64,000 nucleotides of DNA from Acetobacteraceae bacterium (GTDB taxonomy: Bacteria; Pseudomonadota; Alphaproteobacteria; Acetobacterales; Acetobacteraceae): the NCBI GenBank assembly GCA_004843165.1, contig CP039459.1, positions 1,339,501 through 1,403,500 of the forward strand. The letters run 5' to 3'. The position numbers were made by a program, and so were the translations under genes. The stretch's first letter is position 1. The number at the start of each line of letters is the position of its first letter. The notes beneath the pieces were generated by a model. It was given only the letters and a program-made list of their open reading frames with translations, was not told where the DNA came from and ran no database searches. Below are positions 1 through 64,000 of this stretch, in pieces.

Positions 1-1
1 C

Positions 2-334
2 ACACATAAAGCATGGCATGATGCAAGCCCAGCTATCGGTAAAGTGAAATTCCCAATGGTCGCTGATCCAAGCGGTGAAATTTCTGATTCTTTCGATGTT
101 CTACGTGACAATTTCTTTGCCGCTGATCGTGCAACTTTCTTGATTGATCCAGAAGGTAAAATTCAGTACATCGAAATCACCTCTGAAGGTGTTGGCCGTG
201 AAGCAGACACACTTCTTAAAAAGGTTGAAGCTGCACAATTCGTCAGCAAAAATCCAGATCAAGTTTGCCCAGCAAAATGGCGTGAAGGTGAAAAAACTTT
301 GAAGCCAGGCATTGATCTCGTTGGTAAGATCTAA
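2..334 (+). CDS. ahpC: Alkyl hydroperoxide reductase subunit C (C-terminal part)
   Basis: This is the 3' part of a 2-Cys peroxiredoxin that reduces hydrogen peroxide and organic hydroperoxides in the cytoplasm. The frame is open from base 2, so the 5' end lies outside the window and the peroxidatic cysteine region is not visible. The visible 110 residues run from a THKAWHD segment through YPM-like FPMVADPSG to the resolving-cysteine motif VCPAKW and a lysine-rich C-terminus, all typical of the AhpC subfamily. The next gene is ahpF, its usual electron donor, so the two form the standard ahpCF pair. Identification is firm; only the missing 5' end is uncertain. Confidence 0.95.
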   Translation, partial: THKAWHDASPAIGKVKFPMVADPSGEISDSFDVLRDNFFAADRATFLIDPEGKIQYIEITSEGVGREADTLLKKVEAAQFVSKNPDQVCPAKWREGEKTLKPGIDLVGKI

Positions 335-386
335 GTTTATTTCTAAATAGAGGGAGGTTTGTGCCTCCCTTGTTTGAGAAACGATG

Positions 387-415
387 ATAGCCGGGCCTTT
401 GTCTCCGGCTATTTT
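387..415 (+). terminator. Hairpins between ahpC and ahpF (terminator or attenuator)
   Basis: An 8-bp perfect inverted repeat (387-394 with 405-412) is followed by a short T run. A second 7-bp hairpin lies just upstream at 351-370 without a T run. Because ahpF follows, the pair may cause partial termination or stabilise the ahpC end, giving more AhpC than AhpF. That role is inference. Confidence 0.45.
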
Positions 416-432
416 CGTCTTGAGGAGAAAAT

Positions 433-2010
433 ATGACGCAGGAATTACTTAGCGATGATATTATCGCCCAGCTGAAAGCGTACATGGATTATCTGGTTGG
501 CCCTGTTGAAATTTCGGCCAGCCTTGATGACGGAGAAACGTCTCGTCATCTGCGCCGGCTTTTTAAAGTCTTAACAGAGATTACAGATAAAATTACATGG
601 CATGAGAAGGGTGCGTCTGATCGTACACCTTCTTTTTCTTTGGCACGTCCTGGTGAAGATGCTCGCATTACCTTTGCTGGTTTGCCAATGGGGCATGAGT
701 TTACATCATTTATTTTGGCACTTTTGCAGACAAGTGGTCATCCGCCTAAAATTGAGGCAAGCGAAGTTGAACGTATTCGTACTCTCGGACAACAAGATGG
801 TGCCAAATACCATTTTGAAGTTTGGTTCTCGCAATCCTGTCAAAACTGCCCAGATGTTGTCCAGGCCCTGAATATTCTTTCTGTTTTAAATCCTAATATT
901 ACAAATATTGCGATTGATGGGGCTGATTTTGCGGATGAGGCCACCGAAAGAGGTATTTTGGCGGTTCCGCAAGTCTATCTTAATGGTGAAAAATTTTCCT
1001 CTGGACGTTCAACGCTTGAGAAAATTCTTAACCGTTTAGATACGGCGGGCGCACAGGTTGAGGCTAAGAAAATCGGGGATGAAAAACCTTTTGATGTCTT
1101 GGTGATCGGGGGTGGCCCTGCCGGAGCGGTTGCTTCTATCTATGCCGCACGTAAAGGCTTGAGAACGGGACTTGTGGCAGAACGTTGCGGTGGTCAGGTG
1201 ATGGATTCTGGTGAAATTGAGAATTTCCCATCCGTGATGCTGATTGAAGGACCCGAACTCGCTAAAAATCTTGAGGCGCAGGTGCGTCATGCAGGTGTTA
1301 CGATTTTGAATGGTCAGAAAGTTCAAAATCTTTTGCCTGCAACCCAAAAAGGGGCTTTCCATCAAGTTAAGCTTGAAAATGAAGCTATTTTAAAGGGACG
1401 GACTGTTATTGCGGCGACAGGGGCACAGTGGAAGAAGTTGAATGTCCCTGGTGAAGAAGAATACCGTACAAAAGGGGTTGCATATTGCCCACATTGTGAC
1501 GGCCCGTTCTTTAAAGGGGAGAAAGTCTCTGTTATCGGCGGCGGTAATAGCGGTGTTGAGGCGGCGATTGATCTCGCTGGGATTTGTGAGCATGTGACAT
1601 TGCTTCAGCGTGGGGGGCATCTTGTCGCTGATGAAGTCCTTCAAAGAAAACTTCGTTCTCTTAAAAACGTAACTATTCTTTTCAATGCGTTAACCGAAGA
1701 AGTCGTCGGAAATGGGAAGAATGTTACGGGATTGCGTTATAAAGATCGTCAAACAGGTGAGTCAAAGACATTAGAGCTCAAAGCTGTCTTTGTGCAGATT
1801 GGACTTTTGCCAAATACCGATTGGGTAAAAGGTGCATTGAAATTGACAGATTTTAATGAGATTGAAATTGATTCCAAGTGCCGTACATCTGTTCCTGGTA
1901 TTTTTGCGGCAGGGGATGTCACCAATGTTCCTTATAAGCAAATTATTATTGCCTCCGGTGAGGGAGCAAAAGCTTCTCTTACGGCCTTCGGCTATTTGAT
2001 TGAAGAATAG
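433..2010 (+). CDS. ahpF: Alkyl hydroperoxide reductase subunit F
   Basis: FAD-containing disulfide reductase that takes electrons from NADH and re-reduces AhpC. At 525 residues it is close to the usual AhpF length of about 520. The N-terminal tandem thioredoxin-like region carries a CQNC redox centre (C136, C139). The FAD-binding GGGPAGAVAS motif follows, and the thioredoxin-reductase-like domain has the second redox centre CPHC (C352, C355). A GGGNSGVEAA NAD-binding motif and a GIFAAGDVTN motif close the fold. A TGAGGAG ribosome site lies a few bases before the ATG. It sits 98 bases after ahpC in the same direction and probably shares its peroxide-responsive transcription, but I see no OxyR site in the window. 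Confidence 0.97.
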   Translation: MTQELLSDDIIAQLKAYMDYLVGPVEISASLDDGETSRHLRRLFKVLTEITDKITWHEKGASDRTPSFSLARPGEDARITFAGLPMGHEFTSFILALLQTSGHPPKIEASEVERIRTLGQQDGAKYHFEVWFSQSCQNCPDVVQALNILSVLNPNITNIAIDGADFADEATERGILAVPQVYLNGEKFSSGRSTLEKILNRLDTAGAQVEAKKIGDEKPFDVLVIGGGPAGAVASIYAARKGLRTGLVAERCGGQVMDSGEIENFPSVMLIEGPELAKNLEAQVRHAGVTILNGQKVQNLLPATQKGAFHQVKLENEAILKGRTVIAATGAQWKKLNVPGEEEYRTKGVAYCPHCDGPFFKGEKVSVIGGGNSGVEAAIDLAGICEHVTLLQRGGHLVADEVLQRKLRSLKNVTILFNALTEEVVGNGKNVTGLRYKDRQTGESKTLELKAVFVQIGLLPNTDWVKGALKLTDFNEIEIDSKCRTSVPGIFAAGDVTNVPYKQIIIASGEGAKASLTAFGYLIEE

Positions 2011-2030
2011 GGAAAAGCTTTCAGTGACGA

Positions 2031-2066
2031 AAAAGGGAGAGGTTTTTTAAAATCTCTCCCTTTTTT
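2031..2066 (+). terminator. Rho-independent terminator after ahpF
   Basis: GGGAGAG (2035-2041) pairs with CTCTCCC (2054-2060), flanked by an A run and followed by six T residues. It lies 20 bases after the ahpF stop. Confidence 0.85.
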
Positions 2067-2196
2067 AGTATCAAGTTTAAAAATAAAAATTATTTTATCG
2101 AATGTTCTTTTAATGATGGTTTAAATTTTTGCTTTATGCCTAAAATTTCAAAGGGGAGAGAGCGGGGGATTCTAGAATAAAATTAAGGAGAAAAAA

Positions 2197-2394
2197 ATGA
2201 GTTTGAAACTTGTGTCGCAAGATGTGGTGAGTGATCATAAACTGGATAAATTAGCGATTTTTCATCATGTTATCTTTTTAATGCTCTTTTCAGGAATTTT
2301 GGGATTTGCCGTATTTGCGTATCAGCGTCTTTCCAAACGATTGGATTTTCTTGAAAAGAAAGCGTGGGATATTTCTGAAGAGCCTAAAGCGTAA
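2197..2394 (+). CDS. Small single-pass membrane protein
   Basis: A 65-residue protein of unknown function. A polar N-terminus precedes one hydrophobic segment at about residues 22-42 (HHVIFLMLFSGILGFAVFAY), followed by a basic stretch (QRLSKR) and an acidic end. The positive residues after the helix favour a cytoplasmic C-terminus. A clear AAGGAG site precedes the ATG, and a strong hairpin follows at 2410-2437, so this is a single-gene transcript between terminators. I do not recognise the family. Confidence 0.7.
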   Translation: MSLKLVSQDVVSDHKLDKLAIFHHVIFLMLFSGILGFAVFAYQRLSKRLDFLEKKAWDISEEPKA

Positions 2395-2409
2395 GCATTT
2401 AGAAACGCT

Positions 2410-2437
2410 ATTAAAGAGAGCGTAAGCTCTCTTTAAT
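2410..2437 (+). terminator. Strong hairpin after the small membrane gene
   Basis: A 12-bp perfect stem (2410-2421 with 2426-2437) closes on a GTAA tetraloop. No T run follows, so it may act as a processing or stabilising structure, or as a weak terminator for 2197-2394. Confidence 0.55.
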
Positions 2438-2448
2438 ATAATTGAATA

Positions 2449-2675
2449 GAATTGCAGGCGCATCAATTTCAGGATGCGAACGGCAAGACAAAATATTTTG
2501 CCTTTTGAGCGGATTTCGTTTTAGAGTGAAGACATAATACGATTCTGAGAGTTGGCTCATAAGGAAGCTAACCCTGAATCTCCCAATAAATATCTGTCGA
2601 ATGACCTCATACGACTTAGCAGGAAATCTTCTTTTCGTTGATTTCTTGCGAGCATGATTTCTCGTGCTTTTTTTG
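2449..2675 (+). ncRNA. Candidate structured small RNA
   Basis: A gene-free stretch of about 300 bases carries the marks of an RNA gene. There is a perfect TATAAT at 2437-2442, though no good -35. Several hairpins follow: 2459-2464 with 2473-2478; a long imperfect arm across roughly 2551-2580; and GAAATC with GATTTC around 2622-2645. It ends in a terminator-like stem (2651-2657 with 2662-2668) with seven T residues. No convincing ORF lies inside. I compared it by eye with tmRNA, SRP RNA, RNase P and 6S RNA and found no match. It could instead be a leader with an attenuator for the gene at 2737. Confidence 0.45.
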
Positions 2676-2736
2676 AAGAAAAAGTTTCGTGAAGGGGGAG
2701 TAAAACAGCATTAATTTTATGCGGAGGGATTCTGCC

Positions 2737-3459
2737 ATGTCATCGCCTATACTTCATCGTGATTTTTTAGAGCCTTTAGAACGTAAGGCCTTGTTTTTCT
2801 TACAGCAAAAAAATTTACCTTTAGAAGAAATGTCACCGGAAAGCGCACGTAGGCTATTGAGTGAGATTCTTTTTCAACATTTAGAAGAATTACAACTTTA
2901 TCGCCGTTACCTTGCCGGTGCTTTCATTTTTGAATTTATTCGAAAAAATGGCCGTCATTATAATCGTAAGAATTTTGAAAAATCCTGGAAATGGCTCATT
3001 CAAGAGAAGCGTGAAGATCACCCGGCTTTAAATCATACTTTAGGTTTGGCAGGAGAAAGAGAGGAGGAGGCCATTTTACAAACGGCGGTGCGATATTGGT
3101 ATCATTTTCGTTGGCATGCTTGGGAACGTCAAGGGATGGTTTCACGTGCTATTATGGGACGCAAAAAACGAGAAGAGGCCGAAGAGATGCAAGAAAAGAA
3201 AAAAGTTTCTTTGGCTTTTATTCAAACCAATCAGAGATTTGAAACTGGAAAGATTGTGCGTTTGCGTGATGAGTCAGGAAATATTTTTGAGGTTCTTCCT
3301 GTTCCAAAAGAGCGGGAAGCGTTACAGAAAAAAGCTTCTTTGATTGCAGAACATCCTCAGGAAAACACAGAGCGGCAAAAAGCGCTTCCGGCGCCTTCAA
3401 TAATGTCGCAGGAAATTTTTATTGCGGAAAAACAGAAATCTTTTGTTAAAAAATCTTAA
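2737..3459 (+). CDS. Hypothetical cytoplasmic protein
   Basis: A 240-residue charged protein with no signal peptide or membrane segment; I do not recognise it. The first in-frame ATG is 2719, but the GGAGGG at 2723-2728 lies 8 bases before the ATG at 2737, so the start is placed there. Residues 20-150 look helical, rich in aromatic and charged residues (for example EFIRKNGRHYNRKNFEKSWK). A possible small beta domain follows (FETGKIVRLRDESGNIFEVL), then a low-complexity tail. It follows the candidate RNA at 2449-2675, which may regulate it. Confidence 0.65.
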   Translation: MSSPILHRDFLEPLERKALFFLQQKNLPLEEMSPESARRLLSEILFQHLEELQLYRRYLAGAFIFEFIRKNGRHYNRKNFEKSWKWLIQEKREDHPALNHTLGLAGEREEEAILQTAVRYWYHFRWHAWERQGMVSRAIMGRKKREEAEEMQEKKKVSLAFIQTNQRFETGKIVRLRDESGNIFEVLPVPKEREALQKKASLIAEHPQENTERQKALPAPSIMSQEIFIAEKQKSFVKKS

Positions 3460-3546
3460 AAGAGTTTGCTCTCTTTGCAAGATTTTGAATGTTAGATAGG
3501 GTACAAATAGTATTTTTTAAAAAAAGCGGAAAAGAAGGGAATAAAT

Positions 3547-4260
3547 ATGAAAAAATTACTCGCAACGACAGCTTTGCTAACAAGCGCACTTGGCGTTTTA
3601 GGATTTGTTGGCGGTTCTCAAGCATTCGCAACAGCTTCTCAAAGCTATACAAGTCCAGCTGCGCAAGATAAAATTAATACACAGCAGGCACAGGCAGAAA
3701 AAAAAGCAGATAAGCAAGCTGGGGTTTCTGATACATTGCAAACGCAAGAGCAAAAAGATCTTGCAGAAGCTAAAGAAGAGAATGCTACCGTTGGCACACT
3801 TGTGAGTGAAGAGGCAAAACAAGTCGGCAAACAGGATCAGAAAAAAGCAAAAGCTACCGCATTGATCGATCAGCAACTGGCACAGGCAGCGACAGCTGAG
3901 GCGCAAAAAAATGCGCAGACAGCAGCGGATAAAGGGCAAGAGGCTTCCAAAAAAGCACAAAAAACCGGTGGAAAAGCCGATCCTGCAGCGCTCTATTGCG
4001 GAAAACTTGGAGGGCATGCTCACATTGGCAAGGGAATTACCGGTAAAGAAACACAATATTGCTATTTGCCAAATAACACCCGTGTTCCAGCAAATGATGT
4101 TTACCAATCGGCTCTAAAGGGTAAGGGAACAATTGCGCCAACCAAATCTGTAACACATCTGACAAAAGAACAGAAAAAAGATCTTACAGATGAAAATCAA
4201 CAGCTCAAAGAAGATGCAGCGGAGAACCAAAGATACGCACAGCATAAAGCTTCTAAGTAA
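3547..4260 (+). CDS. Exported Lys/Gln/Ala-rich protein with DUF333-like C-terminal domain
   Basis: A 237-residue secreted or periplasmic protein. Residues 1-28 form a classical signal peptide ending in SQAFA. Residues 30-135 are low complexity, dominated by A, K, Q, E and D, and probably form an extended helix or coiled coil. From about residue 140 the sequence DPAALYCGKLGGHAHIGKG and a later YCYLPNNTRV resemble the DUF333 (putative hemolysin) fold, with its two cysteines and NPA-x-YC start. The next gene is a short clear DUF333 lipoprotein, which supports this reading. An AAGGGA ribosome site precedes the ATG and a terminator follows. Function is unknown; it could be a cell-envelope structural protein. 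Confidence 0.75.
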   Translation: MKKLLATTALLTSALGVLGFVGGSQAFATASQSYTSPAAQDKINTQQAQAEKKADKQAGVSDTLQTQEQKDLAEAKEENATVGTLVSEEAKQVGKQDQKKAKATALIDQQLAQAATAEAQKNAQTAADKGQEASKKAQKTGGKADPAALYCGKLGGHAHIGKGITGKETQYCYLPNNTRVPANDVYQSALKGKGTIAPTKSVTHLTKEQKKDLTDENQQLKEDAAENQRYAQHKASK

Positions 4261-4271
4261 TTGTCGTGTAA

Positions 4272-4299
4272 ATGCCTCCTTTTTAGGAGGCATTTTTTT
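4272..4299 (+). terminator. Rho-independent terminator
   Basis: A 9-bp perfect stem (4272-4280 with 4285-4293) with a TTTT loop and seven following T residues ends the 3547-4260 transcript. Confidence 0.92.
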
Positions 4300-4319
4300 A
4301 TGATGAGGATGATAAAATA

Positions 4320-4550
4320 ATGAATAAATTTTTAATTGTTTTTATCGCTATGGGTTTAGGTGCTTGTGCGCATCATTCATCTACAAGAGAAAAAACCATC
4401 GGCCATCCCAATCCTGCTGCAAGCTATTGTCTAGAGCAAAAAGGAAGTTTGGAGCTTAAAAAAGATTCTCAAGGAAATGTGATAGGATATTGCCATCTAA
4501 AAAGTGGAAAAATCATTGAAGAATGGAATTTCTTTAGACAATCACATTGA
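4320..4550 (+). CDS. DUF333 family lipoprotein
   Basis: A 76-residue predicted lipoprotein. The signal sequence ends in a lipobox LGAC (C16). The mature part carries the DUF333 signature: NPAASYC, a charged strand segment, an NVIGYC second cysteine, and IIEEWNFFR at the C-terminus, matching the family's EEWA-YR ending. DUF333 proteins are often labelled putative hemolysin, but no activity is established. It lies 59 bases after the larger exported gene, separated by a terminator. The two share the YC...YC pattern and probably arose from a common domain. Confidence 0.85.
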   Translation: MNKFLIVFIAMGLGACAHHSSTREKTIGHPNPAASYCLEQKGSLELKKDSQGNVIGYCHLKSGKIIEEWNFFRQSH

Positions 4551-4574
4551 AGCATAGTCCGTAAAAAGAATGCA

Positions 4575-4606
4575 AAAGGGTTTCTAAAAATAGAAGCCCT
4601 TTTATA
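4575..4606 (+). terminator. Terminator after the DUF333 lipoprotein gene
   Basis: A 12-bp stem with one G-U pair (4575-4586 with 4591-4602) and an AAAA loop ends in a short T-rich stretch. Confidence 0.8.
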
Positions 4607-4920
4607 TCGTCAGTAAAGGATAAAATTTTTATGTTTTTGCTGTTCTTATGTCAGCACAGCAAAAACATTTTAAGAATAAAAGATACCATAAAAAGTGCCG
4701 CTAAAGTGCTTTTGAGAAAAATCCGTTTCATAAAAATATCCTTTTATGTTGTTCGTATTTTCCTTTTGTAAAGGTTGAAGTTGCTATAGACTTAAGGCAA
4801 CGATTTTTCTTTGGAATGAAAAAAATTACTCCTGTCTAAATAATAAAAAATATTGTTGGAGGGCAGTTTCTATTCTAAACATTTCAGGATTTATGCTTAA
4901 TTTTTATGGAGTATTTAATA
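4607..4920. other. Gene-poor interval with a 13-bp inverted repeat
   Basis: This stretch holds one notable structure: a 13-bp perfect inverted repeat (4631-4643 with 4656-4668) that starts and ends in runs of A or T. It could be the 3' end of a minus-strand transcript carrying the tiny ORF at 4651-4731. The rest, about 4735-4907, is AT-rich and presumably contains the promoter of the hydrolase gene at 4921; I cannot name specific boxes. Confidence 0.4.
4651..4731 (-). CDS. Possible 26-residue hydrophobic peptide
   Basis: A tiny ORF starts MKRIFLKSTLAALFMVSF and ends in LLC. It has a basic N-terminus and one hydrophobic segment, like a small membrane peptide or an isolated signal sequence. 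An AAGGAT site lies 7 bases before its ATG. Its stop codon falls in the loop of the inverted repeat 4631-4668. Small toxic membrane peptides look like this, but so do chance ORFs; treat as tentative. Confidence 0.25.
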   Translation of the reverse strand: MKRIFLKSTLAALFMVSFILKMFLLC

Positions 4921-6069
4921 ATGAGTCTTTTGCAACAATTACCTTTTGTTAAATCACTCTTAAAAAAAGATGCTGAGTCTCCTAAAAAGACATTTCCTTT
5001 TAGAAGTCTTGTCATCGGTACAGGAACCGGGATCGGTATTTGTAATTATGTCCAAGAGGCTGCTATTCGAGCTGGTGTCAGTACGCAGGCATGGATATGG
5101 TTAAAGTTGATTGATCTTTTTGCACCTTTAATTAAACGTAATATTTGGACTGTTGTTAAAGGTAGCAAGCATGTTCAAGCCGGAGGGTTCTGGCATTGGC
5201 GCTGCCCAAAAGTAACCCTTCATAAAAAGCTTGTTGGCGATACGAAAGTTTTTGTGACAACGCCAAAAGAAGGGGCAGAATCGCCTATTCACATTCTTTA
5301 CCTTCATGGCGGGGATTTTGTGATGGATGTGATGCCATATTATGGCTGGATGCTTTCCGCTCTGTCAGCAAAACTTAGCTGTACCGTTCATATGCCTTTC
5401 TTACCGCTTGCGCCTAAGCATAAATGGCGTGAAACGATGGATGATATTGTTAAAGGCTACAATTATCTTGTTGACCAGCACGGTGCCGAGAATATTGTTG
5501 TTATGGGAGATTCCGCTGGTGGATGGCTCTCTGTCGCTTTGAGTCGTGAATTGACGAAACGCTCGTTGCCACAACCAAAATGTCTTGTTCTCTATTCGCC
5601 ATTCCTTGATTTATCCTGTACGGGCAAGGGGCAGAAAGAATTGGCGAAGACGGATCCTATTCTTGATATCCCTTTCTTGCGTCAGGGGGGACAGATGTGG
5701 ATTGGGGATCTTAAATTAACAGACCCTCAAATTAATCCGCTCATGGCAGATTCCTTAGAGGGCTTGCCACCAACAATCGTCTTTTCGGGAACACGTGATA
5801 TTTTAAATTCGGATGCTCGTCGTCTGAAACAGAAAGAGCCTTGGGTTGTTCTGGAACAATATTACGGTATGCCGCATATTTTTGTGGTTGGGAAATACAT
5901 CCCTGAATCACATCAAGCTTTAAAGCAAGCAATGGAATTTATTCGCAATCCTTATCGTGCGGAAACAAAGGAAGAGCGTGAGACGCTACACGAAAATAGC
6001 CGTGGTGAAAGCTGGCGTTTGAAATTAGAGGATGCAGACCCCGTTAAAAGTCAAAGAGGGATCAAGTAA
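4921..6069 (+). CDS. Alpha/beta hydrolase (hormone-sensitive-lipase type)
   Basis: A 382-residue carboxylesterase-like enzyme. It carries the oxyanion-hole motif LYLHGGD near residue 127 and the nucleophile elbow GDSAGG with Ser198. A likely acid follows in SGTRDILNSD, and the histidine in GMPHIFV completes the triad. These fit the HSL/GDXG family, which cleaves short-chain or amphipathic esters. The start is set at 4921 because GGAG at 4908-4911 is 9 bases upstream; the ATG at 4906 has no such site. There is no clear export signal, although residues 25-50 are fairly hydrophobic and might bind membrane. Substrate unknown. Confidence 0.85.
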   Translation: MSLLQQLPFVKSLLKKDAESPKKTFPFRSLVIGTGTGIGICNYVQEAAIRAGVSTQAWIWLKLIDLFAPLIKRNIWTVVKGSKHVQAGGFWHWRCPKVTLHKKLVGDTKVFVTTPKEGAESPIHILYLHGGDFVMDVMPYYGWMLSALSAKLSCTVHMPFLPLAPKHKWRETMDDIVKGYNYLVDQHGAENIVVMGDSAGGWLSVALSRELTKRSLPQPKCLVLYSPFLDLSCTGKGQKELAKTDPILDIPFLRQGGQMWIGDLKLTDPQINPLMADSLEGLPPTIVFSGTRDILNSDARRLKQKEPWVVLEQYYGMPHIFVVGKYIPESHQALKQAMEFIRNPYRAETKEERETLHENSRGESWRLKLEDADPVKSQRGIK

Positions 6070-6145
6070 TTTCATTACTTTATTTGTTCCTAGCTGAAGC
6101 GTAAGAACAAGTTATGTTATATTTTTGGTTTTTTGGGAGGAAGTT

Positions 6146-6715
6146 TTGAAAGTTAATAAAGAATTAAGCCATTTGAAAGCACATTTTTTGGAAGGCAAAG
6201 CCCCTAAAGCCTCTTCGGTGCGCCAAAATGGCTTTCTTCCTTTTACTTTAGGGGTCAATGTCGGTTGGATCGTTTCGCTTTTTTTGTGGAAACTTTGTGT
6301 GAAACATGCTGAAAAATCAGGTCTGACGGTCTCTGAGTGGATTGGGCAGAAAATTTTTTCAACAGCACAAGCGCCAGCATCAAGAGAAATGAATAGCTTT
6401 GTGCCGCAGCCATTGAAAACAACAGATTCTCAAAAGGCTGTGATTAAGGATGTTCTTGCTGAAGCGGAATCTTTTGAATCTCAAGAGCCAAAGGTTGATG
6501 TAAAAGCCCAAAAAGCATTTCCTAAAAAAGCAAAGGCTTCCTCTAAAAAATCCGTTGCGAAAAAAGTGATAAAAGCAGAAGAGAAAAAGCCTAAGGAAAA
6601 GGCATCACAGAAAAAAACGGTAAAAAAAGCCGCCAAGATAGAAAAAACTGCTAAAAAGACAGTAACGGCTTCAAAAGCAAAGAAAAAAGTTAAAAATTCT
6701 GAGGATAAAACTTAA
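6146..6715 (+). CDS. Membrane-anchored protein with lysine-rich tail
   Basis: A 189-residue protein. The start is placed at TTG 6146, which follows GGGAGG (6136-6141) by a few bases; an upstream TTG at 6125 lacks a ribosome site. A short basic N-terminus leads to one hydrophobic segment at about residues 30-52 ([20 protein letters not shown]). A 50-residue acidic linker follows, then from about residue 120 a tail made mostly of K, A, S, T and E with repeated AKK/KKA units, as in histone-H1-like nucleoid proteins. A DNA- or polyanion-binding tail tethered to the membrane is inference. The stop is 2 bases before the start of the next gene, so the two are co-transcribed. Confidence 0.7.
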
Positions 6716-6717
6716 TT

Positions 6718-7989
6718 ATGAGCAATCCATCCAAAAATCATGCAAATGGAAAATATCATCCCGATACGCAGATGATGAATTTCGGATATGATCCAACAAC
6801 GGCGCAGGCTGCTGTCAAACCGCCTATTTTTTTGACATCTACCTTTGTCTTCCCAACTGCCGAAGCTGGAAAAGATTTCTTTGACTATATGTCAGGCCGT
6901 AAAAAGGCACCTGAAGGTGCAGAGAATGGCTATATTTATGCACGTTTCAATAATCCAAACAGTCAGATTTCTGCCGATCGTCTAGCCGTTTATGAAGGCG
7001 GTGAGGCAGGTGTTCTATTCTCTTCCGGTATGGGCGCGATTTTTACTTCTTTGCTTGCGTGTGTGCAGCCTGGAGAGGTGATCCTTCATTCTCAACCTCT
7101 TTATGGCGGAACAGAAACCCTGATTTTAAAAACGATGGCTGGTCTTGGGATGAAAGCTGTCGGTTTCTCCGATGGTATTCGTGAAGAGGCGCTTTTAAAA
7201 TCTGCTGAAACAGCAATGGCTGCCGGGCAGGTTGGGGTTATTTATGTTGAATCTCCAGCCAATCCAAGCAATGCGCTGATGGATATTGAACTTTTAGGAA
7301 AGATTGCTGATAAAATCGCCAAAAAACAGGGGAAACGTCCTTTAATTTTTGTTGATAATACAATGCTTGGGCCTGTTTTTCAGCATCCATTGGAACATGG
7401 TGCAGACCTTTCTGTTTATTCTTTGACAAAATATGTTGGTGGCCATTCTGACCTTGTCGCTGGCGGGGCTGTGGGTTCAAAAACGCTTATTGCAAAGATT
7501 CAAGCCACACGTAATGCGATTGGAACTAATCTTGATCCATATACAAGCTGGATGATTATGCGTTCGCTGGAAACACTCGGCTTGAGAATGGAAAAAGCGG
7601 CACAGAATGCAACAAAGATTGTCGCATTCTTAAAAACACAGAAAAAAGTGAAAAAGATCTATTTCACAGAAACTTTTCCAGAAGGTTCTAAAGAAGCAGC
7701 TGTTTATAAAAAACAATGCACAGGCCCAGGCTCTACTTTCTCTTTTGATATTGAAGGCGGAGAAGCAGAAGCTTTCAAATTTCTTAACCGTCTAAATCTT
7801 TTTAAAGTGGCAGTTTCGCTTGGCGGAACGGAATCTTTGATTTGTCATCCTGCTTCAACAACACATTCCGGTGTTGCAAAAGAGGTGCGTGACAGGATTG
7901 GTGTGACGGAATCAATGATTAGGGTCTCTGTCGGGATTGAACACGCAGAGGATTTGATTTCGGATTTTGAGCAGGCCTTAAAAGACTAA
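6718..7989 (+). CDS. PLP-dependent cystathionine gamma-synthase/methionine gamma-lyase family enzyme
   Basis: A 423-residue trans-sulfuration enzyme of the Cys/Met metabolism PLP family. Landmarks are YARFNNPN near residue 80, SSGMGAI for phosphate binding, YGGTETL, the aspartate in FVDNTMLGP, and the PLP lysine K238 in [11 protein letters not shown]. The C-terminal [18 protein letters not shown] motif also fits. Members make cystathionine or homocysteine, or degrade methionine or cysteine; the sequence alone does not decide which. The HSD rather than HSDVI after the lysine and the insertion [13 protein letters not shown] suggest the branch often annotated cystathionine gamma-synthase family protein. 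The gene follows the lysine-tail protein by 2 bases. Confidence 0.88.
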
Positions 7990-8010
7990 AATCTTTCGTG
8001 ATTTATAAGA

Positions 8011-8044
8011 AAAGCCCAGCCTATGAAAATAGGCTGGGCTTTTT
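8011..8044. terminator. Bidirectional terminator between convergent genes
   Basis: A 13-bp perfect stem (8011-8023 with 8030-8042) is flanked by A on the left and T on the right. It serves the gene ending at 7989 and probably also the minus-strand gene ending at 8067. Confidence 0.9.
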
Positions 8045-8066
8045 GTTTCAGGGTGAAAGATAAGAA

Positions 8067-8342
8067 TTAATCAATTTTCCGAAAGAAAATGACAGTTAAA
8101 TCTCCGGTTTCTGTTTTGCCGAAACCCTGAATATTTAGCCCTGTGCATTCTGTGGCCAAAAAATCTGGCAAAGTATTACCATGAATAATGGGACAGTTAG
8201 GAATGCTCGGATGTGTTGCTTCACCTGGAAAGGTTTTAGCAATTTTTTCATAAGCGATTTCTGTAGGTGTTTCGCTTGCAAGCGCTTTTTTCAAAAGCGC
8301 TTTGACTTCGTTTTTTTCAGTTTCTGAATATTCAAATGACAT
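8067..8342 (-). CDS. Hypothetical protein
   Basis: A 91-residue soluble protein of unknown family. The N-terminal 35 residues are charged and helical (SETEKNEVKALLKKALAS). The rest contains three cysteine or proline landmarks (PSIPNCPIIHG, ATECTGLNIQG) and ends in a strand-like DLTVIFFRKID. An AAGGAG ribosome site precedes the ATG. It lies 22 bases downstream of the acyltransferase gene and is probably in its operon. Confidence 0.65.
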   Translation of the reverse strand: MSFEYSETEKNEVKALLKKALASETPTEIAYEKIAKTFPGEATHPSIPNCPIIHGNTLPDFLATECTGLNIQGFGKTETGDLTVIFFRKID

Positions 8343-8364
8343 AGGATCTCCTTACGCGAAGATT

Positions 8365-9657
8365 TTAGCAGAAAACCTGTATGGGGTCTTCCCCAAAGGC
8401 GCTAAGATCTATATTGGCTTCTTTTACCAGTTCATAGACGGCTTTTTTCCAAAGTTCAGGTATCTTTGAAAAATTCTGTATACCTGCATCAAGAGAGCAG
8501 AAAAGGGTTGAAACGGAATCTTTTTGATCGGTATGTTTGGGCGCATAGGTACTGAGAATAGAATAAAAAGGCATTCCTTGCACAAAGGCGTTAAAGGCAA
8601 AAACAATCCGTTTAAGTGGGAAGTGATCCCACGCCATTTTTTGAGTGATACGAAAACTGCTACATGGCACAGAAAGACATTCCGAGGGTGGAAGTTGTTC
8701 AACGGCAATATTGGGATTTTCCGCATAGCGTGCGATGAGATCTTCTTTCATGTTTTTTTGTCGAAAAATATCCATCTTTTTTGAAATAGTTTCGAGTGAG
8801 AAATGAGGCGGAAGATCAATTCTGCCAAGATAGAAACGGTTCCCGACACCAAGATCCGCGGGAGGGCGGAGATTGATTGGCATAATGAGCGGTAATTTTG
8901 CTTCTTTAGGGACATTATCGGTATAAGCGTGACGCCATTGCCAAAGCGCATCGCCCATTGCTTTTAAATAGAGATCATTGCCGGAGACGCCAAAAACTTT
9001 TCCAATATTTGGGAGCAGGCTAGCTGGCATTTGAAGGGAGATAATTTGGCGATTAGGGGTTGAAGGTATATTTTTGAAAAATAATTGTACTTCTTCGTTA
9101 GAGGATGTGCCTTCTAAAAGCTGTGACGGAATGGATTTCGGATATTCTTTGAGGTTCGGAGATATAAAAGGGGCTGAGGCTTTTTGCCCGAAAAGTATAT
9201 TGAGCATTGCCGATATACCGCTTGCGTCCATGATTTCATGGCGAACGCACCATAAAAGTGAAAATTTATTATTTGGGAGAGCTGGGAAATAGCACAATTT
9301 CCAAGGGGCATTATAAGGGAGGTTACAGGTAAGAAAATCCTGAATTTCATCCTTTAAAGGCTTAGAAATAATGCGTTTTTCTGTAATGCATTTTTCCAAA
9401 TCCGGCATATAAGCACGCCAGTGAAAATTCCCTTCTACCTCTTCTAAATAATGTCTTAAAGAGGGGAGGGTGGCAATATTGTGTTTAATAAGATTTCGAA
9501 CCGCATCCAGAGGCGGTTTTTCTTTTCCCGTAAGATCGAACTCGATGTGGCAAACAAGGTTTGTGCGGCAAAGGGGAACATTTTCGGCTGCTTGATCCGC
9601 AAAGCGAAGCATTTTTTCGGTGATATTCGGTACATTTGTCAGAAAGTGATCTGTCAT
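8365..9657 (-). CDS. WS/DGAT-like O-acyltransferase
   Basis: A 430-residue protein related to wax ester synthase/diacylglycerol acyltransferases and the wider condensation-domain acyltransferases. The catalytic HHxxxDG box appears as R-H140-E-I-M-D144-A, keeping the second histidine and the aspartate but losing the first histidine and the glycine. A later PINLRPPADLGVGNRFYLG segment (about residues 268-286) matches the family's second conserved block. These enzymes move fatty acyl groups from acyl-CoA to alcohols or diglycerides; the acceptor here is unknown. It is transcribed with the small gene at 8067. The altered box makes storage-lipid synthesis uncertain. Confidence 0.65.
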   Translation of the reverse strand: MTDHFLTNVPNITEKMLRFADQAAENVPLCRTNLVCHIEFDLTGKEKPPLDAVRNLIKHNIATLPSLRHYLEEVEGNFHWRAYMPDLEKCITEKRIISKPLKDEIQDFLTCNLPYNAPWKLCYFPALPNNKFSLLWCVRHEIMDASGISAMLNILFGQKASAPFISPNLKEYPKSIPSQLLEGTSSNEEVQLFFKNIPSTPNRQIISLQMPASLLPNIGKVFGVSGNDLYLKAMGDALWQWRHAYTDNVPKEAKLPLIMPINLRPPADLGVGNRFYLGRIDLPPHFSLETISKKMDIFRQKNMKEDLIARYAENPNIAVEQLPPSECLSVPCSSFRITQKMAWDHFPLKRIVFAFNAFVQGMPFYSILSTYAPKHTDQKDSVSTLFCSLDAGIQNFSKIPELWKKAVYELVKEANIDLSAFGEDPIQVFC

Positions 9658-9738
9658 GTCATCTTTTCCCCAATGGTTAAATCTTAGTGATATTATTTTC
9701 TGTTTTCTTATTGCGGGTAAAGAGAAAATATAAAAAAA

Positions 9739-9762
9739 GACGGAAAGCTTAGGCTTCCCGTC
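9739..9762 (-). terminator. Terminator after ahcY
   Basis: A 10-bp stem with one G-U pair (9762-9753 with 9748-9739, read on the minus strand) is followed on that strand by a run of T residues (plus-strand 9732-9738). Confidence 0.85.
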
Positions 9763-9793
9763 TTTTCAACATTTTTAAATCGAAAGAAGTCGA

Positions 9794-11086
9794 TTAGTAG
9801 CGATAAGTGTCAGGTTTGAATGGTCCATCAACTGGTACGCCGATATATTCTGCCTGATGTGGCTTCATTTTAGAAAGTTTAGCACCGACTTTTTCAAGAT
9901 GAAGGGCTGCAACTTTTTCATCTAGTTTTTTAGGCAGAACATAAACTTTATTTTCATACTGGCCTTCTTTGGCATTCCAAAGTTCCATCTGCGCCAAGGT
10001 TTGGTTGCAGAAGGAGTTGGACATGACATAGGAAGGGTGGCCGGTGGCATTTCCAAGATTGACCAAACGCCCTTCGGAAAGAAGGATAATGCGGCGGTTA
10101 GGGGCAAGTTCAATTTCATCGACTTGCGGTTTGATATTGTCCCATTTGTAGGCTCTTAAAGCCTCAACTTGGATTTCGCTGTCAAAATGCCCAATATTAC
10201 AAACGATCGCTCGGTCTTTCATTTCCTTGATATGATCTAGGGTAATGATGTCCTCGTTTCCTGTGCAGGTGACAAAAATATCGCCACGTGGCGCAGCGTC
10301 TTCCATTGTGACAACCTCATAGCCTTCCATAGCGGCTTGAAGGGCGCAGATTGGATCAACTTCGGTGACAAGCACACGGCAGCCCGCATTACGCAAGCTG
10401 GCTGCGGAGCCTTTACCGACATCTCCATAACCTGCAACAACGGCGACTTTGCCGGCCATCATCACATCTGTTGCACGACGGATCGCATCAACGAGGCTTT
10501 CACGGCAGCCGTAAAGATTGTCAAATTTAGATTTGGTGACACTGTCATTGACGTTAATAGCAGGTACTTTGAGCTCGCCTGATTTTTCCATTTTCCAGAG
10601 ACGGTGGACGCCTGTTGTGGTTTCTTCGGAAAGGCCACGGACGTTTTTAAGAAGTTCTGGATATTTATCATGCATCATGACAGTGAGATCACCACCATCA
10701 TCGAGAATCATGTTAGGAGTCCAGCCATTTGGGCCTTGAATGGTTTGTTCAATGCACCAGTTAAACTCTTCCTCTGTGAGACCTTTCCACGCAAAAACAG
10801 GAATGCCTGCTGCTGCAATCGCCGCAGCTGCCTGATCTTGCGTTGAGAAGACGTTGCAGCTTGACCAGCGGACTTCGGCACCGAGAGCGATCAAAGTTTC
10901 AATCAAAACAGCAGTTTGAATGGTCATGTGCAGGCAACCAGCAATACGGGCACCTTTTAGCGGTTGTGTTGCGCCATATTCCTTACGGAGTGCCATGAGA
11001 CCTGGCATTTCACCTTCAGCGATGGAGATTTCTTTACGTCCCCAATCGGCGAGAGAGAGATCGCGGACTTTATAATCGTTTGTCAT
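9794..11086 (-). CDS. ahcY: Adenosylhomocysteinase
   Basis: Cytoplasmic NAD-dependent enzyme that splits S-adenosylhomocysteine into adenosine and homocysteine, removing the inhibitor left by methyltransferases. The 430-residue length is usual. The start [10 protein letters not shown], the NAD-binding [10 protein letters not shown], the [12 protein letters not shown] and [11 protein letters not shown] segments, and the C-terminal KPDTYRY ending are all diagnostic. Upstream by 58 bases is a RidA-like gene in the same direction. No SAH riboswitch is recognisable in the short gap, but a small hairpin is present there. Confidence 0.97.
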
Positions 11087-11144
11087 GTAAACTCTTTCTT
11101 TTTTAAATCTGTTGCCTCTTTATATAGGCATTTTTTTTATAATT

Positions 11145-11612
11145 TTATAGACGCACTCTGATAATGGCCGAAATTTCGACAGGCGCATTGAGTGGAAGGC
11201 TGGAAACGCCCACAGCAAAACGGGAATGACAGCCTTTTTCTCCAAAAATCTCGACAGCGAGATCGGAGGCGCCATTGATAATTTTGGCGTGGTCATAAAA
11301 ATCTGGTGCACAAGAGACAAACCCTTGAAGTTGAATAATCTCCTCAACGGCAGAAAAATCATCTCCGATGGCGGCTTTGAGTTGCGCTAAAATATTAATA
11401 AAGCACAATTTGGCAGCTTTTTGACCCTCTTCAATAGAGATTTCAGTCCCGACTTTCCCAGTCAAAGGGAGCTTTCCATCCTTTAAAGGGAGTTGTCCAG
11501 AAATAAAAATCAGATCGCCTGCTTGTTTAAAAGGCAGGTAATTGGCAACCGATTTTGCCGGCATCGGCAAAGTCAGGTTTAGGGCGGTAAGACGTGATTC
11601 TGGGGTCGGCAT
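11145..11612 (-). CDS. RidA family protein
   Basis: A 155-residue member of the RidA/YjgF/UK114 family, longer than the 130-residue RidA type and of the subgroup with an extra N-terminal segment. Features include FISGQLPLKDGKL, GQKAAKLCFINILAQLKAA, and the C-terminal NAPVEISAIIRVRL. Canonical RidA hydrolyses reactive enamine/imine intermediates from PLP enzymes. Here the key arginine region reads CHSRFAVGVSSLPLNAPVEI, which keeps the R but differs from R-A-A-V. It is next to ahcY and near a PLP enzyme, a plausible but unproven link. AAAGGA precedes the start. Confidence 0.85.
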   Translation of the reverse strand: MPTPESRLTALNLTLPMPAKSVANYLPFKQAGDLIFISGQLPLKDGKLPLTGKVGTEISIEEGQKAAKLCFINILAQLKAAIGDDFSAVEEIIQLQGFVSCAPDFYDHAKIINGASDLAVEIFGEKGCHSRFAVGVSSLPLNAPVEISAIIRVRL

Positions 11613-11879
11613 AGAGATTTCCTTTAAGAAAAAAGAAGGGAAGTTTATTTTAGAATTTTCAATGATCTCTTTCCAGATTTTGGAAGAATTTTATTAAGTT
11701 GGAAATATTTTAGTTCGATCATGAGAATTAATTTTTTAAATAAATTTTTTTGATACAATCAATGCAAGTGTAAGCGCTTATTTGTGTTTTAAATAAGGGA
11801 GCAAGGGTGAGGTTATCAGAGATTTTCAAAAATCTCCGAAACTTCTTTTTTTTGTAAAATATAAAGATTTGGATTTGGG

Positions 11880-13004
11880 ATGAAACGTCGTCATTTTTGT
11901 CAGGGGCTTGGGGTATCCGGATTAGGAACAGTAGGCGTTGGCATGGCATTATCTTCTAAATTACAGGCGCAGGAATTTGTGCCTTATTACATGCCGTCAG
12001 AGAGTGTACAGCATTCGCTGACATGGATGGCTTATTATGCTTCTTCAGTGATTTGGGGGGAGCGGATGGTGCCGTATGTCAAAGATGAGTTGGAGGAGAT
12101 TGCCCGGACGATTTCCCGCTTTGAACGGGTGAATCTTCTTGTTTCGCCAGAGGATTTTGAAGAGGCCTCTGAAATTTTCAAAGATGATTTGGATATTTTT
12201 CTGATTCAGGCGGAATTGGATGATTTCTGGTTAAGAGATACGGGCGCTGTTTTTGTTTTGCCGGAAAAGAAAAAAGATTCCTCTAAAATTGGTGCGATTG
12301 ATTTCGGTTTTAATGGTTGGGGAAATAAGCAGGCACATGGCAATGATTCCCAAATTGCAACTTTTATGGCGAATAAAATCAGAGCAGAAAGCCTCGAAAC
12401 GCAGCTCCATCTTGAAGGGGGGGCCTTAGAGGTCGATGGGGATGGGACGCTCATTTTAACAGAAAGTTGCGTGCTTAATGACAATCGTAATCCCGATATG
12501 AGCAAAGAAATCATCGAGGCCGATTTAAAGGCTTTGTTGGGTGTTGAAAAAATTATTTGGCTTAAAGGGGCAAAGGGAGTTGATATTACGGATGCCCATA
12601 CGGATTTTTATGTCCGCTTTATTAAGCCGGGACAGATTTTTGTTTCTTTAGAGGGCAATCTTTATTCTCCCGATCATCGCTTGACCCGTGAAAATCTTGA
12701 TATTTTGGAAAAAGCAAGAGATGCCAAGGGCAGAAAACTTCTGATGACAATCATGGATACGCCGAAACATCCCCGACAAAAATATCGGAGCGAGGATTTT
12801 GCCGCCAGCTATTTGAATTTCTATTTGGTCAATGGGGGGGTGATTATGCCCCTTTATGGTGACCGAGAGGCAGACCGTAATGCAAAAGACCGTCTCAGCC
12901 AAGCTTTCCCGGATCGCCGTGTTGTTGGTGTCGCTATTGATGCGATCGCTTCTGGCGGCGGTGGGATTCATTGCGTTACGCAGCAACAGCCGATGTTAAA
13001 ATAA
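11880..13004 (+). CDS. Tat-exported agmatine deiminase family protein
   Basis: A 374-residue protein of the agmatine deiminase / Porphyromonas-type peptidylarginine deiminase family. The N-terminus MKRRHFCQGLGVSGLG carries twin arginines followed by a hydrophobic stretch and LQAQ, a likely Tat signal. Catalytic features are the DDFWLRDTGAVF aspartates, H and E in QLHLEGGALEVDGDG, DAHTDFYVRF, and the nucleophile C365 in GGGGIHCVTQQQP. The family hydrolyses agmatine to N-carbamoylputrescine and ammonia. Export is unusual, since the enzyme is normally cytoplasmic. It is convergent with the next gene, the stop codons being 3 bases apart. Confidence 0.85.
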   Translation: MKRRHFCQGLGVSGLGTVGVGMALSSKLQAQEFVPYYMPSESVQHSLTWMAYYASSVIWGERMVPYVKDELEEIARTISRFERVNLLVSPEDFEEASEIFKDDLDIFLIQAELDDFWLRDTGAVFVLPEKKKDSSKIGAIDFGFNGWGNKQAHGNDSQIATFMANKIRAESLETQLHLEGGALEVDGDGTLILTESCVLNDNRNPDMSKEIIEADLKALLGVEKIIWLKGAKGVDITDAHTDFYVRFIKPGQIFVSLEGNLYSPDHRLTRENLDILEKARDAKGRKLLMTIMDTPKHPRQKYRSEDFAASYLNFYLVNGGVIMPLYGDREADRNAKDRLSQAFPDRRVVGVAIDAIASGGGGIHCVTQQQPMLK

Positions 13005-13007
13005 ATT

Positions 13008-13529
13008 TTAGGGAAAATGACTTTCTTTGAGGCAGTTTGATAACAGCGAAAGAATACGGGCACTGCCTTTGAGCGGCAGGGTGAATTTTTCATTTCCTTC
13101 TAGGGCAAAATGCATCTCTTTTTCTTTGCTGAAAGCTTGAAAAAGAAGATTTTCCTCTTCTGGAGAGAGCGTCGTGCCCAGCGTCCAAGCATCAATCGGA
13201 TAAAAGCGTTTGGAAAAATGAAAATGATTATTTGCCAGCAAAATATTTTGGTATTGCCCGCTCATAAGATGCCATTTTTTATTGGTTAGGGTGAGGCCAA
13301 ATTCTCCCGAAATGCCTCGTAAGGTCACGGCGTAAGGGGAGGTCTCGGTAAGGGCAAGGCAGATAATATTATGGTTGCCGCTTGGATCGGTTTTGGGAAG
13401 ATAAACCCAGTTTCCGGCATTTTCTGCCAGATAGATTTTTCCCGAACTTCTTGGAGGGAGGTTGTCTGCCAAGGCAGAGCTGCCAAGAAAGGAGCAAAAT
13501 AATATAAAAAAGAAAAGGGATTTTAACAT
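13008..13529 (-). CDS. Exported hypothetical protein
   Basis: A 173-residue secreted protein of unknown family. The frame is open farther upstream, but the start at 13529 gives a good signal peptide (MLKSLFFFILFCSFLGSSALA) and has an AAGG 9 bases before it. The mature part is strand-rich (IYLAENAGNWVYLPK) and ends EKFTLPLKGSARILSLLSNC. This resembles the C-terminal pattern of small alphaproteobacterial periplasmic proteins related to invasion-associated locus B, with a terminal cysteine. That relation is a guess from pattern only. Confidence 0.6.
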   Translation of the reverse strand: MLKSLFFFILFCSFLGSSALADNLPPRSSGKIYLAENAGNWVYLPKTDPSGNHNIICLALTETSPYAVTLRGISGEFGLTLTNKKWHLMSGQYQNILLANNHFHFSKRFYPIDAWTLGTTLSPEEENLLFQAFSKEKEMHFALEGNEKFTLPLKGSARILSLLSNCLKESHFP

Positions 13530-13743
13530 CCGGAAAAGCCTTATTTGCGCTAAGAGGTGTGCCGTGCCTTCCATTCTTTGCTTACGCTGAAAGAGAGATA
13601 AAGTGAAATGGAAAGATAGGATATAAAAGCGGCATTGGATATACGAAATCAAATCGCTAAAAGTTTGCTAAAGACTCTTCTGGGGTGATAGTTTTAAAAA
13701 GATCCCTCCTAGGGGTGGGGCATATGATTTGGAGGAAAGCCGC

Positions 13744-15885
13744 ATGAGAACACCAATCGTGACAAAGCGGGATGGCTGTCAAGTTCCATTTGAAGAAATC
13801 CGTATTCAAGAGGCTGTACAACAAGCTTCTTGCGCTGTTGGCGTAAAAGATGTGGCGTATAGTAAAAAAGTTGCACATGCGGTGGCCGCCCAATTAGAGG
13901 GGCAGCAATGTGTTGATATTCATGACATTCAGGATGCGGTAGAAAATCAACTCATGTCTGGCCCTTATAAGCCATTGGCGAGAGCTTATATTGCCTACCG
14001 TCATGATCGTGATTTGGCTCGTGAGAAGCGTGGGCGTCTAACACAAGAGGTTTTCGGCCTTTTGGATCAACATAATGTCGCATTACTGAATGAGAATGCA
14101 AATAAAGATGGCAAAGTCATTCCAACACAACGGGATTTGCTGGCTGGCATTGTCGCCAAACATTACGCCAAACAATATTTTCTCCCACCAGATGTCGTTT
14201 CAGGACATGAAAGAGGAGAGATTCATTACCATGATTTAGATTATGCGCCGTTTTTCCCTATGTTTAACTGTATGCTGATTGATCTTAGAGGCATGTTGAC
14301 GCAGGGCTTTAAAATGGGAAATGCGGAGATTGAAACGCCAAAATCCATTTTGACAGCAACGGCTGTGACCGCACAGATTATCGCACAGGTTGCCAGCCAT
14401 ATTTACGGCGGCACGACCATTAATTCCATCGATGAAATTTTAGCACCTTACGTCAAACAAACTTTTAAAAAGCATCAGAAAGTCGCAGAGGAATGGCAAA
14501 TTCCAAATGGGGAAGCTTATGCCCGCACCCGCACAGAAAAAGAATGCTATGATGCTTTTCAGTCCTTGGAATATGAGATCAATACGCTTCATACAGCCAA
14601 TGGTCAGACGCCTTTTGTGACTTTTAGCTTTGGCTTGGGAATGAGCTGGGGAGAAAGATTGATTCAAAAATCAATCCTGCAAAATCGTATTGCAGGGCTG
14701 GGAAAGAACCATAAAACAGCGATTTTTCCAAAGCTTGTCTTTGTGCTGCGGGAAGGGATTAACCGTAAGCCCGGAGATGTGAATTATGATGTCAAGCAGT
14801 TGGCTTTGGTATGTGCAAGCAAGCGCATGTATCCCGATATTTTAAATTATGATCAGATTGTCCAGGTAACAGGCTCTTTCAAAACCCCAATGGGATGCAG
14901 AAGCTTTCTGAGCGTTTATGAGGAAAATGGGAAGCAGATTCATGATGGACGTAATAATTTAGGCGTTGTCAGCTTAAATCTGCCACGGATTGCGCTTGAG
15001 GCGAATAAGGATGAAAAGCGTTTCTGGGAATTATTGGAAGAGCGTCTTGAACTGGCAAAAAAGGCGCTGATGACACGGATTACCAGCCTAGAGGGCGTTA
15101 AAGCTCGTGTTGCGCCGATTTTATATATGGAAGGCGCCTGTGGCGTTCGGCTCAAGGCAGAAGATGAGGTTTCTGACATTTTTAAAAATGGCCGGGCGAC
15201 GATTTCGCTTGGTTATATTGGTTTGCATGAGACCATGAATGCGCTTTTTGGGGATGATCTTCATCTGTTTGACAGTGAAGAACGCCAGCTTAAGGCGATA
15301 GAAATCGTTACCCGTTTAAAGGATGCAACAACAGCCTGGAAGCAGGAAACAGGATATGGTTTCAGTCTGTACAGCACACCCAGTGAAAATCTGTGTGATC
15401 GTTTTTGCCGTTTGGATAAAGCGGAATTTGGCCTTGTTTCCGGGGTAACGGATAAAGGCTATTATACAAATAGCTTTCATTTGGATGTTGAAAAAAAGGT
15501 TAATCCCTACGACAAATTGGATTTTGAAGCGCCGTACCCTTCGCTAACAGCCGGCGGTTTCATTTGTTATGGCGAATATCCTAATATGCAGCATAATTTA
15601 AAAGCGCTGGAGGATGTTTGGGATTACAGCTATGATCGCATCCCTTATTATGGAACGAATACGCCGATTGATGAATGTTACGCATGTGGTTTTTCAGGGG
15701 AATTTGAATGCACAAGTAAGGGCTTCACCTGTCCGAAATGCGGCAATCGGGATTCCGAAAAACTCTCTGTAACACGTCGGGTTTGCGGCTATCTCGGCAG
15801 TCCGGATGCTCGCCCCTTCAATGAAGGGAAGCAGGAGGAGGTTAAGCGCAGGGTAAAACATTTAGAGAATGGTCGGCTTGGCTGA
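13744..15885 (+). CDS. nrdD: Anaerobic ribonucleoside-triphosphate reductase
   Basis: Class III ribonucleotide reductase that makes dNTPs from NTPs without oxygen, using a glycyl radical. The start at 13744 follows GGAGGA by 7 bases; an upstream TTG at 13729 overlaps that site. Residues 1-90 form an ATP-cone regulatory domain (TPIVTKRDGCQVPFEEI). The C-terminus has the zinc cysteines (CYACGFSGEF then TCPKCG) and the glycyl radical loop RRVCGYLG, with G682 the radical site. The 713-residue length matches the E. coli enzyme (712). It is followed 19 bases later by its activase gene nrdG. This points to growth without oxygen. Confidence 0.96.
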   Translation: MRTPIVTKRDGCQVPFEEIRIQEAVQQASCAVGVKDVAYSKKVAHAVAAQLEGQQCVDIHDIQDAVENQLMSGPYKPLARAYIAYRHDRDLAREKRGRLTQEVFGLLDQHNVALLNENANKDGKVIPTQRDLLAGIVAKHYAKQYFLPPDVVSGHERGEIHYHDLDYAPFFPMFNCMLIDLRGMLTQGFKMGNAEIETPKSILTATAVTAQIIAQVASHIYGGTTINSIDEILAPYVKQTFKKHQKVAEEWQIPNGEAYARTRTEKECYDAFQSLEYEINTLHTANGQTPFVTFSFGLGMSWGERLIQKSILQNRIAGLGKNHKTAIFPKLVFVLREGINRKPGDVNYDVKQLALVCASKRMYPDILNYDQIVQVTGSFKTPMGCRSFLSVYEENGKQIHDGRNNLGVVSLNLPRIALEANKDEKRFWELLEERLELAKKALMTRITSLEGVKARVAPILYMEGACGVRLKAEDEVSDIFKNGRATISLGYIGLHETMNALFGDDLHLFDSEERQLKAIEIVTRLKDATTAWKQETGYGFSLYSTPSENLCDRFCRLDKAEFGLVSGVTDKGYYTNSFHLDVEKKVNPYDKLDFEAPYPSLTAGGFICYGEYPNMQHNLKALEDVWDYSYDRIPYYGTNTPIDECYACGFSGEFECTSKGFTCPKCGNRDSEKLSVTRRVCGYLGSPDARPFNEGKQEEVKRRVKHLENGRLG

Positions 15886-15904
15886 ATATTTTCAGGGAAA
15901 GTCG

Positions 15905-16369
15905 ATGAATTATCATAAATATTATCCTGTTGATGTCGTCAATGGCCCCGGTACACGCTGTACCTTATTCGTTGCAGGCTGTGAGCATAAATGCCGTGGC
16001 TGTTACAATAAAACGACTTGGAAAATAGATTCCGGCAAAGCTTTTACAGCCGAGATTGAAGATCGCATCATAGCGGATTTAAACGATATGCGGATCAAAC
16101 GTCAGGGCCTGTCTTTGTCGGGGGGCGACCCTTTGCATCCGTGCAATGTGCCAGCCATTTTACATTTGGTTCAGCGGGTCAAAGTAGAATGTGAAAACAA
16201 AGATATTTGGCTCTGGACTGGCTACACAAGGGCGGAATTGACACCAGAGCAATCTCAGATTTTAGAATTTATCCATGTTTTGATTGACGGTAAATTTGTG
16301 GAAGCGCTCAAAGACCCTTCTTTATTATGGCGGGGCAGTAGCAATCAGGTCATTCATAGACTTTGTTAG
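15905..16369 (+). CDS. nrdG: Anaerobic ribonucleotide reductase activating protein
   Basis: Radical SAM enzyme that uses a [4Fe-4S] cluster and S-adenosylmethionine to place the glycyl radical on NrdD. The start at ATG 15905 gives 154 residues, the same as E. coli NrdG, with the CxxxCxxC cluster motif at C26, C30 and C33. A GGGAAA site is just upstream; the longer reading frame from 15869 overlaps nrdD in another frame. The SLSGGDPLHP motif for SAM binding is present. It forms an operon with nrdD. Confidence 0.95.
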   Translation: MNYHKYYPVDVVNGPGTRCTLFVAGCEHKCRGCYNKTTWKIDSGKAFTAEIEDRIIADLNDMRIKRQGLSLSGGDPLHPCNVPAILHLVQRVKVECENKDIWLWTGYTRAELTPEQSQILEFIHVLIDGKFVEALKDPSLLWRGSSNQVIHRLC

Positions 16370-16450
16370 TTTGCAATCTTGATACGATTCCAAGTTAAGA
16401 ATGAGATTTTCATTTGTTGTAAATTTAATCCTATTTGAAAGTTTTAAAAA

Positions 16451-17815
16451 ATGAACGAAATTAAATGCCCTCATTGCCATAAAGAATTTCCAATAGATGC
16501 GGAAAGCTCAGGCTATGCAGATATTGTAAAACAAGTTCATGATGCAGAATTTCAGAAAGCCCTTGCAGAACGTCTTAAAATTGCAGAGCAAGAAAAACAG
16601 ACGGCTATTGAGCTGGCAGAGGCGAAAAAAGCCAATGAATATGAGAGGCAATCTGAAAATGCTCGCAATGAGATTAAAGATCTACAGCTAAAGCTTAAAA
16701 GTTTCGAAGAGAAGCAAAAGCAGGCAGAAAGAGAAAAGAAAGCAGAGATTGCGTTAATACAGGCTCAAAAACAAGTTGAATATCAAGAAAAAACTTTTGC
16801 AAAAGAAAATGAAATTCAAAAACTAAAAGATGATTTAGCCCGTGCAGAACAGGATAAAAAACAAGCCTTAGATTTAGAGGAGGCTAAACATAAATCTCTT
16901 ATAACAGAGGCTGTCTCTCATATTGAAAAAGAGAGGGATCATCTCAAAAATTCGCTTATACAGGCAGAGGCTGAAAAAAAACTCTCCGAGAATGCCCTCA
17001 AAGAACAATATCAATTACAGATCCAATATAAAGACGAAGAGATTGAGCGGATTAAAGATTTTAAGCAAAAGCAATCCACTAAAATGCTTGGCGAGAGCTT
17101 AGAACAGCATTGTGAAAATAGTTTTAATCAGATTAGAGCAATGGCTTTTCCGGTTGCCCATTTCGGTAAGGATAATGATGCCAGTGCTGGCAGTAAAGGG
17201 GACTATATTTTCCGTGAGGCGGATTTCGAGGGGAATGAAATTGTTTCCATCATGTTTGAGATGAAAAATGAGGGTGAGACGACAGCAACCAAACATAAGA
17301 ATGCTGATTTTTTTGCTAAATTACATAAAGATCGTGAAAATAAGAAGTGTGAATATGCCGTTTTAGTGTCGATGTTGGAAACAGACAGCGAGCTGTATAA
17401 TACAGGGATCGTGGATGTATCGACCAGTGAATTTCCTAAAATGTATGTGATCCGTCCACAATTTTTTATTCAGATGATCGGCCTCTTACGTAATGCAGGT
17501 AAAAAATCCTTGGAGTATAAGGCAGAGCTTGAGCGAGTGAAATCTCAAGATATTGATGTGACAAATTTTGAGGCCAAACTGGAAGAATTTAAAAGTGATA
17601 TCGAAATTAATTCGACACGCTATCGAAACCATTTTGAGAAGGTCATTAAAGGGATTGAGGCTTCCATTAAGGATTTAGAAAAAACCAAAAAATCTTTGGA
17701 GGAAATGGATAAAAACCTTAGAATTGCCAATGATAAAGCACAAAATGTCACGATTAAGAGATTAACGCATAATAATCCGACCATGCAGGAAAAATTCAAA
17801 CAGCTGGAAAGGTAG
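16451..17815 (+). CDS. DUF2130 domain protein
   Basis: A 454-residue protein with an N-terminal zinc-ribbon-like CPHCHKEF, a long coiled coil (about residues 30-210, rich in E, K, Q and A), and a C-terminal DUF2130 domain. That domain is recognised by LGESLEQHCENSFNQIR, DNDASAGSKGDYIFRE, FEMKNEGETTATKHKNADFF and KMYVIRPQFFIQMIGLL. The E-x-K pattern in FEMKNE following GDYIF resembles a PD-(D/E)xK nuclease core, so a nucleic-acid function is possible but unproven. It lies 82 bases after nrdG and 4 bases before nnr. Confidence 0.85.
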   Translation: MNEIKCPHCHKEFPIDAESSGYADIVKQVHDAEFQKALAERLKIAEQEKQTAIELAEAKKANEYERQSENARNEIKDLQLKLKSFEEKQKQAEREKKAEIALIQAQKQVEYQEKTFAKENEIQKLKDDLARAEQDKKQALDLEEAKHKSLITEAVSHIEKERDHLKNSLIQAEAEKKLSENALKEQYQLQIQYKDEEIERIKDFKQKQSTKMLGESLEQHCENSFNQIRAMAFPVAHFGKDNDASAGSKGDYIFREADFEGNEIVSIMFEMKNEGETTATKHKNADFFAKLHKDRENKKCEYAVLVSMLETDSELYNTGIVDVSTSEFPKMYVIRPQFFIQMIGLLRNAGKKSLEYKAELERVKSQDIDVTNFEAKLEEFKSDIEINSTRYRNHFEKVIKGIEASIKDLEKTKKSLEEMDKNLRIANDKAQNVTIKRLTHNNPTMQEKFKQLER

Positions 17816-17819
17816 GAAA

Positions 17820-19304
17820 ATGCCAAAAGAAATCGTCATAAAGGAAGAGATTTCTCCGTTTGCCCTGCTAACTTCGGCAGATACGGCAAAAATGGATCAG
17901 GCGGCCGGTGAGATGCTTGAAACATTGATGGAAAATGCAGGGCGTGTCTGTGCCGATGTCTTTTGCCGGCATGTCTCTTCTGAAAAGACGGTTTTGATTG
18001 CCGCAGGGCCGGGTAATAATGGCGGGGATGGCTATGTGATGGCCCGCTATTTAGCCGCGAGAGGGTATCAGGTGGCCGTTGCGCCATGGCGCTCCCCAAA
18101 AACAGATTTGGCAAAAAAGGCAGCACAACGTTGGCAAGGTAAAATCGTTCATTTCTCCTCAGAAGAAGCTGCTAAATATGCTTGGGTTGTCGATGGGGTT
18201 TTCGGGGCAGGATTTAACCCTGAAAGAGATCTGCCAGATGAAATTTCGGATTTTATGGTATCGGCTAAAAATCGGATGGCGATTGACATGCCCAGCGGTA
18301 TTTCTTCCGACAGTGGGGCACTTGCCGGAAAGATTCCTGCTTATCAACGGACAATAGCCTTTACCGCAAAACGTCCGGGACATCTTCTTGCACCGGGTAG
18401 AAAAAAATGCGGTACCGTAGAGGTGTGTCAGATTGGTTTGCCGCCTGAATCCTTCAGGGCAATGGAAATCAAATTTTTCCATAATCATCCCGGTCTTTTT
18501 CATTTGCCCCTTCAAATTTTCGACAATCAATATAGTAAATATATAAGGGGTGTGGTGAGCATTGTTGGCGGAAGGAGAATGCCAGGAGCGGCTTGCCTTT
18601 CCGCAGATGCTGCACGCCGGAGTGGTGCGGGCATTGTGCGTCTTACTGTCTCTGAAGAAATGCTTTTGCCACTTGTCTTGGTAAATCCCGGTTTGATTGC
18701 AGACACAGATCCGCTGGAGGAACTGCTTAAAGATTCAAGGCGGAAAGTTTGGGTCTGCGGCCCTGGATTAAGTCCTTCGGAAGCTGGAAAAGCCTTTGAA
18801 ATTTTATCCAAATCAGAAGTGAAAATCATTGCGGATGCTGGCCTTTTGGGATGGGCGAGCGGAGACCCTTTGCGTTTACGCAAGGCATCGATCCTCACAC
18901 CACATGAGGGGGAATTTACCAAATTATTCGGAACAGAAGGGGATTTTAGCTTAAAAAAAGGCAATCGACTGGCGGCGGTACAGGCGGCGGCTAAGTTGAT
19001 CGGCACTGTTGTGCTTTTAAAAGGGAGTGAGACGATCATCGCTCATCCGGATGGGCATACAGCAATCAATCTTCATTCAACACCTGCCTTGGCGACCGCA
19101 GGATCTGGCGATGTTTTGTCAGGTATTCTCGGAACCTGCCTCGCCGCAGGAATGGATATTTGGGAGGGGGCTTGCGCTGGTGCGTGGTTACATGGCGAAG
19201 CAGGCATAAGAGCTGCTGAGAAAGAAGGCGGCTGGCCGATTGCGGAAGATGTCGTCAAGGAACTCGGCCATGCAAGACAAAGAGCTGAGAGTTTGCAAAA
19301 ATAA
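17820..19304 (+). CDS. nnr: Bifunctional NAD(P)H-hydrate epimerase / ADP-dependent dehydratase
   Basis: Repairs damaged hydrated NAD(P)H. The N-terminal half (to about residue 215) is the YjeF_N epimerase domain, with AAGPGNNGGDGYVMARYL and DGVFGAGF. The C-terminal half is the YjeF_C/ribokinase-like dehydratase, with GGRRMPGAACLSADAARRSGAG split over two motifs, ILTPHEGEF, and the ATP-site-like ATAGSGDVLSGILG. At 494 residues it matches the usual fused form. The start follows AGGTAGGAAA and the gene is 4 bases after the DUF2130 gene, so they are probably co-transcribed. Confidence 0.93.
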   Translation: MPKEIVIKEEISPFALLTSADTAKMDQAAGEMLETLMENAGRVCADVFCRHVSSEKTVLIAAGPGNNGGDGYVMARYLAARGYQVAVAPWRSPKTDLAKKAAQRWQGKIVHFSSEEAAKYAWVVDGVFGAGFNPERDLPDEISDFMVSAKNRMAIDMPSGISSDSGALAGKIPAYQRTIAFTAKRPGHLLAPGRKKCGTVEVCQIGLPPESFRAMEIKFFHNHPGLFHLPLQIFDNQYSKYIRGVVSIVGGRRMPGAACLSADAARRSGAGIVRLTVSEEMLLPLVLVNPGLIADTDPLEELLKDSRRKVWVCGPGLSPSEAGKAFEILSKSEVKIIADAGLLGWASGDPLRLRKASILTPHEGEFTKLFGTEGDFSLKKGNRLAAVQAAAKLIGTVVLLKGSETIIAHPDGHTAINLHSTPALATAGSGDVLSGILGTCLAAGMDIWEGACAGAWLHGEAGIRAAEKEGGWPIAEDVVKELGHARQRAESLQK

Positions 19305-19406
19305 AGATTTGCTTAAAAGAGCATATTTTAAATTCTGATTAAGACTTCTAAAAGGAAGCTGGCCTTTGGCTGTTTTTTCATCGTTTCCATAGGGTTTTTC
19401 TCTTGC

Positions 19407-20018
19407 ATGAATTTTACAAATATTTTGCTTTTAGCAGGTGCAATGGCCGGCTTTCAAATCAGTCCGGGCGTTGCCATTTTACTGATTGCAAAGAGTGGTC
19501 TCGCCGGTAGAGAACGATATGCCTATGGCGCAGCGCTGGGTGTGATTTCAAGTGGTTCTCTCTGGACAATCCTAAGCGTGGAGGGATTGGCCGTTTTGCT
19601 TTATAAAGATGCGCTGATTTATCATTGCCTTGAGGCGGCTGCCGCTTTTTGGATGTTTTATTTGGCATATCGGGCGTTTTTTGCAACGCATCAGCTTTTG
19701 ATGACAGACGGCGAGTTTCAGGGCAGAAATACGATTTTATACGGGCTGAGGGCAGGTTTTTTGGCAGATGTGACAGATGTCCAAAATGCGATTTTCTTTG
19801 CCATTATGTTTCCGATGTTCTCCCATCATGTGACAGCTCTTCTGGTGGTACTGGTGGTTGGTTTGATGAGCGGTTTTGTTTTTGGAGGGACGGCGTTTTT
19901 ATCCTGTAAATTATCCTCAAAAGTGCAGAAATATATTTATCTTATTGAATGTTGCTCAGGGTTTGTTTTTACAGCTTTTGGAATTGCCCTTTTGATAAGC
20001 TTGATTTTTTATTCTTAA
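19407..20018 (+). CDS. LysE/RhtB family exporter
   Basis: A 203-residue inner-membrane protein with about six hydrophobic segments, the normal size and layout of LysE/RhtB amino acid exporters. The N-terminal AGFQISPGVAILLIAKSGLAGR matches the family's GP(N)-x-x-hydrophobic start. A middle DVTDVQNAIFFAIMFPMF matches the conserved N-P-K region only loosely. Substrate unknown. It is convergent with the TIR gene at 20025, leaving only 6 bases between stops. Confidence 0.82.
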   Translation: MNFTNILLLAGAMAGFQISPGVAILLIAKSGLAGRERYAYGAALGVISSGSLWTILSVEGLAVLLYKDALIYHCLEAAAAFWMFYLAYRAFFATHQLLMTDGEFQGRNTILYGLRAGFLADVTDVQNAIFFAIMFPMFSHHVTALLVVLVVGLMSGFVFGGTAFLSCKLSSKVQKYIYLIECCSGFVFTAFGIALLISLIFYS

Positions 20019-20024
20019 ATTTTG

Positions 20025-21143
20025 TTATTCTGCCACGATCTGCGCCATAAAAAATCCCCAGAAGATATTGGCGACCTGTTCCGGACTGAAGCCATTTTGG
20101 GAGGGACGTTCTTTAATGAGCCGTTTTTCCCTAAGACTAGAGCGATGTTTTTTTGAACGTCCCCAGCCAAGCGAAGCCGGCCCTTCGACGATTTCCAAAA
20201 TACAAGAAGGTTGAGAGGAAATCTCCATGCGTCCATTGTTTGTAAGAAGAAATTCGCCCATGGAAATGGCAAACCCCTTTTCTTCTAGAGGCCCCTCATA
20301 ATAGCAAAGCAAGGAGGGCGGTAGGCCGTTTCCCATTTTGATCGCAACAGGGTCGCTTCGGCTTGCAATCGTGAGGGAGGCTTGGGCAATTATTTGTTTT
20401 TCAGAATTTAGACTGGCAGTGCTTAAAGTTGGTGAAACCATCTCTAATTTTTCTGAGAAATGAGGATTTTCCTGCTGATAGGCCAGTAGTCTTTTTTGAA
20501 AAATCCAAGAAATTTTTTGCAGGCTTTCCTGTACGAATGTGTTTCGTGCTTCTTCGGAGATTTTTAGAGGTGCTGGGCTTACGGCTTCATTTGCAGGGCG
20601 CTGTGGTGCTGATTTCTTTTGTAGAATTTCCTGAGAGGTTTGAATAATCGGGAAAGAGGTCTTTTTATGTTCAGGGCAACGGGCAAGACATTCTGCCTTT
20701 TGAAGATAAAGCGAGAGGCGGTTTATAATTTGGTTCCAAGGCTCTTGCGGATTGTGTTTCCAGCCTTCTTGATAGGTGACAATGCGTTTATCTTTGGGCA
20801 GAACAAGGCGCTGAATGACCCCTGAGATAGAGGTCCAGTGACATTCTTTCCAAGCAATCGGCAGAATTTCCAATTTTCCGGCAAGACGGAGCTGCAAAGC
20901 AATATAGAGCGCATCCCGGCAAGCGCCATTATAGACATAATCTTGGGTAAAAAGGGCTATGAAAATATCTGCCTGTTCAATTTTACGTTGATTTTCTTTT
21001 GTGAGGGAAAGCTTACGTAATTCGTCCTCGTCTTGAAGAATTTTAAGCTGCTTTGTTTCCAAGAAGGGCGCAAAATGTTTGATAACGGCCAATGCACCGT
21101 CTTTATCTTTGGGGGCATGAGATAAGAAAGCTTGAACTGTCAT
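20025..21143 (-). CDS. TIR domain protein, paralogue A (probable non-catalytic TIR)
   Basis: A 372-residue protein with an N-terminal TIR domain (about residues 1-140: VQAFLSHAPKDKD, IEQADIFIALFTQDYV). The C-terminal domain (about 200-372) is shared with the TIR protein at 24790-25914. Shared blocks include IIAQASLTIAS, SLLCYYEGPLEEKGF-x-SMGEF, SCILEIVEGPASLGW and GFSPEQVANIFWGFF. In paralogue B the presumed NADase glutamate is E79; the aligned position here is A78, with D77 before it, so NAD-cleaving activity is doubtful. The start at 21143 follows AAGGG; a longer frame reaches 21209. It lies downstream of hsdR across an opposed small ORF. Confidence 0.85.
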   Translation of the reverse strand: MTVQAFLSHAPKDKDGALAVIKHFAPFLETKQLKILQDEDELRKLSLTKENQRKIEQADIFIALFTQDYVYNGACRDALYIALQLRLAGKLEILPIAWKECHWTSISGVIQRLVLPKDKRIVTYQEGWKHNPQEPWNQIINRLSLYLQKAECLARCPEHKKTSFPIIQTSQEILQKKSAPQRPANEAVSPAPLKISEEARNTFVQESLQKISWIFQKRLLAYQQENPHFSEKLEMVSPTLSTASLNSEKQIIAQASLTIASRSDPVAIKMGNGLPPSLLCYYEGPLEEKGFAISMGEFLLTNNGRMEISSQPSCILEIVEGPASLGWGRSKKHRSSLREKRLIKERPSQNGFSPEQVANIFWGFFMAQIVAE

Positions 21144-21303
21144 TTTAAAGACCCTTTTATGATAAATTCTATTTGCTTTGAGTTTAGGCATTCCTTGGCG
21201 AAGGAACAAATTTTTCTTAAGAATCTGCGAGAGAATTTCATTTTGGACTAAAATAGTCTAATTTGAGGCACCTCAAAGAGATTAAAATAGAGAAGAGATA
21301 AAA

Positions 21304-21600
21304 ATGACAGCAGAAGAAGAAATTATTTTTACGATTCAGCAGGCTTGCGGTGTGCTTGGCGGCCCGCCTTTGGATGTTGCACAACATAAGGCATATGCTC
21401 AAGAATTTATTGCCGAACTGGCAACACGCCTCCCTGAAAAGGATGAGGGAACAGATGCAAAGATTGCCGCAGAAATCATGATGGAACTGGTCAAATCTAA
21501 AGGCCCGGCAGAACGTATCCTCAGAAGCCATGAAAGCTATGCCAATCTTTTTGCCAAAAAATTCGCCGGCATCCTCAGAGCAGAGCTAAATAAAGCCTAA
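21304..21600 (+). CDS. Small hypothetical protein in the defence island
   Basis: A 98-residue soluble, mostly helical protein (MTAEEEIIFTIQQACGVLGG), transcribed against its neighbours between the paralogue A TIR gene and hsdR. A GAAGAGA site precedes the ATG. No family recognised. Its stop lies 17 bases from the hsdR stop. It could be a housekeeping leftover, or a regulator or immunity partner of the TIR proteins; nothing in the sequence decides. Confidence 0.6.
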   Translation: MTAEEEIIFTIQQACGVLGGPPLDVAQHKAYAQEFIAELATRLPEKDEGTDAKIAAEIMMELVKSKGPAERILRSHESYANLFAKKFAGILRAELNKA

Positions 21601-21617
21601 GAGAGAAAAGGTTAGGG

Positions 21618-24600
21618 CTAAGATGCTGTGTTTGATGCATTTAGCTCTGCCTGTGTAATAATCCTTGTTATCGCTTCTTTTTCTAGATCTGGTGGGTATT
21701 TATATTTTTTGAGCAGGCGTTTAATGGCAATCCGCATTTTTGCACGCCCTTGCTCTGTACGCATCCAGTCAACGGTTGCATTCCGCTTTACAATCTTGAC
21801 AAGTTCCGTGGCCATTTCATGTAAAACAGGTTCTTTTAGCGCTTCTACTGCGCTGGTATTTTTGGCAAGCGCATCATAAAAAGCAATTTCCTCGATAGAA
21901 AAGGGACTTTCTTGGCTATCTTGAATCTCTTTATTGAGGGCTTTTGCATGTTTGATGAGTTCTTCGAGCATTTGAGCCGCCGTCAATTGCCCAACATTAT
22001 AACGCCCTACTAGTTCTTGGAGTTTTTCAGAAAACAATCCGCCTTTTGTTTGGTTTGTACGGCTAATTTTCTGGATGCGATCTGCAAGGAGGCGCTCTAA
22101 GGCCTCTACGGCAAGATTACGTTGCTTTGTTTCATTTAATTTATGCAGAAAAGCCTCAGAGAGCACTTCAACTTCAGGCTTATCAATGCCCATCAAATCT
22201 AAAATATCAATGGTTTCATCGGCATGAAGGGCTTTTTCCATTAAATGACGGATAGCTTGATCTATTTCAGCACGAGATTTTAGTTTCTCCGTTTTTAAAT
22301 GCTCTTTGCCAATTTGAGAATCAACAGCGAGGAAAAAGCCTAAATCTTTGCTAATTTTTTGCGCTTCATCTGTAGAGGGAACCAGTGCCCAAGCTGTTTT
22401 TAAGGTTTTGACAGCGAGTGGAAAACGATTGCGTGCTTCTTTTCTCTGAAAGTCATCTTTGGCCGCTGCTAATTCTTTTTGACGTAAGGCTAGAATATGT
22501 TCAACAGCATCCCTTAAAATCCGTAGGCGCTCCTCATGGCTTGTCTTATCGCCTAAGGCTTTAGGATAATTGATCCCTTGTGGAGAGCTTGGATTAAAGA
22601 AATCTTGAACAATTTTAAATCGTTTTTCAAGCTCTTTGATAGCAATCTCAATATTAACGCCCATCTCTTTTTCACCAGAACGCTCACTGTTTTTGGTATA
22701 ATGATTCAGCGCTTTCCGTAGGGCCTCAGCAATACCAACATAGTCAACAACAAGACCTGCTTTTTTGCCTTTAGAGACACGATTGACCCGTGCCATGGCC
22801 TGCATGAGCCCATGTTCTTTCATCGGTTTGTCAATATAAAGAACATTGAGACAAGGGGCGTCAAAACCTGTGAGCCACATATCTCGTACAATCACCAGTT
22901 GGAGTGGGTCTTCTGGGTTTTTAATACGTTCTGCCAGGAGAGTTAGGCGTTGTTTGGTACTTTTATGTTTTGCAAGTTCGGGGCCATCGCTGGCAGCACT
23001 GGTCATGATGACTTTGATCGCCCCTTTGTCATCGGAATCATTGTGCCATTCAGGGCGTAGCGCAATGATTTCCTCATAAAGATCTGCACAGACTTTACGA
23101 CTGAATCCAACAATCATGCCCTTACCGGGGACTTCCTGACTGTCTTGTCGTGTTTCAAAATGCGCTACTAAATGCTCTGCAAGTCTTTTTAAGCGAGGCT
23201 TTGATCCCATGAGCTTTTCCATTTGAAGATAGGCAAGCTGGCGTTGAACATTTTCCTCCTCTTCCTCTGCTACCGCATCGTATTTTTCTCTGATTTCTTC
23301 GAGAGCGTCTTTGTCGAGATCCAGTGGAATAAGATGGGGTTCATAATAAACAGGGACTGTGACTTCATCGAGGACGGCTTGGCTAATATCATAAATATCA
23401 AGATATGCCCCAAATAATCCTGTTGTGCTTTTATCCTCTTTTTCAAGTGGTGTGCCTGTAAACCCAACGAAGGTTGCCTTTGGCAAGGCATCGCGAACAT
23501 TTTGCGCTAGCCCTGATTTAATCTGGCCGCTTTTGGGGTTGAATTTGTCTCCAAGTCCATATTGGGAACGGTGCGCCTCATCGGCGAGGACAATAATATT
23601 TTGACGTTCAGAAAGGCGTGGCATTTCTTCTTCGTCCTCAGAAAGACCGAATTTCTGAAGCGTTGAGAAAATAATCCCCCCATTATTACGGTTTAAAAGA
23701 CGGCGTAAATCATCTCTTGTTTTGGCTTGCTGAGGTGTCGTCGTTAGAAAATCCTGCACTTCCCAAAAAGTTTGATAGAGCTGGTCATCTAAATCATTAC
23801 GATCCGTTAAAATAAGCAGTGTCGGATTTCTAAGCTCTGCCTGCTGAATAAGGGCACGGGCGAGGAAGGCCATTAAAAGGGATTTACCTGCGCCCTGCGT
23901 ATGCCAAATGACACCGCCTCTTTGATCGGTACGGCTGGCCTCTAAAATATGTGGAATGGCTTTTTTTAAAGCGTAATATTGGTGATAGCCCGCTAAAATT
24001 TTAATGCTTTCTTTGGAATCTTTCTTAAAGGCAATGGCACAGGAAATTAGGTCTAAAAAGACTTTTTTCTCGCAAACACCCTTCAGAAGATTTTTAAGAT
24101 TTTCATCTCCATTTGCTTGATGAGACGTGCGCCAGTTCATAAAGCGCCGAAAATTAGCGGTCAGGGAACCAATGCGAGAAGTGATGCCATCTGAAATAAT
24201 GAGAAATTCATTAAACCTTAGAAAAGCAGGAAGCTCAGCCTTATAGGTTTGCAACTGCCCATAGGCATCTTCAATATTAGAATCATTCGATGGACTTTTT
24301 AGTTCAATCAGCCCAACCATCATCCCATTAAGATAGAGGGCAATATCAGCGCATCTGGTATCTCGCCCCTCTTGCATCCATAGTTGACGAACCGCTAAAA
24401 AATCATTCTTTTCTGGATTTTTAAAATCAATAACGGACGCATATTCATGTTTATATGTGCCGTCTGACTTGCGAATACTGACATTCACGCCCTTTATGAG
24501 GAGATTATGAAGGCGCTCATTCTCTAAGGTGAGATTATCATATTCCGGACGGCGGAGTGCACTTAAAGCTGCCGAAATGGCGGCCTCCGGCATGTCAGGA

Positions 24601-24776
24601 TTAAATTTTCGTAATGCCGCCTCAAGGCGATTTTCTAAAAGCGCAATCTGGCGACTTTCCCGCTCTGAATTGGGAAAGCTCTCATACTTCCAATTCTCAA
24701 CCTTCCAGCCTAAATCCTCTAACCACTTACAGGCTGTCATTTCGAGTTCATTTTCAGAGAGGAAAGGGGAAATCAT
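21618..24776 (-). CDS. hsdR: Type I restriction enzyme, R subunit
   Basis: The 1052-residue motor and nuclease subunit of a type I restriction-modification complex; it translocates and cuts unmethylated DNA. The N-terminal PD-(D/E)xK nuclease has D144 in RCADIALYLN and E158-L-K160 in GLIELKSP. The SF2 helicase part has Walker A TQGAGKS (about 293-299) and DEAH (399-402), then GFTGTPLE. A C-terminal helical region binds the methylase core. The length is normal and the frame intact. It is preceded by the TIR paralogue B gene with only 13 bases between, so the two are one operon, while hsdM and hsdS are in a separate block upstream. Confidence 0.97.
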   Translation of the reverse strand: MISPFLSENELEMTACKWLEDLGWKVENWKYESFPNSERESRQIALLENRLEAALRKFNPDMPEAAISAALSALRRPEYDNLTLENERLHNLLIKGVNVSIRKSDGTYKHEYASVIDFKNPEKNDFLAVRQLWMQEGRDTRCADIALYLNGMMVGLIELKSPSNDSNIEDAYGQLQTYKAELPAFLRFNEFLIISDGITSRIGSLTANFRRFMNWRTSHQANGDENLKNLLKGVCEKKVFLDLISCAIAFKKDSKESIKILAGYHQYYALKKAIPHILEASRTDQRGGVIWHTQGAGKSLLMAFLARALIQQAELRNPTLLILTDRNDLDDQLYQTFWEVQDFLTTTPQQAKTRDDLRRLLNRNNGGIIFSTLQKFGLSEDEEEMPRLSERQNIIVLADEAHRSQYGLGDKFNPKSGQIKSGLAQNVRDALPKATFVGFTGTPLEKEDKSTTGLFGAYLDIYDISQAVLDEVTVPVYYEPHLIPLDLDKDALEEIREKYDAVAEEEEENVQRQLAYLQMEKLMGSKPRLKRLAEHLVAHFETRQDSQEVPGKGMIVGFSRKVCADLYEEIIALRPEWHNDSDDKGAIKVIMTSAASDGPELAKHKSTKQRLTLLAERIKNPEDPLQLVIVRDMWLTGFDAPCLNVLYIDKPMKEHGLMQAMARVNRVSKGKKAGLVVDYVGIAEALRKALNHYTKNSERSGEKEMGVNIEIAIKELEKRFKIVQDFFNPSSPQGINYPKALGDKTSHEERLRILRDAVEHILALRQKELAAAKDDFQRKEARNRFPLAVKTLKTAWALVPSTDEAQKISKDLGFFLAVDSQIGKEHLKTEKLKSRAEIDQAIRHLMEKALHADETIDILDLMGIDKPEVEVLSEAFLHKLNETKQRNLAVEALERLLADRIQKISRTNQTKGGLFSEKLQELVGRYNVGQLTAAQMLEELIKHAKALNKEIQDSQESPFSIEEIAFYDALAKNTSAVEALKEPVLHEMATELVKIVKRNATVDWMRTEQGRAKMRIAIKRLLKKYKYPPDLEKEAITRIITQAELNASNTAS

Positions 24777-24789
24777 AGGGGAGAAGTCT

Positions 24790-25914
24790 CTAATAGCGGA
24801 AATAGGGTGCAGTATCTTTTTCTTTAATTTTACTGGCTTTTTTAATCAGAAAATTCCAGAAAATATCAGCGACTTCTTCAGCAGAAAATCCTTCTTCTGA
24901 GGTTCGCTCTGCTAGAATAAGTTGGGATTGAGTAAATCCTTCAATCGCTCCAGTATGTTTTTGCCAACTCAATGAGGAAAATCCTTCGTGTAGCTCAAGA
25001 ATGCAGGATGGATCATGACTGCTTGAAGAAGCACCGCCATTGAGATGCCAAAAGGTTCCCATAGAGACTTTATATTTTCCATAGGATAGAGCCCCTTCAG
25101 AATAACAGATTAAAGAAGGCATTTTAGGAGTATTTGATGTGGCAAAGCCAAAAGAATTATCAGGAGCCGTTAAAACAAGGGAAGCTTGAGCAGCTAAATT
25201 TCCCTCAAGATAAATAGAGACAATTGCTAAGTCATTTGTCTTTTGTTCAAAGGAGCCTTGCCAGCCTGGACTTTCATTTTGAATGGCGGAGATTCTTTTT
25301 TCAAAAAATGCAGTAAGGGTCTTGAAGCTATTTTGAACGAAATTCTGTTTATCATAGTCAGTAAAATTTTTTGGTAGGGATAAGGTATGCAGGGATGTCG
25401 CAGAAATGTTCTGTGGGGTATCCTTAATTTCAGTAGGTGTAAATTTTACTTGGGTTGGCTTAGGTTGATTGAGTTTTTGTAAAACATCACGTAATTTCTC
25501 AATAACATTTTGCCATGCTTCATCTTCATTAAACCAAAATCTGGAAAGAATAGGGTGTCCATCTTTCGGAATACATAATTTTTGACTTAAAGGCGTATGT
25601 TTCCAGTCAGAAAAACGATAAATAACAGGAAGGACAGACATATTTCCTGCTGTTTGACGTTGCAGTGCAATTTGAAGTTCTTTATCCCAACAGTAGCCAG
25701 AATCTATATAATCAGGGCTTACTAAAGCGATGAAAAGCTGGCTATTTTCGAGTTGCTTTTTCACCTCAGGATCAATTTCTGTTCCTGCTGTTATTTGATG
25801 ATCTGACCAGTCTTTTATAAAGCCTTGACGCTTCAAGGTTGCAAGGCGTTTTCTGAGTTCTAAAAGCCCTGCTTCATCCTCATGGCAATAAGATAAAAAC
25901 GCCTGAACTGCCAT
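24790..25914 (-). CDS. TIR domain protein, paralogue B (catalytic glutamate present)
   Basis: A 374-residue protein with an N-terminal TIR domain: strand AFLSYCHEDE, then LENSQLFIALVSPDYIDSGYCWDKEL, with E79 at the position of the NADase glutamate in active TIR domains. A linker of about residues 140-190 is followed by the C-terminal domain shared with the protein at 20025. No membrane segment or other known sensor is visible. AAGGAT precedes the ATG. Its stop is 13 bases from the hsdR start, so it is translated from the same message. The inferred role is an NAD-depleting abortive-infection effector whose C-terminal domain senses a trigger, possibly restriction failure. Not a Thoeris pair, as no ThsA-like gene is present. 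Confidence 0.88.
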   Translation of the reverse strand: MAVQAFLSYCHEDEAGLLELRKRLATLKRQGFIKDWSDHQITAGTEIDPEVKKQLENSQLFIALVSPDYIDSGYCWDKELQIALQRQTAGNMSVLPVIYRFSDWKHTPLSQKLCIPKDGHPILSRFWFNEDEAWQNVIEKLRDVLQKLNQPKPTQVKFTPTEIKDTPQNISATSLHTLSLPKNFTDYDKQNFVQNSFKTLTAFFEKRISAIQNESPGWQGSFEQKTNDLAIVSIYLEGNLAAQASLVLTAPDNSFGFATSNTPKMPSLICYSEGALSYGKYKVSMGTFWHLNGGASSSSHDPSCILELHEGFSSLSWQKHTGAIEGFTQSQLILAERTSEEGFSAEEVADIFWNFLIKKASKIKEKDTAPYFRY

Positions 25915-26087
25915 TATATGATCCTTATAATTTATCTTTGGATTAAGCGCTTTACTTTATCAAGAATGGGCAAAAACAGCAAAAGTAAACTAAAAGTTGA
26001 ATAAGCTTTGAGAGAGCTTGTTTTCTAAGATCTTACAAACCATATATTTGCTAGGGTGGGGATAAGTTAGATGAGGAGTAACACCTT

Positions 26088-26309
26088 ATGACTAAGAAAG
26101 TTTTTATTGTTCCAGATCCTGCACATTCAACAGGTGAGCCTGTTGAAAAACATCTTGTTAAAAAAGCAGGTGGTGAAGTCGTTTTAGATGCTAAGACACA
26201 AAAAGAGGCGATAGAACTTGCCAAGGACGCAGGGTTTGAACCTCATGTTGCTCGTGAGAGAGAAACAAAGCCTAATCCGAATGATCCAGCCCATTGGCGT
26301 AAGGTTTAA
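26088..26309 (+). CDS. Small DUF2188-like protein
   Basis: A 73-residue protein opposed to the surrounding defence genes. The pattern fits DUF2188: an N-terminal strand KKVFIVPDP, a middle KKAGGEVVLDAKTQKEAIELAKDAG, and a polar end. DUF2188 proteins are small and of unknown function. The match is by pattern and moderate. A GAGGAG site precedes the ATG and a strong terminator follows, so it has its own transcript. Confidence 0.65.
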   Translation: MTKKVFIVPDPAHSTGEPVEKHLVKKAGGEVVLDAKTQKEAIELAKDAGFEPHVARERETKPNPNDPAHWRKV

Positions 26310-26321
26310 AAGCCTAGAAGT

Positions 26322-26352
26322 AAAAAGGGGAAAGAAAATCTTTCCCCTTTTT
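26322..26352 (+). terminator. Rho-independent terminator
   Basis: A 13-bp perfect stem (26322-26334 with 26340-26352) is flanked by A and T runs. It ends the DUF2188-like gene transcript and could also act on the minus strand. Confidence 0.92.
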
Positions 26353-26426
26353 TATTTAGGATAGTATCGGAAATACAGAGTAACTTTTGAGAAAGAAAAG
26401 ATTTCCAATCATGGGATAAGCTTTAT

Positions 26427-27410
26427 TTAAAAGTTAAAACGCGGTTGAGAAATACGAGTAAATGGATTTCTACCTAGTTTTAGCACCTTTGTAATTTCGT
26501 ATTCTATTTTATTGCCTTTGAGTGTTTCATAAGTAAATATTTTTAATAAACAGGTTATTGTGTCTCCTTTTTTAAAGGAGATTTCATCATTGTTAACACT
26601 TCGTATAAAAACACTATCGGTTATTGCTGCTTTTATTTTCTTTTTTTTGTTTTCTTCTCGAAACTGCCAAGAAGTTCCTTCAAAATTTATTGCAATAACC
26701 TCTAAAATTTTTTCTCTGACGCGTTCATCAATGAGGACTTTTTCATTGAGTGGGATTTCAAATGAAGCGTATTCATCTTTAGTAACAATTGTTTTCTGAG
26801 ATTCTGGTGTACCGCTTATGTGAAAGGTAATTTCATCTATGCCAGAATGTTTTAGTGGGGAAAGAGTTTCCTGTAGGGCACTTCGTGCTTTTAGACTCTT
26901 AAATAGTTTCCAAATATCTTTTGAAACGCTGATTTTTTCAGGGTCACCATCTTGATTGATAATTAATATTTCCATCATGTCGAAAGAAGACTTCTCTTCT
27001 GTAATCTTACGTTTTTGGAGATATTTAATAAAAGAAATTAGACTATTTATGCTTGCAGGCAAGCCCTTTCTTAACCCCAAGAGCCCTATGGTTTCTGCTA
27101 ATGATTTTATTGCTTGATAATCAGGGCTATTTATAAAATCTCGAACAGGTTCCCAAAAATGATAGGCGAGTTCGAGATAGGCAATGAAAGAGCCATGCTC
27201 AAAGTTTGTTTGAACACGGGCACTTACACTTGCAGAGGAGCTGTAAAGGACAGAAGAAGCTTGCTCCAGTAATGTTCCAAACCCAGCAAGAGAATTACCT
27301 AATTCAGTAGCATTTATACTACCTTCTACAGCAGAGCCAGCATAGCGAATACTTAGTATTATCGTAGATTCTTTATGGTTATTTTCAGAGTTCGTCTTTT
27401 CTAAAGGCAT
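26427..27410 (-). CDS. Uncharacterised protein of the hsd operon
   Basis: A 327-residue protein, last gene of the hsdM-hepT-mntA-hsdS block, 30 bases after hsdS. I do not know its name. Residues 22-85 have a distinctive pattern (SINATELGNSLAGFGTLLEQ, then VQTNFEHGSFIAYLEL), which I associate with unnamed proteins from mobile and defence regions. A helical middle (about 100-140) follows. The C-terminal part has a SWQFREENKKKK-IKAAITDSVF strand block and FKKGDTITCLL, like a small beta-barrel. There is no signal peptide or nuclease motif. It may be a regulator, adaptor or effector tied to the restriction system. Confidence 0.75.
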   Translation of the reverse strand: MPLEKTNSENNHKESTIILSIRYAGSAVEGSINATELGNSLAGFGTLLEQASSVLYSSSASVSARVQTNFEHGSFIAYLELAYHFWEPVRDFINSPDYQAIKSLAETIGLLGLRKGLPASINSLISFIKYLQKRKITEEKSSFDMMEILIINQDGDPEKISVSKDIWKLFKSLKARSALQETLSPLKHSGIDEITFHISGTPESQKTIVTKDEYASFEIPLNEKVLIDERVREKILEVIAINFEGTSWQFREENKKKKIKAAITDSVFIRSVNNDEISFKKGDTITCLLKIFTYETLKGNKIEYEITKVLKLGRNPFTRISQPRFNF

Positions 27411-27440
27411 CCTAAAATCCTTTGATAATATTTTTTTAGA

Positions 27441-28700
27441 TTAAAATTTTACTCGGACTTTGCCAGAAATAAGGCGGGGGAGAAGAGTGTCTCGTAATTC
27501 AATTAAGTGACGATTTTCTTCTTCGTTTTGGTGAATTTTTTGGTGCAAAGAGGCTATATTTTGTTCCATTTGACTTAGAAGTTCTGAAGAAGGAACAAAA
27601 ATTTTTGCTTCTGTTAAATGTTTTCGTTGGATATGTCCCATCGTGGTTACTTTAGCAGATGCAATTTGCTGAAATTCAGGTAAATGATGTAGAAGCCAGT
27701 TTTGGACGAACCATTGAGGAAAGTTCGAGGAGGTTACTTTGAAAAGGTGTTGGTTTAAAGCGACATTTTCTCCATGCCAAATATTAACAATTAAGCTTCC
27801 AGACCAAGAAAAAATTAAATCTCCTGCTTTTACAATATATTTTTCAGGTAGGTTGCTACTCGCTCTATCGGCTCCATTCGTATTTTGAGAGCGAAGTTGA
27901 GAAATTTTAAGAACTGGAAGTTCGTTCTCACCATTTTTCGGCGGAAATTTTTGTAGCGCTAAGCCATTTAGAAAATTTATGCTATCATCTAAAGGCTTTT
28001 CTTCCCAGCCTTCGGGGATTCCGTCATCGTTTAGGGTGTTGGGAAAGAGGTTCCAGATTTCAGGGTCAAGGTAGGGATTCTCAGGGCGGTTTTCTTTTTT
28101 GGCATTAATTTTTTCTTTAACAGGGCCAAAATTGACAAACCAATCTTGAAACAGTGTGCGGGCCGTTCCCTCTAAAATTTTATTCTGCTCTTTATTATGT
28201 TGGATTTTATCATCCAGACTGCCTAAAACTCCTGCAATCGCTTTTTGTTCAGGAAGAGGAGGAAGAAGAAGATCAAAAAGTTTGAGAGCATCTTTATCTC
28301 CTCTTGGCATTTTTGCGCCTTTTGAGGTTTGGCAAGAATATTCTGTAAAAAATGGAGTTGTTAAAATATAAAAAAGAAAGTCGGTATTTATTTTATCATT
28401 AGGGATAAATACTAAAACATCGTTAGAGCAATAGCCATTTCTATCGGCTTTCCAGATTTTTCTGAAATAGGTTCTAATATTTGAAAAAAGGATATGATTT
28501 TTTTCAAAAAGCGTGGAATTTCCTTTTGGTGATTTGGATTTAAAAAATTCAACCCCTCCAAGATTAGGAAGCATGCTGTCTGTTGATATGTAATTGTTTT
28601 TGGATGCACGCCCCTTATTGGTGGAATATGTTATAGCATCCCCAAGTCTGACTTTCTGCCATCCTGTAGGCAGTTTATGCGTATGATTAGTCAATTTCAT
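27441..28700 (-). CDS. hsdS: Type I restriction enzyme, specificity subunit
   Basis: The 419-residue DNA-recognition subunit. Two target recognition domains are separated by a conserved helical spacer. The first TRD starts at LPTGWQKVRLGDAI and the first spacer is LPPLPEQKAIAGVLGSLDDK. The second TRD starts at GIPEGWEEKPLDD and the second spacer is QMEQNIASLHQKI, ending RDTLLPRLISGKV. The recognition sequence cannot be read from the protein. The start codon overlaps the mntA stop by 4 bases (ATGA), giving translational coupling. Intact. Confidence 0.95.
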   Translation of the reverse strand: MKLTNHTHKLPTGWQKVRLGDAITYSTNKGRASKNNYISTDSMLPNLGGVEFFKSKSPKGNSTLFEKNHILFSNIRTYFRKIWKADRNGYCSNDVLVFIPNDKINTDFLFYILTTPFFTEYSCQTSKGAKMPRGDKDALKLFDLLLPPLPEQKAIAGVLGSLDDKIQHNKEQNKILEGTARTLFQDWFVNFGPVKEKINAKKENRPENPYLDPEIWNLFPNTLNDDGIPEGWEEKPLDDSINFLNGLALQKFPPKNGENELPVLKISQLRSQNTNGADRASSNLPEKYIVKAGDLIFSWSGSLIVNIWHGENVALNQHLFKVTSSNFPQWFVQNWLLHHLPEFQQIASAKVTTMGHIQRKHLTEAKIFVPSSELLSQMEQNIASLHQKIHQNEEENRHLIELRDTLLPRLISGKVRVKF

Positions 28701-29026
28701 GATTTCTTTTTCTGAATGAAAATAAGGTCATTCTGTATCAATTTTTGGAATTCAGGTGTCATTTCTGCCCAGAGGACAAGGTCTATTTTCATGGGAAGCG
28801 GTGCCTCATCAAACTCAGTTGCTAAAATGCTTTGTGTTTTTAAATCGAGGCCATTTTTCCCCATAAGGGCGAGGTCAAGATCTGAGCCACGTCGTAAAAC
28901 GGCTTCAGGTTGGGTTCGACTTCCAAAAACAGCCACATCATGATCCGGAATAATTTTTTGTAAAATACCCTGCACAATTTTTAAATATTTTGGCTCCAAA
29001 CGCAGGGCAGAAAGATTTTTTGGCAT
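28697..29026 (-). CDS. mntA: MNT-type nucleotidyltransferase antitoxin
   Basis: A 109-residue minimal nucleotidyltransferase. The catalytic motif is G35-S36 followed by D49-L-D51, with a third acid D82 in KIDLVLW. MntA antitoxins inactivate their HEPN toxin by transferring AMP to a tyrosine near its active site. The spacing between GS and DxD is 12 residues, two more than the common 10. It starts 2 bases after the HEPN gene and overlaps hsdS by 4 bases, so it is embedded in the hsd operon. Gene name by family and neighbour. Confidence 0.85.
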   Translation of the reverse strand: MPKNLSALRLEPKYLKIVQGILQKIIPDHDVAVFGSRTQPEAVLRRGSDLDLALMGKNGLDLKTQSILATEFDEAPLPMKIDLVLWAEMTPEFQKLIQNDLIFIQKKKS

Positions 29027-29028
29027 TA

Positions 29029-29433
29029 TTAAGCCATTTTTGCTTCAAGGCGTGCCAAAAGTACTTCAGCTTCTTTTAGAAAATCAGGAATACCTTCCAA
29101 AACCTCCTTGGCGATTTCTGCATTATAGGTATGAACAGATTTATTCCGTAAAATCCTAAACTGCTGCCAGACATCCCAGCTATGGGCGATAATCCCAAAA
29201 GCATAGGCTTCTCTAATCATGGTAGGGAAAGAGAGTTGGGAGGCCTCTTCGGGGGAGGGGTGATTTTCAGCAAGCCATCTTTTGATAAATTTATGTGCCT
29301 GTTCATATGCAAGATCGAAGCGTTTGGTTTGCATATCACGATAGGCAGGGCTATCGGGATGTTCTTTCAGAAGCGCCTCTCCCTCTTTTAAATTCTTTAC
29401 CGCAAGGCGAAGCGTTGAGAGATCAAGCGTCAT
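29029..29433 (-). CDS. hepT: HEPN toxin, HepT / HI0074 family
   Basis: A 134-residue all-helical HEPN protein. The RNase motif RX4HXY is seen as R96-N-K-S-V-H101-T-Y103, and the Tyr is the usual AMP acceptor. HEPN toxins cut RNA (tRNA in studied cases) and stop growth until MntA modifies them. Its start overlaps the end of hsdM by 11 bases. Toxin precedes antitoxin, as in HepT-MntA systems. The placement between hsdM and hsdS is the striking point. It may also be annotated as nucleotidyltransferase substrate-binding protein. Confidence 0.87.
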   Translation of the reverse strand: MTLDLSTLRLAVKNLKEGEALLKEHPDSPAYRDMQTKRFDLAYEQAHKFIKRWLAENHPSPEEASQLSFPTMIREAYAFGIIAHSWDVWQQFRILRNKSVHTYNAEIAKEVLEGIPDFLKEAEVLLARLEAKMA

Positions 29434-31057
29434 TTTTTATCTCCTCTTCTTGGGGCAGAATAATCTTATTAAGATTGTCTTTGATCGCTTTGTCGAGGCT
29501 TGCGCTTTTTTCGAGAGACTCAAAAAGGGCTTTTTGAAGGCGGGAGAATTTTTCTAAAAAGGGTTCGGTATCTTCTTCGCTTTCAGCGATGCCGACATAT
29601 CGGCCGGGCGTGACGATAAAATCATTTTCGGCGACTTCGTCTAAGGTTGCGGCGTAACAAAAGCCCGCGATATCTTCATATTTCCCAGCCTCTTTGATCC
29701 CCTGCCATGCGTGGTAGGTTTGGGCAATTTTTGCGATATCTTCTTTAGTGAGCTCTCGCCGTGTACGGCTCACCATTTTTCCCATTTTTCTGGCATCAAT
29801 AAAGAGAATTTCCTTTTTACGATTGCGTAATGTTTTTGGGTTTTTCTCTTTATTTAAAAACCATAAGCAGGCTGGAATTTGCGTTGTAAAAAACATTTGT
29901 CCCGGCAGGGCGACGATACAGTCAACAACCTGTTCTTCAATCATATTCTGACGAATGGCAGATTCCTCTTTTTGCCCTGAGGACATAGAGCCATTGGCTA
30001 AAACCACGCCTGCGCGTCCATCAGGGGTTAAATGATGCAAAATATGCGACATCCACCCAAAATTGGCGTTTCCCTGTGGCGGCTGGCCATATTTCCAGCG
30101 GACATCTCCTTGCAGGGATGCTTCCCACCAATCCGAGATGTTAAAGGGCGGATTGGCCAAGATCACTTCGAAACGTTCATCGGGAAGCTCATCTTTTAAA
30201 AAGGAGCCGACATTATTCCATTGAATATTGGCAGAAATCCCTCGAACACCGAGATTCATTTTGGCGAGTTTAAAGGTTGTCTGATTGCTTTCCTGTCCGT
30301 AAATGGCAATGTCGCCAATTTTTCCGCCATGGGCTTCGATAAATTTTTCAGATTGGATGAACATCCCACCCGATCCACAACAGGGGTCATAAATTCGCTC
30401 ACCCTGTTGCGGGGAGAGCATTTCAACTAAAAGCTGCACCACACAGCGTGGTGTGTAAAATTCACCGCCTCTTTTGCCTTCTTTCCCTGCAAATTCGCCC
30501 AGAAAATATTCATAAACTTGGCCGAGAAGGTCTCTCGTCGTTTGGCCTTTTTTCTGAGGTTTAATGTCATTGGTGAACTGCTCAACGAGACCGCCAATCA
30601 TTGATTGGTCTAAGGCAGGCTCTGCATAGCCAGAGGGCAAAACACCTTTAAGAGAGAGATTGTCTCGTTCGACAGCTTCCATTGCACGATCAATGAGCAA
30701 GCCAATCGAAACATTTTCCATGCGGCCTGTTTTTGCGTTTTTATGCTGACCTGTAATGCGGGCATTCTCTTTTAGAAATTCCCAGCGTGCCTCTTTTGGA
30801 ACCCAGAAAATATTCTCAGCGATATATTCATCTCTATCCTCGGCAGAGTCTGGATATTCCTTAAGAAGTTCTGCATGTTTTTCTTCAAAAGAGGCAGAAA
30901 TATAACGCAGGAAAATCAGGCCAAGAACAATATATTTATATTGAGACGGTTCTAAATTTTTACGTAATTTATCGGCAGCTTTAAATAAGGAAGATTCGAA
31001 ACTTTCTGTTTTTATAGTTTTCTTTGTGGCTGTTTTAGGCTTTTCAGAAGCGGCCAT
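29423..31057 (-). CDS. hsdM: Type I restriction enzyme, M subunit
   Basis: A 544-residue N6-adenine DNA methyltransferase of the type I complex. It protects host DNA using S-adenosylmethionine and, with HsdS and HsdR, restricts unmodified DNA. The N-terminal helical HsdM domain holds RKNLEPSQYKYIVLGLIFLR. The SAM motif D224-PCCGSGG and the catalytic NPPF (302-305) follow. The start at 31057 follows AAGGAAA; the frame extends upstream to 31096. First gene of an operon with hepT, mntA, hsdS and the gene at 26427. Confidence 0.97.
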   Translation of the reverse strand: MAASEKPKTATKKTIKTESFESSLFKAADKLRKNLEPSQYKYIVLGLIFLRYISASFEEKHAELLKEYPDSAEDRDEYIAENIFWVPKEARWEFLKENARITGQHKNAKTGRMENVSIGLLIDRAMEAVERDNLSLKGVLPSGYAEPALDQSMIGGLVEQFTNDIKPQKKGQTTRDLLGQVYEYFLGEFAGKEGKRGGEFYTPRCVVQLLVEMLSPQQGERIYDPCCGSGGMFIQSEKFIEAHGGKIGDIAIYGQESNQTTFKLAKMNLGVRGISANIQWNNVGSFLKDELPDERFEVILANPPFNISDWWEASLQGDVRWKYGQPPQGNANFGWMSHILHHLTPDGRAGVVLANGSMSSGQKEESAIRQNMIEEQVVDCIVALPGQMFFTTQIPACLWFLNKEKNPKTLRNRKKEILFIDARKMGKMVSRTRRELTKEDIAKIAQTYHAWQGIKEAGKYEDIAGFCYAATLDEVAENDFIVTPGRYVGIAESEEDTEPFLEKFSRLQKALFESLEKSASLDKAIKDNLNKIILPQEEEIKNDA

Positions 31058-31210
31058 GCAGAATTTCCTTGAGATTTTTAGGTCAATAATACTCAAGATT
31101 TCTAACAGTTTTTAGAAAAAGAAGAAATGTAATAAATGTAGGACTGGGCGTGGGACAGAAAATTTTAAAAACAAGAAAAGCAGCAGGAAAGTGCGTTTCT
31201 TAGATGAATA

Positions 31211-31286
31211 TGGTGGAGATTAGCGGAATCGAACCGCTGGCCTTGTCATTGCGAACGACACGCTCTACCAACTGAGCTAAACCCCC
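31211..31286 (-). tRNA. tRNA-Ala (anticodon CGC)
   Basis: A 76-base cloverleaf with the 3' CCA encoded. Acceptor GGGGGTT pairs with AATCTCC, allowing two G-U pairs. The D arm is GCTC/GAGC; the anticodon stem TGTCG/TGACA closes loop TTCGCAA with anticodon CGC (codon GCG); the T arm is AGCGG/CCGCT around TTCGATT. It borders the defence island upstream of hsdM, a usual site for genomic island insertion. I found no direct repeat of its 3' end elsewhere in the window. Confidence 0.95.
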
Positions 31287-31477
31287 ATGAAGCCTACAGG
31301 CTTATTCCAAGTTCTTGTTTGTATCCATTGCGCTTTTTACAGAAGAGGTCAAGAGGGAGAGAAGAGGAAATAAAGAGAAAAAGCTTTTCCTTCTATTTTT
31401 ACCCTAAACAAGCTAAATCTGAGAACAATATTATAGAATGGCTTTGAACGGATAAAGCCGAAATTAAGGAATATTAC

Positions 31478-31792
31478 GTGCTGCTGATTGCAACTGTTTT
31501 TCAACTTCTTTTCTTTTTAATGGATGCTTATGTCTATGTGATTTTGGCTTATTGTATCCTTTCCATGGTTATTGGTTTTGGACTTATTAGCCAAGAGAAT
31601 CGGTTTGTCATGGCGATTTTTCAGGTAACCGCTAAATTGGTTGAGCCAGCGCTAAATCCTATTCGGGCGATTCTACCGCAAACCGGCATGATGGATTTCT
31701 CGCCTTTGGTCCTTTTACTGAGTTTGCAGTTTTTATTTCCCTATATCCTCAGAGGCGTTTTTCGCTCTTTGGTTGCTCTCTATGCTGGCTGA
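31478..31792 (+). CDS. YggT family membrane protein
   Basis: A 104-residue inner-membrane protein of the YggT family, with two hydrophobic regions (about residues 3-38 and 72-98) and the conserved KLVEPALNPIRAILPQTGMMDFSPLV, where P-x-R and D-x-S-P are family hallmarks. It starts at GTG 31478, 7 bases after AAGGA. Family members are linked to osmotic tolerance and cell division in various bacteria, but a precise role is not established. Monocistronic here. Confidence 0.9.
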   Translation: MLLIATVFQLLFFLMDAYVYVILAYCILSMVIGFGLISQENRFVMAIFQVTAKLVEPALNPIRAILPQTGMMDFSPLVLLLSLQFLFPYILRGVFRSLVALYAG

Positions 31793-31851
31793 GAGGCCTT
31801 AAAAGCATAAATTAAAATATTGGGGGACTAATAGGTTAGCAGAGGATGCAA

Positions 31852-31915
31852 TAGTCTAAAAGACTAGGAAATGAAGAAAAAACGGATTAAAAAGGAAAGT
31901 CTTCTCGGAGACTTT
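31852..31915 (+). promoter_or_regulatory. glnA leader with paired inverted repeats
   Basis: Two small hairpins sit upstream of glnA: TAGTCT/AGACTA (31852-31857 with 31861-31866) and AAAGTCT/AGACTTT (31896-31902 with 31909-31915). Both arms share AGTCT/AGACT, so they could pair in alternate ways. No T run follows. A regulatory role is conjecture; no sigma-54 site is visible. Confidence 0.3.
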
Positions 31916-31946
31916 AATTTGTCTATAATTTCTTAAGGTCTTAGCT

Positions 31947-33401
31947 ATGCCATCCCCCAAAAAAAACGCAACTGCCCCGAAGAAACATTCGAAAGCAGCT
32001 ATTCAGAAAATTCTTTCCATGATCGAAGAGCAGGGCATTGATTTTGCCGATTTGCGCTTCACTAGCCCAGATGGAAGATGGCATCATGTCGCACAGGCCG
32101 TTGCAACTTTAACACCGGAAAGTTTTGAAGAGGGTTTCCTTTTTGATGCTTCTTCTATTCCGGGTTGGCAAGCCATTGATCAGGCAGATATGGCTTTGAT
32201 CCCTGACCCGGAAACGGCTGTTCTAGATGCTTTTTCAGCACGTCCGCAACTTGTTTTGATTTGTGATGTTGTTAATCCGCTTACAGGTGCGCTTTATCCA
32301 CGTGATCCACGTGCCACAGGCCGCCGTGCAGAGGAATATCTCAAAAGCACCGGCATTGCGGATGAAGCTTTCTTCGGGCCTGAGGGGGAATTTTTTATTT
32401 TTGATAATGCACGTTTTGGTGTTGGGGGACATTACAGCACGTACCAAGTTGAAAGCACCGAAGGTGCAGAAGCTGGCTTAAAAGATTATTCCGAAGGAAA
32501 TTTTGGTCAGCGGCCCGGTCATAATGGCGGCTATATGAAGCTCAATCCGGTTGATAGTGAACCGGATCTGCGTTCAGAAATGCTTTCCCTTATGGCGGAA
32601 ATGGGCTTAGAGCCGGAACGTCATCATCATGAGGTTGCCCGCTCTCAGCATGAGCTTGGTATTCGCTTTGCCTCTTTGATTAAAGCTGCTGATAATATGC
32701 AGATTTATAAATATTGCGTGCATAATGCGGCGGCTTCTTACGGTAAAACGGCAACCTTCATGCCAAAGCCAATTCTAGGCGAAAATGGTTCTGGGATGCA
32801 TGTGCATCAGTCTATTTGGAAAGAAGGCAAGCCTGTTTTTGCAGGCAAGGAATATGCAGGCCTTTCTGAAACGGCGCTTTATTATATCGGCGGTATTCTC
32901 CACCATGCTAAAGCCTTGAATGCTTTCACCAACCCATCCACAAACTCTTATAAACGTTTGTTGCCGGGTTTTGAGGCACCGGTTCTTTTGGCTTATTCTG
33001 CGGCTAACCGTTCAGCTTCCTGTCGTATTCCTTTGGTGAATAATCCAAAAGGTAAGCGTGTTGAGGTGCGTTTTCCAGATGCGACAGCCAACCCTTATCT
33101 TGCCTTTTCCGCTATGTTGATGGCCGGTCTGGACGGGATTAAGAAAAAAATTCATCCGGGTGAGGCTATGTCTGGAAATCTTTATGAATTGCCAGAGGCG
33201 GAACGGAAAAAAATTCCAACAGTTTGCCATTCTTTACGCTCTGCTTTGCAGGCTTTGGAAAAAGATCATGATTTCTTACTTGAAGGCGGCGTCTTTACCA
33301 AAGATCAAATTGAGGCACATATTGAATTGAAAATGAGAGATGTGCTGCGTTTAGAAAAAAGTCCACATCCGGCAGAGTTTGAGATGTATTATTCGCTCTA
33401 A
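31947..33401 (+). CDS. glnA: Glutamine synthetase type I
   Basis: ATP-dependent enzyme joining ammonia to glutamate, the entry point for nitrogen. The 484 residues carry SSIPGWQAI, FGPEGEFFIFDN, NGGYMKLNP, NGSGMHVHQSIWK (metal and ammonium site) and RSASCRIP. NLYELPEAE is the adenylylation-site tyrosine loop, so GlnE control is expected. The N-terminus has about 15 extra lysine- and alanine-rich residues before the conserved AIQKILSMIEE. It has its own leader, and a strong bidirectional terminator follows. Confidence 0.96.
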   Translation: MPSPKKNATAPKKHSKAAIQKILSMIEEQGIDFADLRFTSPDGRWHHVAQAVATLTPESFEEGFLFDASSIPGWQAIDQADMALIPDPETAVLDAFSARPQLVLICDVVNPLTGALYPRDPRATGRRAEEYLKSTGIADEAFFGPEGEFFIFDNARFGVGGHYSTYQVESTEGAEAGLKDYSEGNFGQRPGHNGGYMKLNPVDSEPDLRSEMLSLMAEMGLEPERHHHEVARSQHELGIRFASLIKAADNMQIYKYCVHNAAASYGKTATFMPKPILGENGSGMHVHQSIWKEGKPVFAGKEYAGLSETALYYIGGILHHAKALNAFTNPSTNSYKRLLPGFEAPVLLAYSAANRSASCRIPLVNNPKGKRVEVRFPDATANPYLAFSAMLMAGLDGIKKKIHPGEAMSGNLYELPEAERKKIPTVCHSLRSALQALEKDHDFLLEGGVFTKDQIEAHIELKMRDVLRLEKSPHPAEFEMYYSL

Positions 33402-33420
33402 ATTTTGTGAAATAATTTTT

Positions 33421-33452
33421 AAAAAGCCTCCCAATTTGGGGGGCTTTTTTTA
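33421..33452. terminator. Bidirectional terminator between glnA and nhaA
   Basis: An AAAAAGCCTCCC arm (33421-33432) pairs with GGGGGGCTTTTTTT (33438-33451), with T runs on both strands. It serves glnA on the plus strand and nhaA on the minus strand. Confidence 0.92.
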
Positions 33453-34577
33453 TCTGTTTAAATAAGAAGATCTTTTTAAAAGAAAATAGGCACAAAGGGC
33501 CGATAGCGTGGAGGCAAGCGCAACGCCGGCTTCCGCCTGCATTTGGAAATCTATGGCGGGATAGGCAAGGCGTGAAAGGAGCAGAGAAATGGTAAAGCCA
33601 ATACCGCAGCTCATAAAAGCGCCCAAGAGCCAATGTCTTTCATGTTTTTTCCAAGGGGCAGGCAGGCCAGCTTTCTCACAGAGGAGAACAATCAGGGCAA
33701 TGCCGAGCGGTTTGCCGAGAAAAAGCCCTAAGCTTGGCCCAAGAAAGGCCCCACTTTGAAAATAGTCAAAATGGCATTTTGTCAGGTCAATTCCGGTATT
33801 GCAAAAGGCAAATAGCGGCAAAATGATCCAAGCAACAGGAAGGCTTAAAAAGGATGCAAGACGCATGCCTGATTCTTTTGGCAAGGTAAGCCCAAGGGCA
33901 AGTCCTGCAAGTTCAGGAGCAATACCCGCACGGCAGAGAAAATACCAGAGGATACCTGTTACAGCGATCGAGAGCGTTAGGAGATATTGTGGCTTAAGGC
34001 CGGATTTTCCAATCCAAATCAGCAAGGCGAGAGGTAGCGGAAGGATCGTTAGCCAAAAGAGATCAGGGGTATGGCCATAGAAAAGGGCAAGAATAAGAAT
34101 TGCCCCTAAATCATCAAAAATAGCTAAGGCGCTGACAAAACTACGGATAGATTGCGGGAGTGTTTTTGCCATGGCCAATAAAGGCACGGTTAAGGCCGCA
34201 TCCGTTGCCGTTGGAATCGCCCAGCCATTTAATCCTGCACTTTTCGGGGAAAGAAGAGCGGCTAAGAAAGCAATGAGCGCCGGAAGTGCCATGCCGCCTA
34301 AAGCACCCAACAAGGGAAAAAGGGCAGATTTTGGATTGCTGAGCGGGCCGCTTTCACAATCACGACGAAGTTCAACCCCTAAAATAGCAAAGAAAAAGCC
34401 TAAGAGTGCCTCATTAACCCAATCTAAACCTGAAAACGGCAGAGATGTAAAAGGTATGCTTTCAAGAAGAAGGCCATAAATATCTTTAAAGGGAGAAGAG
34501 GCCGTTAATATGCCTAGAATAGCGCTGAAAATCAGCGCTAGACCTGTTAGGCTTGGCGAAAGAAGGCATTTTTTCAA
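33450..34577 (-). CDS. nhaA: Na+/H+ antiporter NhaA
   Basis: A 375-residue inner-membrane sodium/proton antiporter for salt and pH balance. It has the family's many hydrophobic helices, ELRRDCESGPL, and AIPTATDAALTVPLL. The ion-binding aspartates are in ALAIFDDLGAILILALFYG (the pair equals D163/D164 of E. coli NhaA). It is slightly shorter than the E. coli protein (388). The phosphatase gene at 34582 ends 4 bases before it, so the two are co-transcribed. Confidence 0.95.
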   Translation of the reverse strand: MKKCLLSPSLTGLALIFSAILGILTASSPFKDIYGLLLESIPFTSLPFSGLDWVNEALLGFFFAILGVELRRDCESGPLSNPKSALFPLLGALGGMALPALIAFLAALLSPKSAGLNGWAIPTATDAALTVPLLAMAKTLPQSIRSFVSALAIFDDLGAILILALFYGHTPDLFWLTILPLPLALLIWIGKSGLKPQYLLTLSIAVTGILWYFLCRAGIAPELAGLALGLTLPKESGMRLASFLSLPVAWIILPLFAFCNTGIDLTKCHFDYFQSGAFLGPSLGLFLGKPLGIALIVLLCEKAGLPAPWKKHERHWLLGAFMSCGIGFTISLLLSRLAYPAIDFQMQAEAGVALASTLSALCAYFLLKRSSYLNR

Positions 34578-34581
34578 AAGC

Positions 34582-35199
34582 TTAGTTTACAACTTTCACG
34601 GGGTGAAGCTGATAGTCCCAGCTTTCTTCTGATGGAGCAGGGGGGATAAGCGCCACCGGGGTTGCGTTGGGCAGGGAATATTGAGGTGGCAGATTAATTG
34701 CACTGCGAACGGCACGGAAAACTGCCCCATGCGCGACAAACATAATTTTTTCATTTTCGTAAGAAAGGAAATTCTTATTTATTCCTTTTAAAATACGTTC
34801 TTGCAAGGCTTGAAAGCTTTCTGCACCTTCAGGGGGTTCTGCGCCGTGCATCCATTCAGCATACCAGTTGTCTTCGGGATCCGGCAGTGTCCCTTCTTTG
34901 ATACCAAAATTTACCTCAATAAGAAGATTTTCAATTTCCAGGGGAAGATGGATAGCAACTTCTTCTTTCAGAATTTTTTGAACGATTTCGGCTGTTTCTT
35001 TTGCACGATCGAGAGGTGAAGAGATTAGGCGGTCAAAAGGTTTTTTACCTTGCGCAAATAAAGGCGCTAATTGTCGTGCCGCTTCCTTCGCCTGTGCTCT
35101 TCCGTGATTATTTAAGGGAATATTGCTGACCCCTTGAAAGCGGCGAACAATATTCCAGTCTGTTTCCCCATGCCTTAAAAACCAGAAATCTTTTTCCAT
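34582..35199 (-). CDS. Histidine phosphatase family protein
   Basis: A phosphoglycerate-mutase-like phosphatase of 205 residues. The catalytic motif FLRHGETDWN is near the N-terminus, SSPLDRAKETAE supplies the second arginine, and VAHGAVFRA holds the second histidine. An upstream in-frame start at 35244 would add 15 residues; neither has a clear ribosome site, and the shorter one fits the family. Substrate unknown; relatives act on phosphoglycerate, sugar phosphates or cobalamin intermediates. Co-transcribed with nhaA. Confidence 0.85.
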   Translation of the reverse strand: MEKDFWFLRHGETDWNIVRRFQGVSNIPLNNHGRAQAKEAARQLAPLFAQGKKPFDRLISSPLDRAKETAEIVQKILKEEVAIHLPLEIENLLIEVNFGIKEGTLPDPEDNWYAEWMHGAEPPEGAESFQALQERILKGINKNFLSYENEKIMFVAHGAVFRAVRSAINLPPQYSLPNATPVALIPPAPSEESWDYQLHPVKVVN

Positions 35200-35305
35200 A
35201 AGCTTGTGCGGCAGGAAAGCTTTATTTTTGGTTTTATAGGGCATGGGGGGTGTAAACTTTCGACAATAACTTTGAAGGATAAAGCGTTAGAAATTTTTGA
35301 ATTTC

Positions 35306-36262
35306 TTACTCAAATAGGATCGAGATTGAGCTTTCCTCAGAAACGGCTTTTATGGCTCGGCTAATTAATTTTGCCGTTGAGATATAGCGAATATTTTTAG
35401 CTTTAGCGGCGGCTTCGGTTTCAGGAATAGTGTCGGTCAAGGTCAGGGTTTTTAGATCACTTGAACACACACGCTCTACAGCCTCTCCTGTGAGAACACC
35501 ATGGGTGATATAGGCCTCCACACCCAGCGCACCGGATTTTATAAGCGCTGTAGCTGCATTGCAAAGAGATCCGCCACTATCAATAATATCATCGACAAGA
35601 ATACAATATTTACCTCTAACGTCTCCGATAACATTCATCACTTCGGAAACGCCTGCACGTTCACGTCGTTTATCAATGATAGCAAGATCGGCATTTAAAC
35701 GGCGTGCAAGCTGGCGAGCACGGACAACCCCACCGACATCAGGAGAAACAATCACCATTTCCGTGCCTTCTGGATAGGCTTTCATGGTTTTAGGCAAACG
35801 CTCTTTAATATCTTGAACAAAGAGGGGGGCGGCATAAAGATTATCGGTTGGAATATCAAAAAAACCTTGGATTTGCATGGCATGAAGATCCAAGGTCAGA
35901 ACGCGGTTAGCACCAGATTCAGTGAGAAGATTAGCAACGAGTTTAGCGCTGATAGGGGTACGGGGACCTGATTTGCGTTCCTGCCTTGCATAACCGAAAT
36001 AAGGAATAACGGCAGTGATACGTTTGGCGGAACCTCGGCGCAGCGCATCAAGAACAATTAAAAGCTCCATCAGATGATCGTTGGTTGGAGCGCAAGTGCT
36101 TTGAATAACAAAGACATCCTCTCCACGAACATTTTCCAAGAGTTCCGCAAAAATTTCCCCATCAGCAAAACGGCGAATGGAACTTTTGCAAAGAGGGATT
36201 CCCGTTTCCTTAGAAATGGCTTCTGCTAAGGGTAAATTGCTATTACAGGCAACAATTTTCAT
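35306..36262 (-). CDS. prs: Ribose-phosphate pyrophosphokinase
   Basis: Makes PRPP from ribose-5-phosphate and ATP for nucleotide, histidine and tryptophan synthesis. The 318-residue length is typical. Motifs include [44 protein letters not shown], the metal/PRPP loop [12 protein letters not shown], and [13 protein letters not shown] for ribose-5-phosphate binding. Monocistronic, with about 100 bases on each side. Confidence 0.97.
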
Positions 36263-36359
36263 TCTAAATTCTCATTCCGTTTTAAAGGGGTATTTAACAA
36301 GGGTAATTTAGCAGAGCTGGGAAAAATATAAAATATTCTCCTCAAACGAATAGGTTTAA

Positions 36360-37352
36360 CTAATAATTTTTTTCTACGGGTGTGTTCATCGGGTCAGGTT
36401 TATTCAGCGGTTCACTTAAAATTTTACTTTCAGGAGAAAGGAGGGATTTTCGGTTTTTCCCGGTATAATTGGCAATGATTTGTGCAATCGCGGGGCCGGC
36501 TTCGTTGGCTGCCGCAACCGCCGTATCTCCCCAATTCCCATCGAGTGAATGGGCAGGGATGGCGTGAATTTGTGTGGCAGCGCCGACCTCTTTTTTGTCC
36601 ATTGTTGCTTGGACATGCCAAATGAGTTCGATTTGCTGTTGCGGGTTTCCTTGAGCGTCCGCCGGTGCGTTGGAGAGATTAACTTCTGTATTGATAAGAA
36701 AATCAGCGCCTTGGTTTGTGGTGAGGAGTGTTCCAGCATCTTTGGGATAGGCACTGTAAAAGGCTCTTGATAGAAGGAGATTACCGTCTCCTGGTGCACC
36801 ATTTACGCTTTGTAAGTAGAGGCGGGAGGGTCTGCTCTGTAGGCTCATAGGATCATGCGTCATGCGATCGGCCTGAATATCACTGAGCGCATGGGCAACG
36901 GCAGGCGCAATTTGAAGAGCGACCGTATTTAACGCATCATGATCGCTTTTGTCCCATGCAGATTTTTCGACAGGATCAGTATCCCCTTGGGATTGAATGA
37001 TATTATTCGCTCCCATAATCGCGTAATGGGCAATGACGAAATCACCTTGTTGATGTGCCTCTAGATCAATCCACCAATCACCTGGGCTTGGCGCACGGCT
37101 TACGGCAGGGACATTTTGGGCCACCAATGCACTTGTGAGAGCTCTGGTAAAACGATTAGCTGTTTCACGGTTCGGGATTTTGATGGTGACAGGAACGGGA
37201 ACAGCAAGGCGCGGTGTTGGTAAGTTCACAGCCGTGAGGAGTTGTGTTGAGGTGCTTGGGTGATGAAAAGGGCCTTTGATGTTGCAGGCCGCAAGGGAAA
37301 AAAGGCAGAAAAAGGATAATATCCAGCGGGAGTATTTGGCTATTGTTTTCAT
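36360..37352 (-). CDS. Hypothetical lipoprotein
   Basis: A 330-residue predicted lipoprotein. The signal peptide ends in the lipobox SLAAC (C23). The mature region begins with LPTPRLAVPVPVTIKIPNRE and is mixed alpha/beta, followed by a proline-rich tail (EPLNKPDPMNTPVEKNY). I do not recognise the family; such proteins often sit at the outer membrane. Its promoter region is shared with the divergent gene at 37465. Confidence 0.7.
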   Translation of the reverse strand: MKTIAKYSRWILSFFCLFSLAACNIKGPFHHPSTSTQLLTAVNLPTPRLAVPVPVTIKIPNRETANRFTRALTSALVAQNVPAVSRAPSPGDWWIDLEAHQQGDFVIAHYAIMGANNIIQSQGDTDPVEKSAWDKSDHDALNTVALQIAPAVAHALSDIQADRMTHDPMSLQSRPSRLYLQSVNGAPGDGNLLLSRAFYSAYPKDAGTLLTTNQGADFLINTEVNLSNAPADAQGNPQQQIELIWHVQATMDKKEVGAATQIHAIPAHSLDGNWGDTAVAAANEAGPAIAQIIANYTGKNRKSLLSPESKILSEPLNKPDPMNTPVEKNY

Positions 37353-37464
37353 CAGAGCACTTGCAGATTTCGTCAGAGATGTTTTACCTAATGATAATAG
37401 CAGAAAATATCTTTTTTGGTGAGGATAATTTTCTTTTAAAGTCCTTTATTTCGGGGAGAAGGTC

Positions 37465-37734
37465 ATGGAAGATCTTGAAAATACGCTGCATTCAGACTCT
37501 TCTGAGGATTTTCTTGAAAAAAGGAATTTTTTAATAAAATTTTGGCAAAGAATTTGCCTTTTTATAAAGCAAAAAATCATGTTGTTTTATAAAAAGACAA
37601 AAGCAGGAATCTTCTTCGTTCATGATAAGCTTGAGCAGATTTCTTTTTGGCGTGCTGTTACTGTGGGTCTTGCACTCGGCTTTTTTATTTTTGGGATGAT
37701 GATCTTTGCCGCAGCGCTTTGGCTTGTCCGTTAA
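37465..37734 (+). CDS. Small membrane protein
   Basis: An 89-residue protein with an acidic N-terminus, a basic amphipathic region (about residues 20-45) and one strong membrane helix near the C-terminus (VTVGLALGFFIFGMMIFAAA), ending WLVR. Unknown family. It is convergent with the 58-residue gene at 37752, whose stop is 17 bases away. Confidence 0.6.
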   Translation: MEDLENTLHSDSSEDFLEKRNFLIKFWQRICLFIKQKIMLFYKKTKAGIFFVHDKLEQISFWRAVTVGLALGFFIFGMMIFAAALWLVR

Positions 37735-37751
37735 GAGAGACCAAAGGCTTT

Positions 37752-37928
37752 TTAGAGTGTATCTGTCCTACCTAAGCAAAGGGCAATAAAAAGAATATAA
37801 AGAAAAATAGCAATCTGCATATAAATCATGCCACGAACACTGACGACAGGAACATTTTCGGGGCGATCATAATAGCCAAGACGAAAATATTTTAGAAATC
37901 CTAAATATTTAAAAAGAAATTTCAACAT
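37752..37928 (-). CDS. Short membrane protein downstream of rmlD
   Basis: A 58-residue protein that is easy to miss because of its length. It starts MLKFLFKYLGFLKYFRLG with basic and aromatic residues, then YYDRPENVPVVSVRGM, then one hydrophobic segment (IYMQIAIFLYILFIALCLG). GGAG lies 8 bases before its ATG. It is 17 bases after rmlD in the same direction, so probably third in an rmlC-rmlD operon. Unknown function, perhaps linked to envelope glycan assembly. Confidence 0.65.
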   Translation of the reverse strand: MLKFLFKYLGFLKYFRLGYYDRPENVPVVSVRGMIYMQIAIFLYILFIALCLGRTDTL

Positions 37929-37945
37929 GCAGAAAGCTCCTGTTT

Positions 37946-38866
37946 TTAGCTGGTTTTTATCTCTAATTCTGGACGTAGAATTTCAAGTGCAATTTCAGCG
38001 CAACTTTTTTTCCAGCAGGGCAGGGAAAGGTCAAAAACCTCTTTGAGTTTTTGGCAGCTAAGTCTGGAATCCGCAGGACGTTTTGCAGGCGTTGGGTATT
38101 CTGCTGTTGAGACGGGGAGGAGTTCCGGAATGGAAAGCCCGTGTTTTTCCCGTTCCGAGAGGAGGAATTCTGTGAATCCGTACCATGTTGTTTCCCCCGA
38201 GCCAGTCGCATGAAAAATGCCATGATATTGTGCTTTCCAGCCATTTTCTTGAATGTTTTTCAAGATGGCGAGAAGGATCTCTGCGAGTGCCGGTGCAGAG
38301 GTTGGGTTCCCTTTTTGGTCATTGACAACTTTTAAAACAGGACGTGTTTTTGCCGCATGGAGAATGGTTTTTACAAAATTTTTTCCATAAGCGGAATATA
38401 CCCAAGAGGTTCTTAAAATGATTGATTTTTTATATTTTAAGGCTTCTTTTTCGCCAGCCTCTTTTGTTTTGCCGTAAATACCAAGCGGTGCTACGGGATC
38501 TGTTTCAAAATAAGGAGAGCCTTTAGAGCCGTCAAAAACATAGTCCGTGGAAATATGAAGGAAAGGAAGGTCTCTTTTGGCACATTCCTGACTTAAAAGG
38601 GCAACGCCTTTTTGATTGATGGCTTGTGCTTCGGCATGTTGTGTTTCGGCAAGATCAACTTGGGTAAAGGCTGCTGCGTTGATGACGGCCCAAGGCTGAA
38701 TTTTTTCAAAAAGTGCAGAGAGCTCCTCTTGTGTTGCTGTCGCTAAATTTAAGGAGGAGCGTCCAATAGCTACGAGGTTTAGAGCGTTTTTTTCTGCTTC
38801 ATGGCGTAGGGATGTCGCAACCTGCCCATCATGGCCAATAATAAGAATAGGGGTATTTTTAGGCAT
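37946..38866 (-). CDS. rfbD: dTDP-4-dehydrorhamnose reductase
   Basis: Final step of dTDP-L-rhamnose synthesis: NADPH reduction of dTDP-4-keto-L-rhamnose. The 306-residue SDR-type protein has GHDGQVATSL as nucleotide-binding loop, AAAFTQVDLAE, HISTDYVFDG with the active serine/threonine region, and the YGKTKEAGE Tyr-Lys pair. It is 8 bases after rfbC. rfbA and rfbB are not in this window. Rhamnose would feed LPS or capsule. Also called rmlD. Confidence 0.95.
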   Translation of the reverse strand: MPKNTPILIIGHDGQVATSLRHEAEKNALNLVAIGRSSLNLATATQEELSALFEKIQPWAVINAAAFTQVDLAETQHAEAQAINQKGVALLSQECAKRDLPFLHISTDYVFDGSKGSPYFETDPVAPLGIYGKTKEAGEKEALKYKKSIILRTSWVYSAYGKNFVKTILHAAKTRPVLKVVNDQKGNPTSAPALAEILLAILKNIQENGWKAQYHGIFHATGSGETTWYGFTEFLLSEREKHGLSIPELLPVSTAEYPTPAKRPADSRLSCQKLKEVFDLSLPCWKKSCAEIALEILRPELEIKTS

Positions 38867-38874
38867 AAGGGAGA

Positions 38875-39474
38875 TTATTTCTCTGTTGTGAACTGAAATT
38901 CAAGATCAGGAAAATTCGCATAAGGGAACCAATTATTAATTTCGTTAAAAGCACCGGCTTTTTGATCTTTTTCAGAAAGAACAGGTTCGTTGGAAAATTT
39001 ATGCCATTCAATACTAATTTCGGAATCATTCCAAAGAACAGAAGCATCTGAGGCGTGATGATAAGGTGCCGTGCATTTATAAAGCACAAGGCAGTTTTCT
39101 TCTAATGTCTGAAAACCATGCAAAAATCCGGGTGGTACCCAAAGTTGCTCGCCTTTTTCAGCCGTAAGGACATGGCTGACCCATTTACCAAAATGCGGAG
39201 AGCCCGTTCTGGCATCAATCGCAACATCTAAAATTGAACCCTGTCCGCAACGGACAAGTTTACCTTGCGCAAAAGGTGTCTTTTGGCAGTGCAGGCCACG
39301 GATTGTGTTAATGGGATGGGAGATGCTCTGATTATCTTGAACGAAATCAACTTTTAACCCTGCCTTCTGCATGACGGTCTGGTTGTAGGTTTCGCTAAAG
39401 GCACCGCGGGGATCTTTGAAAATACGTGGGACAAAGAGGGCAGGGCCAGGGATGGCAAAGGGGAGGACTTTCAT
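38875..39474 (-). CDS. rfbC: dTDP-4-dehydrorhamnose 3,5-epimerase
   Basis: Third step of dTDP-L-rhamnose synthesis. The 199 residues form the cupin-type epimerase, with KDPRGAFSETYNQ, DNQSISHPINTIRGLHCQ carrying the catalytic histidine, VDVAID-like ILDVAIDARTGSPHFGKW, and VPPGFLHGFQTL. First gene of the rfbC-rfbD-small membrane gene block; a hairpin separates it from the gene upstream. Also called rmlC. Confidence 0.95.
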   Translation of the reverse strand: MKVLPFAIPGPALFVPRIFKDPRGAFSETYNQTVMQKAGLKVDFVQDNQSISHPINTIRGLHCQKTPFAQGKLVRCGQGSILDVAIDARTGSPHFGKWVSHVLTAEKGEQLWVPPGFLHGFQTLEENCLVLYKCTAPYHHASDASVLWNDSEISIEWHKFSNEPVLSEKDQKAGAFNEINNWFPYANFPDLEFQFTTEK

Positions 39475-39519
39475 AAATGCGGATCTTCTAAAAATTTTTG
39501 AAATAATTCATATAGAAAG

Positions 39520-39541
39520 AAGGTGGGGAATACCCCACCTT
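39520..39541 (-). terminator. Hairpin after the small basic gene
   Basis: AAGGTGGGG (39520-39528) pairs with CCCCACCTT (39533-39541) around a four-base loop. On the minus strand it is followed by a T-rich but broken run. It lies between the gene at 39558 and rfbC. Confidence 0.6.
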
Positions 39542-39557
39542 TCTCATAAAAGAGGTC

Positions 39558-39731
39558 TTAGCCTCGGAAGTTAATTTTGCCAACGGTTGCCTGTTTTTCT
39601 TTACGGCGGCGTTTGCGGCAAGTACGCCTTTGTTGGGCACGGGCTGCCTTGATTTTTTTACGTTTAATTTTTTCTGCTTTTCTGACGTTTACCGCTTTTT
39701 CTTTTTCGTGCTGAACAGATTTTATTGCCAT
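39558..39731 (-). CDS. Small very basic protein
   Basis: A 57-residue protein with a very high share of K and R (AEKIKRKKIKAARAQQ, then CRKRRRKEKQ), starting MAIKSVQHEKEKAV. An AAGGAA lies 9 bases before the ATG; the frame extends to 39863 but without a ribosome site. The composition suggests binding to RNA, DNA or the ribosome. It does not match bS20, bS21 or bTHX by eye. Upstream and divergent is gmk. Confidence 0.7.
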   Translation of the reverse strand: MAIKSVQHEKEKAVNVRKAEKIKRKKIKAARAQQRRTCRKRRRKEKQATVGKINFRG

Positions 39732-39839
39732 GTTGATGTTCCTTTTCAGCTTAGGAGATATTGACCTTTGTCTTTTAAAAGATAAAAGACAATAAAACGA
39801 TTTTAAGATGATAATACTTAGATAAACATAGGGAAGCAA

Positions 39840-40457
39840 ATGGCAGAAAGAGATTTTACACAAATGAAACGCAGGGGGCTATGCCTTGTTGTTGCGGCTC
39901 CTTCTGGCACGGGAAAGTCGACCATTTGCAAATCACTTCTTTCAAATAATACTGACATCACACTTTCAATTTCGGCAACAACAAGACAGCCCCGTCCAGG
40001 AGAAATTGACGGCAGAGATTATCATTTTTACGAAAAAGAACAGTTCGAAGGCCTCATTGAAAATGACGGCTTCATTGAGTGGGCAAAAGTCTATGATAAT
40101 TATTACGGCACACCGCGTGCGCCTTTGGAAAAATCTTTAAAAGAGGGAAAAGACATTCTCCTTGATCTCGATTGGCAGGGATTTCGTCAGTTAAAGGCAC
40201 TCTTCCCAAAGGATGTTGTAGGGCTTTTTCTTTTACCGCCCTCTTTAGAGGCCTTAGAAACACGTTTAAGAAACCGCTCTTCAGATAAAGAAGAGGTTAT
40301 TCAATCGAGAATGGAAAAAGCTGCTTCTGAAATTTCACATTGGCCGGAATTTGATTATTTGGTTGTTAATGATGATCTTGAGCAGGCGGAAAAAGAAGTC
40401 GGCAAAATTTTAAGAGCAAATCGTTTTGCCGTGAATCGCTTTAGGGATGCTTTCTAA
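39840..40457 (+). CDS. gmk: Guanylate kinase
   Basis: Phosphorylates GMP to GDP with ATP, needed for GTP, dGTP and recycling of cyclic di-GMP. The 205-residue length is typical. P-loop APSGTGKSTICKSLL (about residues 20-34), STRQPRPGE as TTRQPRPGEIDGRDYHF for GMP binding, WAKVYDNYYGTPRAPLEK, and DLDWQGFRQLK are all diagnostic. An internal start at 39864 (MKRRGLC) is possible. Single-gene unit with a weak terminator. Confidence 0.96.
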   Translation: MAERDFTQMKRRGLCLVVAAPSGTGKSTICKSLLSNNTDITLSISATTRQPRPGEIDGRDYHFYEKEQFEGLIENDGFIEWAKVYDNYYGTPRAPLEKSLKEGKDILLDLDWQGFRQLKALFPKDVVGLFLLPPSLEALETRLRNRSSDKEEVIQSRMEKAASEISHWPEFDYLVVNDDLEQAEKEVGKILRANRFAVNRFRDAF

Positions 40458-40472
40458 AAGGCGTAAGAGGGA

Positions 40473-40500
40473 AGAGGGAGAGGAATAGCCCTCTATCTTT
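40473..40500 (+). terminator. Probable terminator after gmk
   Basis: AGAGGG (40473-40478) pairs with CCCTCT (40489-40494) and is followed by a T-rich stretch. It may also serve the convergent lipoprotein gene. Confidence 0.5.
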
Positions 40501-40503
40501 CTT

Positions 40504-40986
40504 CTACTTTCTTGGATATTCATCGGATAAGATGATACCGAGATGGGTAAGTTTCCACGGCTCTGCGGCATGAACCCGCTCACAGCCGGTCACAAGATCA
40601 TTGTGCAGGAAACAATAATAACGGCTATTCTCTTGCCATTTATTATCGGGTAATTTTTCATCAATTCGGATAAACACTGTATAGCCGGCCTCTTTGACAG
40701 GGCGGCTGAAAAATCTGTCTGAATTGATAATGTAGCGATGCGGCGAGCCAAAATCATATCTGACATCCTGCGGGTAAGGTTTGATTTTCCCGCTTGGCGC
40801 TTCCATCTTATCGCCATAGGGCATTGGAAGCTGTTCTAAAAGCGCAGCCTTTACCTTCTCTTGCCAAATCCCGTCTGTCGGTCTATTGCCGCAAACATTT
40901 GTATTCACAGGATGCATCTGACAGGCGGCAAGCAGTGCGACGCCGCTGAGCCCCATTACCGCCATAGATTTCTTCATATGTCGCAT
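40504..40986 (-). CDS. Hypothetical lipoprotein
   Basis: A 160-residue predicted lipoprotein. The signal ends in lipobox LLAAC (C22). The mature protein has three further cysteines (NVCGNRP, YYCFLH, TGCERV) and mixed strand/helix content. No family recognised. GAGAGA precedes the first ATG; a second ATG three codons later is also possible. Convergent with gmk. Confidence 0.65.
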   Translation of the reverse strand: MRHMKKSMAVMGLSGVALLAACQMHPVNTNVCGNRPTDGIWQEKVKAALLEQLPMPYGDKMEAPSGKIKPYPQDVRYDFGSPHRYIINSDRFFSRPVKEAGYTVFIRIDEKLPDNKWQENSRYYCFLHNDLVTGCERVHAAEPWKLTHLGIILSDEYPRK

Positions 40987-41150
40987 TTTCTCTCTTCATC
41001 TCCTCAATAGATGTTGTTTTTGCAGAATTGGAAAAAATGAGAAATCTGTTTTTATTCGATGCACAAAGTGAGGGCATTCCCCCTTAAAGGGTCATGCGCT
41101 AAGCCTCATAATCGAAAAGGACAGATTTCTCTGTTTAACAATCCAAAAAA

Positions 41151-44100
41151 TTAGAAGGCGATTTTCGCTGACAATTGCCCACCCGACATCGTCTGGGAGT
41201 GACCGCCGTAAAGCCCGACATAATTTGCCCCAAAAGAAAGATACTCGGTTGGATGCACATCAAAGCCCAATTCTGTGAGCGCCTGATCCTGTACCACCGG
41301 TACACCAACAATAGAGAGTCCATCGGTGCCGCCACCGAGGGCTTCAAATCCTGTATGGGTATAAGATTGGTTGGCCCCGAAGGAGCGGCGATAACCGAAT
41401 TTGCCATGCGGTGTAATGACAACATTACCAATATTAAAGTTGGTTGCGATTTTTGCCCCCATAAAGCCATAGCCTAAATTGGTATTGGTGGCTGCGCCGT
41501 GCAGTGCGAGATTGCCGCCTGTTTCATGGTAGGAACCCTGCTCATAGTTCAAATAGGTGATGGAGCCGGTTGGCGCGAGTTCAAGGGGAGTGCCCCAGAG
41601 ATTAAAGACATGCTTATAAGCGATCTCGGCATTGATATGCGCTGTACCGCCAAGCTCATTGGCATGGAGGCTCTGATTATATTGTGCGGCGGCTCCTTGG
41701 AGATCAACAGAACGGTGCCAGCTCATAATATTCCATGTATAGCCAAACTGGCCGTGGAAGGTGAAGAAGTTCTGGTTATCAAAACGAACTTGCTTACCGA
41801 AATACATACCGATATTGGCGTTGTTACTTTCACCGGAGGAGGAGACGCCGCTGGCTGATTCCATGACGGATCCATAGCCCATCATCATCCCGACATGCCA
41901 TCTATCCTCGGCATAGCCTTCAGATCCGATTTCGCCATCGACACCCCAGATGAAGCCGGCTTCGTTATCTCTGGTCTTTGCGGCGTAATCCCAGCCGGAA
42001 TGGCCGTTTTGTCCGCCAAGTCCGCCATACATATTGCCCCAGACATTGACCTTTTTACCGGTAACGCCGCAGACATTGGAATTTGTGGCTTTGCCGTCGC
42101 CGATCTGGCGGAACGTGTCTTCGAGGCAGTCGAGGCGGTTATTAACGGAATCTCTGACCCAGAAATTGTTATTGATATTGCCGGTCCGCATATCGGAGGC
42201 GATTTCACCATCCATCTGCGTTAAATTATAAAGGCGCTGTTCGTTGTCAGAGCCGGCGAGGATGCTGGCAATGCCATGAAGCGGACTGTTCGGATTATCA
42301 ACAGAAGGGGAAAGTCTCTGAGCCGTGCCTGTCTGGTTACGGTCACCACCCCAGCCTAGGCCTTTTGCAGCATCAAATTGTAGCGTGATTTTAACATCAT
42401 CTTTGCTATATTCGAGACCTGTCGTTGTTAGAACACCATAACCGTTTGCACCACTGGCACCGATAACACCATTTTCATCATATGAAAATTTTGCCTTCCC
42501 GTTATCGCCTCTTACCAGGCCGCCATCTGCGTGGATAAGGTCGTAGGCTTGATTCACCTGTAGCTCTGCACCTTTAGCGACATTTGCTACCAGTGATGTT
42601 CCATTTTGAAAGGTAAAAGTGCCGCTATCATATAAGTTGGTGACTTCCGGACGAGATCCGAGATCCGTAATCAGTTTTGAGTCACTTGTCATTGTCGTAT
42701 TGCCATTGACGGTCAAGGTACCTGTGCCAAAACCAGCGTTAATTGCACCGTGATCACGAATATTTACATTTCCGTCAATAATCCCAATGCCTGCCAAAGT
42801 ACTTTCGGCATTGCTCGTGCCAGAAACATTGATTGTTCCGGAAGGAGGAGAGAGCGCAGCAGACATCTTGGAAGGTAAGGCAGTGTTTGAGGATGACAGA
42901 TGATATTCATTTTGAGAAAGGAGCGTTAAAGTTCCGCCATTAGAGATGTCGGCGCTGCTACCTGCGGCGACTTTAACGTAACCATTACCGTTCCCTGCGG
43001 GTTTCCCAGCATCCCCAACAGTTAGGGAAGAACCATCTACATTGAGTGTGCCTGTACCACCGCCGCCGCCCAGATAGACGCTGTCGGCAGCGACTTTACT
43101 GCCGTTATCAATCTTGACATTGCCTGTAGATCCCTTGCCATAGCCTGCGATAAGTCCGTCGCCTATGGTGGCTTGAGCCCCGTGATCGAAAGTTAGGTTG
43201 CCGACAGAGCCTGCATTATTCCCGACAGTGACACGACCTGCGATTGTGGAGGTGCCGCCATTCTGGGTGAGGCTGTTCTGTGTCCCGCTATAACCGACGA
43301 TGACACCATTGCCTTGATCATTATAAGTTGTATTTGTCAGCGTAGCGGTTGCGGAGGAATTGCCGCCTTCACCGATGGTAAGGCCGCCGTTAATGGTTGA
43401 ATCTGTCGCTGTAAGGGTAGCGGGGCCGCCACCTGTTGCATTGGGGTCATTTGTTGCGCCGGCAAGGTCGCCGACTTGGATCTGTCCCTTATCGACATTG
43501 ATTGTGCCGTGATTGACATTAACACTTGCCGTCCCGGTGCCTTGTGTTGTGCCAATTTGCAGGGTTGGATAGCCGGTAATCTGGCCGTTTGAATCAATGG
43601 AAGGATTTGCTTGAATGGTTAAAGTTCCGCCATTAGAGATGTCGGCGCTGCTACCTGCGGCGACTTTAACGTAACCATTACCGTTCCCTGCGGGTTTCCC
43701 AGCATCCCCAACAGTTAGGGAAGAACCATCTACATTGAGTGTGCCTGTACCACCGCCGCCGCCCAGATAGACGCTGTCGGCAGCGACTTTACTGCCGTTA
43801 TCAATCTTGACATTGCCTGTAGATCCCTTGCCATAGCCTGCGATAAGTCCGTCGCCTATGGTGGCTTGAGCCCCGTGATCGAAAGTTAGGTTGCCGACAG
43901 AGCCTGCATTATTCCCGACAGTGACACGACCTGCGATTGTGGAGGTGCCGCCATTCTGGGTGAGGCTGTTCTGTGTCCCGCTATAACCGACGATGACACC
44001 ATTGCCTTGATCATTATAAGTTGTATTTGTCAGCGTAGCGGTTGCGGAGGAATTGCCGCCTTCACCGATGGTAAGGCCGCCGTTAATGGTTGAATCTGTC

Positions 44101-47100
44101 GCTGTAAGGGTAGCGGGGCCGCCACCTGTTGCATTGGGGTCATTTGTTGCGCCGGCAAGGTCGCCGACTTGGATCTGTCCCTTATCGACATTGATTGTGC
44201 CGTGATTGACATTAACACTTGCCGTCCCGGTGCCTTGTGTTGTGCCAATTTGCAGGGTTGGATAGCCGGTAATCTGGCCGTTTGAATCAATGGAAGGATT
44301 TGCTTGAATGGTTAAAGTTCCGCCATTAGAGATGTCGGCGCTGCTACCTGCGGCGACTTTAACGTAACCATTACCGTTCCCTGCGGGTTTCCCAGCATCC
44401 CCAACAGTTAGGGAAGAACCATCTACATTGAGTGTGCCTGTACCACCGCCGCCGCCCAGATAGACGCTGTCGGCAGCGACTTTACTGCCGTTATCAATCT
44501 TGACATTGCCTGTAGATCCCTTGCCATAGCCTGCGATAAGTCCGTCGCCTATGGTGGCTTGAGCCCCGTGATCGAAAGTTAGGTTGCCGACAGAGCCTGC
44601 ATTATTCCCGACAGTGACACGACCTGCGATTGTGGAGGTGCCGCCATTCTGGGTGAGGCTGTTCTGTGTCCCGCTATAACCGACGATGACACCATTGCCT
44701 TGATCATTATAAGTTGTATTTGTCAGCGTAGCGGTTGCGGAGGAATTGCCGCCTTCACCGATGGTAAGGCCGCCGTTAATGGTTGAATCTGTCGCTGTAA
44801 GGGTAGCGGGGCCGCCACCTGTTGCATTGGGGTCATTTGTTGCGCCGGCAAGGTCGCCGACTTGGATCTGTCCCTTATCGACATTGATTGTGCCGTGATT
44901 GACATTAACACTTGCCGTCCCGGTGCCTTGTGTTGTGCCAATTTGCAGGGTTGGATAGCCGGTAATCTGGCCGTTTGAATCAATGGAAGGATTTGCTTGA
45001 ATGGTTAAAGTTCCGCCATTAGAGATGTCGGCGCTGCTACCTGCGGCGACTTTAACGTAACCATTACCGTTCCCTGCGGGTTTCCCAGCATCCCCAACAG
45101 TTAGGGAAGAACCATCTACATTGAGTGTGCCTGTACCACCGCCGCCGCCCAGATAGACGCTGTCGGCAGCGACTTTACTGCCGTTATCAATCTTGACATT
45201 GCCTGTAGATCCCTTGCCATAGCCTGCGATAAGTCCGTCGCCTATGGTGGCTTGAGCCCCGTGATCGAAAGTTAGGTTGCCGACAGAGCCTGCATTATTC
45301 CCGACAGTGACACGACCTGCGATTGTGGAGGTGCCGCCATTCTGGGTGAGGCTGTTCTGTGTCCCGCTATAACCGACGATGACACCATTGCCTTGATCAT
45401 TATAAGTTGTATTTGTCAGCGTAGCGGTTGCGGAGGAATTGCCGCCTTCACCGATGGTAAGGCCGCCGTTAATGGTTGAATCTGTCGCTGTAAGGGTAGC
45501 GGGGCCGCCACCTGTTGCATTGGGGTCATTTGTTGCGCCGGCAAGGTCGCCGACTTGGATCTGTCCCTTATCGACATTGATTGTGCCGTGATTGACATTA
45601 ACACTTGCCGTCCCGGTGCCTTGTGTTGTGCCAATTTGCAGGGTTGGATAGCCGGTAATCTGGCCGTTTGAATCAATGGAAGGATTTGCTTGAATGGTTA
45701 AAGTTCCGCCATTAGAGATGTCGGCGCTGCTACCTGCGGCGACTTTAACGTAACCATTACCGTTCCCTGCGGGTTTCCCAGCATCCCCAACAGTTAAGGA
45801 AGAACCATCTACATTGAGTGTGCCTGTACCACCGCCGCCGCCCAGATAGACGCTGTCGGCAGCGACTTTACTGCCGTTATCAATCTTGACATTGCCTGTA
45901 GATCCCTTGCCATAGCCTGCGATAAGTCCGTCGCCTATGGTGGCTTGAGCCCCGTGATCGAAAGTTAGGTTGCCGACAGAGCCTGCATTATTCCCGACAG
46001 TGACACGACCTGCGATTGTGGAGGTGCCGCCATTCTGGGTGAGGCTGTTCTGTGTCCCGCTATAACCGACGATGACACCATTGCCTTGATCATTATAAGT
46101 TGTATTTGTCAGCGTAGCGGTTGCGGAGGAATTGCCGCCTTCACCGATGGTAAGGCCGCCGTTAATGGTTGAATCTGTCGCTGTAAGGGTAGCGGGGCCG
46201 CCACCTGTTGCATTGGGGTCATTTGTTGCGCCGGCAAGGTCGCCGACTTGGATCTGTCCCTTATCGACATTGATTGTGCCGTGATTGACATTAACACTTG
46301 CCGTCCCGGTGCCTTGTGTTGTGCCAATTTGCAGGGTTGGATAGCCGGTAATCTGGCCGTTTGAATCAATGGAAGGATTTGCTTGAATGGTTAAAGTTCC
46401 GCCATTAGAGATGTCGGCGCTGCTACCTGCGGCGACTTTAACGTAACCATTACCGTTCCCTGCGGGTTTCCCAGCATCCCCAACAGTTAGGGAAGAACCA
46501 TCTACATTGAGTGTGCCTGTACCACCGCCGCCGCCCAGATAGACGCTGTCGGCAGCGACTTTACTGCCGTTATCAATCTTGACATTGCCTGTAGATCCCT
46601 TGCCATAGCCTGCGATAAGTCCGTCGCCTATGGTGGCTTGAGCCCCGTGATCGAAAGTTAGGTTGCCGACAGAGCCTGCATTATTCCCGACAGTGACACG
46701 ACCTGCGATTGTGGAGGTGCCGCCATTCTGGGTGAGGCTGTTCTGTGTCCCGCTATAACCGACGATGACACCATTGCCTTGATCATTATAAGTTGTATTT
46801 GTCAGCGTAGCGGTTGCGGAGGAATTGCCGCCTTCACCGATGGTAAGGCCGCCGTTAATGGTTGAATCTGTCGCTGTAAGGGTAGCGGGGCCGCCACCTG
46901 TTGCATTGGGGTCATTTGTTGCGCCGGCAAGGTCGCCGACTTGGATCTGTCCCTTATCGACATTGATTGTGCCGTGATTGACATTAACACTTGCCGTCCC
47001 GGTGCCTTGTGTTGTGCCAATTTGCAGGGTTGGATAGCCGGTAATCTGGCCGTTTGAATCAATGGAAGGATTTGCTTGAATGGTTAAAGTTCCGCCATTA

Positions 47101-47438
47101 GAGATGTCGGCGCTGCTACCTGCGGCGACTTTAACGTAACCATTACCGTTCCCTGCGGGTTTCCCAGCATCCCCAACAGTTAAGGAAGAACCATCCACAT
47201 TGAGTGGATCTTGAGTGGTAACATCAATATGGGATATTGTGCGTGTATCGGCTTCTTTCATTTCAGCGATGGGGATGGGGCGTGCTTTAGCCCATACACT
47301 ATCAGTGAGTGATAAGATTGAAAAAGTGAGCGCTGATAAAATAAAACGTTTTTGCCAAAAAAGTTTATAATGCGATTCTTTCTGAGTGAGGAGATTTGAG
47401 TTGCAACTTTGTTTATGAGTGAAATGAGCCATGCACAA
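41151..47438 (-). CDS. Giant autotransporter with six-fold passenger repeats
   Basis: A type V secreted outer-membrane protein of about 2093-2095 residues. An unusually long signal region ends in TDSVWA near residue 50. Residues 81-1466 are six copies of a 231-residue unit rich in G, N, T and S, of the type that forms a beta-helix (NVDGSSLTVGDAGKPAGNG, ATLTNTTYNDQGNGVIVGYS). A partial seventh copy follows to about 1505. The last 290 or so residues form the beta-barrel, ending in the expected C-terminal phenylalanine (AKIAF). AGGAGG is 6 bases from a TTG at 47438 and 12 from the ATG at 47432, so either may be used. Likely an adhesin or surface-display protein. Confidence 0.93.
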   Translation of the reverse strand: MCMAHFTHKQSCNSNLLTQKESHYKLFWQKRFILSALTFSILSLTDSVWAKARPIPIAEMKEADTRTISHIDVTTQDPLNVDGSSLTVGDAGKPAGNGNGYVKVAAGSSADISNGGTLTIQANPSIDSNGQITGYPTLQIGTTQGTGTASVNVNHGTINVDKGQIQVGDLAGATNDPNATGGGPATLTATDSTINGGLTIGEGGNSSATATLTNTTYNDQGNGVIVGYSGTQNSLTQNGGTSTIAGRVTVGNNAGSVGNLTFDHGAQATIGDGLIAGYGKGSTGNVKIDNGSKVAADSVYLGGGGGTGTLNVDGSSLTVGDAGKPAGNGNGYVKVAAGSSADISNGGTLTIQANPSIDSNGQITGYPTLQIGTTQGTGTASVNVNHGTINVDKGQIQVGDLAGATNDPNATGGGPATLTATDSTINGGLTIGEGGNSSATATLTNTTYNDQGNGVIVGYSGTQNSLTQNGGTSTIAGRVTVGNNAGSVGNLTFDHGAQATIGDGLIAGYGKGSTGNVKIDNGSKVAADSVYLGGGGGTGTLNVDGSSLTVGDAGKPAGNGNGYVKVAAGSSADISNGGTLTIQANPSIDSNGQITGYPTLQIGTTQGTGTASVNVNHGTINVDKGQIQVGDLAGATNDPNATGGGPATLTATDSTINGGLTIGEGGNSSATATLTNTTYNDQGNGVIVGYSGTQNSLTQNGGTSTIAGRVTVGNNAGSVGNLTFDHGAQATIGDGLIAGYGKGSTGNVKIDNGSKVAADSVYLGGGGGTGTLNVDGSSLTVGDAGKPAGNGNGYVKVAAGSSADISNGGTLTIQANPSIDSNGQITGYPTLQIGTTQGTGTASVNVNHGTINVDKGQIQVGDLAGATNDPNATGGGPATLTATDSTINGGLTIGEGGNSSATATLTNTTYNDQGNGVIVGYSGTQNSLTQNGGTSTIAGRVTVGNNAGSVGNLTFDHGAQATIGDGLIAGYGKGSTGNVKIDNGSKVAADSVYLGGGGGTGTLNVDGSSLTVGDAGKPAGNGNGYVKVAAGSSADISNGGTLTIQANPSIDSNGQITGYPTLQIGTTQGTGTASVNVNHGTINVDKGQIQVGDLAGATNDPNATGGGPATLTATDSTINGGLTIGEGGNSSATATLTNTTYNDQGNGVIVGYSGTQNSLTQNGGTSTIAGRVTVGNNAGSVGNLTFDHGAQATIGDGLIAGYGKGSTGNVKIDNGSKVAADSVYLGGGGGTGTLNVDGSSLTVGDAGKPAGNGNGYVKVAAGSSADISNGGTLTIQANPSIDSNGQITGYPTLQIGTTQGTGTASVNVNHGTINVDKGQIQVGDLAGATNDPNATGGGPATLTATDSTINGGLTIGEGGNSSATATLTNTTYNDQGNGVIVGYSGTQNSLTQNGGTSTIAGRVTVGNNAGSVGNLTFDHGAQATIGDGLIAGYGKGSTGNVKIDNGSKVAADSVYLGGGGGTGTLNVDGSSLTVGDAGKPAGNGNGYVKVAAGSSADISNGGTLTLLSQNEYHLSSSNTALPSKMSAALSPPSGTINVSGTSNAESTLAGIGIIDGNVNIRDHGAINAGFGTGTLTVNGNTTMTSDSKLITDLGSRPEVTNLYDSGTFTFQNGTSLVANVAKGAELQVNQAYDLIHADGGLVRGDNGKAKFSYDENGVIGASGANGYGVLTTTGLEYSKDDVKITLQFDAAKGLGWGGDRNQTGTAQRLSPSVDNPNSPLHGIASILAGSDNEQRLYNLTQMDGEIASDMRTGNINNNFWVRDSVNNRLDCLEDTFRQIGDGKATNSNVCGVTGKKVNVWGNMYGGLGGQNGHSGWDYAAKTRDNEAGFIWGVDGEIGSEGYAEDRWHVGMMMGYGSVMESASGVSSSGESNNANIGMYFGKQVRFDNQNFFTFHGQFGYTWNIMSWHRSVDLQGAAAQYNQSLHANELGGTAHINAEIAYKHVFNLWGTPLELAPTGSITYLNYEQGSYHETGGNLALHGAATNTNLGYGFMGAKIATNFNIGNVVITPHGKFGYRRSFGANQSYTHTGFEALGGGTDGLSIVGVPVVQDQALTELGFDVHPTEYLSFGANYVGLYGGHSQTMSGGQLSAKIAF
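42925..47198 (-). repeat. 693-bp tandem repeats, six complete copies plus a partial
   Basis: The same 693-base unit recurs in frame from 47198 down to 43041 (six full copies). A partial copy (43040 to about 42925) merges into unique passenger sequence. Reading copies against each other I see only one internal difference, A instead of G at 45797 and 47183, and a C/T change at the outer edge near 47194. Each unit encodes 231 residues without disrupting the frame, so copy number can change by recombination without inactivating the gene. Confidence 0.97.
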
Positions 47439-47673
47439 CGTAAACCTCCTTTTAATTTATAATTTAAGGTCCCGCTGTTGAGCTAAAGCTCAAAAAAAGC
47501 GTGTAATTAAGACCGTATTGTATGTAATTTAGTTGTCGGAAAGATCCCTTATTGAGTACATGCTTAATGTTAAAAGGAAAGGATTTCAAGTAATTTTTAT
47601 TAAAAATAAATTGCTCTATCGAATTCTTTAACGGAAATACAAGAATTTTTAATGGAAAATAGAGATAAAAAAA
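47439..47673. other. Upstream region of the autotransporter gene
   Basis: No gene is visible in this AT-rich stretch. It carries the AGGAGG ribosome site (about 47445-47450) of the autotransporter and a long leader that must hold its promoter. I see no clear operator or phase-variable tract. Confidence 0.4.
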
Positions 47674-47702
47674 TTGCCTCTTTATTAAATATAAAGAGGC
47701 AA
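47674..47702 (-). terminator. Rho-independent terminator after etfA
   Basis: A 12-bp perfect stem (47674-47685 with 47691-47702) is followed on the minus strand by seven T residues (plus-strand 47667-47673). Confidence 0.9.
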
Positions 47703-47734
47703 AAAATCATTTATTACTTAGTCTGTATTATTTA

Positions 47735-48664
47735 TTATTTTGAAAGTTTTTGTAATTCTGCCGTTAAAATGGGGAGAATTTCAAAAAGATCGCCTTCGAT
47801 TCCATAGTCCGCATAGCTAAAGATAGGAGCTTGGGGATCTAGATTGATCGCAAAGATAATTTTGCTGTCTTTAATCCCTGCTAAATGTTGTGGAGCACCG
47901 GAAAGGCCTACGGCAAGATAAAGGTTAGGGGCAACAATTTTACCTGTTTGTCCGACTTGTAACTCGTTTGGCGCAAAATCAGAATCGACAGCGGCACGAG
48001 AGGCACCAATCCCTGCATTAAGAATTTCTGCTAAAGGATCTAGCAGCTCGTTAAAGGCGGCAGCACTTTTGAAGCCTTTTCCGCCGGAAACAATAATTTT
48101 AGCGGTTTCAAGATCTCTTTTTGCATTACTTGCTGTCTCTTTTCCGAGAAATTGAACGGGATAGGCTGTGATATTTTCGTTTGAAAGTGTGATGATTTCG
48201 GCGTGCGTGCCTGTTTGTTCTGACGGTTCAAAAGAGGCGGCACGAATAAGAAGAATTTTTGTCTTGTCTTTGCTCTGCACTTTGGCAAGTGCGGCCCCGG
48301 CATAGACGGGGCGAACAAATGTATCGGCAGAGAGAATGTCAGTAACTTCTGTAATTGGCTGGACATCTAACAAACCAGCAAGGCGAGGTAGAATGTTTTT
48401 TGCCTCTGAGGTGCCTGCTGCAAGAATATGGGTGTAATCTTGGGAGATTTTTTTTAAAATTTCCGCTGAAGAGCCTTCTAAGATGTCTTGAGGAAGAAGA
48501 TAGACTTTCCCAATGCCAAAAAGGTTTTTAGCCGCTTCTTCCGGCATATCGCTGAGGAGAACGGCATCGATCTCTCCGCCTAATTTTTTTGCCGCCGTTA
48601 AAGCAGACAAAGAGGCAGGGAGGATTTTTTGATTTTCAGTTTGAATAAGAACAAGAGATTTCAT
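47735..48664 (-). CDS. etfA: Electron transfer flavoprotein alpha subunit
   Basis: FAD-carrying subunit of ETF, which collects electrons from acyl-CoA and other dehydrogenases. At 309 residues it has normal length. The C-terminal FAD domain shows IVSGGKGFKS, GIGASRAAVDSDF, QVGQTGKIVAPNLYLAVGLSGAPQHLAGIKDSKIIFAINLDP in consecutive blocks, and ends DYGIEGDLFEILPIL. The start overlaps the etfB stop by 4 bases. Confidence 0.97.
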   Translation of the reverse strand: MKSLVLIQTENQKILPASLSALTAAKKLGGEIDAVLLSDMPEEAAKNLFGIGKVYLLPQDILEGSSAEILKKISQDYTHILAAGTSEAKNILPRLAGLLDVQPITEVTDILSADTFVRPVYAGAALAKVQSKDKTKILLIRAASFEPSEQTGTHAEIITLSNENITAYPVQFLGKETASNAKRDLETAKIIVSGGKGFKSAAAFNELLDPLAEILNAGIGASRAAVDSDFAPNELQVGQTGKIVAPNLYLAVGLSGAPQHLAGIKDSKIIFAINLDPQAPIFSYADYGIEGDLFEILPILTAELQKLSK

Positions 48665-49434
48665 TGGAATTTCTGCTTCATTTCATGAATTTTTTCGGCC
48701 AATTCTTTTACGCTCTGGAGCTTGACCATTTCAGGACGTTTCGGAAGATCATTGATCTCAAGAATTTCAAGTCTTGGTGTCAAATCATTTGCGTTTAAAC
48801 CAAGTTCCTCTGCGGTTATCGCTGTGATTGGTTTTTTACGTGCCTTCATAATATTTGGCAGAGAGGCATAGCGTGGCTCGTTTAAACGCAGGTCAGCTGT
48901 GATAACCGCAGGAAGAGTGAGAGAGATTTTCTCAATTCCTTTGTCACTTTCTTTCGAAACCTCAGCCCTGTCGCCTTTGATTTCTATTTCACTGGCAAAG
49001 CAGGCTTGTGGCCAGTTGAGTTTTGCGGCCAAAATCTGACTTGTTGCATTGAAATCATCATCAATGGCTTGCTTGCCCATAAGAACCAGAGAAATCTCTT
49101 CTTTTTGCACAATTTTGTGCAGAATTTTTGCAATCGCTAAAGGTTCTAGATTTTTAAGGCCGTCATTTTCTGTTTTGAAATGGATTGCCCGATCTGCCCC
49201 CATAGCAAGACCTGTCCGGAGAACATCCTGTGCTTTCTGGGAGCCAATGGAGATAATAATAATTTCAGAAGCTTGTTGCTTTTCTTTGAGGCGCAAGGCT
49301 TCTTCGAGAGCGATCTCATCAAAAGGATTAGGGGAATGTTTTAAATTATCCGTTTCCATTTTGCTGTTATCAGCGGCAATAAGAGGTTTGATATTGGGAT
49401 CAACCACCCGTTTAAACGGGACAAGGATTTTCAT
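48661..49434 (-). CDS. etfB: Electron transfer flavoprotein beta subunit
   Basis: AMP-binding partner of EtfA. From the start at 49434 it has 257 residues, beginning MKILVPFKRVVDPNIK. Family marks include NPFDEIALEEALRLKE, GADRAIHF, the flavin/AMP loop GKQAIDDDFNATSQILAAKLNWPQ, and LPAVITADLRLNEPRYASLPNIMKARKK in successive parts. GGAT precedes the ATG. Coupled to etfA by a 4-base overlap. Confidence 0.97.
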   Translation of the reverse strand: MKILVPFKRVVDPNIKPLIAADNSKMETDNLKHSPNPFDEIALEEALRLKEKQQASEIIIISIGSQKAQDVLRTGLAMGADRAIHFKTENDGLKNLEPLAIAKILHKIVQKEEISLVLMGKQAIDDDFNATSQILAAKLNWPQACFASEIEIKGDRAEVSKESDKGIEKISLTLPAVITADLRLNEPRYASLPNIMKARKKPITAITAEELGLNANDLTPRLEILEINDLPKRPEMVKLQSVKELAEKIHEMKQKFQ

Positions 49435-49530
49435 AACACAATCCATTTATGGGAAATTAAAAGAAAAATACGCCCTAAGATATAATCTTTTAGATAAAAA
49501 TTTTGTAGGGTCGTTGCTGCGAAGATGAAA

Positions 49531-49558
49531 AATAAGAGGAAAGAGAATTTCCCCTTAT
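49531..49558 (-). terminator. Terminator after the ETF-QO gene
   Basis: An imperfect 12-bp stem (49531-49542 with 49547-49558, one mismatch) is followed on the minus strand by a T-rich stretch. It separates ETF-QO from etfBA, which then need their own promoter. Confidence 0.6.
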
Positions 49559-49564
49559 TATTTC

Positions 49565-51214
49565 TTACATACCGGGGCCGTAATTCGGGCCGCTTCCGCC
49601 CTCCGGCGGCACCCATTCCAATTCTTGGCGTGTATCTTTAATCACGCAGCTTTTGCAGTGGAGACAATTTTGCGGCGAAACCTTTAAAATATGGCGTCCG
49701 AACTTTGTCGGGCTTGGTTCTGTTTCATAGACACCCGCAGGACAAAAGCGTGTTTCAGGTGCTTTGAAACGATCCCAGTTCATTTCTTCCCAAGTAGCCG
49801 TGGTTCCGATTTTTAAATGATCGGGCTGGTTATCATCATGGGTGATATTGGCCAAAAAGACGGAAGAGGGGCGGTCAAAAGTTAATTGATTATCCGGTTT
49901 TGGATAGTCAATTTCGGGCATTTCATCTGCATTGCGGAGGGATTGACTGTCCGAACGGTGATGTCTTAGCGTCCAAGGAAGTTTTCCACGAAAAATTGTC
50001 TCATCTAAAAAAACATAAGGTGCGGCAAGAATGGTGCCTAAACGGGCAAAAGCAGGGCGAATATTTCGTGCTTTATAGAGTTCTTTGCCAAGCCATGAAT
50101 CTTTAAAGCGCTTTTCAAAAGAGCTGGCTTCTGCTTCGTTGTTTTTGAAGGCTTCCAAAATGGCTTCAGCGCCAAGCATTCCTGATTTCATTGCTGTATG
50201 AATGCCTTTAAGTCTTGGTACATTCAAAAATCCAGCAGAATCGCCAATAAGAATACCGCCGGGGAAAGAAAGTTTTGGCAGGGCTTGCCAGCCGCCCTCA
50301 GAGAGTGCTCTTGCCCCATAGCCAATGCGTCTGCCGCCTTCGAAATGTTTTGCAAAAGCAGGATGCTTTTTCAGGCGCTGCATTTCCTCAAAAGGAGAAA
50401 GCCAAGGATTTTCATAGTCCAGCGCAACAACAAAACCGTAAGAAACAAGATTTTTTCCATAATGGTAGAGGAAACCCCCGCCATAGGTTTTGTTATCTAA
50501 AGGCCAGCCGAAACTATGCTGGATGAAGCCTGGACGATGTTTTTCTGCTGGGATTTCCCAGACTTCTTTAATGCCAAGGCCATAGGTTTGCGGATCACTT
50601 TCAGCCGAGAGGTTGAAAAGGCATCTTGCGTGATGGGTTAAGGAGCCACGGACCCCTTCTGCAAGAATTGTTTGCCTCGCCCGAAGGAGCATTCCCGGCA
50701 TAAAGTCAGCTTTTTCCTCGCCCTCACGGTTTAGTCCCATATCTCCTGTAATAATGCCGATTACTTTATTATCTTCGGTCGCCAATTTTGAGCCTGCAAA
50801 GCCCGGATAGATCTCAACGCCAAGCTCTTCGGCAATGGCTGCAAGTTTTTTGCAAAACTCAGAGAGTGAGAGGGCGAAATTTCCATGATTATTTTTACTT
50901 GGCAATAAAAGGGAAACAAAAGGGATGGAAAATTTCTTTTTGTGCGTCAGGAAAAAGAGCTTTTCTGTACGCACAGGGGTTGTAAGGCCTAATTCCTCTA
51001 AAGAATGGTCAGGCAAAAGCTCTTTGACGGCACGAGGATCCATCAAAGCACCGGAGACGATATGCCCGCCAATTTCGGAACTTTTTTCAATAAGGCAGAC
51101 AGAAAGGGAAGGATCAGTCTTTTTTAAAGCAATTGCAGCGGAAAGACCGGCAGGGCCTGCCCCAGCAATGAGGACATCGAAGGCCATTTCTTCCCGTTCG
51201 ATAGGCTCTGACAT
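49565..51214 (-). CDS. Electron transfer flavoprotein-ubiquinone oxidoreductase
   Basis: Membrane-associated flavoprotein that passes electrons from ETF to ubiquinone. The start at 51214 follows AGGAGA by 8 bases and gives 549 residues, the usual length; the frame is open to 51391 and another ATG at 51241 has a weaker site. The N-terminal FAD motif is DVLIAGAGPAGLSAAIAL. The middle has IQHSFGWPLDNKTYGGGFLYH and GDSAGFLNVPRLKGIHTAMKSG. The C-terminal [4Fe-4S] cluster cysteines are in RFCPAGVYE and NCLHCKSCVIKD. It works with etfAB next door. Sometimes named etfD or fixC-like. Confidence 0.96.
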   Translation of the reverse strand: MSEPIEREEMAFDVLIAGAGPAGLSAAIALKKTDPSLSVCLIEKSSEIGGHIVSGALMDPRAVKELLPDHSLEELGLTTPVRTEKLFFLTHKKKFSIPFVSLLLPSKNNHGNFALSLSEFCKKLAAIAEELGVEIYPGFAGSKLATEDNKVIGIITGDMGLNREGEEKADFMPGMLLRARQTILAEGVRGSLTHHARCLFNLSAESDPQTYGLGIKEVWEIPAEKHRPGFIQHSFGWPLDNKTYGGGFLYHYGKNLVSYGFVVALDYENPWLSPFEEMQRLKKHPAFAKHFEGGRRIGYGARALSEGGWQALPKLSFPGGILIGDSAGFLNVPRLKGIHTAMKSGMLGAEAILEAFKNNEAEASSFEKRFKDSWLGKELYKARNIRPAFARLGTILAAPYVFLDETIFRGKLPWTLRHHRSDSQSLRNADEMPEIDYPKPDNQLTFDRPSSVFLANITHDDNQPDHLKIGTTATWEEMNWDRFKAPETRFCPAGVYETEPSPTKFGRHILKVSPQNCLHCKSCVIKDTRQELEWVPPEGGSGPNYGPGM

Positions 51215-51260
51215 AACGCTTTCTCCTAATGTTTCTGTCATTTTATACCTTTTGCAAAGA

Positions 51261-52019
51261 CTAGTCTTCCGCTTTGATTGGCAAACCTTTATTTTCAAAT
51301 TCCCAATAAAGACAATCCCTTCCTTCACGGAAAGCTTTCGCTTCATAGCGGGTCGGAGACCAACCTGCTGGTCTTGTCGTAGCCGGTTCAAAAACTTTAA
51401 AAAGATTTTGGTGATCCATTACTTCCCGTACCCACTCTTGATAAACAGGATGATCGGTGGCAACACGCCACTTCCCGCCGGGTTTAATGACACGTGCAAG
51501 CTTTTTGAGATTGTCTGGATGCACAAAACGGCGTTTGGCATGACGTTTTTTAGGCCAAGGATCTGGAAAAAAGAGGCAGGCCCCATCTAAAGAAGCTGTT
51601 GGCAGGGCATCTAAAAGGACACGAGCATCTTTCGCCCAAAGGCGCACAGGTGCCATTTCCCCCTTTTCTTTTTCCTCTTCGACAAGGCGTCCGAGAAGAG
51701 AGCAGATGCCATTTTCAAAGAATTCGGAAGCGATATAGCGTTTTTCGCCACGTTCCATTTCTTTGGAAATATGTTCGCCACTTCCAAAACCGATTTCAAG
51801 CCATAGCGGCATAGAGGCCGTTGTTTCCGGGAAATCACGCAGCGGATTTTCTGGATGTTCGAGACTGAAGCGGGGAAGCTCCTGCGTGAGAAGCTCCTCT
51901 TGCCGTTGGCGTAAAGGATGCCCAAGGCGTCGCCCATAAAGGCGTGTCGGCTGTGCCTTTAGCTCTGAAAGTTCTCCTCCGCTTTTCGCAGAGGAGAGAT
52001 CAATAACTTTATCGTTCAT
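51261..52019 (-). CDS. trmB: tRNA (guanine-N7-)-methyltransferase
   Basis: SAM-dependent enzyme that methylates G46 in the tRNA variable loop. From 52019 it has 252 residues. The SAM-binding LEIGFGSGEHI and the diagnostic FFPDPWPKKRHAKRRF are present, with a final TRYEAKAFREGRDCLYWEFE. The N-terminal basic region (RLYGRRLGHPLRQRQEELL) is usual. It lies 23 bases after metK in the same direction, so it probably shares the metK transcript and any leader control. Confidence 0.95.
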   Translation of the reverse strand: MNDKVIDLSSAKSGGELSELKAQPTRLYGRRLGHPLRQRQEELLTQELPRFSLEHPENPLRDFPETTASMPLWLEIGFGSGEHISKEMERGEKRYIASEFFENGICSLLGRLVEEEKEKGEMAPVRLWAKDARVLLDALPTASLDGACLFFPDPWPKKRHAKRRFVHPDNLKKLARVIKPGGKWRVATDHPVYQEWVREVMDHQNLFKVFEPATTRPAGWSPTRYEAKAFREGRDCLYWEFENKGLPIKAED

Positions 52020-52042
52020 AATACGCAATGACTTAAACGGAA

Positions 52043-53221
52043 TTAGCGGTTAAGCGCTGTCTTGAGCGCAGGCACTAAATCTGTACGTTCCCATGTAAAA
52101 GTGTCTAAAGCCGCATCGGGTTCACGTCCAAAATGCCCATAAGCAGAGGTTGGAACGTAAATTGGACGATTGAGGCGGAGATGCTCACGAATACCTCTTG
52201 GAGAGAGATCCATGACCTGATTAAGAATGCGCGCAAGCTTATCCTCGTCTACATCTTTACCTGTGCCGTCCATGTCAACATAAATGGACAAAGGACGAGC
52301 AACGCCAATGGCATAGCTCAGCTGGATGGTGCAACGTTCAGATAGACCTGCCGCAACAACATTTTTGGCAAGGTAACGGGCCGCATAGGCAGCAGAACGG
52401 TCAACCTTGGTCGGGTCTTTGCCTGAGAAGGCACCACCGCCGTGTGGTGCCGCACCGCCGTAAGTGTCCACGATAATTTTACGCCCGGTTACCCCGGCAT
52501 CGCCATCAGGGCCACCGATTTCAAAAATCCCTGTTGGATTGACGAAAAGTTTATCGTCATGAAGTTTCCAATCAGAGGGTAACACTTTGGTGATCGTTTG
52601 AGAGACAAGATTGCGAATATCTTCCTGTTTGACATTCTGCCCGTGCTGGGTGGAGACAACAATGGAATCTATGTCGACAGGCTTGCCATTCTCATAGCGC
52701 AAAGTCACTTGGCTTTTTGCATCCGGCTCAAGAATGCTCGAAGGGTTTTCACGACGTAAACGACGCAATTCATGGAGCAGGTTATGGGCATAGTAAAGCG
52801 GGGCAGGCATAAGGGATGGGGTTTCACTGCTGGCATAGCCAAACATGATCCCTTGATCTCCGGCACCCTCTTCTTTTTCAGCAGAGGCATCAACACCCTG
52901 TGCGATATGGGCAGATTGTGCATGTAAGTGGGAGGTGATTTCAGCATTCTTCCAAGAAAAACCTTCTTGGTCATAGCCAATATCTTTAATGGCCTCACGG
53001 ATGAGATCTGGTAATGCCTTTGCGACTGCTTCCGGCCCTCTGATTTCACCGGCTAAAACAACACGGTTGGTTGTTACCAATGTTTCACAAGCGACCCGTG
53101 CTTCAGGATCTTGGGCTAGGTAAGCATCTAAAACTGTATCAGAAATACGATCCGCCACTTTGTCAGGATGACCTTCGGAGACGGACTCGGATGTAAAATA
53201 AAAATTGCCGTTATTGCGCAC
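52043..53221 (-). CDS. metK: S-adenosylmethionine synthetase
   Basis: Makes S-adenosylmethionine from methionine and ATP. The 392 residues contain [30 protein letters not shown], the P-loop-like [25 protein letters not shown], and RDIRPKGI-like [16 protein letters not shown]. The reading frame begins at GTG 53221, with GAGAGG 7 bases before it; no ATG is available nearby. The 140-base leader is strongly structured and may sense SAM. Followed by trmB. Confidence 0.97.
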
Positions 53222-53362
53222 TCAGGGACCTCTCAGGGAATGAGTGGGTTGCAGCTCCCTCATAACCCTGTTCTTAAAAGGTTAGAGGACGCGCCTAAAA
53301 ATTTAGGCGACCAAGGCCGATACTAAATTTGAATATAGACAAGGCTTAGGACGCTCATCCTC
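53222..53362 (-). promoter_or_regulatory. metK: Structured metK leader with possible pseudoknot
   Basis: Read on the minus strand, the leader holds a hairpin at about 53362-53349, an 8-bp hairpin (53309-53302 with 53299-53292), and a compact element just before the ribosome site. There GGGTT (53268-53264) can pair with AACCC (53250-53246), while ATGAG (53263-53259) can pair with CTCAT (53244-53240). This is an H-type pseudoknot, or two competing stems. A direct repeat of CTCAGGGA (plus strand 53221-53228 and 53232-53239) overlaps the ribosome site. The layout fits translational control by a metabolite. I cannot match it to SAM-I, SAM-II or SAM/SAH by eye. Confidence 0.4.
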
Positions 53363-53376
53363 TCTCGTCAACTTTT

Positions 53377-54141
53377 TTATGTGTCAACAATATCTTCCAT
53401 GCCATAAATCCGACATGGAGAAGGTTTTTTCTCTCCAATCCATAAAGCCGCTTTGAGTGCACCAGCCGCAAAGAGATTTCCGTTAAAAGCACGGTGGGAA
53501 AGTGAAATTTCCTCTGCTTTTCCGATAAAGCGAAGCGTATGCTCGCCTGTCACACCACCGCCTCGAATAGAAGAAAAACCGATTTCACCTTTAGGGCGGA
53601 TATCATGGCGTAATTGGTTTTGCGGTGCTTTAAAGATGATCTTTCTTCCTTTTGCAACGGCTTTGCCAATGGTAAGCGCCGTTCCTGAAGGGGCATCCGC
53701 TTTTTGATTATGATGGGTTTCAATAATTTCGGCATCATAATCAGATAATTCTTTGGCCAGCATTTCAGCGGCTTTAAAGAAAATCGTCAGAGCAGGGGAG
53801 AAATTTGCAGCTTGCAGGACAGGAATTTTCAGTGCCGTATTTTCTAAAATTTGTTGTTGTTCGGCATTGAGACCCGTCACACCATTTACCCAGGCGACAT
53901 TTGCTGCTTGAAAAGCTTTGGCATGATTTTTCGTAAGGCTTGCATGGCTGACATCTAAAATAACGTCGCACTGCACAGCCAGATCGGCAACCTCTGCATA
54001 GAGGCCATTCTTTGGATCATTGTGGCGAGAAGTTCCCCCTTTTAAAATAAAGCGGGAATCTTCTTGAGCCAGCGTTTTGCAAAGTTTTCCAAGGCGTCCG
54101 GTAATGCCTGCAATTCCTAAATTCAAAACGGCTTGCACCAT
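53377..54141 (-). CDS. dapB: 4-hydroxy-tetrahydrodipicolinate reductase
   Basis: Lysine and diaminopimelate pathway enzyme, NAD(P)H-dependent. The 254 residues have the Rossmann start NLGIAGITGRLGKL, then DVILDVSHASLTKNH, AANFSPALTIFFK, the active-site IIETHHNQKADAPSGTAL, and GEIGFSSIRGGGVTGEHTL. The start is 3 bases after the end of dnaJ, so the two are translated from one message. The leader of metK follows. Confidence 0.95.
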   Translation of the reverse strand: MVQAVLNLGIAGITGRLGKLCKTLAQEDSRFILKGGTSRHNDPKNGLYAEVADLAVQCDVILDVSHASLTKNHAKAFQAANVAWVNGVTGLNAEQQQILENTALKIPVLQAANFSPALTIFFKAAEMLAKELSDYDAEIIETHHNQKADAPSGTALTIGKAVAKGRKIIFKAPQNQLRHDIRPKGEIGFSSIRGGGVTGEHTLRFIGKAEEISLSHRAFNGNLFAAGALKAALWIGEKKPSPCRIYGMEDIVDT

Positions 54142-54144
54142 GAT

Positions 54145-55262
54145 TTAAGACCCTTCAAAAAATTTACGGGTTTTTTCAAAAATGCCGGGAACAGGACGCG
54201 GATTTTTTTTAGGGTAACCCATTTCTGTTTCAAGCTCTTCCAAAAGCTCGGTTTGTTTTTTTGTCAGTTTTTTAGGAATGTTCACTTTCGTTTGAAGGAA
54301 GAGATCGCCCCGTTTTTTAGAGTTTATAATCGAGAAACCTTTGCCTCGGACTCGAATGGTTTCTCCAGATTGGGTGCCTGGCATGATCTCAATCGTTTCT
54401 TTATCACCGTCAATGAGTTCAATTTCAACATTATCTCCAAGGGCCGCTTGTCCCATGCGAAGGGGGAGCTCCATGACGAGATTAGAACCTTCTCGGTGAA
54501 AGCGAGGGTCTTTTTCAATACGAAGATGGACGTAAAGATCACCAGCAGGTGTTGTGTAGTCTTTGGCAACATCGCCATATCCTGAAAAACGGATACGTGT
54601 ATCCTCATCAATCCCAGCAGGAATAGAGAGGTTAATTTCTTCACTTTTTTCTTTTAAACCTTCACCATGGCAGTGATGGCAAGGGTTGCTCACTTCTTGG
54701 CCTTTTCCCTGGCATTTAGGGCAGGGGCGTTCCATCATGAAAAAGCCGTTTTGGACACGGACAGCACCACGCCCATTGCATGTCGTGCAATTCTTTACGC
54801 CGCTGGCGCCATCTTTGGAGCCGCTACCCTCACAGGATTCACAATGGCGTTTGCGCCGAACAGGCACTTTTTTTTCTATGCCGGTAAAGGCTTCAAAAGA
54901 GAAATATGGGTAGCGATTTCAATGTCATCACCCCGTCTTGGAGAGGATCTGCCGCCACGCTGTGCGCCTCCGAACATTTGCTCGAAAATATCGCCAAGAT
55001 CCCCAAAACCTTGTCCGAAACCGCCGCCACCTTGCTCTGTGGCTGCGTGCCCGAAACGGTCATAGGCAGAGCGTTTCTCAGCGTCAGAGAGAATTTCATA
55101 AGCTTCGGTGACTTCTTTAAAACGGATTTCCGCTTCGGCATCTCCCGGATTGAGATCTGGGTGATGCTCACGTGCCTTTAAGCGATAAGCACGCTTAATT
55201 TCTGTGATGGTCACTTCTCTCGTGATGCCTAAGACTTCGTAATAATCTCGTTTTTGCGACAT
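54145..55262 (-). pseudogene. dnaJ: Chaperone DnaJ, frameshifted in this sequence
   Basis: Hsp40 co-chaperone of DnaK, split over two reading frames. The first frame (55262 down to 54876) has the J domain with HPD, a Gly/Phe-rich linker and [13 protein letters not shown], then stops. The second (from 54867) carries the four-zinc-motif region (CESCEGSGS, CTTCNGRG, CPKCQGKG, CHHCHGEG) and the substrate-binding domains to the normal end. One extra base near the run of four A at 54895-54898 (plus strand) would restore an [20 protein letters not shown] reading. It is either a sequencing or assembly error in a short homopolymer, or a real lesion. The dnaJ start has AGGAG. Confidence 0.9.
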
Positions 55263-55405
55263 ATCTTCTCCTAATAATCATCTTATATGAGGCGCTTATA
55301 AGATAAGGGCGATGATATCTCCCTCTAACCTAAACCGGTCTTTTTCTTCCTCAAAGAGTGTAAAATATTTTGTACTTAAACACGAATGTTCAAGGGGGCA
55401 AAAGA

Positions 55406-55435
55406 AAACTCCCTCTCAAAAGAGAAAGGGAGTTT
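55406..55435 (-). terminator. Terminator after dnaK
   Basis: AAACTCCCT (55406-55414) pairs with AGGGAGTTT (55427-55435), followed on the minus strand by a T-rich run. Part of the message may read on to dnaJ about 140 bases later. Confidence 0.75.
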
Positions 55436-55463
55436 CCTTTATTCGAAATAATAGGGTTACATA

Positions 55464-57359
55464 TTATTTCTTGCTATCAACATCTTCGAACTCAGCATCA
55501 ACGATGTCTTCATTTTTTGCACCAGCTTGTCCTTCGGCAGCACCTTCAGGGGCACCTGCTTGTGCCGTAGCTTCGGCAACAGACATTGCTGCTTTACGCA
55601 ATTCGTCAATTGCAGTACGGATATCGTCTGCTTTGTCCGCTGTGAGTTTTTCTTTCGCTGCGGAAATTGCCGTTTCAGCGCTTTCTTTCGCTGGAGCAGG
55701 AAGTTTATCGCCAGCGTCAGAAATGGCTTTTTCCGTCTGATGAATAAGTGCTTCAAGCTCGTTACGCGCTTCAATAAGTGCACGGCGATCTTTATCAGAT
55801 GCTGCGTGCTCTTCAGCTTCGCGAACCATTCTCTCAATGTCAGCTTCGCTTAACCCACCTTGAGGCTGAATTTCGATTTTTTGCTCTTTACCTGTGTTTT
55901 TATCTTTGGCTGTGACGTGGACGATACCGTTCGCATCAATGTCAAAGGTAACTTCAATCTGAGGAACACCACGTGGGGCAGGTGGAATGTCTTTAAGATC
56001 AAACTGACCTAAAAGTTTATTGTCCTGAGCCAGCTCACGCTCCCCTTGGTAAACCTTAATGGTCACGGCAGGCTGGTTGTCCTCGGCTGTGGAGAAAGTT
56101 TGGCTCTTTTTCGTTGGAATGGTTGTATTGCGATCAATCAAACGTGTCATCACACCGCCAAGGGTTTCAATACCCAAAGAAAGCGGCGTAACGTCAAGAA
56201 GAAGAACATCCTTCACATCACCCATCAAAACACCGCCCTGAATTGCGGCACCGATGGCAACAACTTCATCAGGATTGACGTTTCTTGCAGGGGCTTTGCC
56301 AAAGTATTTTTCGACAGTCTCAATGACTTTCGGCATACGTGTTTGACCACCGACAAGGATGACCTCACGAATATCGCTTGCAGAAAGTTTTGCGTCTTTC
56401 AAGGCTTTTTCACATGGTGTCAGGCTGCGTTTCACCAAGTCAGCTGTCAAGCTGTCTAGCGTTGCGCGTGAAAGGGTTAAAACAAGATGTTTTGGCCCTG
56501 TTGCATCCATGGTGATGAAGGGAAGATTGATTTCGCTTTGCATCGTGGAGGAAAGCTCAATTTTTGCCTTCTCAGCCGCTTCGAAAAGACGTGGCGTTGC
56601 CATTTTGTCTTTGGAAAGGTCAATGCCGTTTTCTTTTTTGAATTCGTCAATAATCCATTGAACAATGGCTTTATCAAAGTCAGCACCACCAAGGAAAGTA
56701 TCTCCATTTGTGGAGAGAACTTCAACAGTGCCGTCTGCGATTTCCAAAATGGAAATATCAAAAGTACCGCCGCCGAGATCGTAAACGGCAACGTGGCCTG
56801 GGTTTTTCTTTTCAAGGCCATAAGCCAAAGCCGCAGCTGTTGGCTCGTTGATGATGCGTTTCACATCTAGGCCGGCAATGGTACCGGCATCACGTGTTGC
56901 CTGACGCTGTGCGTCATCAAAATAAGCAGGGCATGTGATGACAGCTTCTGTGACTTTTGCACCAAGATGCGCCTCTGCGGCTTCTTTCATTTTGGTTAGA
57001 ATATGTGCAGAAATCTGTGCTGGGGAATGTTGTTTGCCGTCTTTTGTTTCGACCCAAGCATCACCATTTGGCCCTGCAACAATTTTGTAGGGCATGAGTT
57101 CTTTGTCTTCTTGGACTTTAGGGTCGTCAAAACGACGTCCGACAAGACGTTTGATGAAAAAGAAGGTGTTGTCAGCATTGGTCACAGCTTGACGCTTGGC
57201 TGGCTGTCCGGTGATGATTTCACCATCTTTTAGAAAGGCGACAACAGATGGGGTTGTTGCGGCCCCTTCTGCGTTCGGGATAACTTTAGTATTTTTACCT
57301 TCCTGAATGGCTACACAGGAGTTGGTAGTACCAAGGTCAATACCAATAATTTTGCTCAT
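55464..57359 (-). CDS. dnaK: Molecular chaperone DnaK
   Basis: Hsp70 chaperone that folds and protects proteins using ATP, with DnaJ and GrpE. At 631 residues it has normal size. The nucleotide-binding domain shows [33 protein letters not shown] and [12 protein letters not shown]. The linker [18 protein letters not shown] is followed by the substrate domain and a C-terminal tail rich in A, G and Q ending [13 protein letters not shown] precedes the ATG. Upstream is a possible sigma-32 promoter. dnaJ follows. Confidence 0.98.
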
Positions 57360-57505
57360 CTTCTGCTCCGCGATCAGATATTAGTTATATGTCCGAAAAG
57401 GTTGAGACATACTAAAAAGAATTTCTTGAATGACTGTCCGCACCACGGTTTCGAAGGTGTTTGAACCTTTTTGAAGAAAGTTTCTCGAACAGGTCTTTGA
57501 TACTC

Positions 57506-57533
57506 ATTTGGGAAGTCTGTGCAAAAGTGCAAG
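57506..57533 (-). promoter_or_regulatory. Possible heat-shock (sigma-32) promoter of dnaK
   Basis: On the minus strand CTTGCA (57533-57528) and CCCAAAT (57512-57506) are spaced by 15 bases, close to the CTTGAA / CCCCAT-type sigma-32 pattern. The start of dnaK is about 145 bases downstream. No CIRCE element is present. Based on eye comparison only. Confidence 0.4.
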
Positions 57534-57616
57534 AGATAACGTAAAGATATATTCAGAGAAAATTTTGCTTTATGCGATTTTTAGGGGAAAGAGCGGTTCA
57601 ATTGGCGGGAGTTGGA

Positions 57617-58822
57617 ATGCGGCATCGTTTCAAAAGGAATATTTTAAAAACATATGTGTTTTTGATATTTGGCACATTTTCTCTTGCAGGCTGTATGGGT
57701 GTTGGCCATGAGCTAATGAAGCCGGATGTAACGGGCTATGCAAATGCCATTACAGACACCCAAAAACAGCAGCTGCTTCATGCCATGCTGATGCGCCGGT
57801 ATGGAAGTTTACCGACCTTTGTGAATGTGACGCAAATTATTTCCGGTCATAGTGCCGAACAGACAGCGCAATTAAGCATTGGCGGCACGGCAGCGGATAT
57901 TAAATTAAAAACAAAAACGACAGGCCTTAAAAAGAATAGGACGATAGTTTCCGATAATGGTCCTGCATTCACAGGCAAGCTTGGATATGGGTTTACAGAT
58001 AAATCAACCGTAACCTATCAGCCGATTTTAGGGCAGAAATATATTACGAATCTTGTTAGGCCAATGCCTGTGGCAACGGTAATGCCACTCTTTTCGGGGG
58101 GGATGCCGATTGATGTGCTTTTGCGTTTGACGGCACGCTGGATTGACGAGATGTCGAACCTTCGAGGTGGTTTCGGTGCAGGTTCTGTTCGTTTTTATCT
58201 TTTGCTCGAGGATCTGCGGAAATTACAAGAGGTTGGTGCGATTAGTGTTGCCATCACGGACCAGGAAAAGGAAACAGCAAAATGTTTTCTTGTTTTTACC
58301 CCAACTTCGGAACCTGAAATTGAGACATTGCAAAAAGAAGTCAAGCGGATGTTACATCTCTCTCCTGATGCGAAAGAGGCGGAAATTATTCGTGCTGCAA
58401 AGCCAGATATGCCGGGACAGATTGCCATTTTAACGAATTCTGCACTCTCTATGCTAGCACAGATTTCATATAGTATCGAAGTGCCAAAAGCGGATGTGGA
58501 TGCTGGTTTGACGATAGCAACAATTGATGAGCGTGGTGTGACGAAACGTCCTTTAATTATCATCCGTTCAGGGTTTTTTGCACCTTATGATGCTTATACT
58601 TCATTACGTTTCCGGGGGCGAAGCTATTGGATTGAGGACAAAGACTTTGAAAGCAAGCAGGCTTTTAATATGCTAAAAGTGCTTTGTAATTTAGCAACAA
58701 CGGATGAAAGTAGTTTCTTGGGAGGAAAGAGTGGAAAATCACGTAAGCCACGCTTGCCGGTGACAACTGTTTCGAAAAGCAGTGGAAAAATCAGTATTAA
58801 GGCGCCTTCAAGTGAGGATTAA
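57617..58822 (+). CDS. Hypothetical lipoprotein, paralogue 1
   Basis: A 401-residue predicted lipoprotein; the lipobox FSLAGC is near residue 25. The start at 57617 follows GGAG by 6 bases; an upstream ATG at 57572 lacks a site. It is clearly homologous to the next gene at 59062. Shared blocks include QQLLHAMLMRRYGSLPTFVNVTQ, VTYQPILGQKYI, GGMPIDVLLRLTARWID, SVRFYLLLEDLRKLQE, LSPDAKEAEII and SYWIEDKDFESKQAFNMLKVL. Compared with its partner it has an extra basic C-terminal tail (GKSGKSRKPRLP). The family is conserved in my memory of many proteobacteria, but it has no known function. Confidence 0.75.
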   Translation: MRHRFKRNILKTYVFLIFGTFSLAGCMGVGHELMKPDVTGYANAITDTQKQQLLHAMLMRRYGSLPTFVNVTQIISGHSAEQTAQLSIGGTAADIKLKTKTTGLKKNRTIVSDNGPAFTGKLGYGFTDKSTVTYQPILGQKYITNLVRPMPVATVMPLFSGGMPIDVLLRLTARWIDEMSNLRGGFGAGSVRFYLLLEDLRKLQEVGAISVAITDQEKETAKCFLVFTPTSEPEIETLQKEVKRMLHLSPDAKEAEIIRAAKPDMPGQIAILTNSALSMLAQISYSIEVPKADVDAGLTIATIDERGVTKRPLIIIRSGFFAPYDAYTSLRFRGRSYWIEDKDFESKQAFNMLKVLCNLATTDESSFLGGKSGKSRKPRLPVTTVSKSSGKISIKAPSSED

Positions 58823-59014
58823 ATGTCAGGTGAATTTTTTTACAGGGGAAGAATTTGCATTTAAAAGAAGAAGCACGATAGAGTGAAAACTTCGTTTTTG
58901 ATTTTATGAAGGTGTAAAATCTTTTTAAAAGGGGTATGAGGGCTTTAAATATTGTCGATTTTTTGGTGTAAAATAGACAATGCGGAGCGAAAATAGAAGA
59001 ACAAGGGGAGGGGG

Positions 59015-59077
59015 ATGGAGGCATTACAAAAATTTCGTTTTGCACTCATGCCACATCATATATGCGAAAAAGTTTAA
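59015..59077 (+). CDS. Possible 20-codon leader ORF before paralogue 2
   Basis: A short ORF (MEALQKFRFALMPHHICEKV) starts after a strong GGGGAGGGGG site. It ends inside the first codons of the lipoprotein gene at 59062, which itself has no ribosome site. Ribosomes ending at 59077 could restart at 59062, so this may couple translation. Could also be chance. Confidence 0.3.
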   Translation: MEALQKFRFALMPHHICEKV

Positions 59078-60165
59078 CGTTAGCAATCGGTGGGCTAGCG
59101 TTAATCGCTCTCTCAGGTTGCCTTGGGCTTGGCCCTTATCGCCTGCGTCATGATGAGCTTGCCTATACCCGCTCTATCGGTGTCGTTCAAAAGGAGCAGA
59201 TGCTTCTCAATATTGTGAAGCTCCGTTATGCGGATCCGCCAACATTTCTGGATACAACGCAGGTTATTTCCGGTTATTCCATGCAGCGTAATGGGACTTT
59301 TACGATGGGTGGAACGGCTGCTGCCGGTGCTATTCCAGGACCGCAGATTTCGGGTACTATCGGCGGAATTTTGACGGAAAACCCAACCATTACCTATCAG
59401 CCTTTGAATGGTCAGCAATATGCTGAAAATATTATTCGCCCGATTTCGCCAGCGGTTATCATGCCACTTTCTTTGGGGGGAATGCCTGTAGATATGCTGT
59501 TGCGTTTGACGGCGCAATCCATTGACGGTCTTTCAAATGTGAGTGGTTTGGGCGCTGGCTCCTCAGGGGGCGGCTCGGTGCGTTTTTATCTTTTACTTCA
59601 TGATTTAAGGCAATTACAGGAAGCAGGTGCTTTAACGGTGCGTGTGGTTCGGATGAGCGATCCGAATGCCAAAGGCGGTGATTCCTCTGGCGGCAGCGGG
59701 CGTGTTTATCTTGTTTTTGGGACAACTTCCGATGCAAATCTTCAGGCAATTCAAGTTGAGGTGCGCCGTTTACTGCATTTAGATCCAGATGCGCGTGAAA
59801 CAGAAGTGATTTATGGCCCCTATCCGAAAACACCAGGACAAATGGCTATTTTAACCCGTTCGATGCTGGCAATGCTGACGCAGCTTTCTTATGAGGTGGA
59901 AGTACCGAAAAAGGATGTTGATAGCGGCAGAACGGTGCCAACAATTGGACAGGTTGGCATTGAAAACCGTCCGGAGGTGATTGTGCATTCCGGTAAGAAT
60001 ATGCCTTGGTCACCTTATGTTTACGTGACTTATAGAGGGGTTAATTATTGGATTGATGATACAGATTTTCAATCAAAAGAAGCCTTTACCATGATTCAAG
60101 TGCTCAGCAATTTGGCGACAACAAGTCAAAAAGGTGGCGCTGTGGTGACAATTCCTGTTGGCTAA
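59062..60165 (+). CDS. Hypothetical lipoprotein, paralogue 2
   Basis: A 367-residue predicted lipoprotein, lipobox ALSGC (C20). It is homologous to the gene at 57617 over most of its length. Blocks include KEQMLLNIVKLRYADPPTFL, DTTQVISGYS, ITYQPLNGQQYAENIIRPIS, GGMPVDMLLRLTAQSIDGLS, SVRFYLLLHDLRQLQEAG and VNYWIDDTDFQSKEAFTMIQVL. It has a Gly/Ser-rich insert near residue 160. No in-frame alternative start exists upstream and no ribosome site precedes the ATG. Function unknown; it overlaps the glycosyltransferase start by 8 bases, so they share a message. Confidence 0.78.
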   Translation: MRKSLTLAIGGLALIALSGCLGLGPYRLRHDELAYTRSIGVVQKEQMLLNIVKLRYADPPTFLDTTQVISGYSMQRNGTFTMGGTAAAGAIPGPQISGTIGGILTENPTITYQPLNGQQYAENIIRPISPAVIMPLSLGGMPVDMLLRLTAQSIDGLSNVSGLGAGSSGGGSVRFYLLLHDLRQLQEAGALTVRVVRMSDPNAKGGDSSGGSGRVYLVFGTTSDANLQAIQVEVRRLLHLDPDARETEVIYGPYPKTPGQMAILTRSMLAMLTQLSYEVEVPKKDVDSGRTVPTIGQVGIENRPEVIVHSGKNMPWSPYVYVTYRGVNYWIDDTDFQSKEAFTMIQVLSNLATTSQKGGAVVTIPVG

Positions 60166-61348
60166 TAAACATTTCAAAAATCCTATTATTGTGCAGCTTC
60201 TCCCTTCTTTACAGGAAGGAGGGGGGATTGCCCGTGGCGCATTGGAAATTTCTTATGCACTTTTAGAAAGCGGGGCACAGCCGATTATCATTAGCCGAGG
60301 TTTTCTTTCAAAAGCAGATAGGGAACGTGGGATTATCCATATTTCTTTTAATGCGCAAAAAACTTTCTCTTTGCTGCGTCTTCTATGGCAGGTTCGGGGA
60401 TTAAAGAAAATTCTGATAGATAATGGCGTGGATTTAGTACACGCCCGTTCTCGTCATCCAGCTTGGCTTGCTTTTTTAGCCTGTCGAAAACTTCAAATTC
60501 CTTGGGTGACAACGTGGCATGGCCGTCATGAGGCAAAATATCTCTCCCCCCGTTATTTTTATAATAAAGGGCTTCTTAAAGGAGAAAAAGTTATTGCTGT
60601 CAGCCAAGCTATCGCACAACGGATTTTATCGGAATATAAAATTCCTTCGGAGCGCCTGGAAGTCATTACACGTGGTGCAGATTCTGGTTATTTTAATGCC
60701 GGTGCCATTTCTTTTGCGCATAGAGGAAAGCTTGCGAAGGCTTGGCATTTAAAACAAAATGATGCGCTGATTCTCGTTCCTTCTCGCTTAAGTCGTTGGA
60801 AGGGGCAGGATGTTCTGCTTCGTGCTTTGGCAGAACTGAATAAGGTCAATGCTAAGTGGCAATGTATTTTTGTGGGGGAGCCGACAAGCCTTCACTATGA
60901 GCGTGAGTTATTGGAAATGATTGTTTCTTTAGGCTTGGAGGCGCAGGTTTCACTGAAAGGATTTTGTCCAGAGATGGCTGTTGCTTATGCAATGGCAGAT
61001 TTTGTCGTTTTACCTAATATTGCGCCTGAACCTTTCGGACGCACGGCGATTGAAGCGCAAATGAGCGGCTGCCCTGTGGTTGCATCGGCGTGCGGAGGGT
61101 ATTTAGAAACGTTAGGAGGCTCACCAACGGCAACGCTTGTGCCGCCCGGTGATGTGGAGGCGCTTGCGAAGGCTATTTTGGCAGAATTAGAAATACCATT
61201 TTCTTTACGGGAAAAAAGGGCGAAAAAAAGCAGAGATTACTGTAAGCATTTTTTTTCACTTTCCGTGAATTTGCAATCTACCCTCAGTATTTATGATGGG
61301 TTGCTTGGAACCTCTTTGAAAGATGCCTTTGCGCAGACGATACGTTAA
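60158..61348 (+). CDS. Glycosyltransferase family 4 protein
   Basis: A 396-residue GT-B glycosyltransferase. The N-terminal domain has LLPSLQEGGGIARGALEIS. The C-terminal nucleotide-sugar site has VPSRLSRWKGQDVLLRAL (R and K contact the donor phosphate) and the E-x7-E motif in PEPFGRTAIEAQMSGCPVVAS. It starts at TTG 60158, overlapping the stop of the previous gene, and lacks a strong ribosome site, so translation is probably coupled. Likely acts on LPS core or a surface glycan at the cytoplasmic face of the membrane. Confidence 0.9.
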   Translation: MANKHFKNPIIVQLLPSLQEGGGIARGALEISYALLESGAQPIIISRGFLSKADRERGIIHISFNAQKTFSLLRLLWQVRGLKKILIDNGVDLVHARSRHPAWLAFLACRKLQIPWVTTWHGRHEAKYLSPRYFYNKGLLKGEKVIAVSQAIAQRILSEYKIPSERLEVITRGADSGYFNAGAISFAHRGKLAKAWHLKQNDALILVPSRLSRWKGQDVLLRALAELNKVNAKWQCIFVGEPTSLHYERELLEMIVSLGLEAQVSLKGFCPEMAVAYAMADFVVLPNIAPEPFGRTAIEAQMSGCPVVASACGGYLETLGGSPTATLVPPGDVEALAKAILAELEIPFSLREKRAKKSRDYCKHFFSLSVNLQSTLSIYDGLLGTSLKDAFAQTIR

Positions 61349-61368
61349 AGGATTCAATTTAATAAGGT

Positions 61369-61539
61369 ATGATGATGAAGAAAGCTTTAAATGAAAAACA
61401 AACGCCTGAGCAAAAACGTAAAGATGCTTTGGGGGCGGCATTGAGAAATAATCTACGGAGAAGAAAACAGCAGCAGAGAGAACGTGCTGAAGAAGAAACT
61501 TCCACGGAGAAGGAAGACAGGGAAGGCAATTTAGAATAA
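61369..61539 (+). CDS. Small charged protein upstream of dcd
   Basis: A 56-residue protein too short for usual gene cut-offs. It begins with three consecutive ATG codons (61369, 61372, 61375); AAGG at 61364-61367 best fits the second or third. The body [20 protein letters not shown] is basic and helical, and the tail is acidic ([13 protein letters not shown]). Short proteins with an ALRxNLxRRK pattern are common in alphaproteobacteria but have no known role. It lies between the glycosyltransferase and dcd. Confidence 0.7.
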
Positions 61540-61622
61540 GAAAGCGGCAGACTGCTTTTTACGGACAAAAGACAACCAGAACCGATTTTTTAAACTCGAA
61601 TAGATGCGCAAGGTGGATTGTT

Positions 61623-62189
61623 ATGGGATTGATGCCAGATCATTGGATTAGAAAAATGGCTTTGGAAGAGGAGATGATTAGCCCCTTTACAGAGCAGCAG
61701 GTACGTGAAGATAAAGACGGCAATAAACTTATTTCGCATGGTCTTTCTTCTTATGGCTATGACGCACGGGTTGGGCCTGAATTCCGTATTTTTACCGATG
61801 TTGATAGCGCCATTGTCGATCCCAAAAGTTTTAATCCTGCAAGTTTTGTGACACGTTCAGGTGATATCATCGTGCCGCCAAATAGTTTTGCCCTCGCACA
61901 TACGGTTGAATTTTTTAAAATTCCCAAAGATGTTTTGGTTATTTGCTTAGGGAAATCGACTTATGCACGTTGTGGCATTATTGTTAATGTAACGCCTTTA
62001 GAGCCGGGTTGGGCAGGGCAGGTCACGATTGAAATCAGTAATACGACGCCGTTGCCGGCACGTATTTATGCAAATGAGGGGATTTGCCAGTTTTTGTTTT
62101 TCAAAGGGGACAGCCCGTGCGAGACGAATTATGCAGATCGTCTTGGTAAATATATGAATCAATCCGGGGTGACTTTGCCAAGATTGTGA
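61623..62189 (+). CDS. dcd: dCTP deaminase
   Basis: Converts dCTP to dUTP, the main source of dUMP for thymidylate synthesis in many Gram-negative bacteria. The 188 residues have [79 protein letters not shown] in successive blocks including the catalytic glutamate, and the C-terminal [20 protein letters not shown] precedes the ATG. Same direction as murA, 64 bases on. Confidence 0.96.
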
Positions 62190-62253
62190 TCTTGAATCGA
62201 CAGCAATATTTAAGGCAAGCATGGCAGGTATAGGCTGAGGAAGAGATATTAAA

Positions 62254-63507
62254 ATGGATAAATTTGTGATTGAAGGCGGACATCGTTTAGAAGGGATTAT
62301 CCCAATTAGCGGTGCAAAAAACTCGGCTTTGAAGTTAATGGCCGCTTCTTTACTTGCCAAGGGGCCTGTGACACTAAAAAATGTCCCTTCCATTGCTGAT
62401 GTTCTGCTGATGATACGTCTTCTAGAGTATCTTGGTCTTTCTGTCCGTAAAGAAGGTTCTCGGCTCGAAATTTCAGGGACGGCCACCCGGACAGATGCAC
62501 CTTATGATATTGTGACGAAGATGCGGGCTTCGGTACTCGTTCTTGGCCCCTTGCTGGCACGTTATGGTGAAGCCAGTGTCTCTTTGCCAGGCGGTTGTGC
62601 GATTGGTACACGCCCTGTGGATCTTCATCTTAAAGCCCTAGAAGCTATTGGTGCAGAAATTTCTTTAGAACAAGGAGATATTCAAGCCAAAGCGCCGAAT
62701 GGTCTCAAAGGCGCTGTGCATCATTTGGCCTTTCCAAGTGTCGGTGCAACAGAAAATATGATGATGGCAGCGACTTTGGCGGAAGGAACGACAGAGCTTC
62801 AAAATGCGGCATGTGAGCCTGAGATTGCAGATTTAGCCAATTTCTTAAATACACTTGGCGCAAAAATTTCCGGCGCAGGAACCTCAATCATTAAAATTGA
62901 AGGTGTTAAGGCTCTACATGGCGGCGAATATGCCGTTATTGCAGACCGTATTGAAGCTGGAACATATGCTGTCGCTGGCGCTATCACCGGTGGAGATATT
63001 TTGTTGGAAGGGGCACTTCCTTCCAGTATGCAAAAAATCTTAGATTCCCTTCGTGCCAGCGGTGCGACGGTTTCATTGGATGCAAAGGGTATTCGTGTTC
63101 AAGGCGGAGAGTTGATTAAGCCACAAAATATACGGACGGAACCTTATCCGGGTTTCCCAACCGATATGCAGGCTCAGTTAATGGCGCTTTTAACTTTTGC
63201 TAAGGGGACATCAACGGTGACGGAGACGATTTTTGAAAATCGTTTCATGCATGTTCAGGAGCTTATCCGTATGGGGGCTAATATCACCCTTAATGGCCGA
63301 GAGGCAACGATTCAGGGGGTAGAAAATCTTCAGGGTGCAAAAGTGATGGCAACGGATTTAAGAGCCTCTTTTTCTTTAATCTTAGCAGGTTTAAGGGCCC
63401 AAGGGATTACGGAGTTAAGACGTGTTTATCATTTAGATCGTGGCTATGAGGGGGTAGAGCAGAAGCTTTCCGCCTGTGGCGCTAAAATATCACGTGTGAA
63501 AGAATAA
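62254..63507 (+). CDS. murA: UDP-N-acetylglucosamine 1-carboxyvinyltransferase
   Basis: First committed step of peptidoglycan synthesis; transfers enolpyruvate from PEP and is the fosfomycin target. The 417-residue length is usual. Motifs: the substrate-binding GAKNSALKLMAASLL, MRASVLVLGPLLARYG, and the active-site loop SLPGGCAIGTRPVDLHLKAL, in which the catalytic cysteine is kept, so normal fosfomycin sensitivity of the enzyme is expected. The end has ADLRASFSLILAGLRAQG and YHLDRGYE. GAGGAAGAG precedes the ATG. Confidence 0.97.
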   Translation: MDKFVIEGGHRLEGIIPISGAKNSALKLMAASLLAKGPVTLKNVPSIADVLLMIRLLEYLGLSVRKEGSRLEISGTATRTDAPYDIVTKMRASVLVLGPLLARYGEASVSLPGGCAIGTRPVDLHLKALEAIGAEISLEQGDIQAKAPNGLKGAVHHLAFPSVGATENMMMAATLAEGTTELQNAACEPEIADLANFLNTLGAKISGAGTSIIKIEGVKALHGGEYAVIADRIEAGTYAVAGAITGGDILLEGALPSSMQKILDSLRASGATVSLDAKGIRVQGGELIKPQNIRTEPYPGFPTDMQAQLMALLTFAKGTSTVTETIFENRFMHVQELIRMGANITLNGREATIQGVENLQGAKVMATDLRASFSLILAGLRAQGITELRRVYHLDRGYEGVEQKLSACGAKISRVKE

Positions 63508-63520
63508 TACACTAAGGCCT

Positions 63521-63547
63521 CATCTGAGGGCTTTAAGCGCTCAGATG
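63521..63547. terminator. Hairpin between convergent genes
   Basis: An 8-bp perfect inverted repeat (63521-63528 with 63540-63547) spans the end of the LOG-family gene and the gap after murA. No T run is present, so termination is uncertain. Confidence 0.35.
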
Positions 63548-64000
63548 ATTCTCAAAGGCATCGGCAGTGGGAAAGATTTCCAGAAAATCTAGAATTTTCT
63601 GATCTGCAAACCCTTGCGCAATCGCAGCTTGAAAAGCTTCAAGCAAAGGATTTGCCCAGCCTTGAATATTTAAAAGAAAAATTGGTTTTTGAGAGAGTCC
63701 CAACTGTCGTTCAACCAGCACTTCTAGAAGTTCGTCAAAGGTGCCGAGGCCACCGGGCAGAATGATAGAGGCATCCGAGGCTTTGATCATTTTGATTTTA
63801 CGGATAGCCATATTTTCTGTGATTTCCAGATCAGTGACATCTGGATGCGCCGTTTCAACGGAGGTTAAAAAAGTGGGAATAATTCCTTTTACTTTGCCAC
63901 CGGCTTCTAAACAGCTTGTGGCGACAACCCCCATAAGGCCTGTGTTTCCGCCACCGTAAATAAGTGTGATTTTGTGTTTTGCTAAAATTTGAGCCGTTTT
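63533..64000 (-). CDS. LOG family protein (TIGR00730), 5' end outside window
   Basis: A cytokinin-riboside-monophosphate phosphoribohydrolase-like (LOG) protein, cut by the window edge. The visible 155 residues start in LIYGGGNTGLMG and include the family motif LPGGLGTFDELLEVL (PGGxGTxxE, the catalytic/binding loop) and FLLNIQGWANPLLEAF. LOG proteins cleave the ribose from AMP-type nucleotides; the bacterial role varies. The true start lies beyond base 64000, so an internal ATG at 63934 should not be taken as the start. Confidence 0.92.
   Translation of the reverse strand, partial: KTAQILAKHKITLIYGGGNTGLMGVVATSCLEAGGKVKGIIPTFLTSVETAHPDVTDLEITENMAIRKIKMIKASDASIILPGGLGTFDELLEVLVERQLGLSQKPIFLLNIQGWANPLLEAFQAAIAQGFADQKILDFLEIFPTADAFENHLSA

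Follow-up and report, generated by a model that had tools for sequence, protein, structure and literature searches.

In the HEPN-MNT toxin-antitoxin pairs studied so far, the HEPN protein is an RNase and the MNT partner adds AMP to the tyrosine of its motif (PMC11586414, PMC4621449), a covalent AMPylation by which the toxin is silenced (PMC11586414). The closest solved functional relative of the pair described here is that of Legionella, whose HEPN protein is an RNase silenced by AMPylation and in which a Q/E metal site matters (PMC11586414). An association of HEPN proteins with restriction-modification (R-M) systems is likewise known in general, from PrrC and from Anantharaman et al. 2013, and both the PrrC precedent and the concept of an R-M guardian are set out in PMC3710099 and PMC12707154.

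Against this background, we analyzed a window of 64,000 nucleotides from an Acetobacteraceae bacterium (GCA_004843165.1, contig CP039459.1, positions 1,339,501 to 1,403,500), the minus strand of which carries a type I R-M locus in the order hsdM, hepT, mntA, hsdS, a LAPAL/PDC-S42 gene, a TIR/ThsB-like gene and hsdR. In profile searches hsdM, hsdS and hsdR were all present and apparently complete. The type I N6-adenine methyltransferase subunit is encoded by hsdM at 29423..31096 (PF02384, 6e-108; PF12161, 1e-21; PADLOC MTase_I PDLC03019, 1.6e-176), the true start codon of which may lie slightly downstream; the type I specificity subunit, with its two recognition domains, by hsdS at 27441..28700 (PF01420, 1.4e-25 in two stretches; PADLOC Specificity_I, 3e-85); and the type I restriction subunit by hsdR at 21618..24776 (TIGR00348, 4e-172; HSDR_N, 1e-41). 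Between hsdM and hsdS lie hepT (29029..29433), for an HEPN protein of the HI0074 type, and mntA (28697..29026), for a minimal, HI0073-like nucleotidyltransferase. The initial annotation had proposed that an HEPN-MNT pair forms an integral part of the modification operon, and this is borne out by the family matches of the two proteins and by their neighbors HsdM, HsdS and HsdR.

The junctions between these genes are tight, and the positions and overlaps first reported for them proved exact to the base. The end of hsdM (29423) overlaps the start of hepT (29433) by 11 bp, the end of hepT (29029) is separated from the start of mntA (29026) by a gap of 2 bp (TAATAATG), and the end of mntA (28697) overlaps the start of hsdS (28700) by 4 bp, ATGA. 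A good ribosome-binding sequence, AGGAGA, belongs to hepT; at the mntA and hsdS starts no obvious ribosome-binding sequence was found at either junction, and both genes are probably translated through translational coupling, judging from this arrangement. A terminator-like hairpin at 26347-26328 lies just 3' of the LAPAL/PDC-S42 gene (26427..27410; NF053583, 1e-51; PDC-S42, 2e-52), which is probably the last gene of the unit that begins with hsdM, hepT, mntA and hsdS. Given this hairpin, hsdM-hepT-mntA-hsdS-LAPAL may form one transcription unit and TIR-hsdR a separate one; a promoter scan gave matches no commoner than in shuffled sequence. Beyond the hairpin, directly upstream of hsdR, is the gene for the TIR-domain, ThsB-like protein (24790..25914; TIR_2, 5e-14; ThsB PDLC00420, 1e-55). 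The LAPAL/PDC-S42 and TIR genes (24790-27410) are thus two more defense-like genes within the same hsd locus; among the other hsd-linked loci that were examined, none was found to carry either gene.

The HepT protein of the window has 134 aa and consists of HEPN only, with no ABC-ATPase part. It scores above the cut-offs of TIGR01987 (64.5 bits vs 55.8) and PF08780 (81.6 vs 31.8; 6e-23), and its AF2 model (pLDDT 95.6) fits HI0074 (1jog, TM 0.88) and the AMPylated Legionella HEPN (TM 0.81) better than the HepT of Shewanella or Aphanizomenon. Judged from these matches, it is an HEPN protein of the HI0074 type and, by analogy with the studied pairs, probably an RNase. Its motif reads R96-NKSV-H101-T-Y103, that is, RX4HXY placed in an HEPN fold. 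For MntA, which is above the cut-off for Polbeta PF18765 (1.8e-8) and also matches the N-terminal MNT part of PDLC03138 (1e-11), the closest solved relative is HI0073 (1no5, phmmer 6e-16), and the active-site residues are G35-S36, D49-x-D51 and D82. The pair scores 14.9 vs 60 bits and 23.8 vs 60 bits against the NCBIfam HepT and MntA equivalogs NF047751/NF047752, and is not filed under them because these scores fall below the cut-offs.

The statement in the initial annotation that both active-site motifs are intact thus holds for the residues, yet two departures had gone unnoticed. The spacing in MntA is GSX12DXD instead of the canonical GSX10DXD, with a G-loop two residues longer, whereas relatives mostly have X10; and the metal-site residues Q44/E47 of the Legionella HEPN, a Q/E pair kept by nearly all relatives, are replaced by K37/D40 in HepT. 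Judging from the longer G-loop and the altered metal site, the HepT and MntA of the window are fast-evolving, and long tree branches were seen for HepT, MntA and HsdM. The sample includes just one more genome of this genus, and the pair is absent from it; no HepT relatives were found on viral contigs.

Two search patterns, run against 84,980 species genomes, yielded 80 HepT loci, of which profiles of five proteins placed 27 inside hsd operons and 53 outside; with most relatives outside, the pair evidently does not require hsd. One of the patterns spanned the HepT motif, so that conservation of RX4HXY among these loci is partly circular; the MNT motif and the gene order lay outside both patterns. 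The order hsdM-hepT-MNT-hsdS, on a single strand, was found in all 27 hsd-linked loci as far as the contigs reach, and these loci range from Acetobacteraceae to Nitrospirota and Acidobacteriota. Conservation of this order had been chosen beforehand as the point on which the initial annotation could fail; the order recurs in 27/80 loci and in further genomes, and is not a one-off. Within the Acetobacteraceae, the pair is present in 6 other genomes and absent in 8 close HsdM relatives. A phylum-wide search was also made with just the Pfam model, which carries no preference for hsd contexts; of its 30 best loci, 3 have HsdM adjoining the pair.

The split form, as in the window, is also carried by Acetobacter plasmids, between methylase and subunit S, where the two genes are annotated as 'nucleotidyltransferase substrate binding protein' and 'nucleotidyltransferase domain-containing protein'. 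Catalytic residues are kept throughout the split loci (18/18 MNT rows and 18/18 HepT rows). Some loci carry additional genes. A gene that appears by eye to encode a Phd-like antitoxin lies between hsdM and hepT in L013 (8296-8556), and a gap of similar size separates the two genes in L019 and L096. The interval between hsdS and hsdR is a cargo site in L079, L051, L075, L026, L055, L088, L030 and L023, with a gene that differs in most of them (Mrr-type nuclease, IrrE/RmrA-like peptidase, SIR2, AbiEii, AbiJ-like, DUF1828/1829, DUF6615).

Of the 27 hsd-linked loci, 13 encode the MNT as an N-terminal fusion to HsdS, and later searches added more such fusions; a lead came from the PADLOC Specificity_I model PDLC03138, which itself begins with an MNT. 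Here too both active sites are kept, with GS, DxD and the third Asp in 14/14 MNTs and the R, H and Y of the motif in 14/14 HepTs. The fusion is not an assembly artefact, because one case is found on a closed circular plasmid, pZMOB01 of Zymomonas mobilis ATCC 10988, with hsdM at 30878-32470, hepT at 3-392, MNT::hsdS at 389-1972 (its annotation says no more than 'restriction endonuclease subunit S') and hsdR at 1969-5154. The AF2 model of another fusion, that of L079 (pLDDT 80.8), agrees with HsdS structures along most of the chain, and its first 100 residues match HI0073 (TM 0.94 by target); a complete MNT fold runs directly into the HsdS fold and a long linker is absent. In L183 the fusion occurs with a second type I HsdM family, about 30% identical to the HsdM of the window.

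Several loci depart from this layout. Two tandem HepT genes precede the MNT::HsdS fusion in L163 (688-1508), and in L060 (3193-6882) of the Magnetococcales, which is the same locus as L151 and L181 and was counted once, one HepT precedes a 687-aa MNT::HsdM and a second HepT precedes a 241-aa MNT::HsdS with a half-size HsdS. An MNT::HsdS with neither HepT nor HsdM beside it was seen in L180 (1382-2944) and is possibly an orphan antitoxin-bearing specificity subunit. Among the loci examined, no hsd-embedded HepT was found without an MNT; this and L180 agree with a toxin-antitoxin relation, on a small count in each case. Free and fused forms coexist within Zymomonas mobilis, since other plasmids of this species (L188, L189) carry free-standing HI0074/HI0073 pairs beside HicB, BrnT and YafQ toxin-antitoxin genes. 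A tryptophan in the G-loop (GSRxxWxAK) at first seemed to mark the fusions, being present in 15/15 MNT::HsdS, 1/22 split and 5/80 free MNTs, but as an interface rule it was dropped once it had turned up in free pairs (several of L154-L165) and proved missing from some fusions (L182, L183), and it is read as a mark of lineage.

Free and hsd-linked pairs are intermixed in the HepT tree. Linkage is clustered there (0/500 shuffles), yet at least 7 gain or loss changes of hsd linkage are needed on well-supported branches; HsdM relatives likewise gain or lose the pair repeatedly. An apparent co-divergence of HepT and HsdM, strong in the full set, was set aside as arising mostly from one tight Acetobacter clade, and after dereplication the correlation of distances was weak (r 0.36, p 0.05), which indicates that the partners have reassorted. 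The MNT and HepT trees rest on short alignments and are poorly resolved, and the count of fusion events is therefore claimed for two HsdM families only. Taken together, the sequences point to repeated selection for joining the pair to the methylase, especially to HsdS.

With hepT just before the MNT, the MNT directly before hsdS or fused to the HsdS N-terminus, and both active sites kept, we consider it an even call that hepT-mntA, as a type VII-like toxin-antitoxin module (HI0074/HI0073 subclass), has become linked to the type I methylase via HsdS and reports the state of that methylase. HepT would then be an RNase silenced by MntA through the addition of AMP to Y103, and MntA would act at or near the N-terminal recognition domain of HsdS, held there covalently in the fused forms and, in the split form of the window, by co-translation and probably also by binding. 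With the MNT located on HsdS or next to it, silencing would be expected at the methylase, and HepT would be kept inactive only as long as HsdM and HsdS form a normal complex that is free to act. A phage that disables or overwhelms the methylase, by DNA mimics, proteolysis or saturation, would let newly made HepT escape AMPylation and cut RNA, and growth would stop, as expected of an R-M guardian that resembles PrrC with EcoprrI in its logic while relying on other chemistry. By analogy with the studied pairs, covalent silencing would make fast activation of old HepT hard, and a response could come only through new HepT or through a de-AMPylation step, which was not seen here. The recurrence of the HsdS fusion suggests that the pair is coupled to the methylase once assembled, and that more than gene retention is at stake.

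The proposal of the initial annotation that the pair is a second line of defense fits both the MNT::HsdS fusions and the PrrC precedent. Its other suggestion, that loss or shut-off of the operon releases the toxin, is not supported and has become less likely: silencing in the studied pairs is covalent, through AMPylation (PMC11586414), and HepT that has already been made should remain inactive once synthesis ceases; addiction would need extra assumptions. We hold more tentatively, as a possibility on the doubtful side, that HsdS itself is the antitoxin, with an active AMPylating enzyme in the DNA-reading subunit, so that the state of the toxin would read out methylase assembly or DNA engagement, and that such a covalent-silencing guardian circuit evolved more than once by recruitment and fusion.

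Other explanations deserve weight. A mobile toxin-antitoxin pair may simply have landed in hsd operons and stabilize the locus or plasmid by addiction, with no signaling between HsdS and HepT. Free-standing copies are indeed common near integrases and relaxases and on plasmids, the embedded form is often plasmid-borne, other toxin-antitoxin genes lodge in or near these operons (the Phd-like gene in L013; RelB/RelE upstream in L186), and hsd linkage has been repeatedly gained and lost. However, the insertion is position-specific, directly before hsdS with constant order and strand, whereas other cargo lies mostly between hsdS and hsdR; a recurrent MNT-HsdS fusion is unexpected for a mere passenger, and covalent silencing is ill-suited to post-segregational killing, all of which leaves a passenger rather unlikely.

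Distinctly less probable to us is that the pair regulates R-M, with HepT a non-toxic substrate- or RNA-binding partner and MntA nucleotidylating HsdM, HsdS or HsdR or tuning hsd mRNA, perhaps while the system is becoming established in a new host. The family was first described as a nucleotidyltransferase with a substrate-binding subunit (TIGR01987, PF08780), L060 has an MNT fused to HsdM as well, with its own HepT, and the HsdS fusion would place the MNT near HsdM and HsdR. Yet all hsd-linked HepTs in the set keep the RX4HXY residues, which are needed for toxicity and AMPylation in the studied pairs, and the nearest functional relative with a structure, from Legionella, is an RNase under AMPylation control (PMC11586414). 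That the pair of the window, whatever its role elsewhere, is decaying or neutral strikes us as improbable: the long branches of HepT, MntA and HsdM, the altered G-loop length and metal site and the lack of the pair in the only other sampled genome of the genus would fit decay, but the frames are all open and tightly packed, catalytic residues are kept, the HepT model is confident (pLDDT 95.6), and hsdM, hsdS and hsdR look complete.

If the coupling of HepT to the methylase through HsdS is correct, a single fused protein would unite two well-studied systems, type I restriction-modification and type VII toxin-antitoxin, and would offer a concrete, testable explanation of how an R-M locus might detect that it is being inhibited. 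The plasmid pZMOB01 provides a closed example in a cultivable host, Zymomonas mobilis ATCC 10988, where the guardian model is directly testable; the enzyme domain on its fusion is easily overlooked, given the annotation as subunit S.

Among known systems, the Haemophilus influenzae pair HI0073/HI0074 (TIGR01987, PF08780; 1jog, 1no5) belongs to the same HEPN and MNT subfamilies in sequence and fold but is described, in the sources consulted, as a two-protein nucleotidyltransferase with no mention of an hsd context, whereas the pair of the window lies inside hsdM-hsdS. With the type VII HepT-MntA systems (Shewanella, Aphanizomenon and the Legionella HEPN-MNT pair, the last close in fold to the HepT of the window at TM 0.81) it shares the RX4HXY HEPN toxin and the GS/DxD MNT antitoxin; those studied pairs are free-standing, whereas this one is hsd-embedded, below the NCBIfam equivalog cut-offs and marked by GSX12DXD and by K37/D40 for Q44/E47. 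PrrC with EcoprrI resembles it as an HEPN-superfamily RNase gene within a type I hsd locus, proposed to act as a backup when restriction is blocked, with RNase activity presumed by analogy for the window. PrrC, however, has an ABC-ATPase part and no MNT, and the control partner here is an adenylyltransferase beside, and elsewhere fused to, HsdS; HepT may thus work like PrrC but is no PrrC, being 134 aa of HEPN only. The HEPN clades that Anantharaman et al. 2013 (PMC3710099) connect with R-M are similar in that HEPN RNases in R-M operons are proposed there as a second layer of defense; the main text mentions neither an MNT-HsdS fusion nor a fixed hsdM-hepT-MNT-hsdS order, and some of the present loci may already appear in the supplementary operon lists. 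No report of an adenylyltransferase (MNT)-HsdS fusion was found in the main texts of the open-licence literature, and three features appear to be new here: the joining of the MNT to HsdS in one protein, the constant placement ahead of hsdS and the distribution over different families.

Follow-up and report, generated by a model that had tools for sequence, protein, structure and literature searches.

The stretch of DNA analysed here (the window, 64,000 nucleotides) covers positions 1339501-1403500 of a 1,923,586-base one-contig genome, which is very probably that of strain 880, an AAB2 gut symbiont of the carpenter ant Camponotus chromaiodes. On its minus strand, positions 41151..47438 hold an autotransporter gene encoding 2,095 aa, delimited from the ORF list and the upstream sequence. 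The probable start codon is a TTG at 47438 with AGGAGG 6 nt upstream, an alternative ATG following six bases later at 47432. The 2,095-codon frame is open throughout, array included, which rules out a frameshift or pseudogene. Read along this strand, the protein begins with a repeat-free N-terminus (47207..47438) carrying a hydrophobic segment that resembles a signal peptide when the translation is judged by eye. This is followed by a tandem array, a repeat-free C-terminal passenger part (42366..42924), and the β-barrel with the residues before it (41151..42305). The C-terminal passenger part is ~200 residues shorter than its counterpart in the sister strain 868 and in a paralog of the same genome, both of which have the residues that the window protein lacks between array and barrel.

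When the barrel segment was scanned alone, Pfam family PF03797 was matched in the last 384 residues with an E of 1.2e-31. The gene is a type Va (classical) autotransporter. A scan of the whole window protein missed PF03797, which the barrel segment alone returned at 1e-31, and automatic annotation may therefore overlook such repeat-rich genes. Odd low-scoring matches to META and DUF3696 in the full-length scan were read as composition artefacts. No PATR motif was listed for the window protein in the Pfam scan at E up to 10, while the paralog has one (2e-12) and the strain 868 protein stayed below the cut-off. This motif near the passenger C-terminus is common, not universal, in type Va autotransporters. 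The repeat unit had no Pfam match, an NCBIfam search gave one match far under its cut-off, and a sequence search against solved structures gave weak matches only (best E 0.034). The PHROGs collection held nothing for the repeat unit or for the 160-aa ORF downstream of the gene (40504..40986, minus strand), and a phage origin was rejected on this basis; the downstream ORF also has no Pfam match and lies mostly within a block common to the second autotransporter. Elsewhere in the window, two adjoining minus-strand ORFs, at 8365-9657 and 9794-11086, both code for 430 aa and are perhaps a tandem duplication.

The array spans ~42925-47206 (4.28 kb) and comprises 6.2 copies of a 693-bp (231-aa) unit, in agreement with an earlier sequence-only reading of this DNA that had placed six near-identical 693-bp repeats at 42925-47198 in an autotransporter passenger. 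Between 43000 and 46400, 100-base blocks match the sequence at a lag of 693 with 99-100% identity, whereas the flanks reach 14-37%, which rules out a chance or low-complexity repeat. This identity is lost at 42924 at one end and, in lag coordinates, somewhere from 46490 to 46514 at the other. With the boundaries set in LNVDG phase, the full copies on the minus strand are copy 1 (46512..47204), copy 2 (45819..46511), copy 3 (45126..45818), copy 4 (44433..45125), copy 5 (43740..44432) and copy 6 (43047..43739), followed by an exact partial copy 7 of 122 bp (42925..43046). A shifted repeat at the junction after copy 7 was considered and rejected, since blastn returned an exact 136-base repeat match and otherwise short chance matches only. 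Tandem Repeats Finder, in which the longest period handled is 500, reported no array.

Any two of the six full copies differ at 0, 1 or 2 bases, copies 2, 4, 5 and 6 being identical, and at the protein level identity is 100%. The proposal that the copies agree at nearly every base, silent positions included, is borne out, as they differ by three variant bases only (47183 and 47196 in copy 1, 45797 in copy 3), which fall at two unit positions and are all silent. The variant at 45797 is the same as that at 47183 and is absent from copy 2. Such a distribution is what patchy exchange would give, although it concerns a single site and could reflect two mutations.

Two units were modeled together. 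The best model, obtained from single-sequence input with two of five models below 60, has a mean pLDDT of 82.4 and a pTM of 0.84, consists of nearly all strands, and shows strands continuing across the unit boundary. The top Foldseek match in the PDB was Antigen 43 (E 4.1e-4), with low TM-scores, the highest for the query being 0.36 among the matches listed. When the Foldseek matches were realigned with VIA-align, Vag8 (Z 27.4, 352 residues, 2.5 Å), pertactin (24.9) and TibA (22.7) ranked first and the five best rows were all autotransporter passengers (Z 27.4-20.1); high scores are common for β-helical proteins generally, so that these values speak to fold and not to function. The units are accordingly predicted to form a β-helix closest to those of Vag8, pertactin and TibA, and the exposed part of the protein is modeled as a long β-helical rod of tandem 231-residue modules. 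Each extra unit would lengthen the same rod, and copy changes would amount to stepwise lengthening or shortening.

The array in strain 868 and in other Acetobacteraceae

The genome taken as strain 868 has a second contig of 20,485 bases, of which the 7,276 bases compared are identical to CP039461.1, plasmid p1 of Acetobacteraceae bacterium strain 868 from the C. chromaiodes gut. The corresponding locus of this strain, which likewise lies between the ETF genes and gmk, carries a gene of 4,543 codons. Its array consists of 12.9 copies of an 846-bp (282-aa) unit, with an unbroken lag-846 match run of 10,100 bases; copies 1 to 12 are without any difference, and copy 13 departs from them at the end. 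The units of 231 and 282 residues open with the same motif, but across 222 columns (69 gap columns) their protein identity is only 53%, while the barrels of the two genes are 84% identical in protein. Synonymous divergence (dS) between the window genome and strain 868, determined by the Nei-Gojobori method, in which values above 1 are imprecise, was 1.75 for the unit, 2.03 for the barrel, 1.33 for gmk and 4.09 for etfA. In these alignments silent sites are saturated between the strains (dS about 1.3-4) and almost unchanged within the arrays, a pattern characteristic of concerted evolution or else of recent amplification in each strain separately. The very recent origin or homogenisation claimed in the sequence-only reading thus gains strong support from a different yet uniform unit at the same locus.

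The repeat unit was found in 2/200 genomes of the family, both of this genus, and the barrel in 20/200. Arrays elsewhere are therefore built of other sequences. A contig scan with an 11-barrel alignment yielded 75 loci; the same kind of scan with a 2-row alignment had given 137 pattern matches and no relative. Internal repeats with a period of 150 or more were present in 17 of the 75 barrel ORFs, and in 8 the top period was 450 or more. Long repeats in other passengers measured 1,083 bp in genome G070 (3.7 copies, 98.3%), 621 bp in Gluconacetobacter diazotrophicus (4.1 copies, 97.4%), 573 bp in Zymomonas mobilis AN0101 (7.8 copies, 97.2%) and 1,185 bp in genome G066 (3.4 copies, 98.4%), where nested repeats with a longer period, 3,501 bp, reach 99.3%. 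In G066 (L057-L058) these nested 1,185- and 3,501-bp repeats lie in a 7,084-residue open frame ahead of a related barrel. Among 12 genes compared, with ragged ends counted in, the arrays of strains 880 (99.4%) and 868 (99.8%) were the most uniform.

Many of the assemblies in this census are drafts, and 18 of the 75 ORFs are truncated by a contig end on their 5' side. Contig ends lay within 3 kb, a limit picked after data inspection, upstream only at 13 of the 75 loci, downstream only at 3 and on both sides at 3 (two-sided binomial p 0.02). This upstream excess fits repeats breaking assemblies; other causes are possible.

Origin of the uniform repeats

The finding of a different but uniform unit in strain 868, together with saturated silent sites between the strains, suggests that the arrays were homogenised or re-amplified separately in each lineage. 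Homogenisation by recombination between copies or by re-amplification is very likely in our view. Identical copies would recombine through unequal exchange, replication slippage or gene conversion, which would add or remove whole modules in frame and keep the copies identical, and rod length would hence differ between lineages and probably between cells. In-frame gain and loss of 231-residue blocks, as had been proposed, is possible, given that 693 is a multiple of three and that recA is present in both genomes (2/2, window genome and strain 868). Length is more likely than not to vary within present-day populations as well.

The alternative that fares best is a one-off recent amplification, in which a single ancestral unit was multiplied once per strain independently and is now fixed, with no continuing exchange. 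The near absence of mismatches in both strains is also expected from a very recent single burst, and the unit lengths differ between strains 880 and 868. However, the gene would have had to undergo such a burst recently and independently in both strains, at one and the same position, and similar arrays made of other units are found repeatedly elsewhere in the Acetobacteraceae. We regard such a history as rather unlikely and favor recombining, self-homogenising repeats.

A second autotransporter in the window genome bears on whether passengers are exchanged on a common barrel. The genome holds two PF03797 barrels with identical protein over 384 residues, whereas strain 868 has one barrel of this type. 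The block common to both loci (40538..42365, minus strand, ~1.83 kb) includes the barrel and most of the 160-aa downstream ORF and recurs at ~1.11 Mb, ~270 kb away (L003 8266-10093), in opposite orientation and with one mismatch (41382). The second gene has a different passenger, and its last part, barrel included, is 65% identical to the end of the strain 868 protein. In strain 868 no autotransporter intervenes between the flanking genes of the second locus, which are separated by ~16 bases. Insertion of the second autotransporter in the 880 lineage is the simplest history, its loss from strain 868 being the alternative. Near this locus, a 765-residue protein (L003 1-2298, TonB-dependent receptor-like by eye) belongs to a family with eight matches in each ant-symbiont genome.

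The paralog might act as a recombination partner that swaps passengers on the shared barrel. The nearly identical inverted block stops sharply at 42365, inside the linker, and the Hsr protein of Helicobacter mustelae is described as varying through recombination of passenger cassettes (parts of PMC2846917). On the other hand, the array is absent from the second passenger, where the one match was weak (36%), and silent cassettes did not turn up. One duplication in the past is enough to explain the block, since the genes flanking the second locus adjoin in strain 868. Modular switching of this kind is improbable, and recombination within the array remains the preferred reading.

Identical repeats are a classic assembly problem, and the copy number or uniformity could in principle have been made by collapsing or duplicating reads. 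The probable source paper describes strains 868 (2.1 Mb) and 880 (1,923,512 bp) as closed HGAP assemblies from PacBio RSII data, with 570.93-fold coverage for strain 880, a mean read N50 of 23,501 bp and even Illumina coverage (Brown and Wernegreen, 2019; sections of PMC6558740). Although the genome is assigned to strain 880 by inference, an artefact is very improbable, because in a closed PacBio assembly reads of this length (N50 23.5 kb) far exceed the 4.3-kb array. Protein-level selection alone, without DNA exchange, could keep a repeated protein that requires identical modules uniform, yet it is practically untenable here, as silent positions are identical too despite being saturated between the strains.

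Discussion

Taken together, our results suggest that the gene encodes an autotransporter rod of recombining, self-homogenising β-helical modules, an overall explanation that we consider likely. In this acetic acid bacterium of the ant gut, the product most likely acts as an adhesin or in cell-cell contact, the putative adhesive role being moderately probable.

With respect to its PF03797 barrel and modeled β-helix, the protein resembles pertactin, Vag8, TibA and Antigen 43 (type Va). We know of no long identical DNA repeats in the passengers of these four proteins. Long near-identical repeats in surface genes, with size varying between isolates, occur in Rickettsia rOmpA and the streptococcal alpha C protein, in which the repeat units and folds differ from those of the ant-symbiont array. 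Hsr of H. mustelae is likewise an autotransporter with a passenger varied by recombination; it uses neighbouring epitope cassettes (according to portions of PMC2846917), and none were seen at the ant-symbiont locus.

As far as the consulted parts of PMC8201768 and PMC9704523 show, the nearest published class is that of the Periscope Proteins, single-chain surface proteins with long tandem repeats near-identical in DNA, whose repeat number is proposed to vary via intragenic recombination. The class comprises SasG, Rib, Sgo_0707 and CdrA and already includes an autotransporter with β-helical repeats, Salmonella ShdA, with 4-6 PATR repeats (PMC9704523, in part). Under the definition of this class (a single-chain surface protein with tandem repeats longer than 50 residues that share 80% identity or more), the present repeat has 231 aa at 100% identity. 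In contrast to Periscope Proteins, the units here are predicted to be β-helical segments of 231 or 282 aa rather than globular domains that each fold on their own, and the carrier is an insect symbiont. The repeat numbers of 6.2 and 12.9 in the sister strains refer to units of different length in different species, with one genome per species compared. The present comparison contributes the copied barrel and, in a sister strain of the same host species, another array at this locus whose unit differs but whose uniformity is just as high. In the open-access literature, with supplements outside the scope, no paper was found on these arrays in acetic acid bacteria, and 'autotransporter' and 'adhesin' have 0 occurrences in the main text of PMC6558740.

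The two sister strains share an ant host species, and their silent divergence is saturated outside the array and almost nil inside it. They offer a clean natural test of concerted evolution in a surface protein with antibodies excluded as a cause, the host being an insect without antibodies. Both strains have been cultured (PMC6558740, as far as its consulted sections go), which makes it possible to count repeats per colony directly.

For insect-gut acetic acid bacteria more broadly, we tentatively propose that such rods are rebuilt in each lineage, each amplifying and continually homogenising its own β-helix module (231, 282, 361 or 395 aa, and others) on a conserved barrel, which is also copied onto new passengers. 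Most descriptions of bacterial surface proteins that vary in repeat length come from human pathogens, with antibody escape a usual explanation. If our proposal holds, the length of the rods and the modules they consist of would change more quickly than species diverge, driven by adhesion, competition or phages and not by escape from antibodies, which these hosts do not have.
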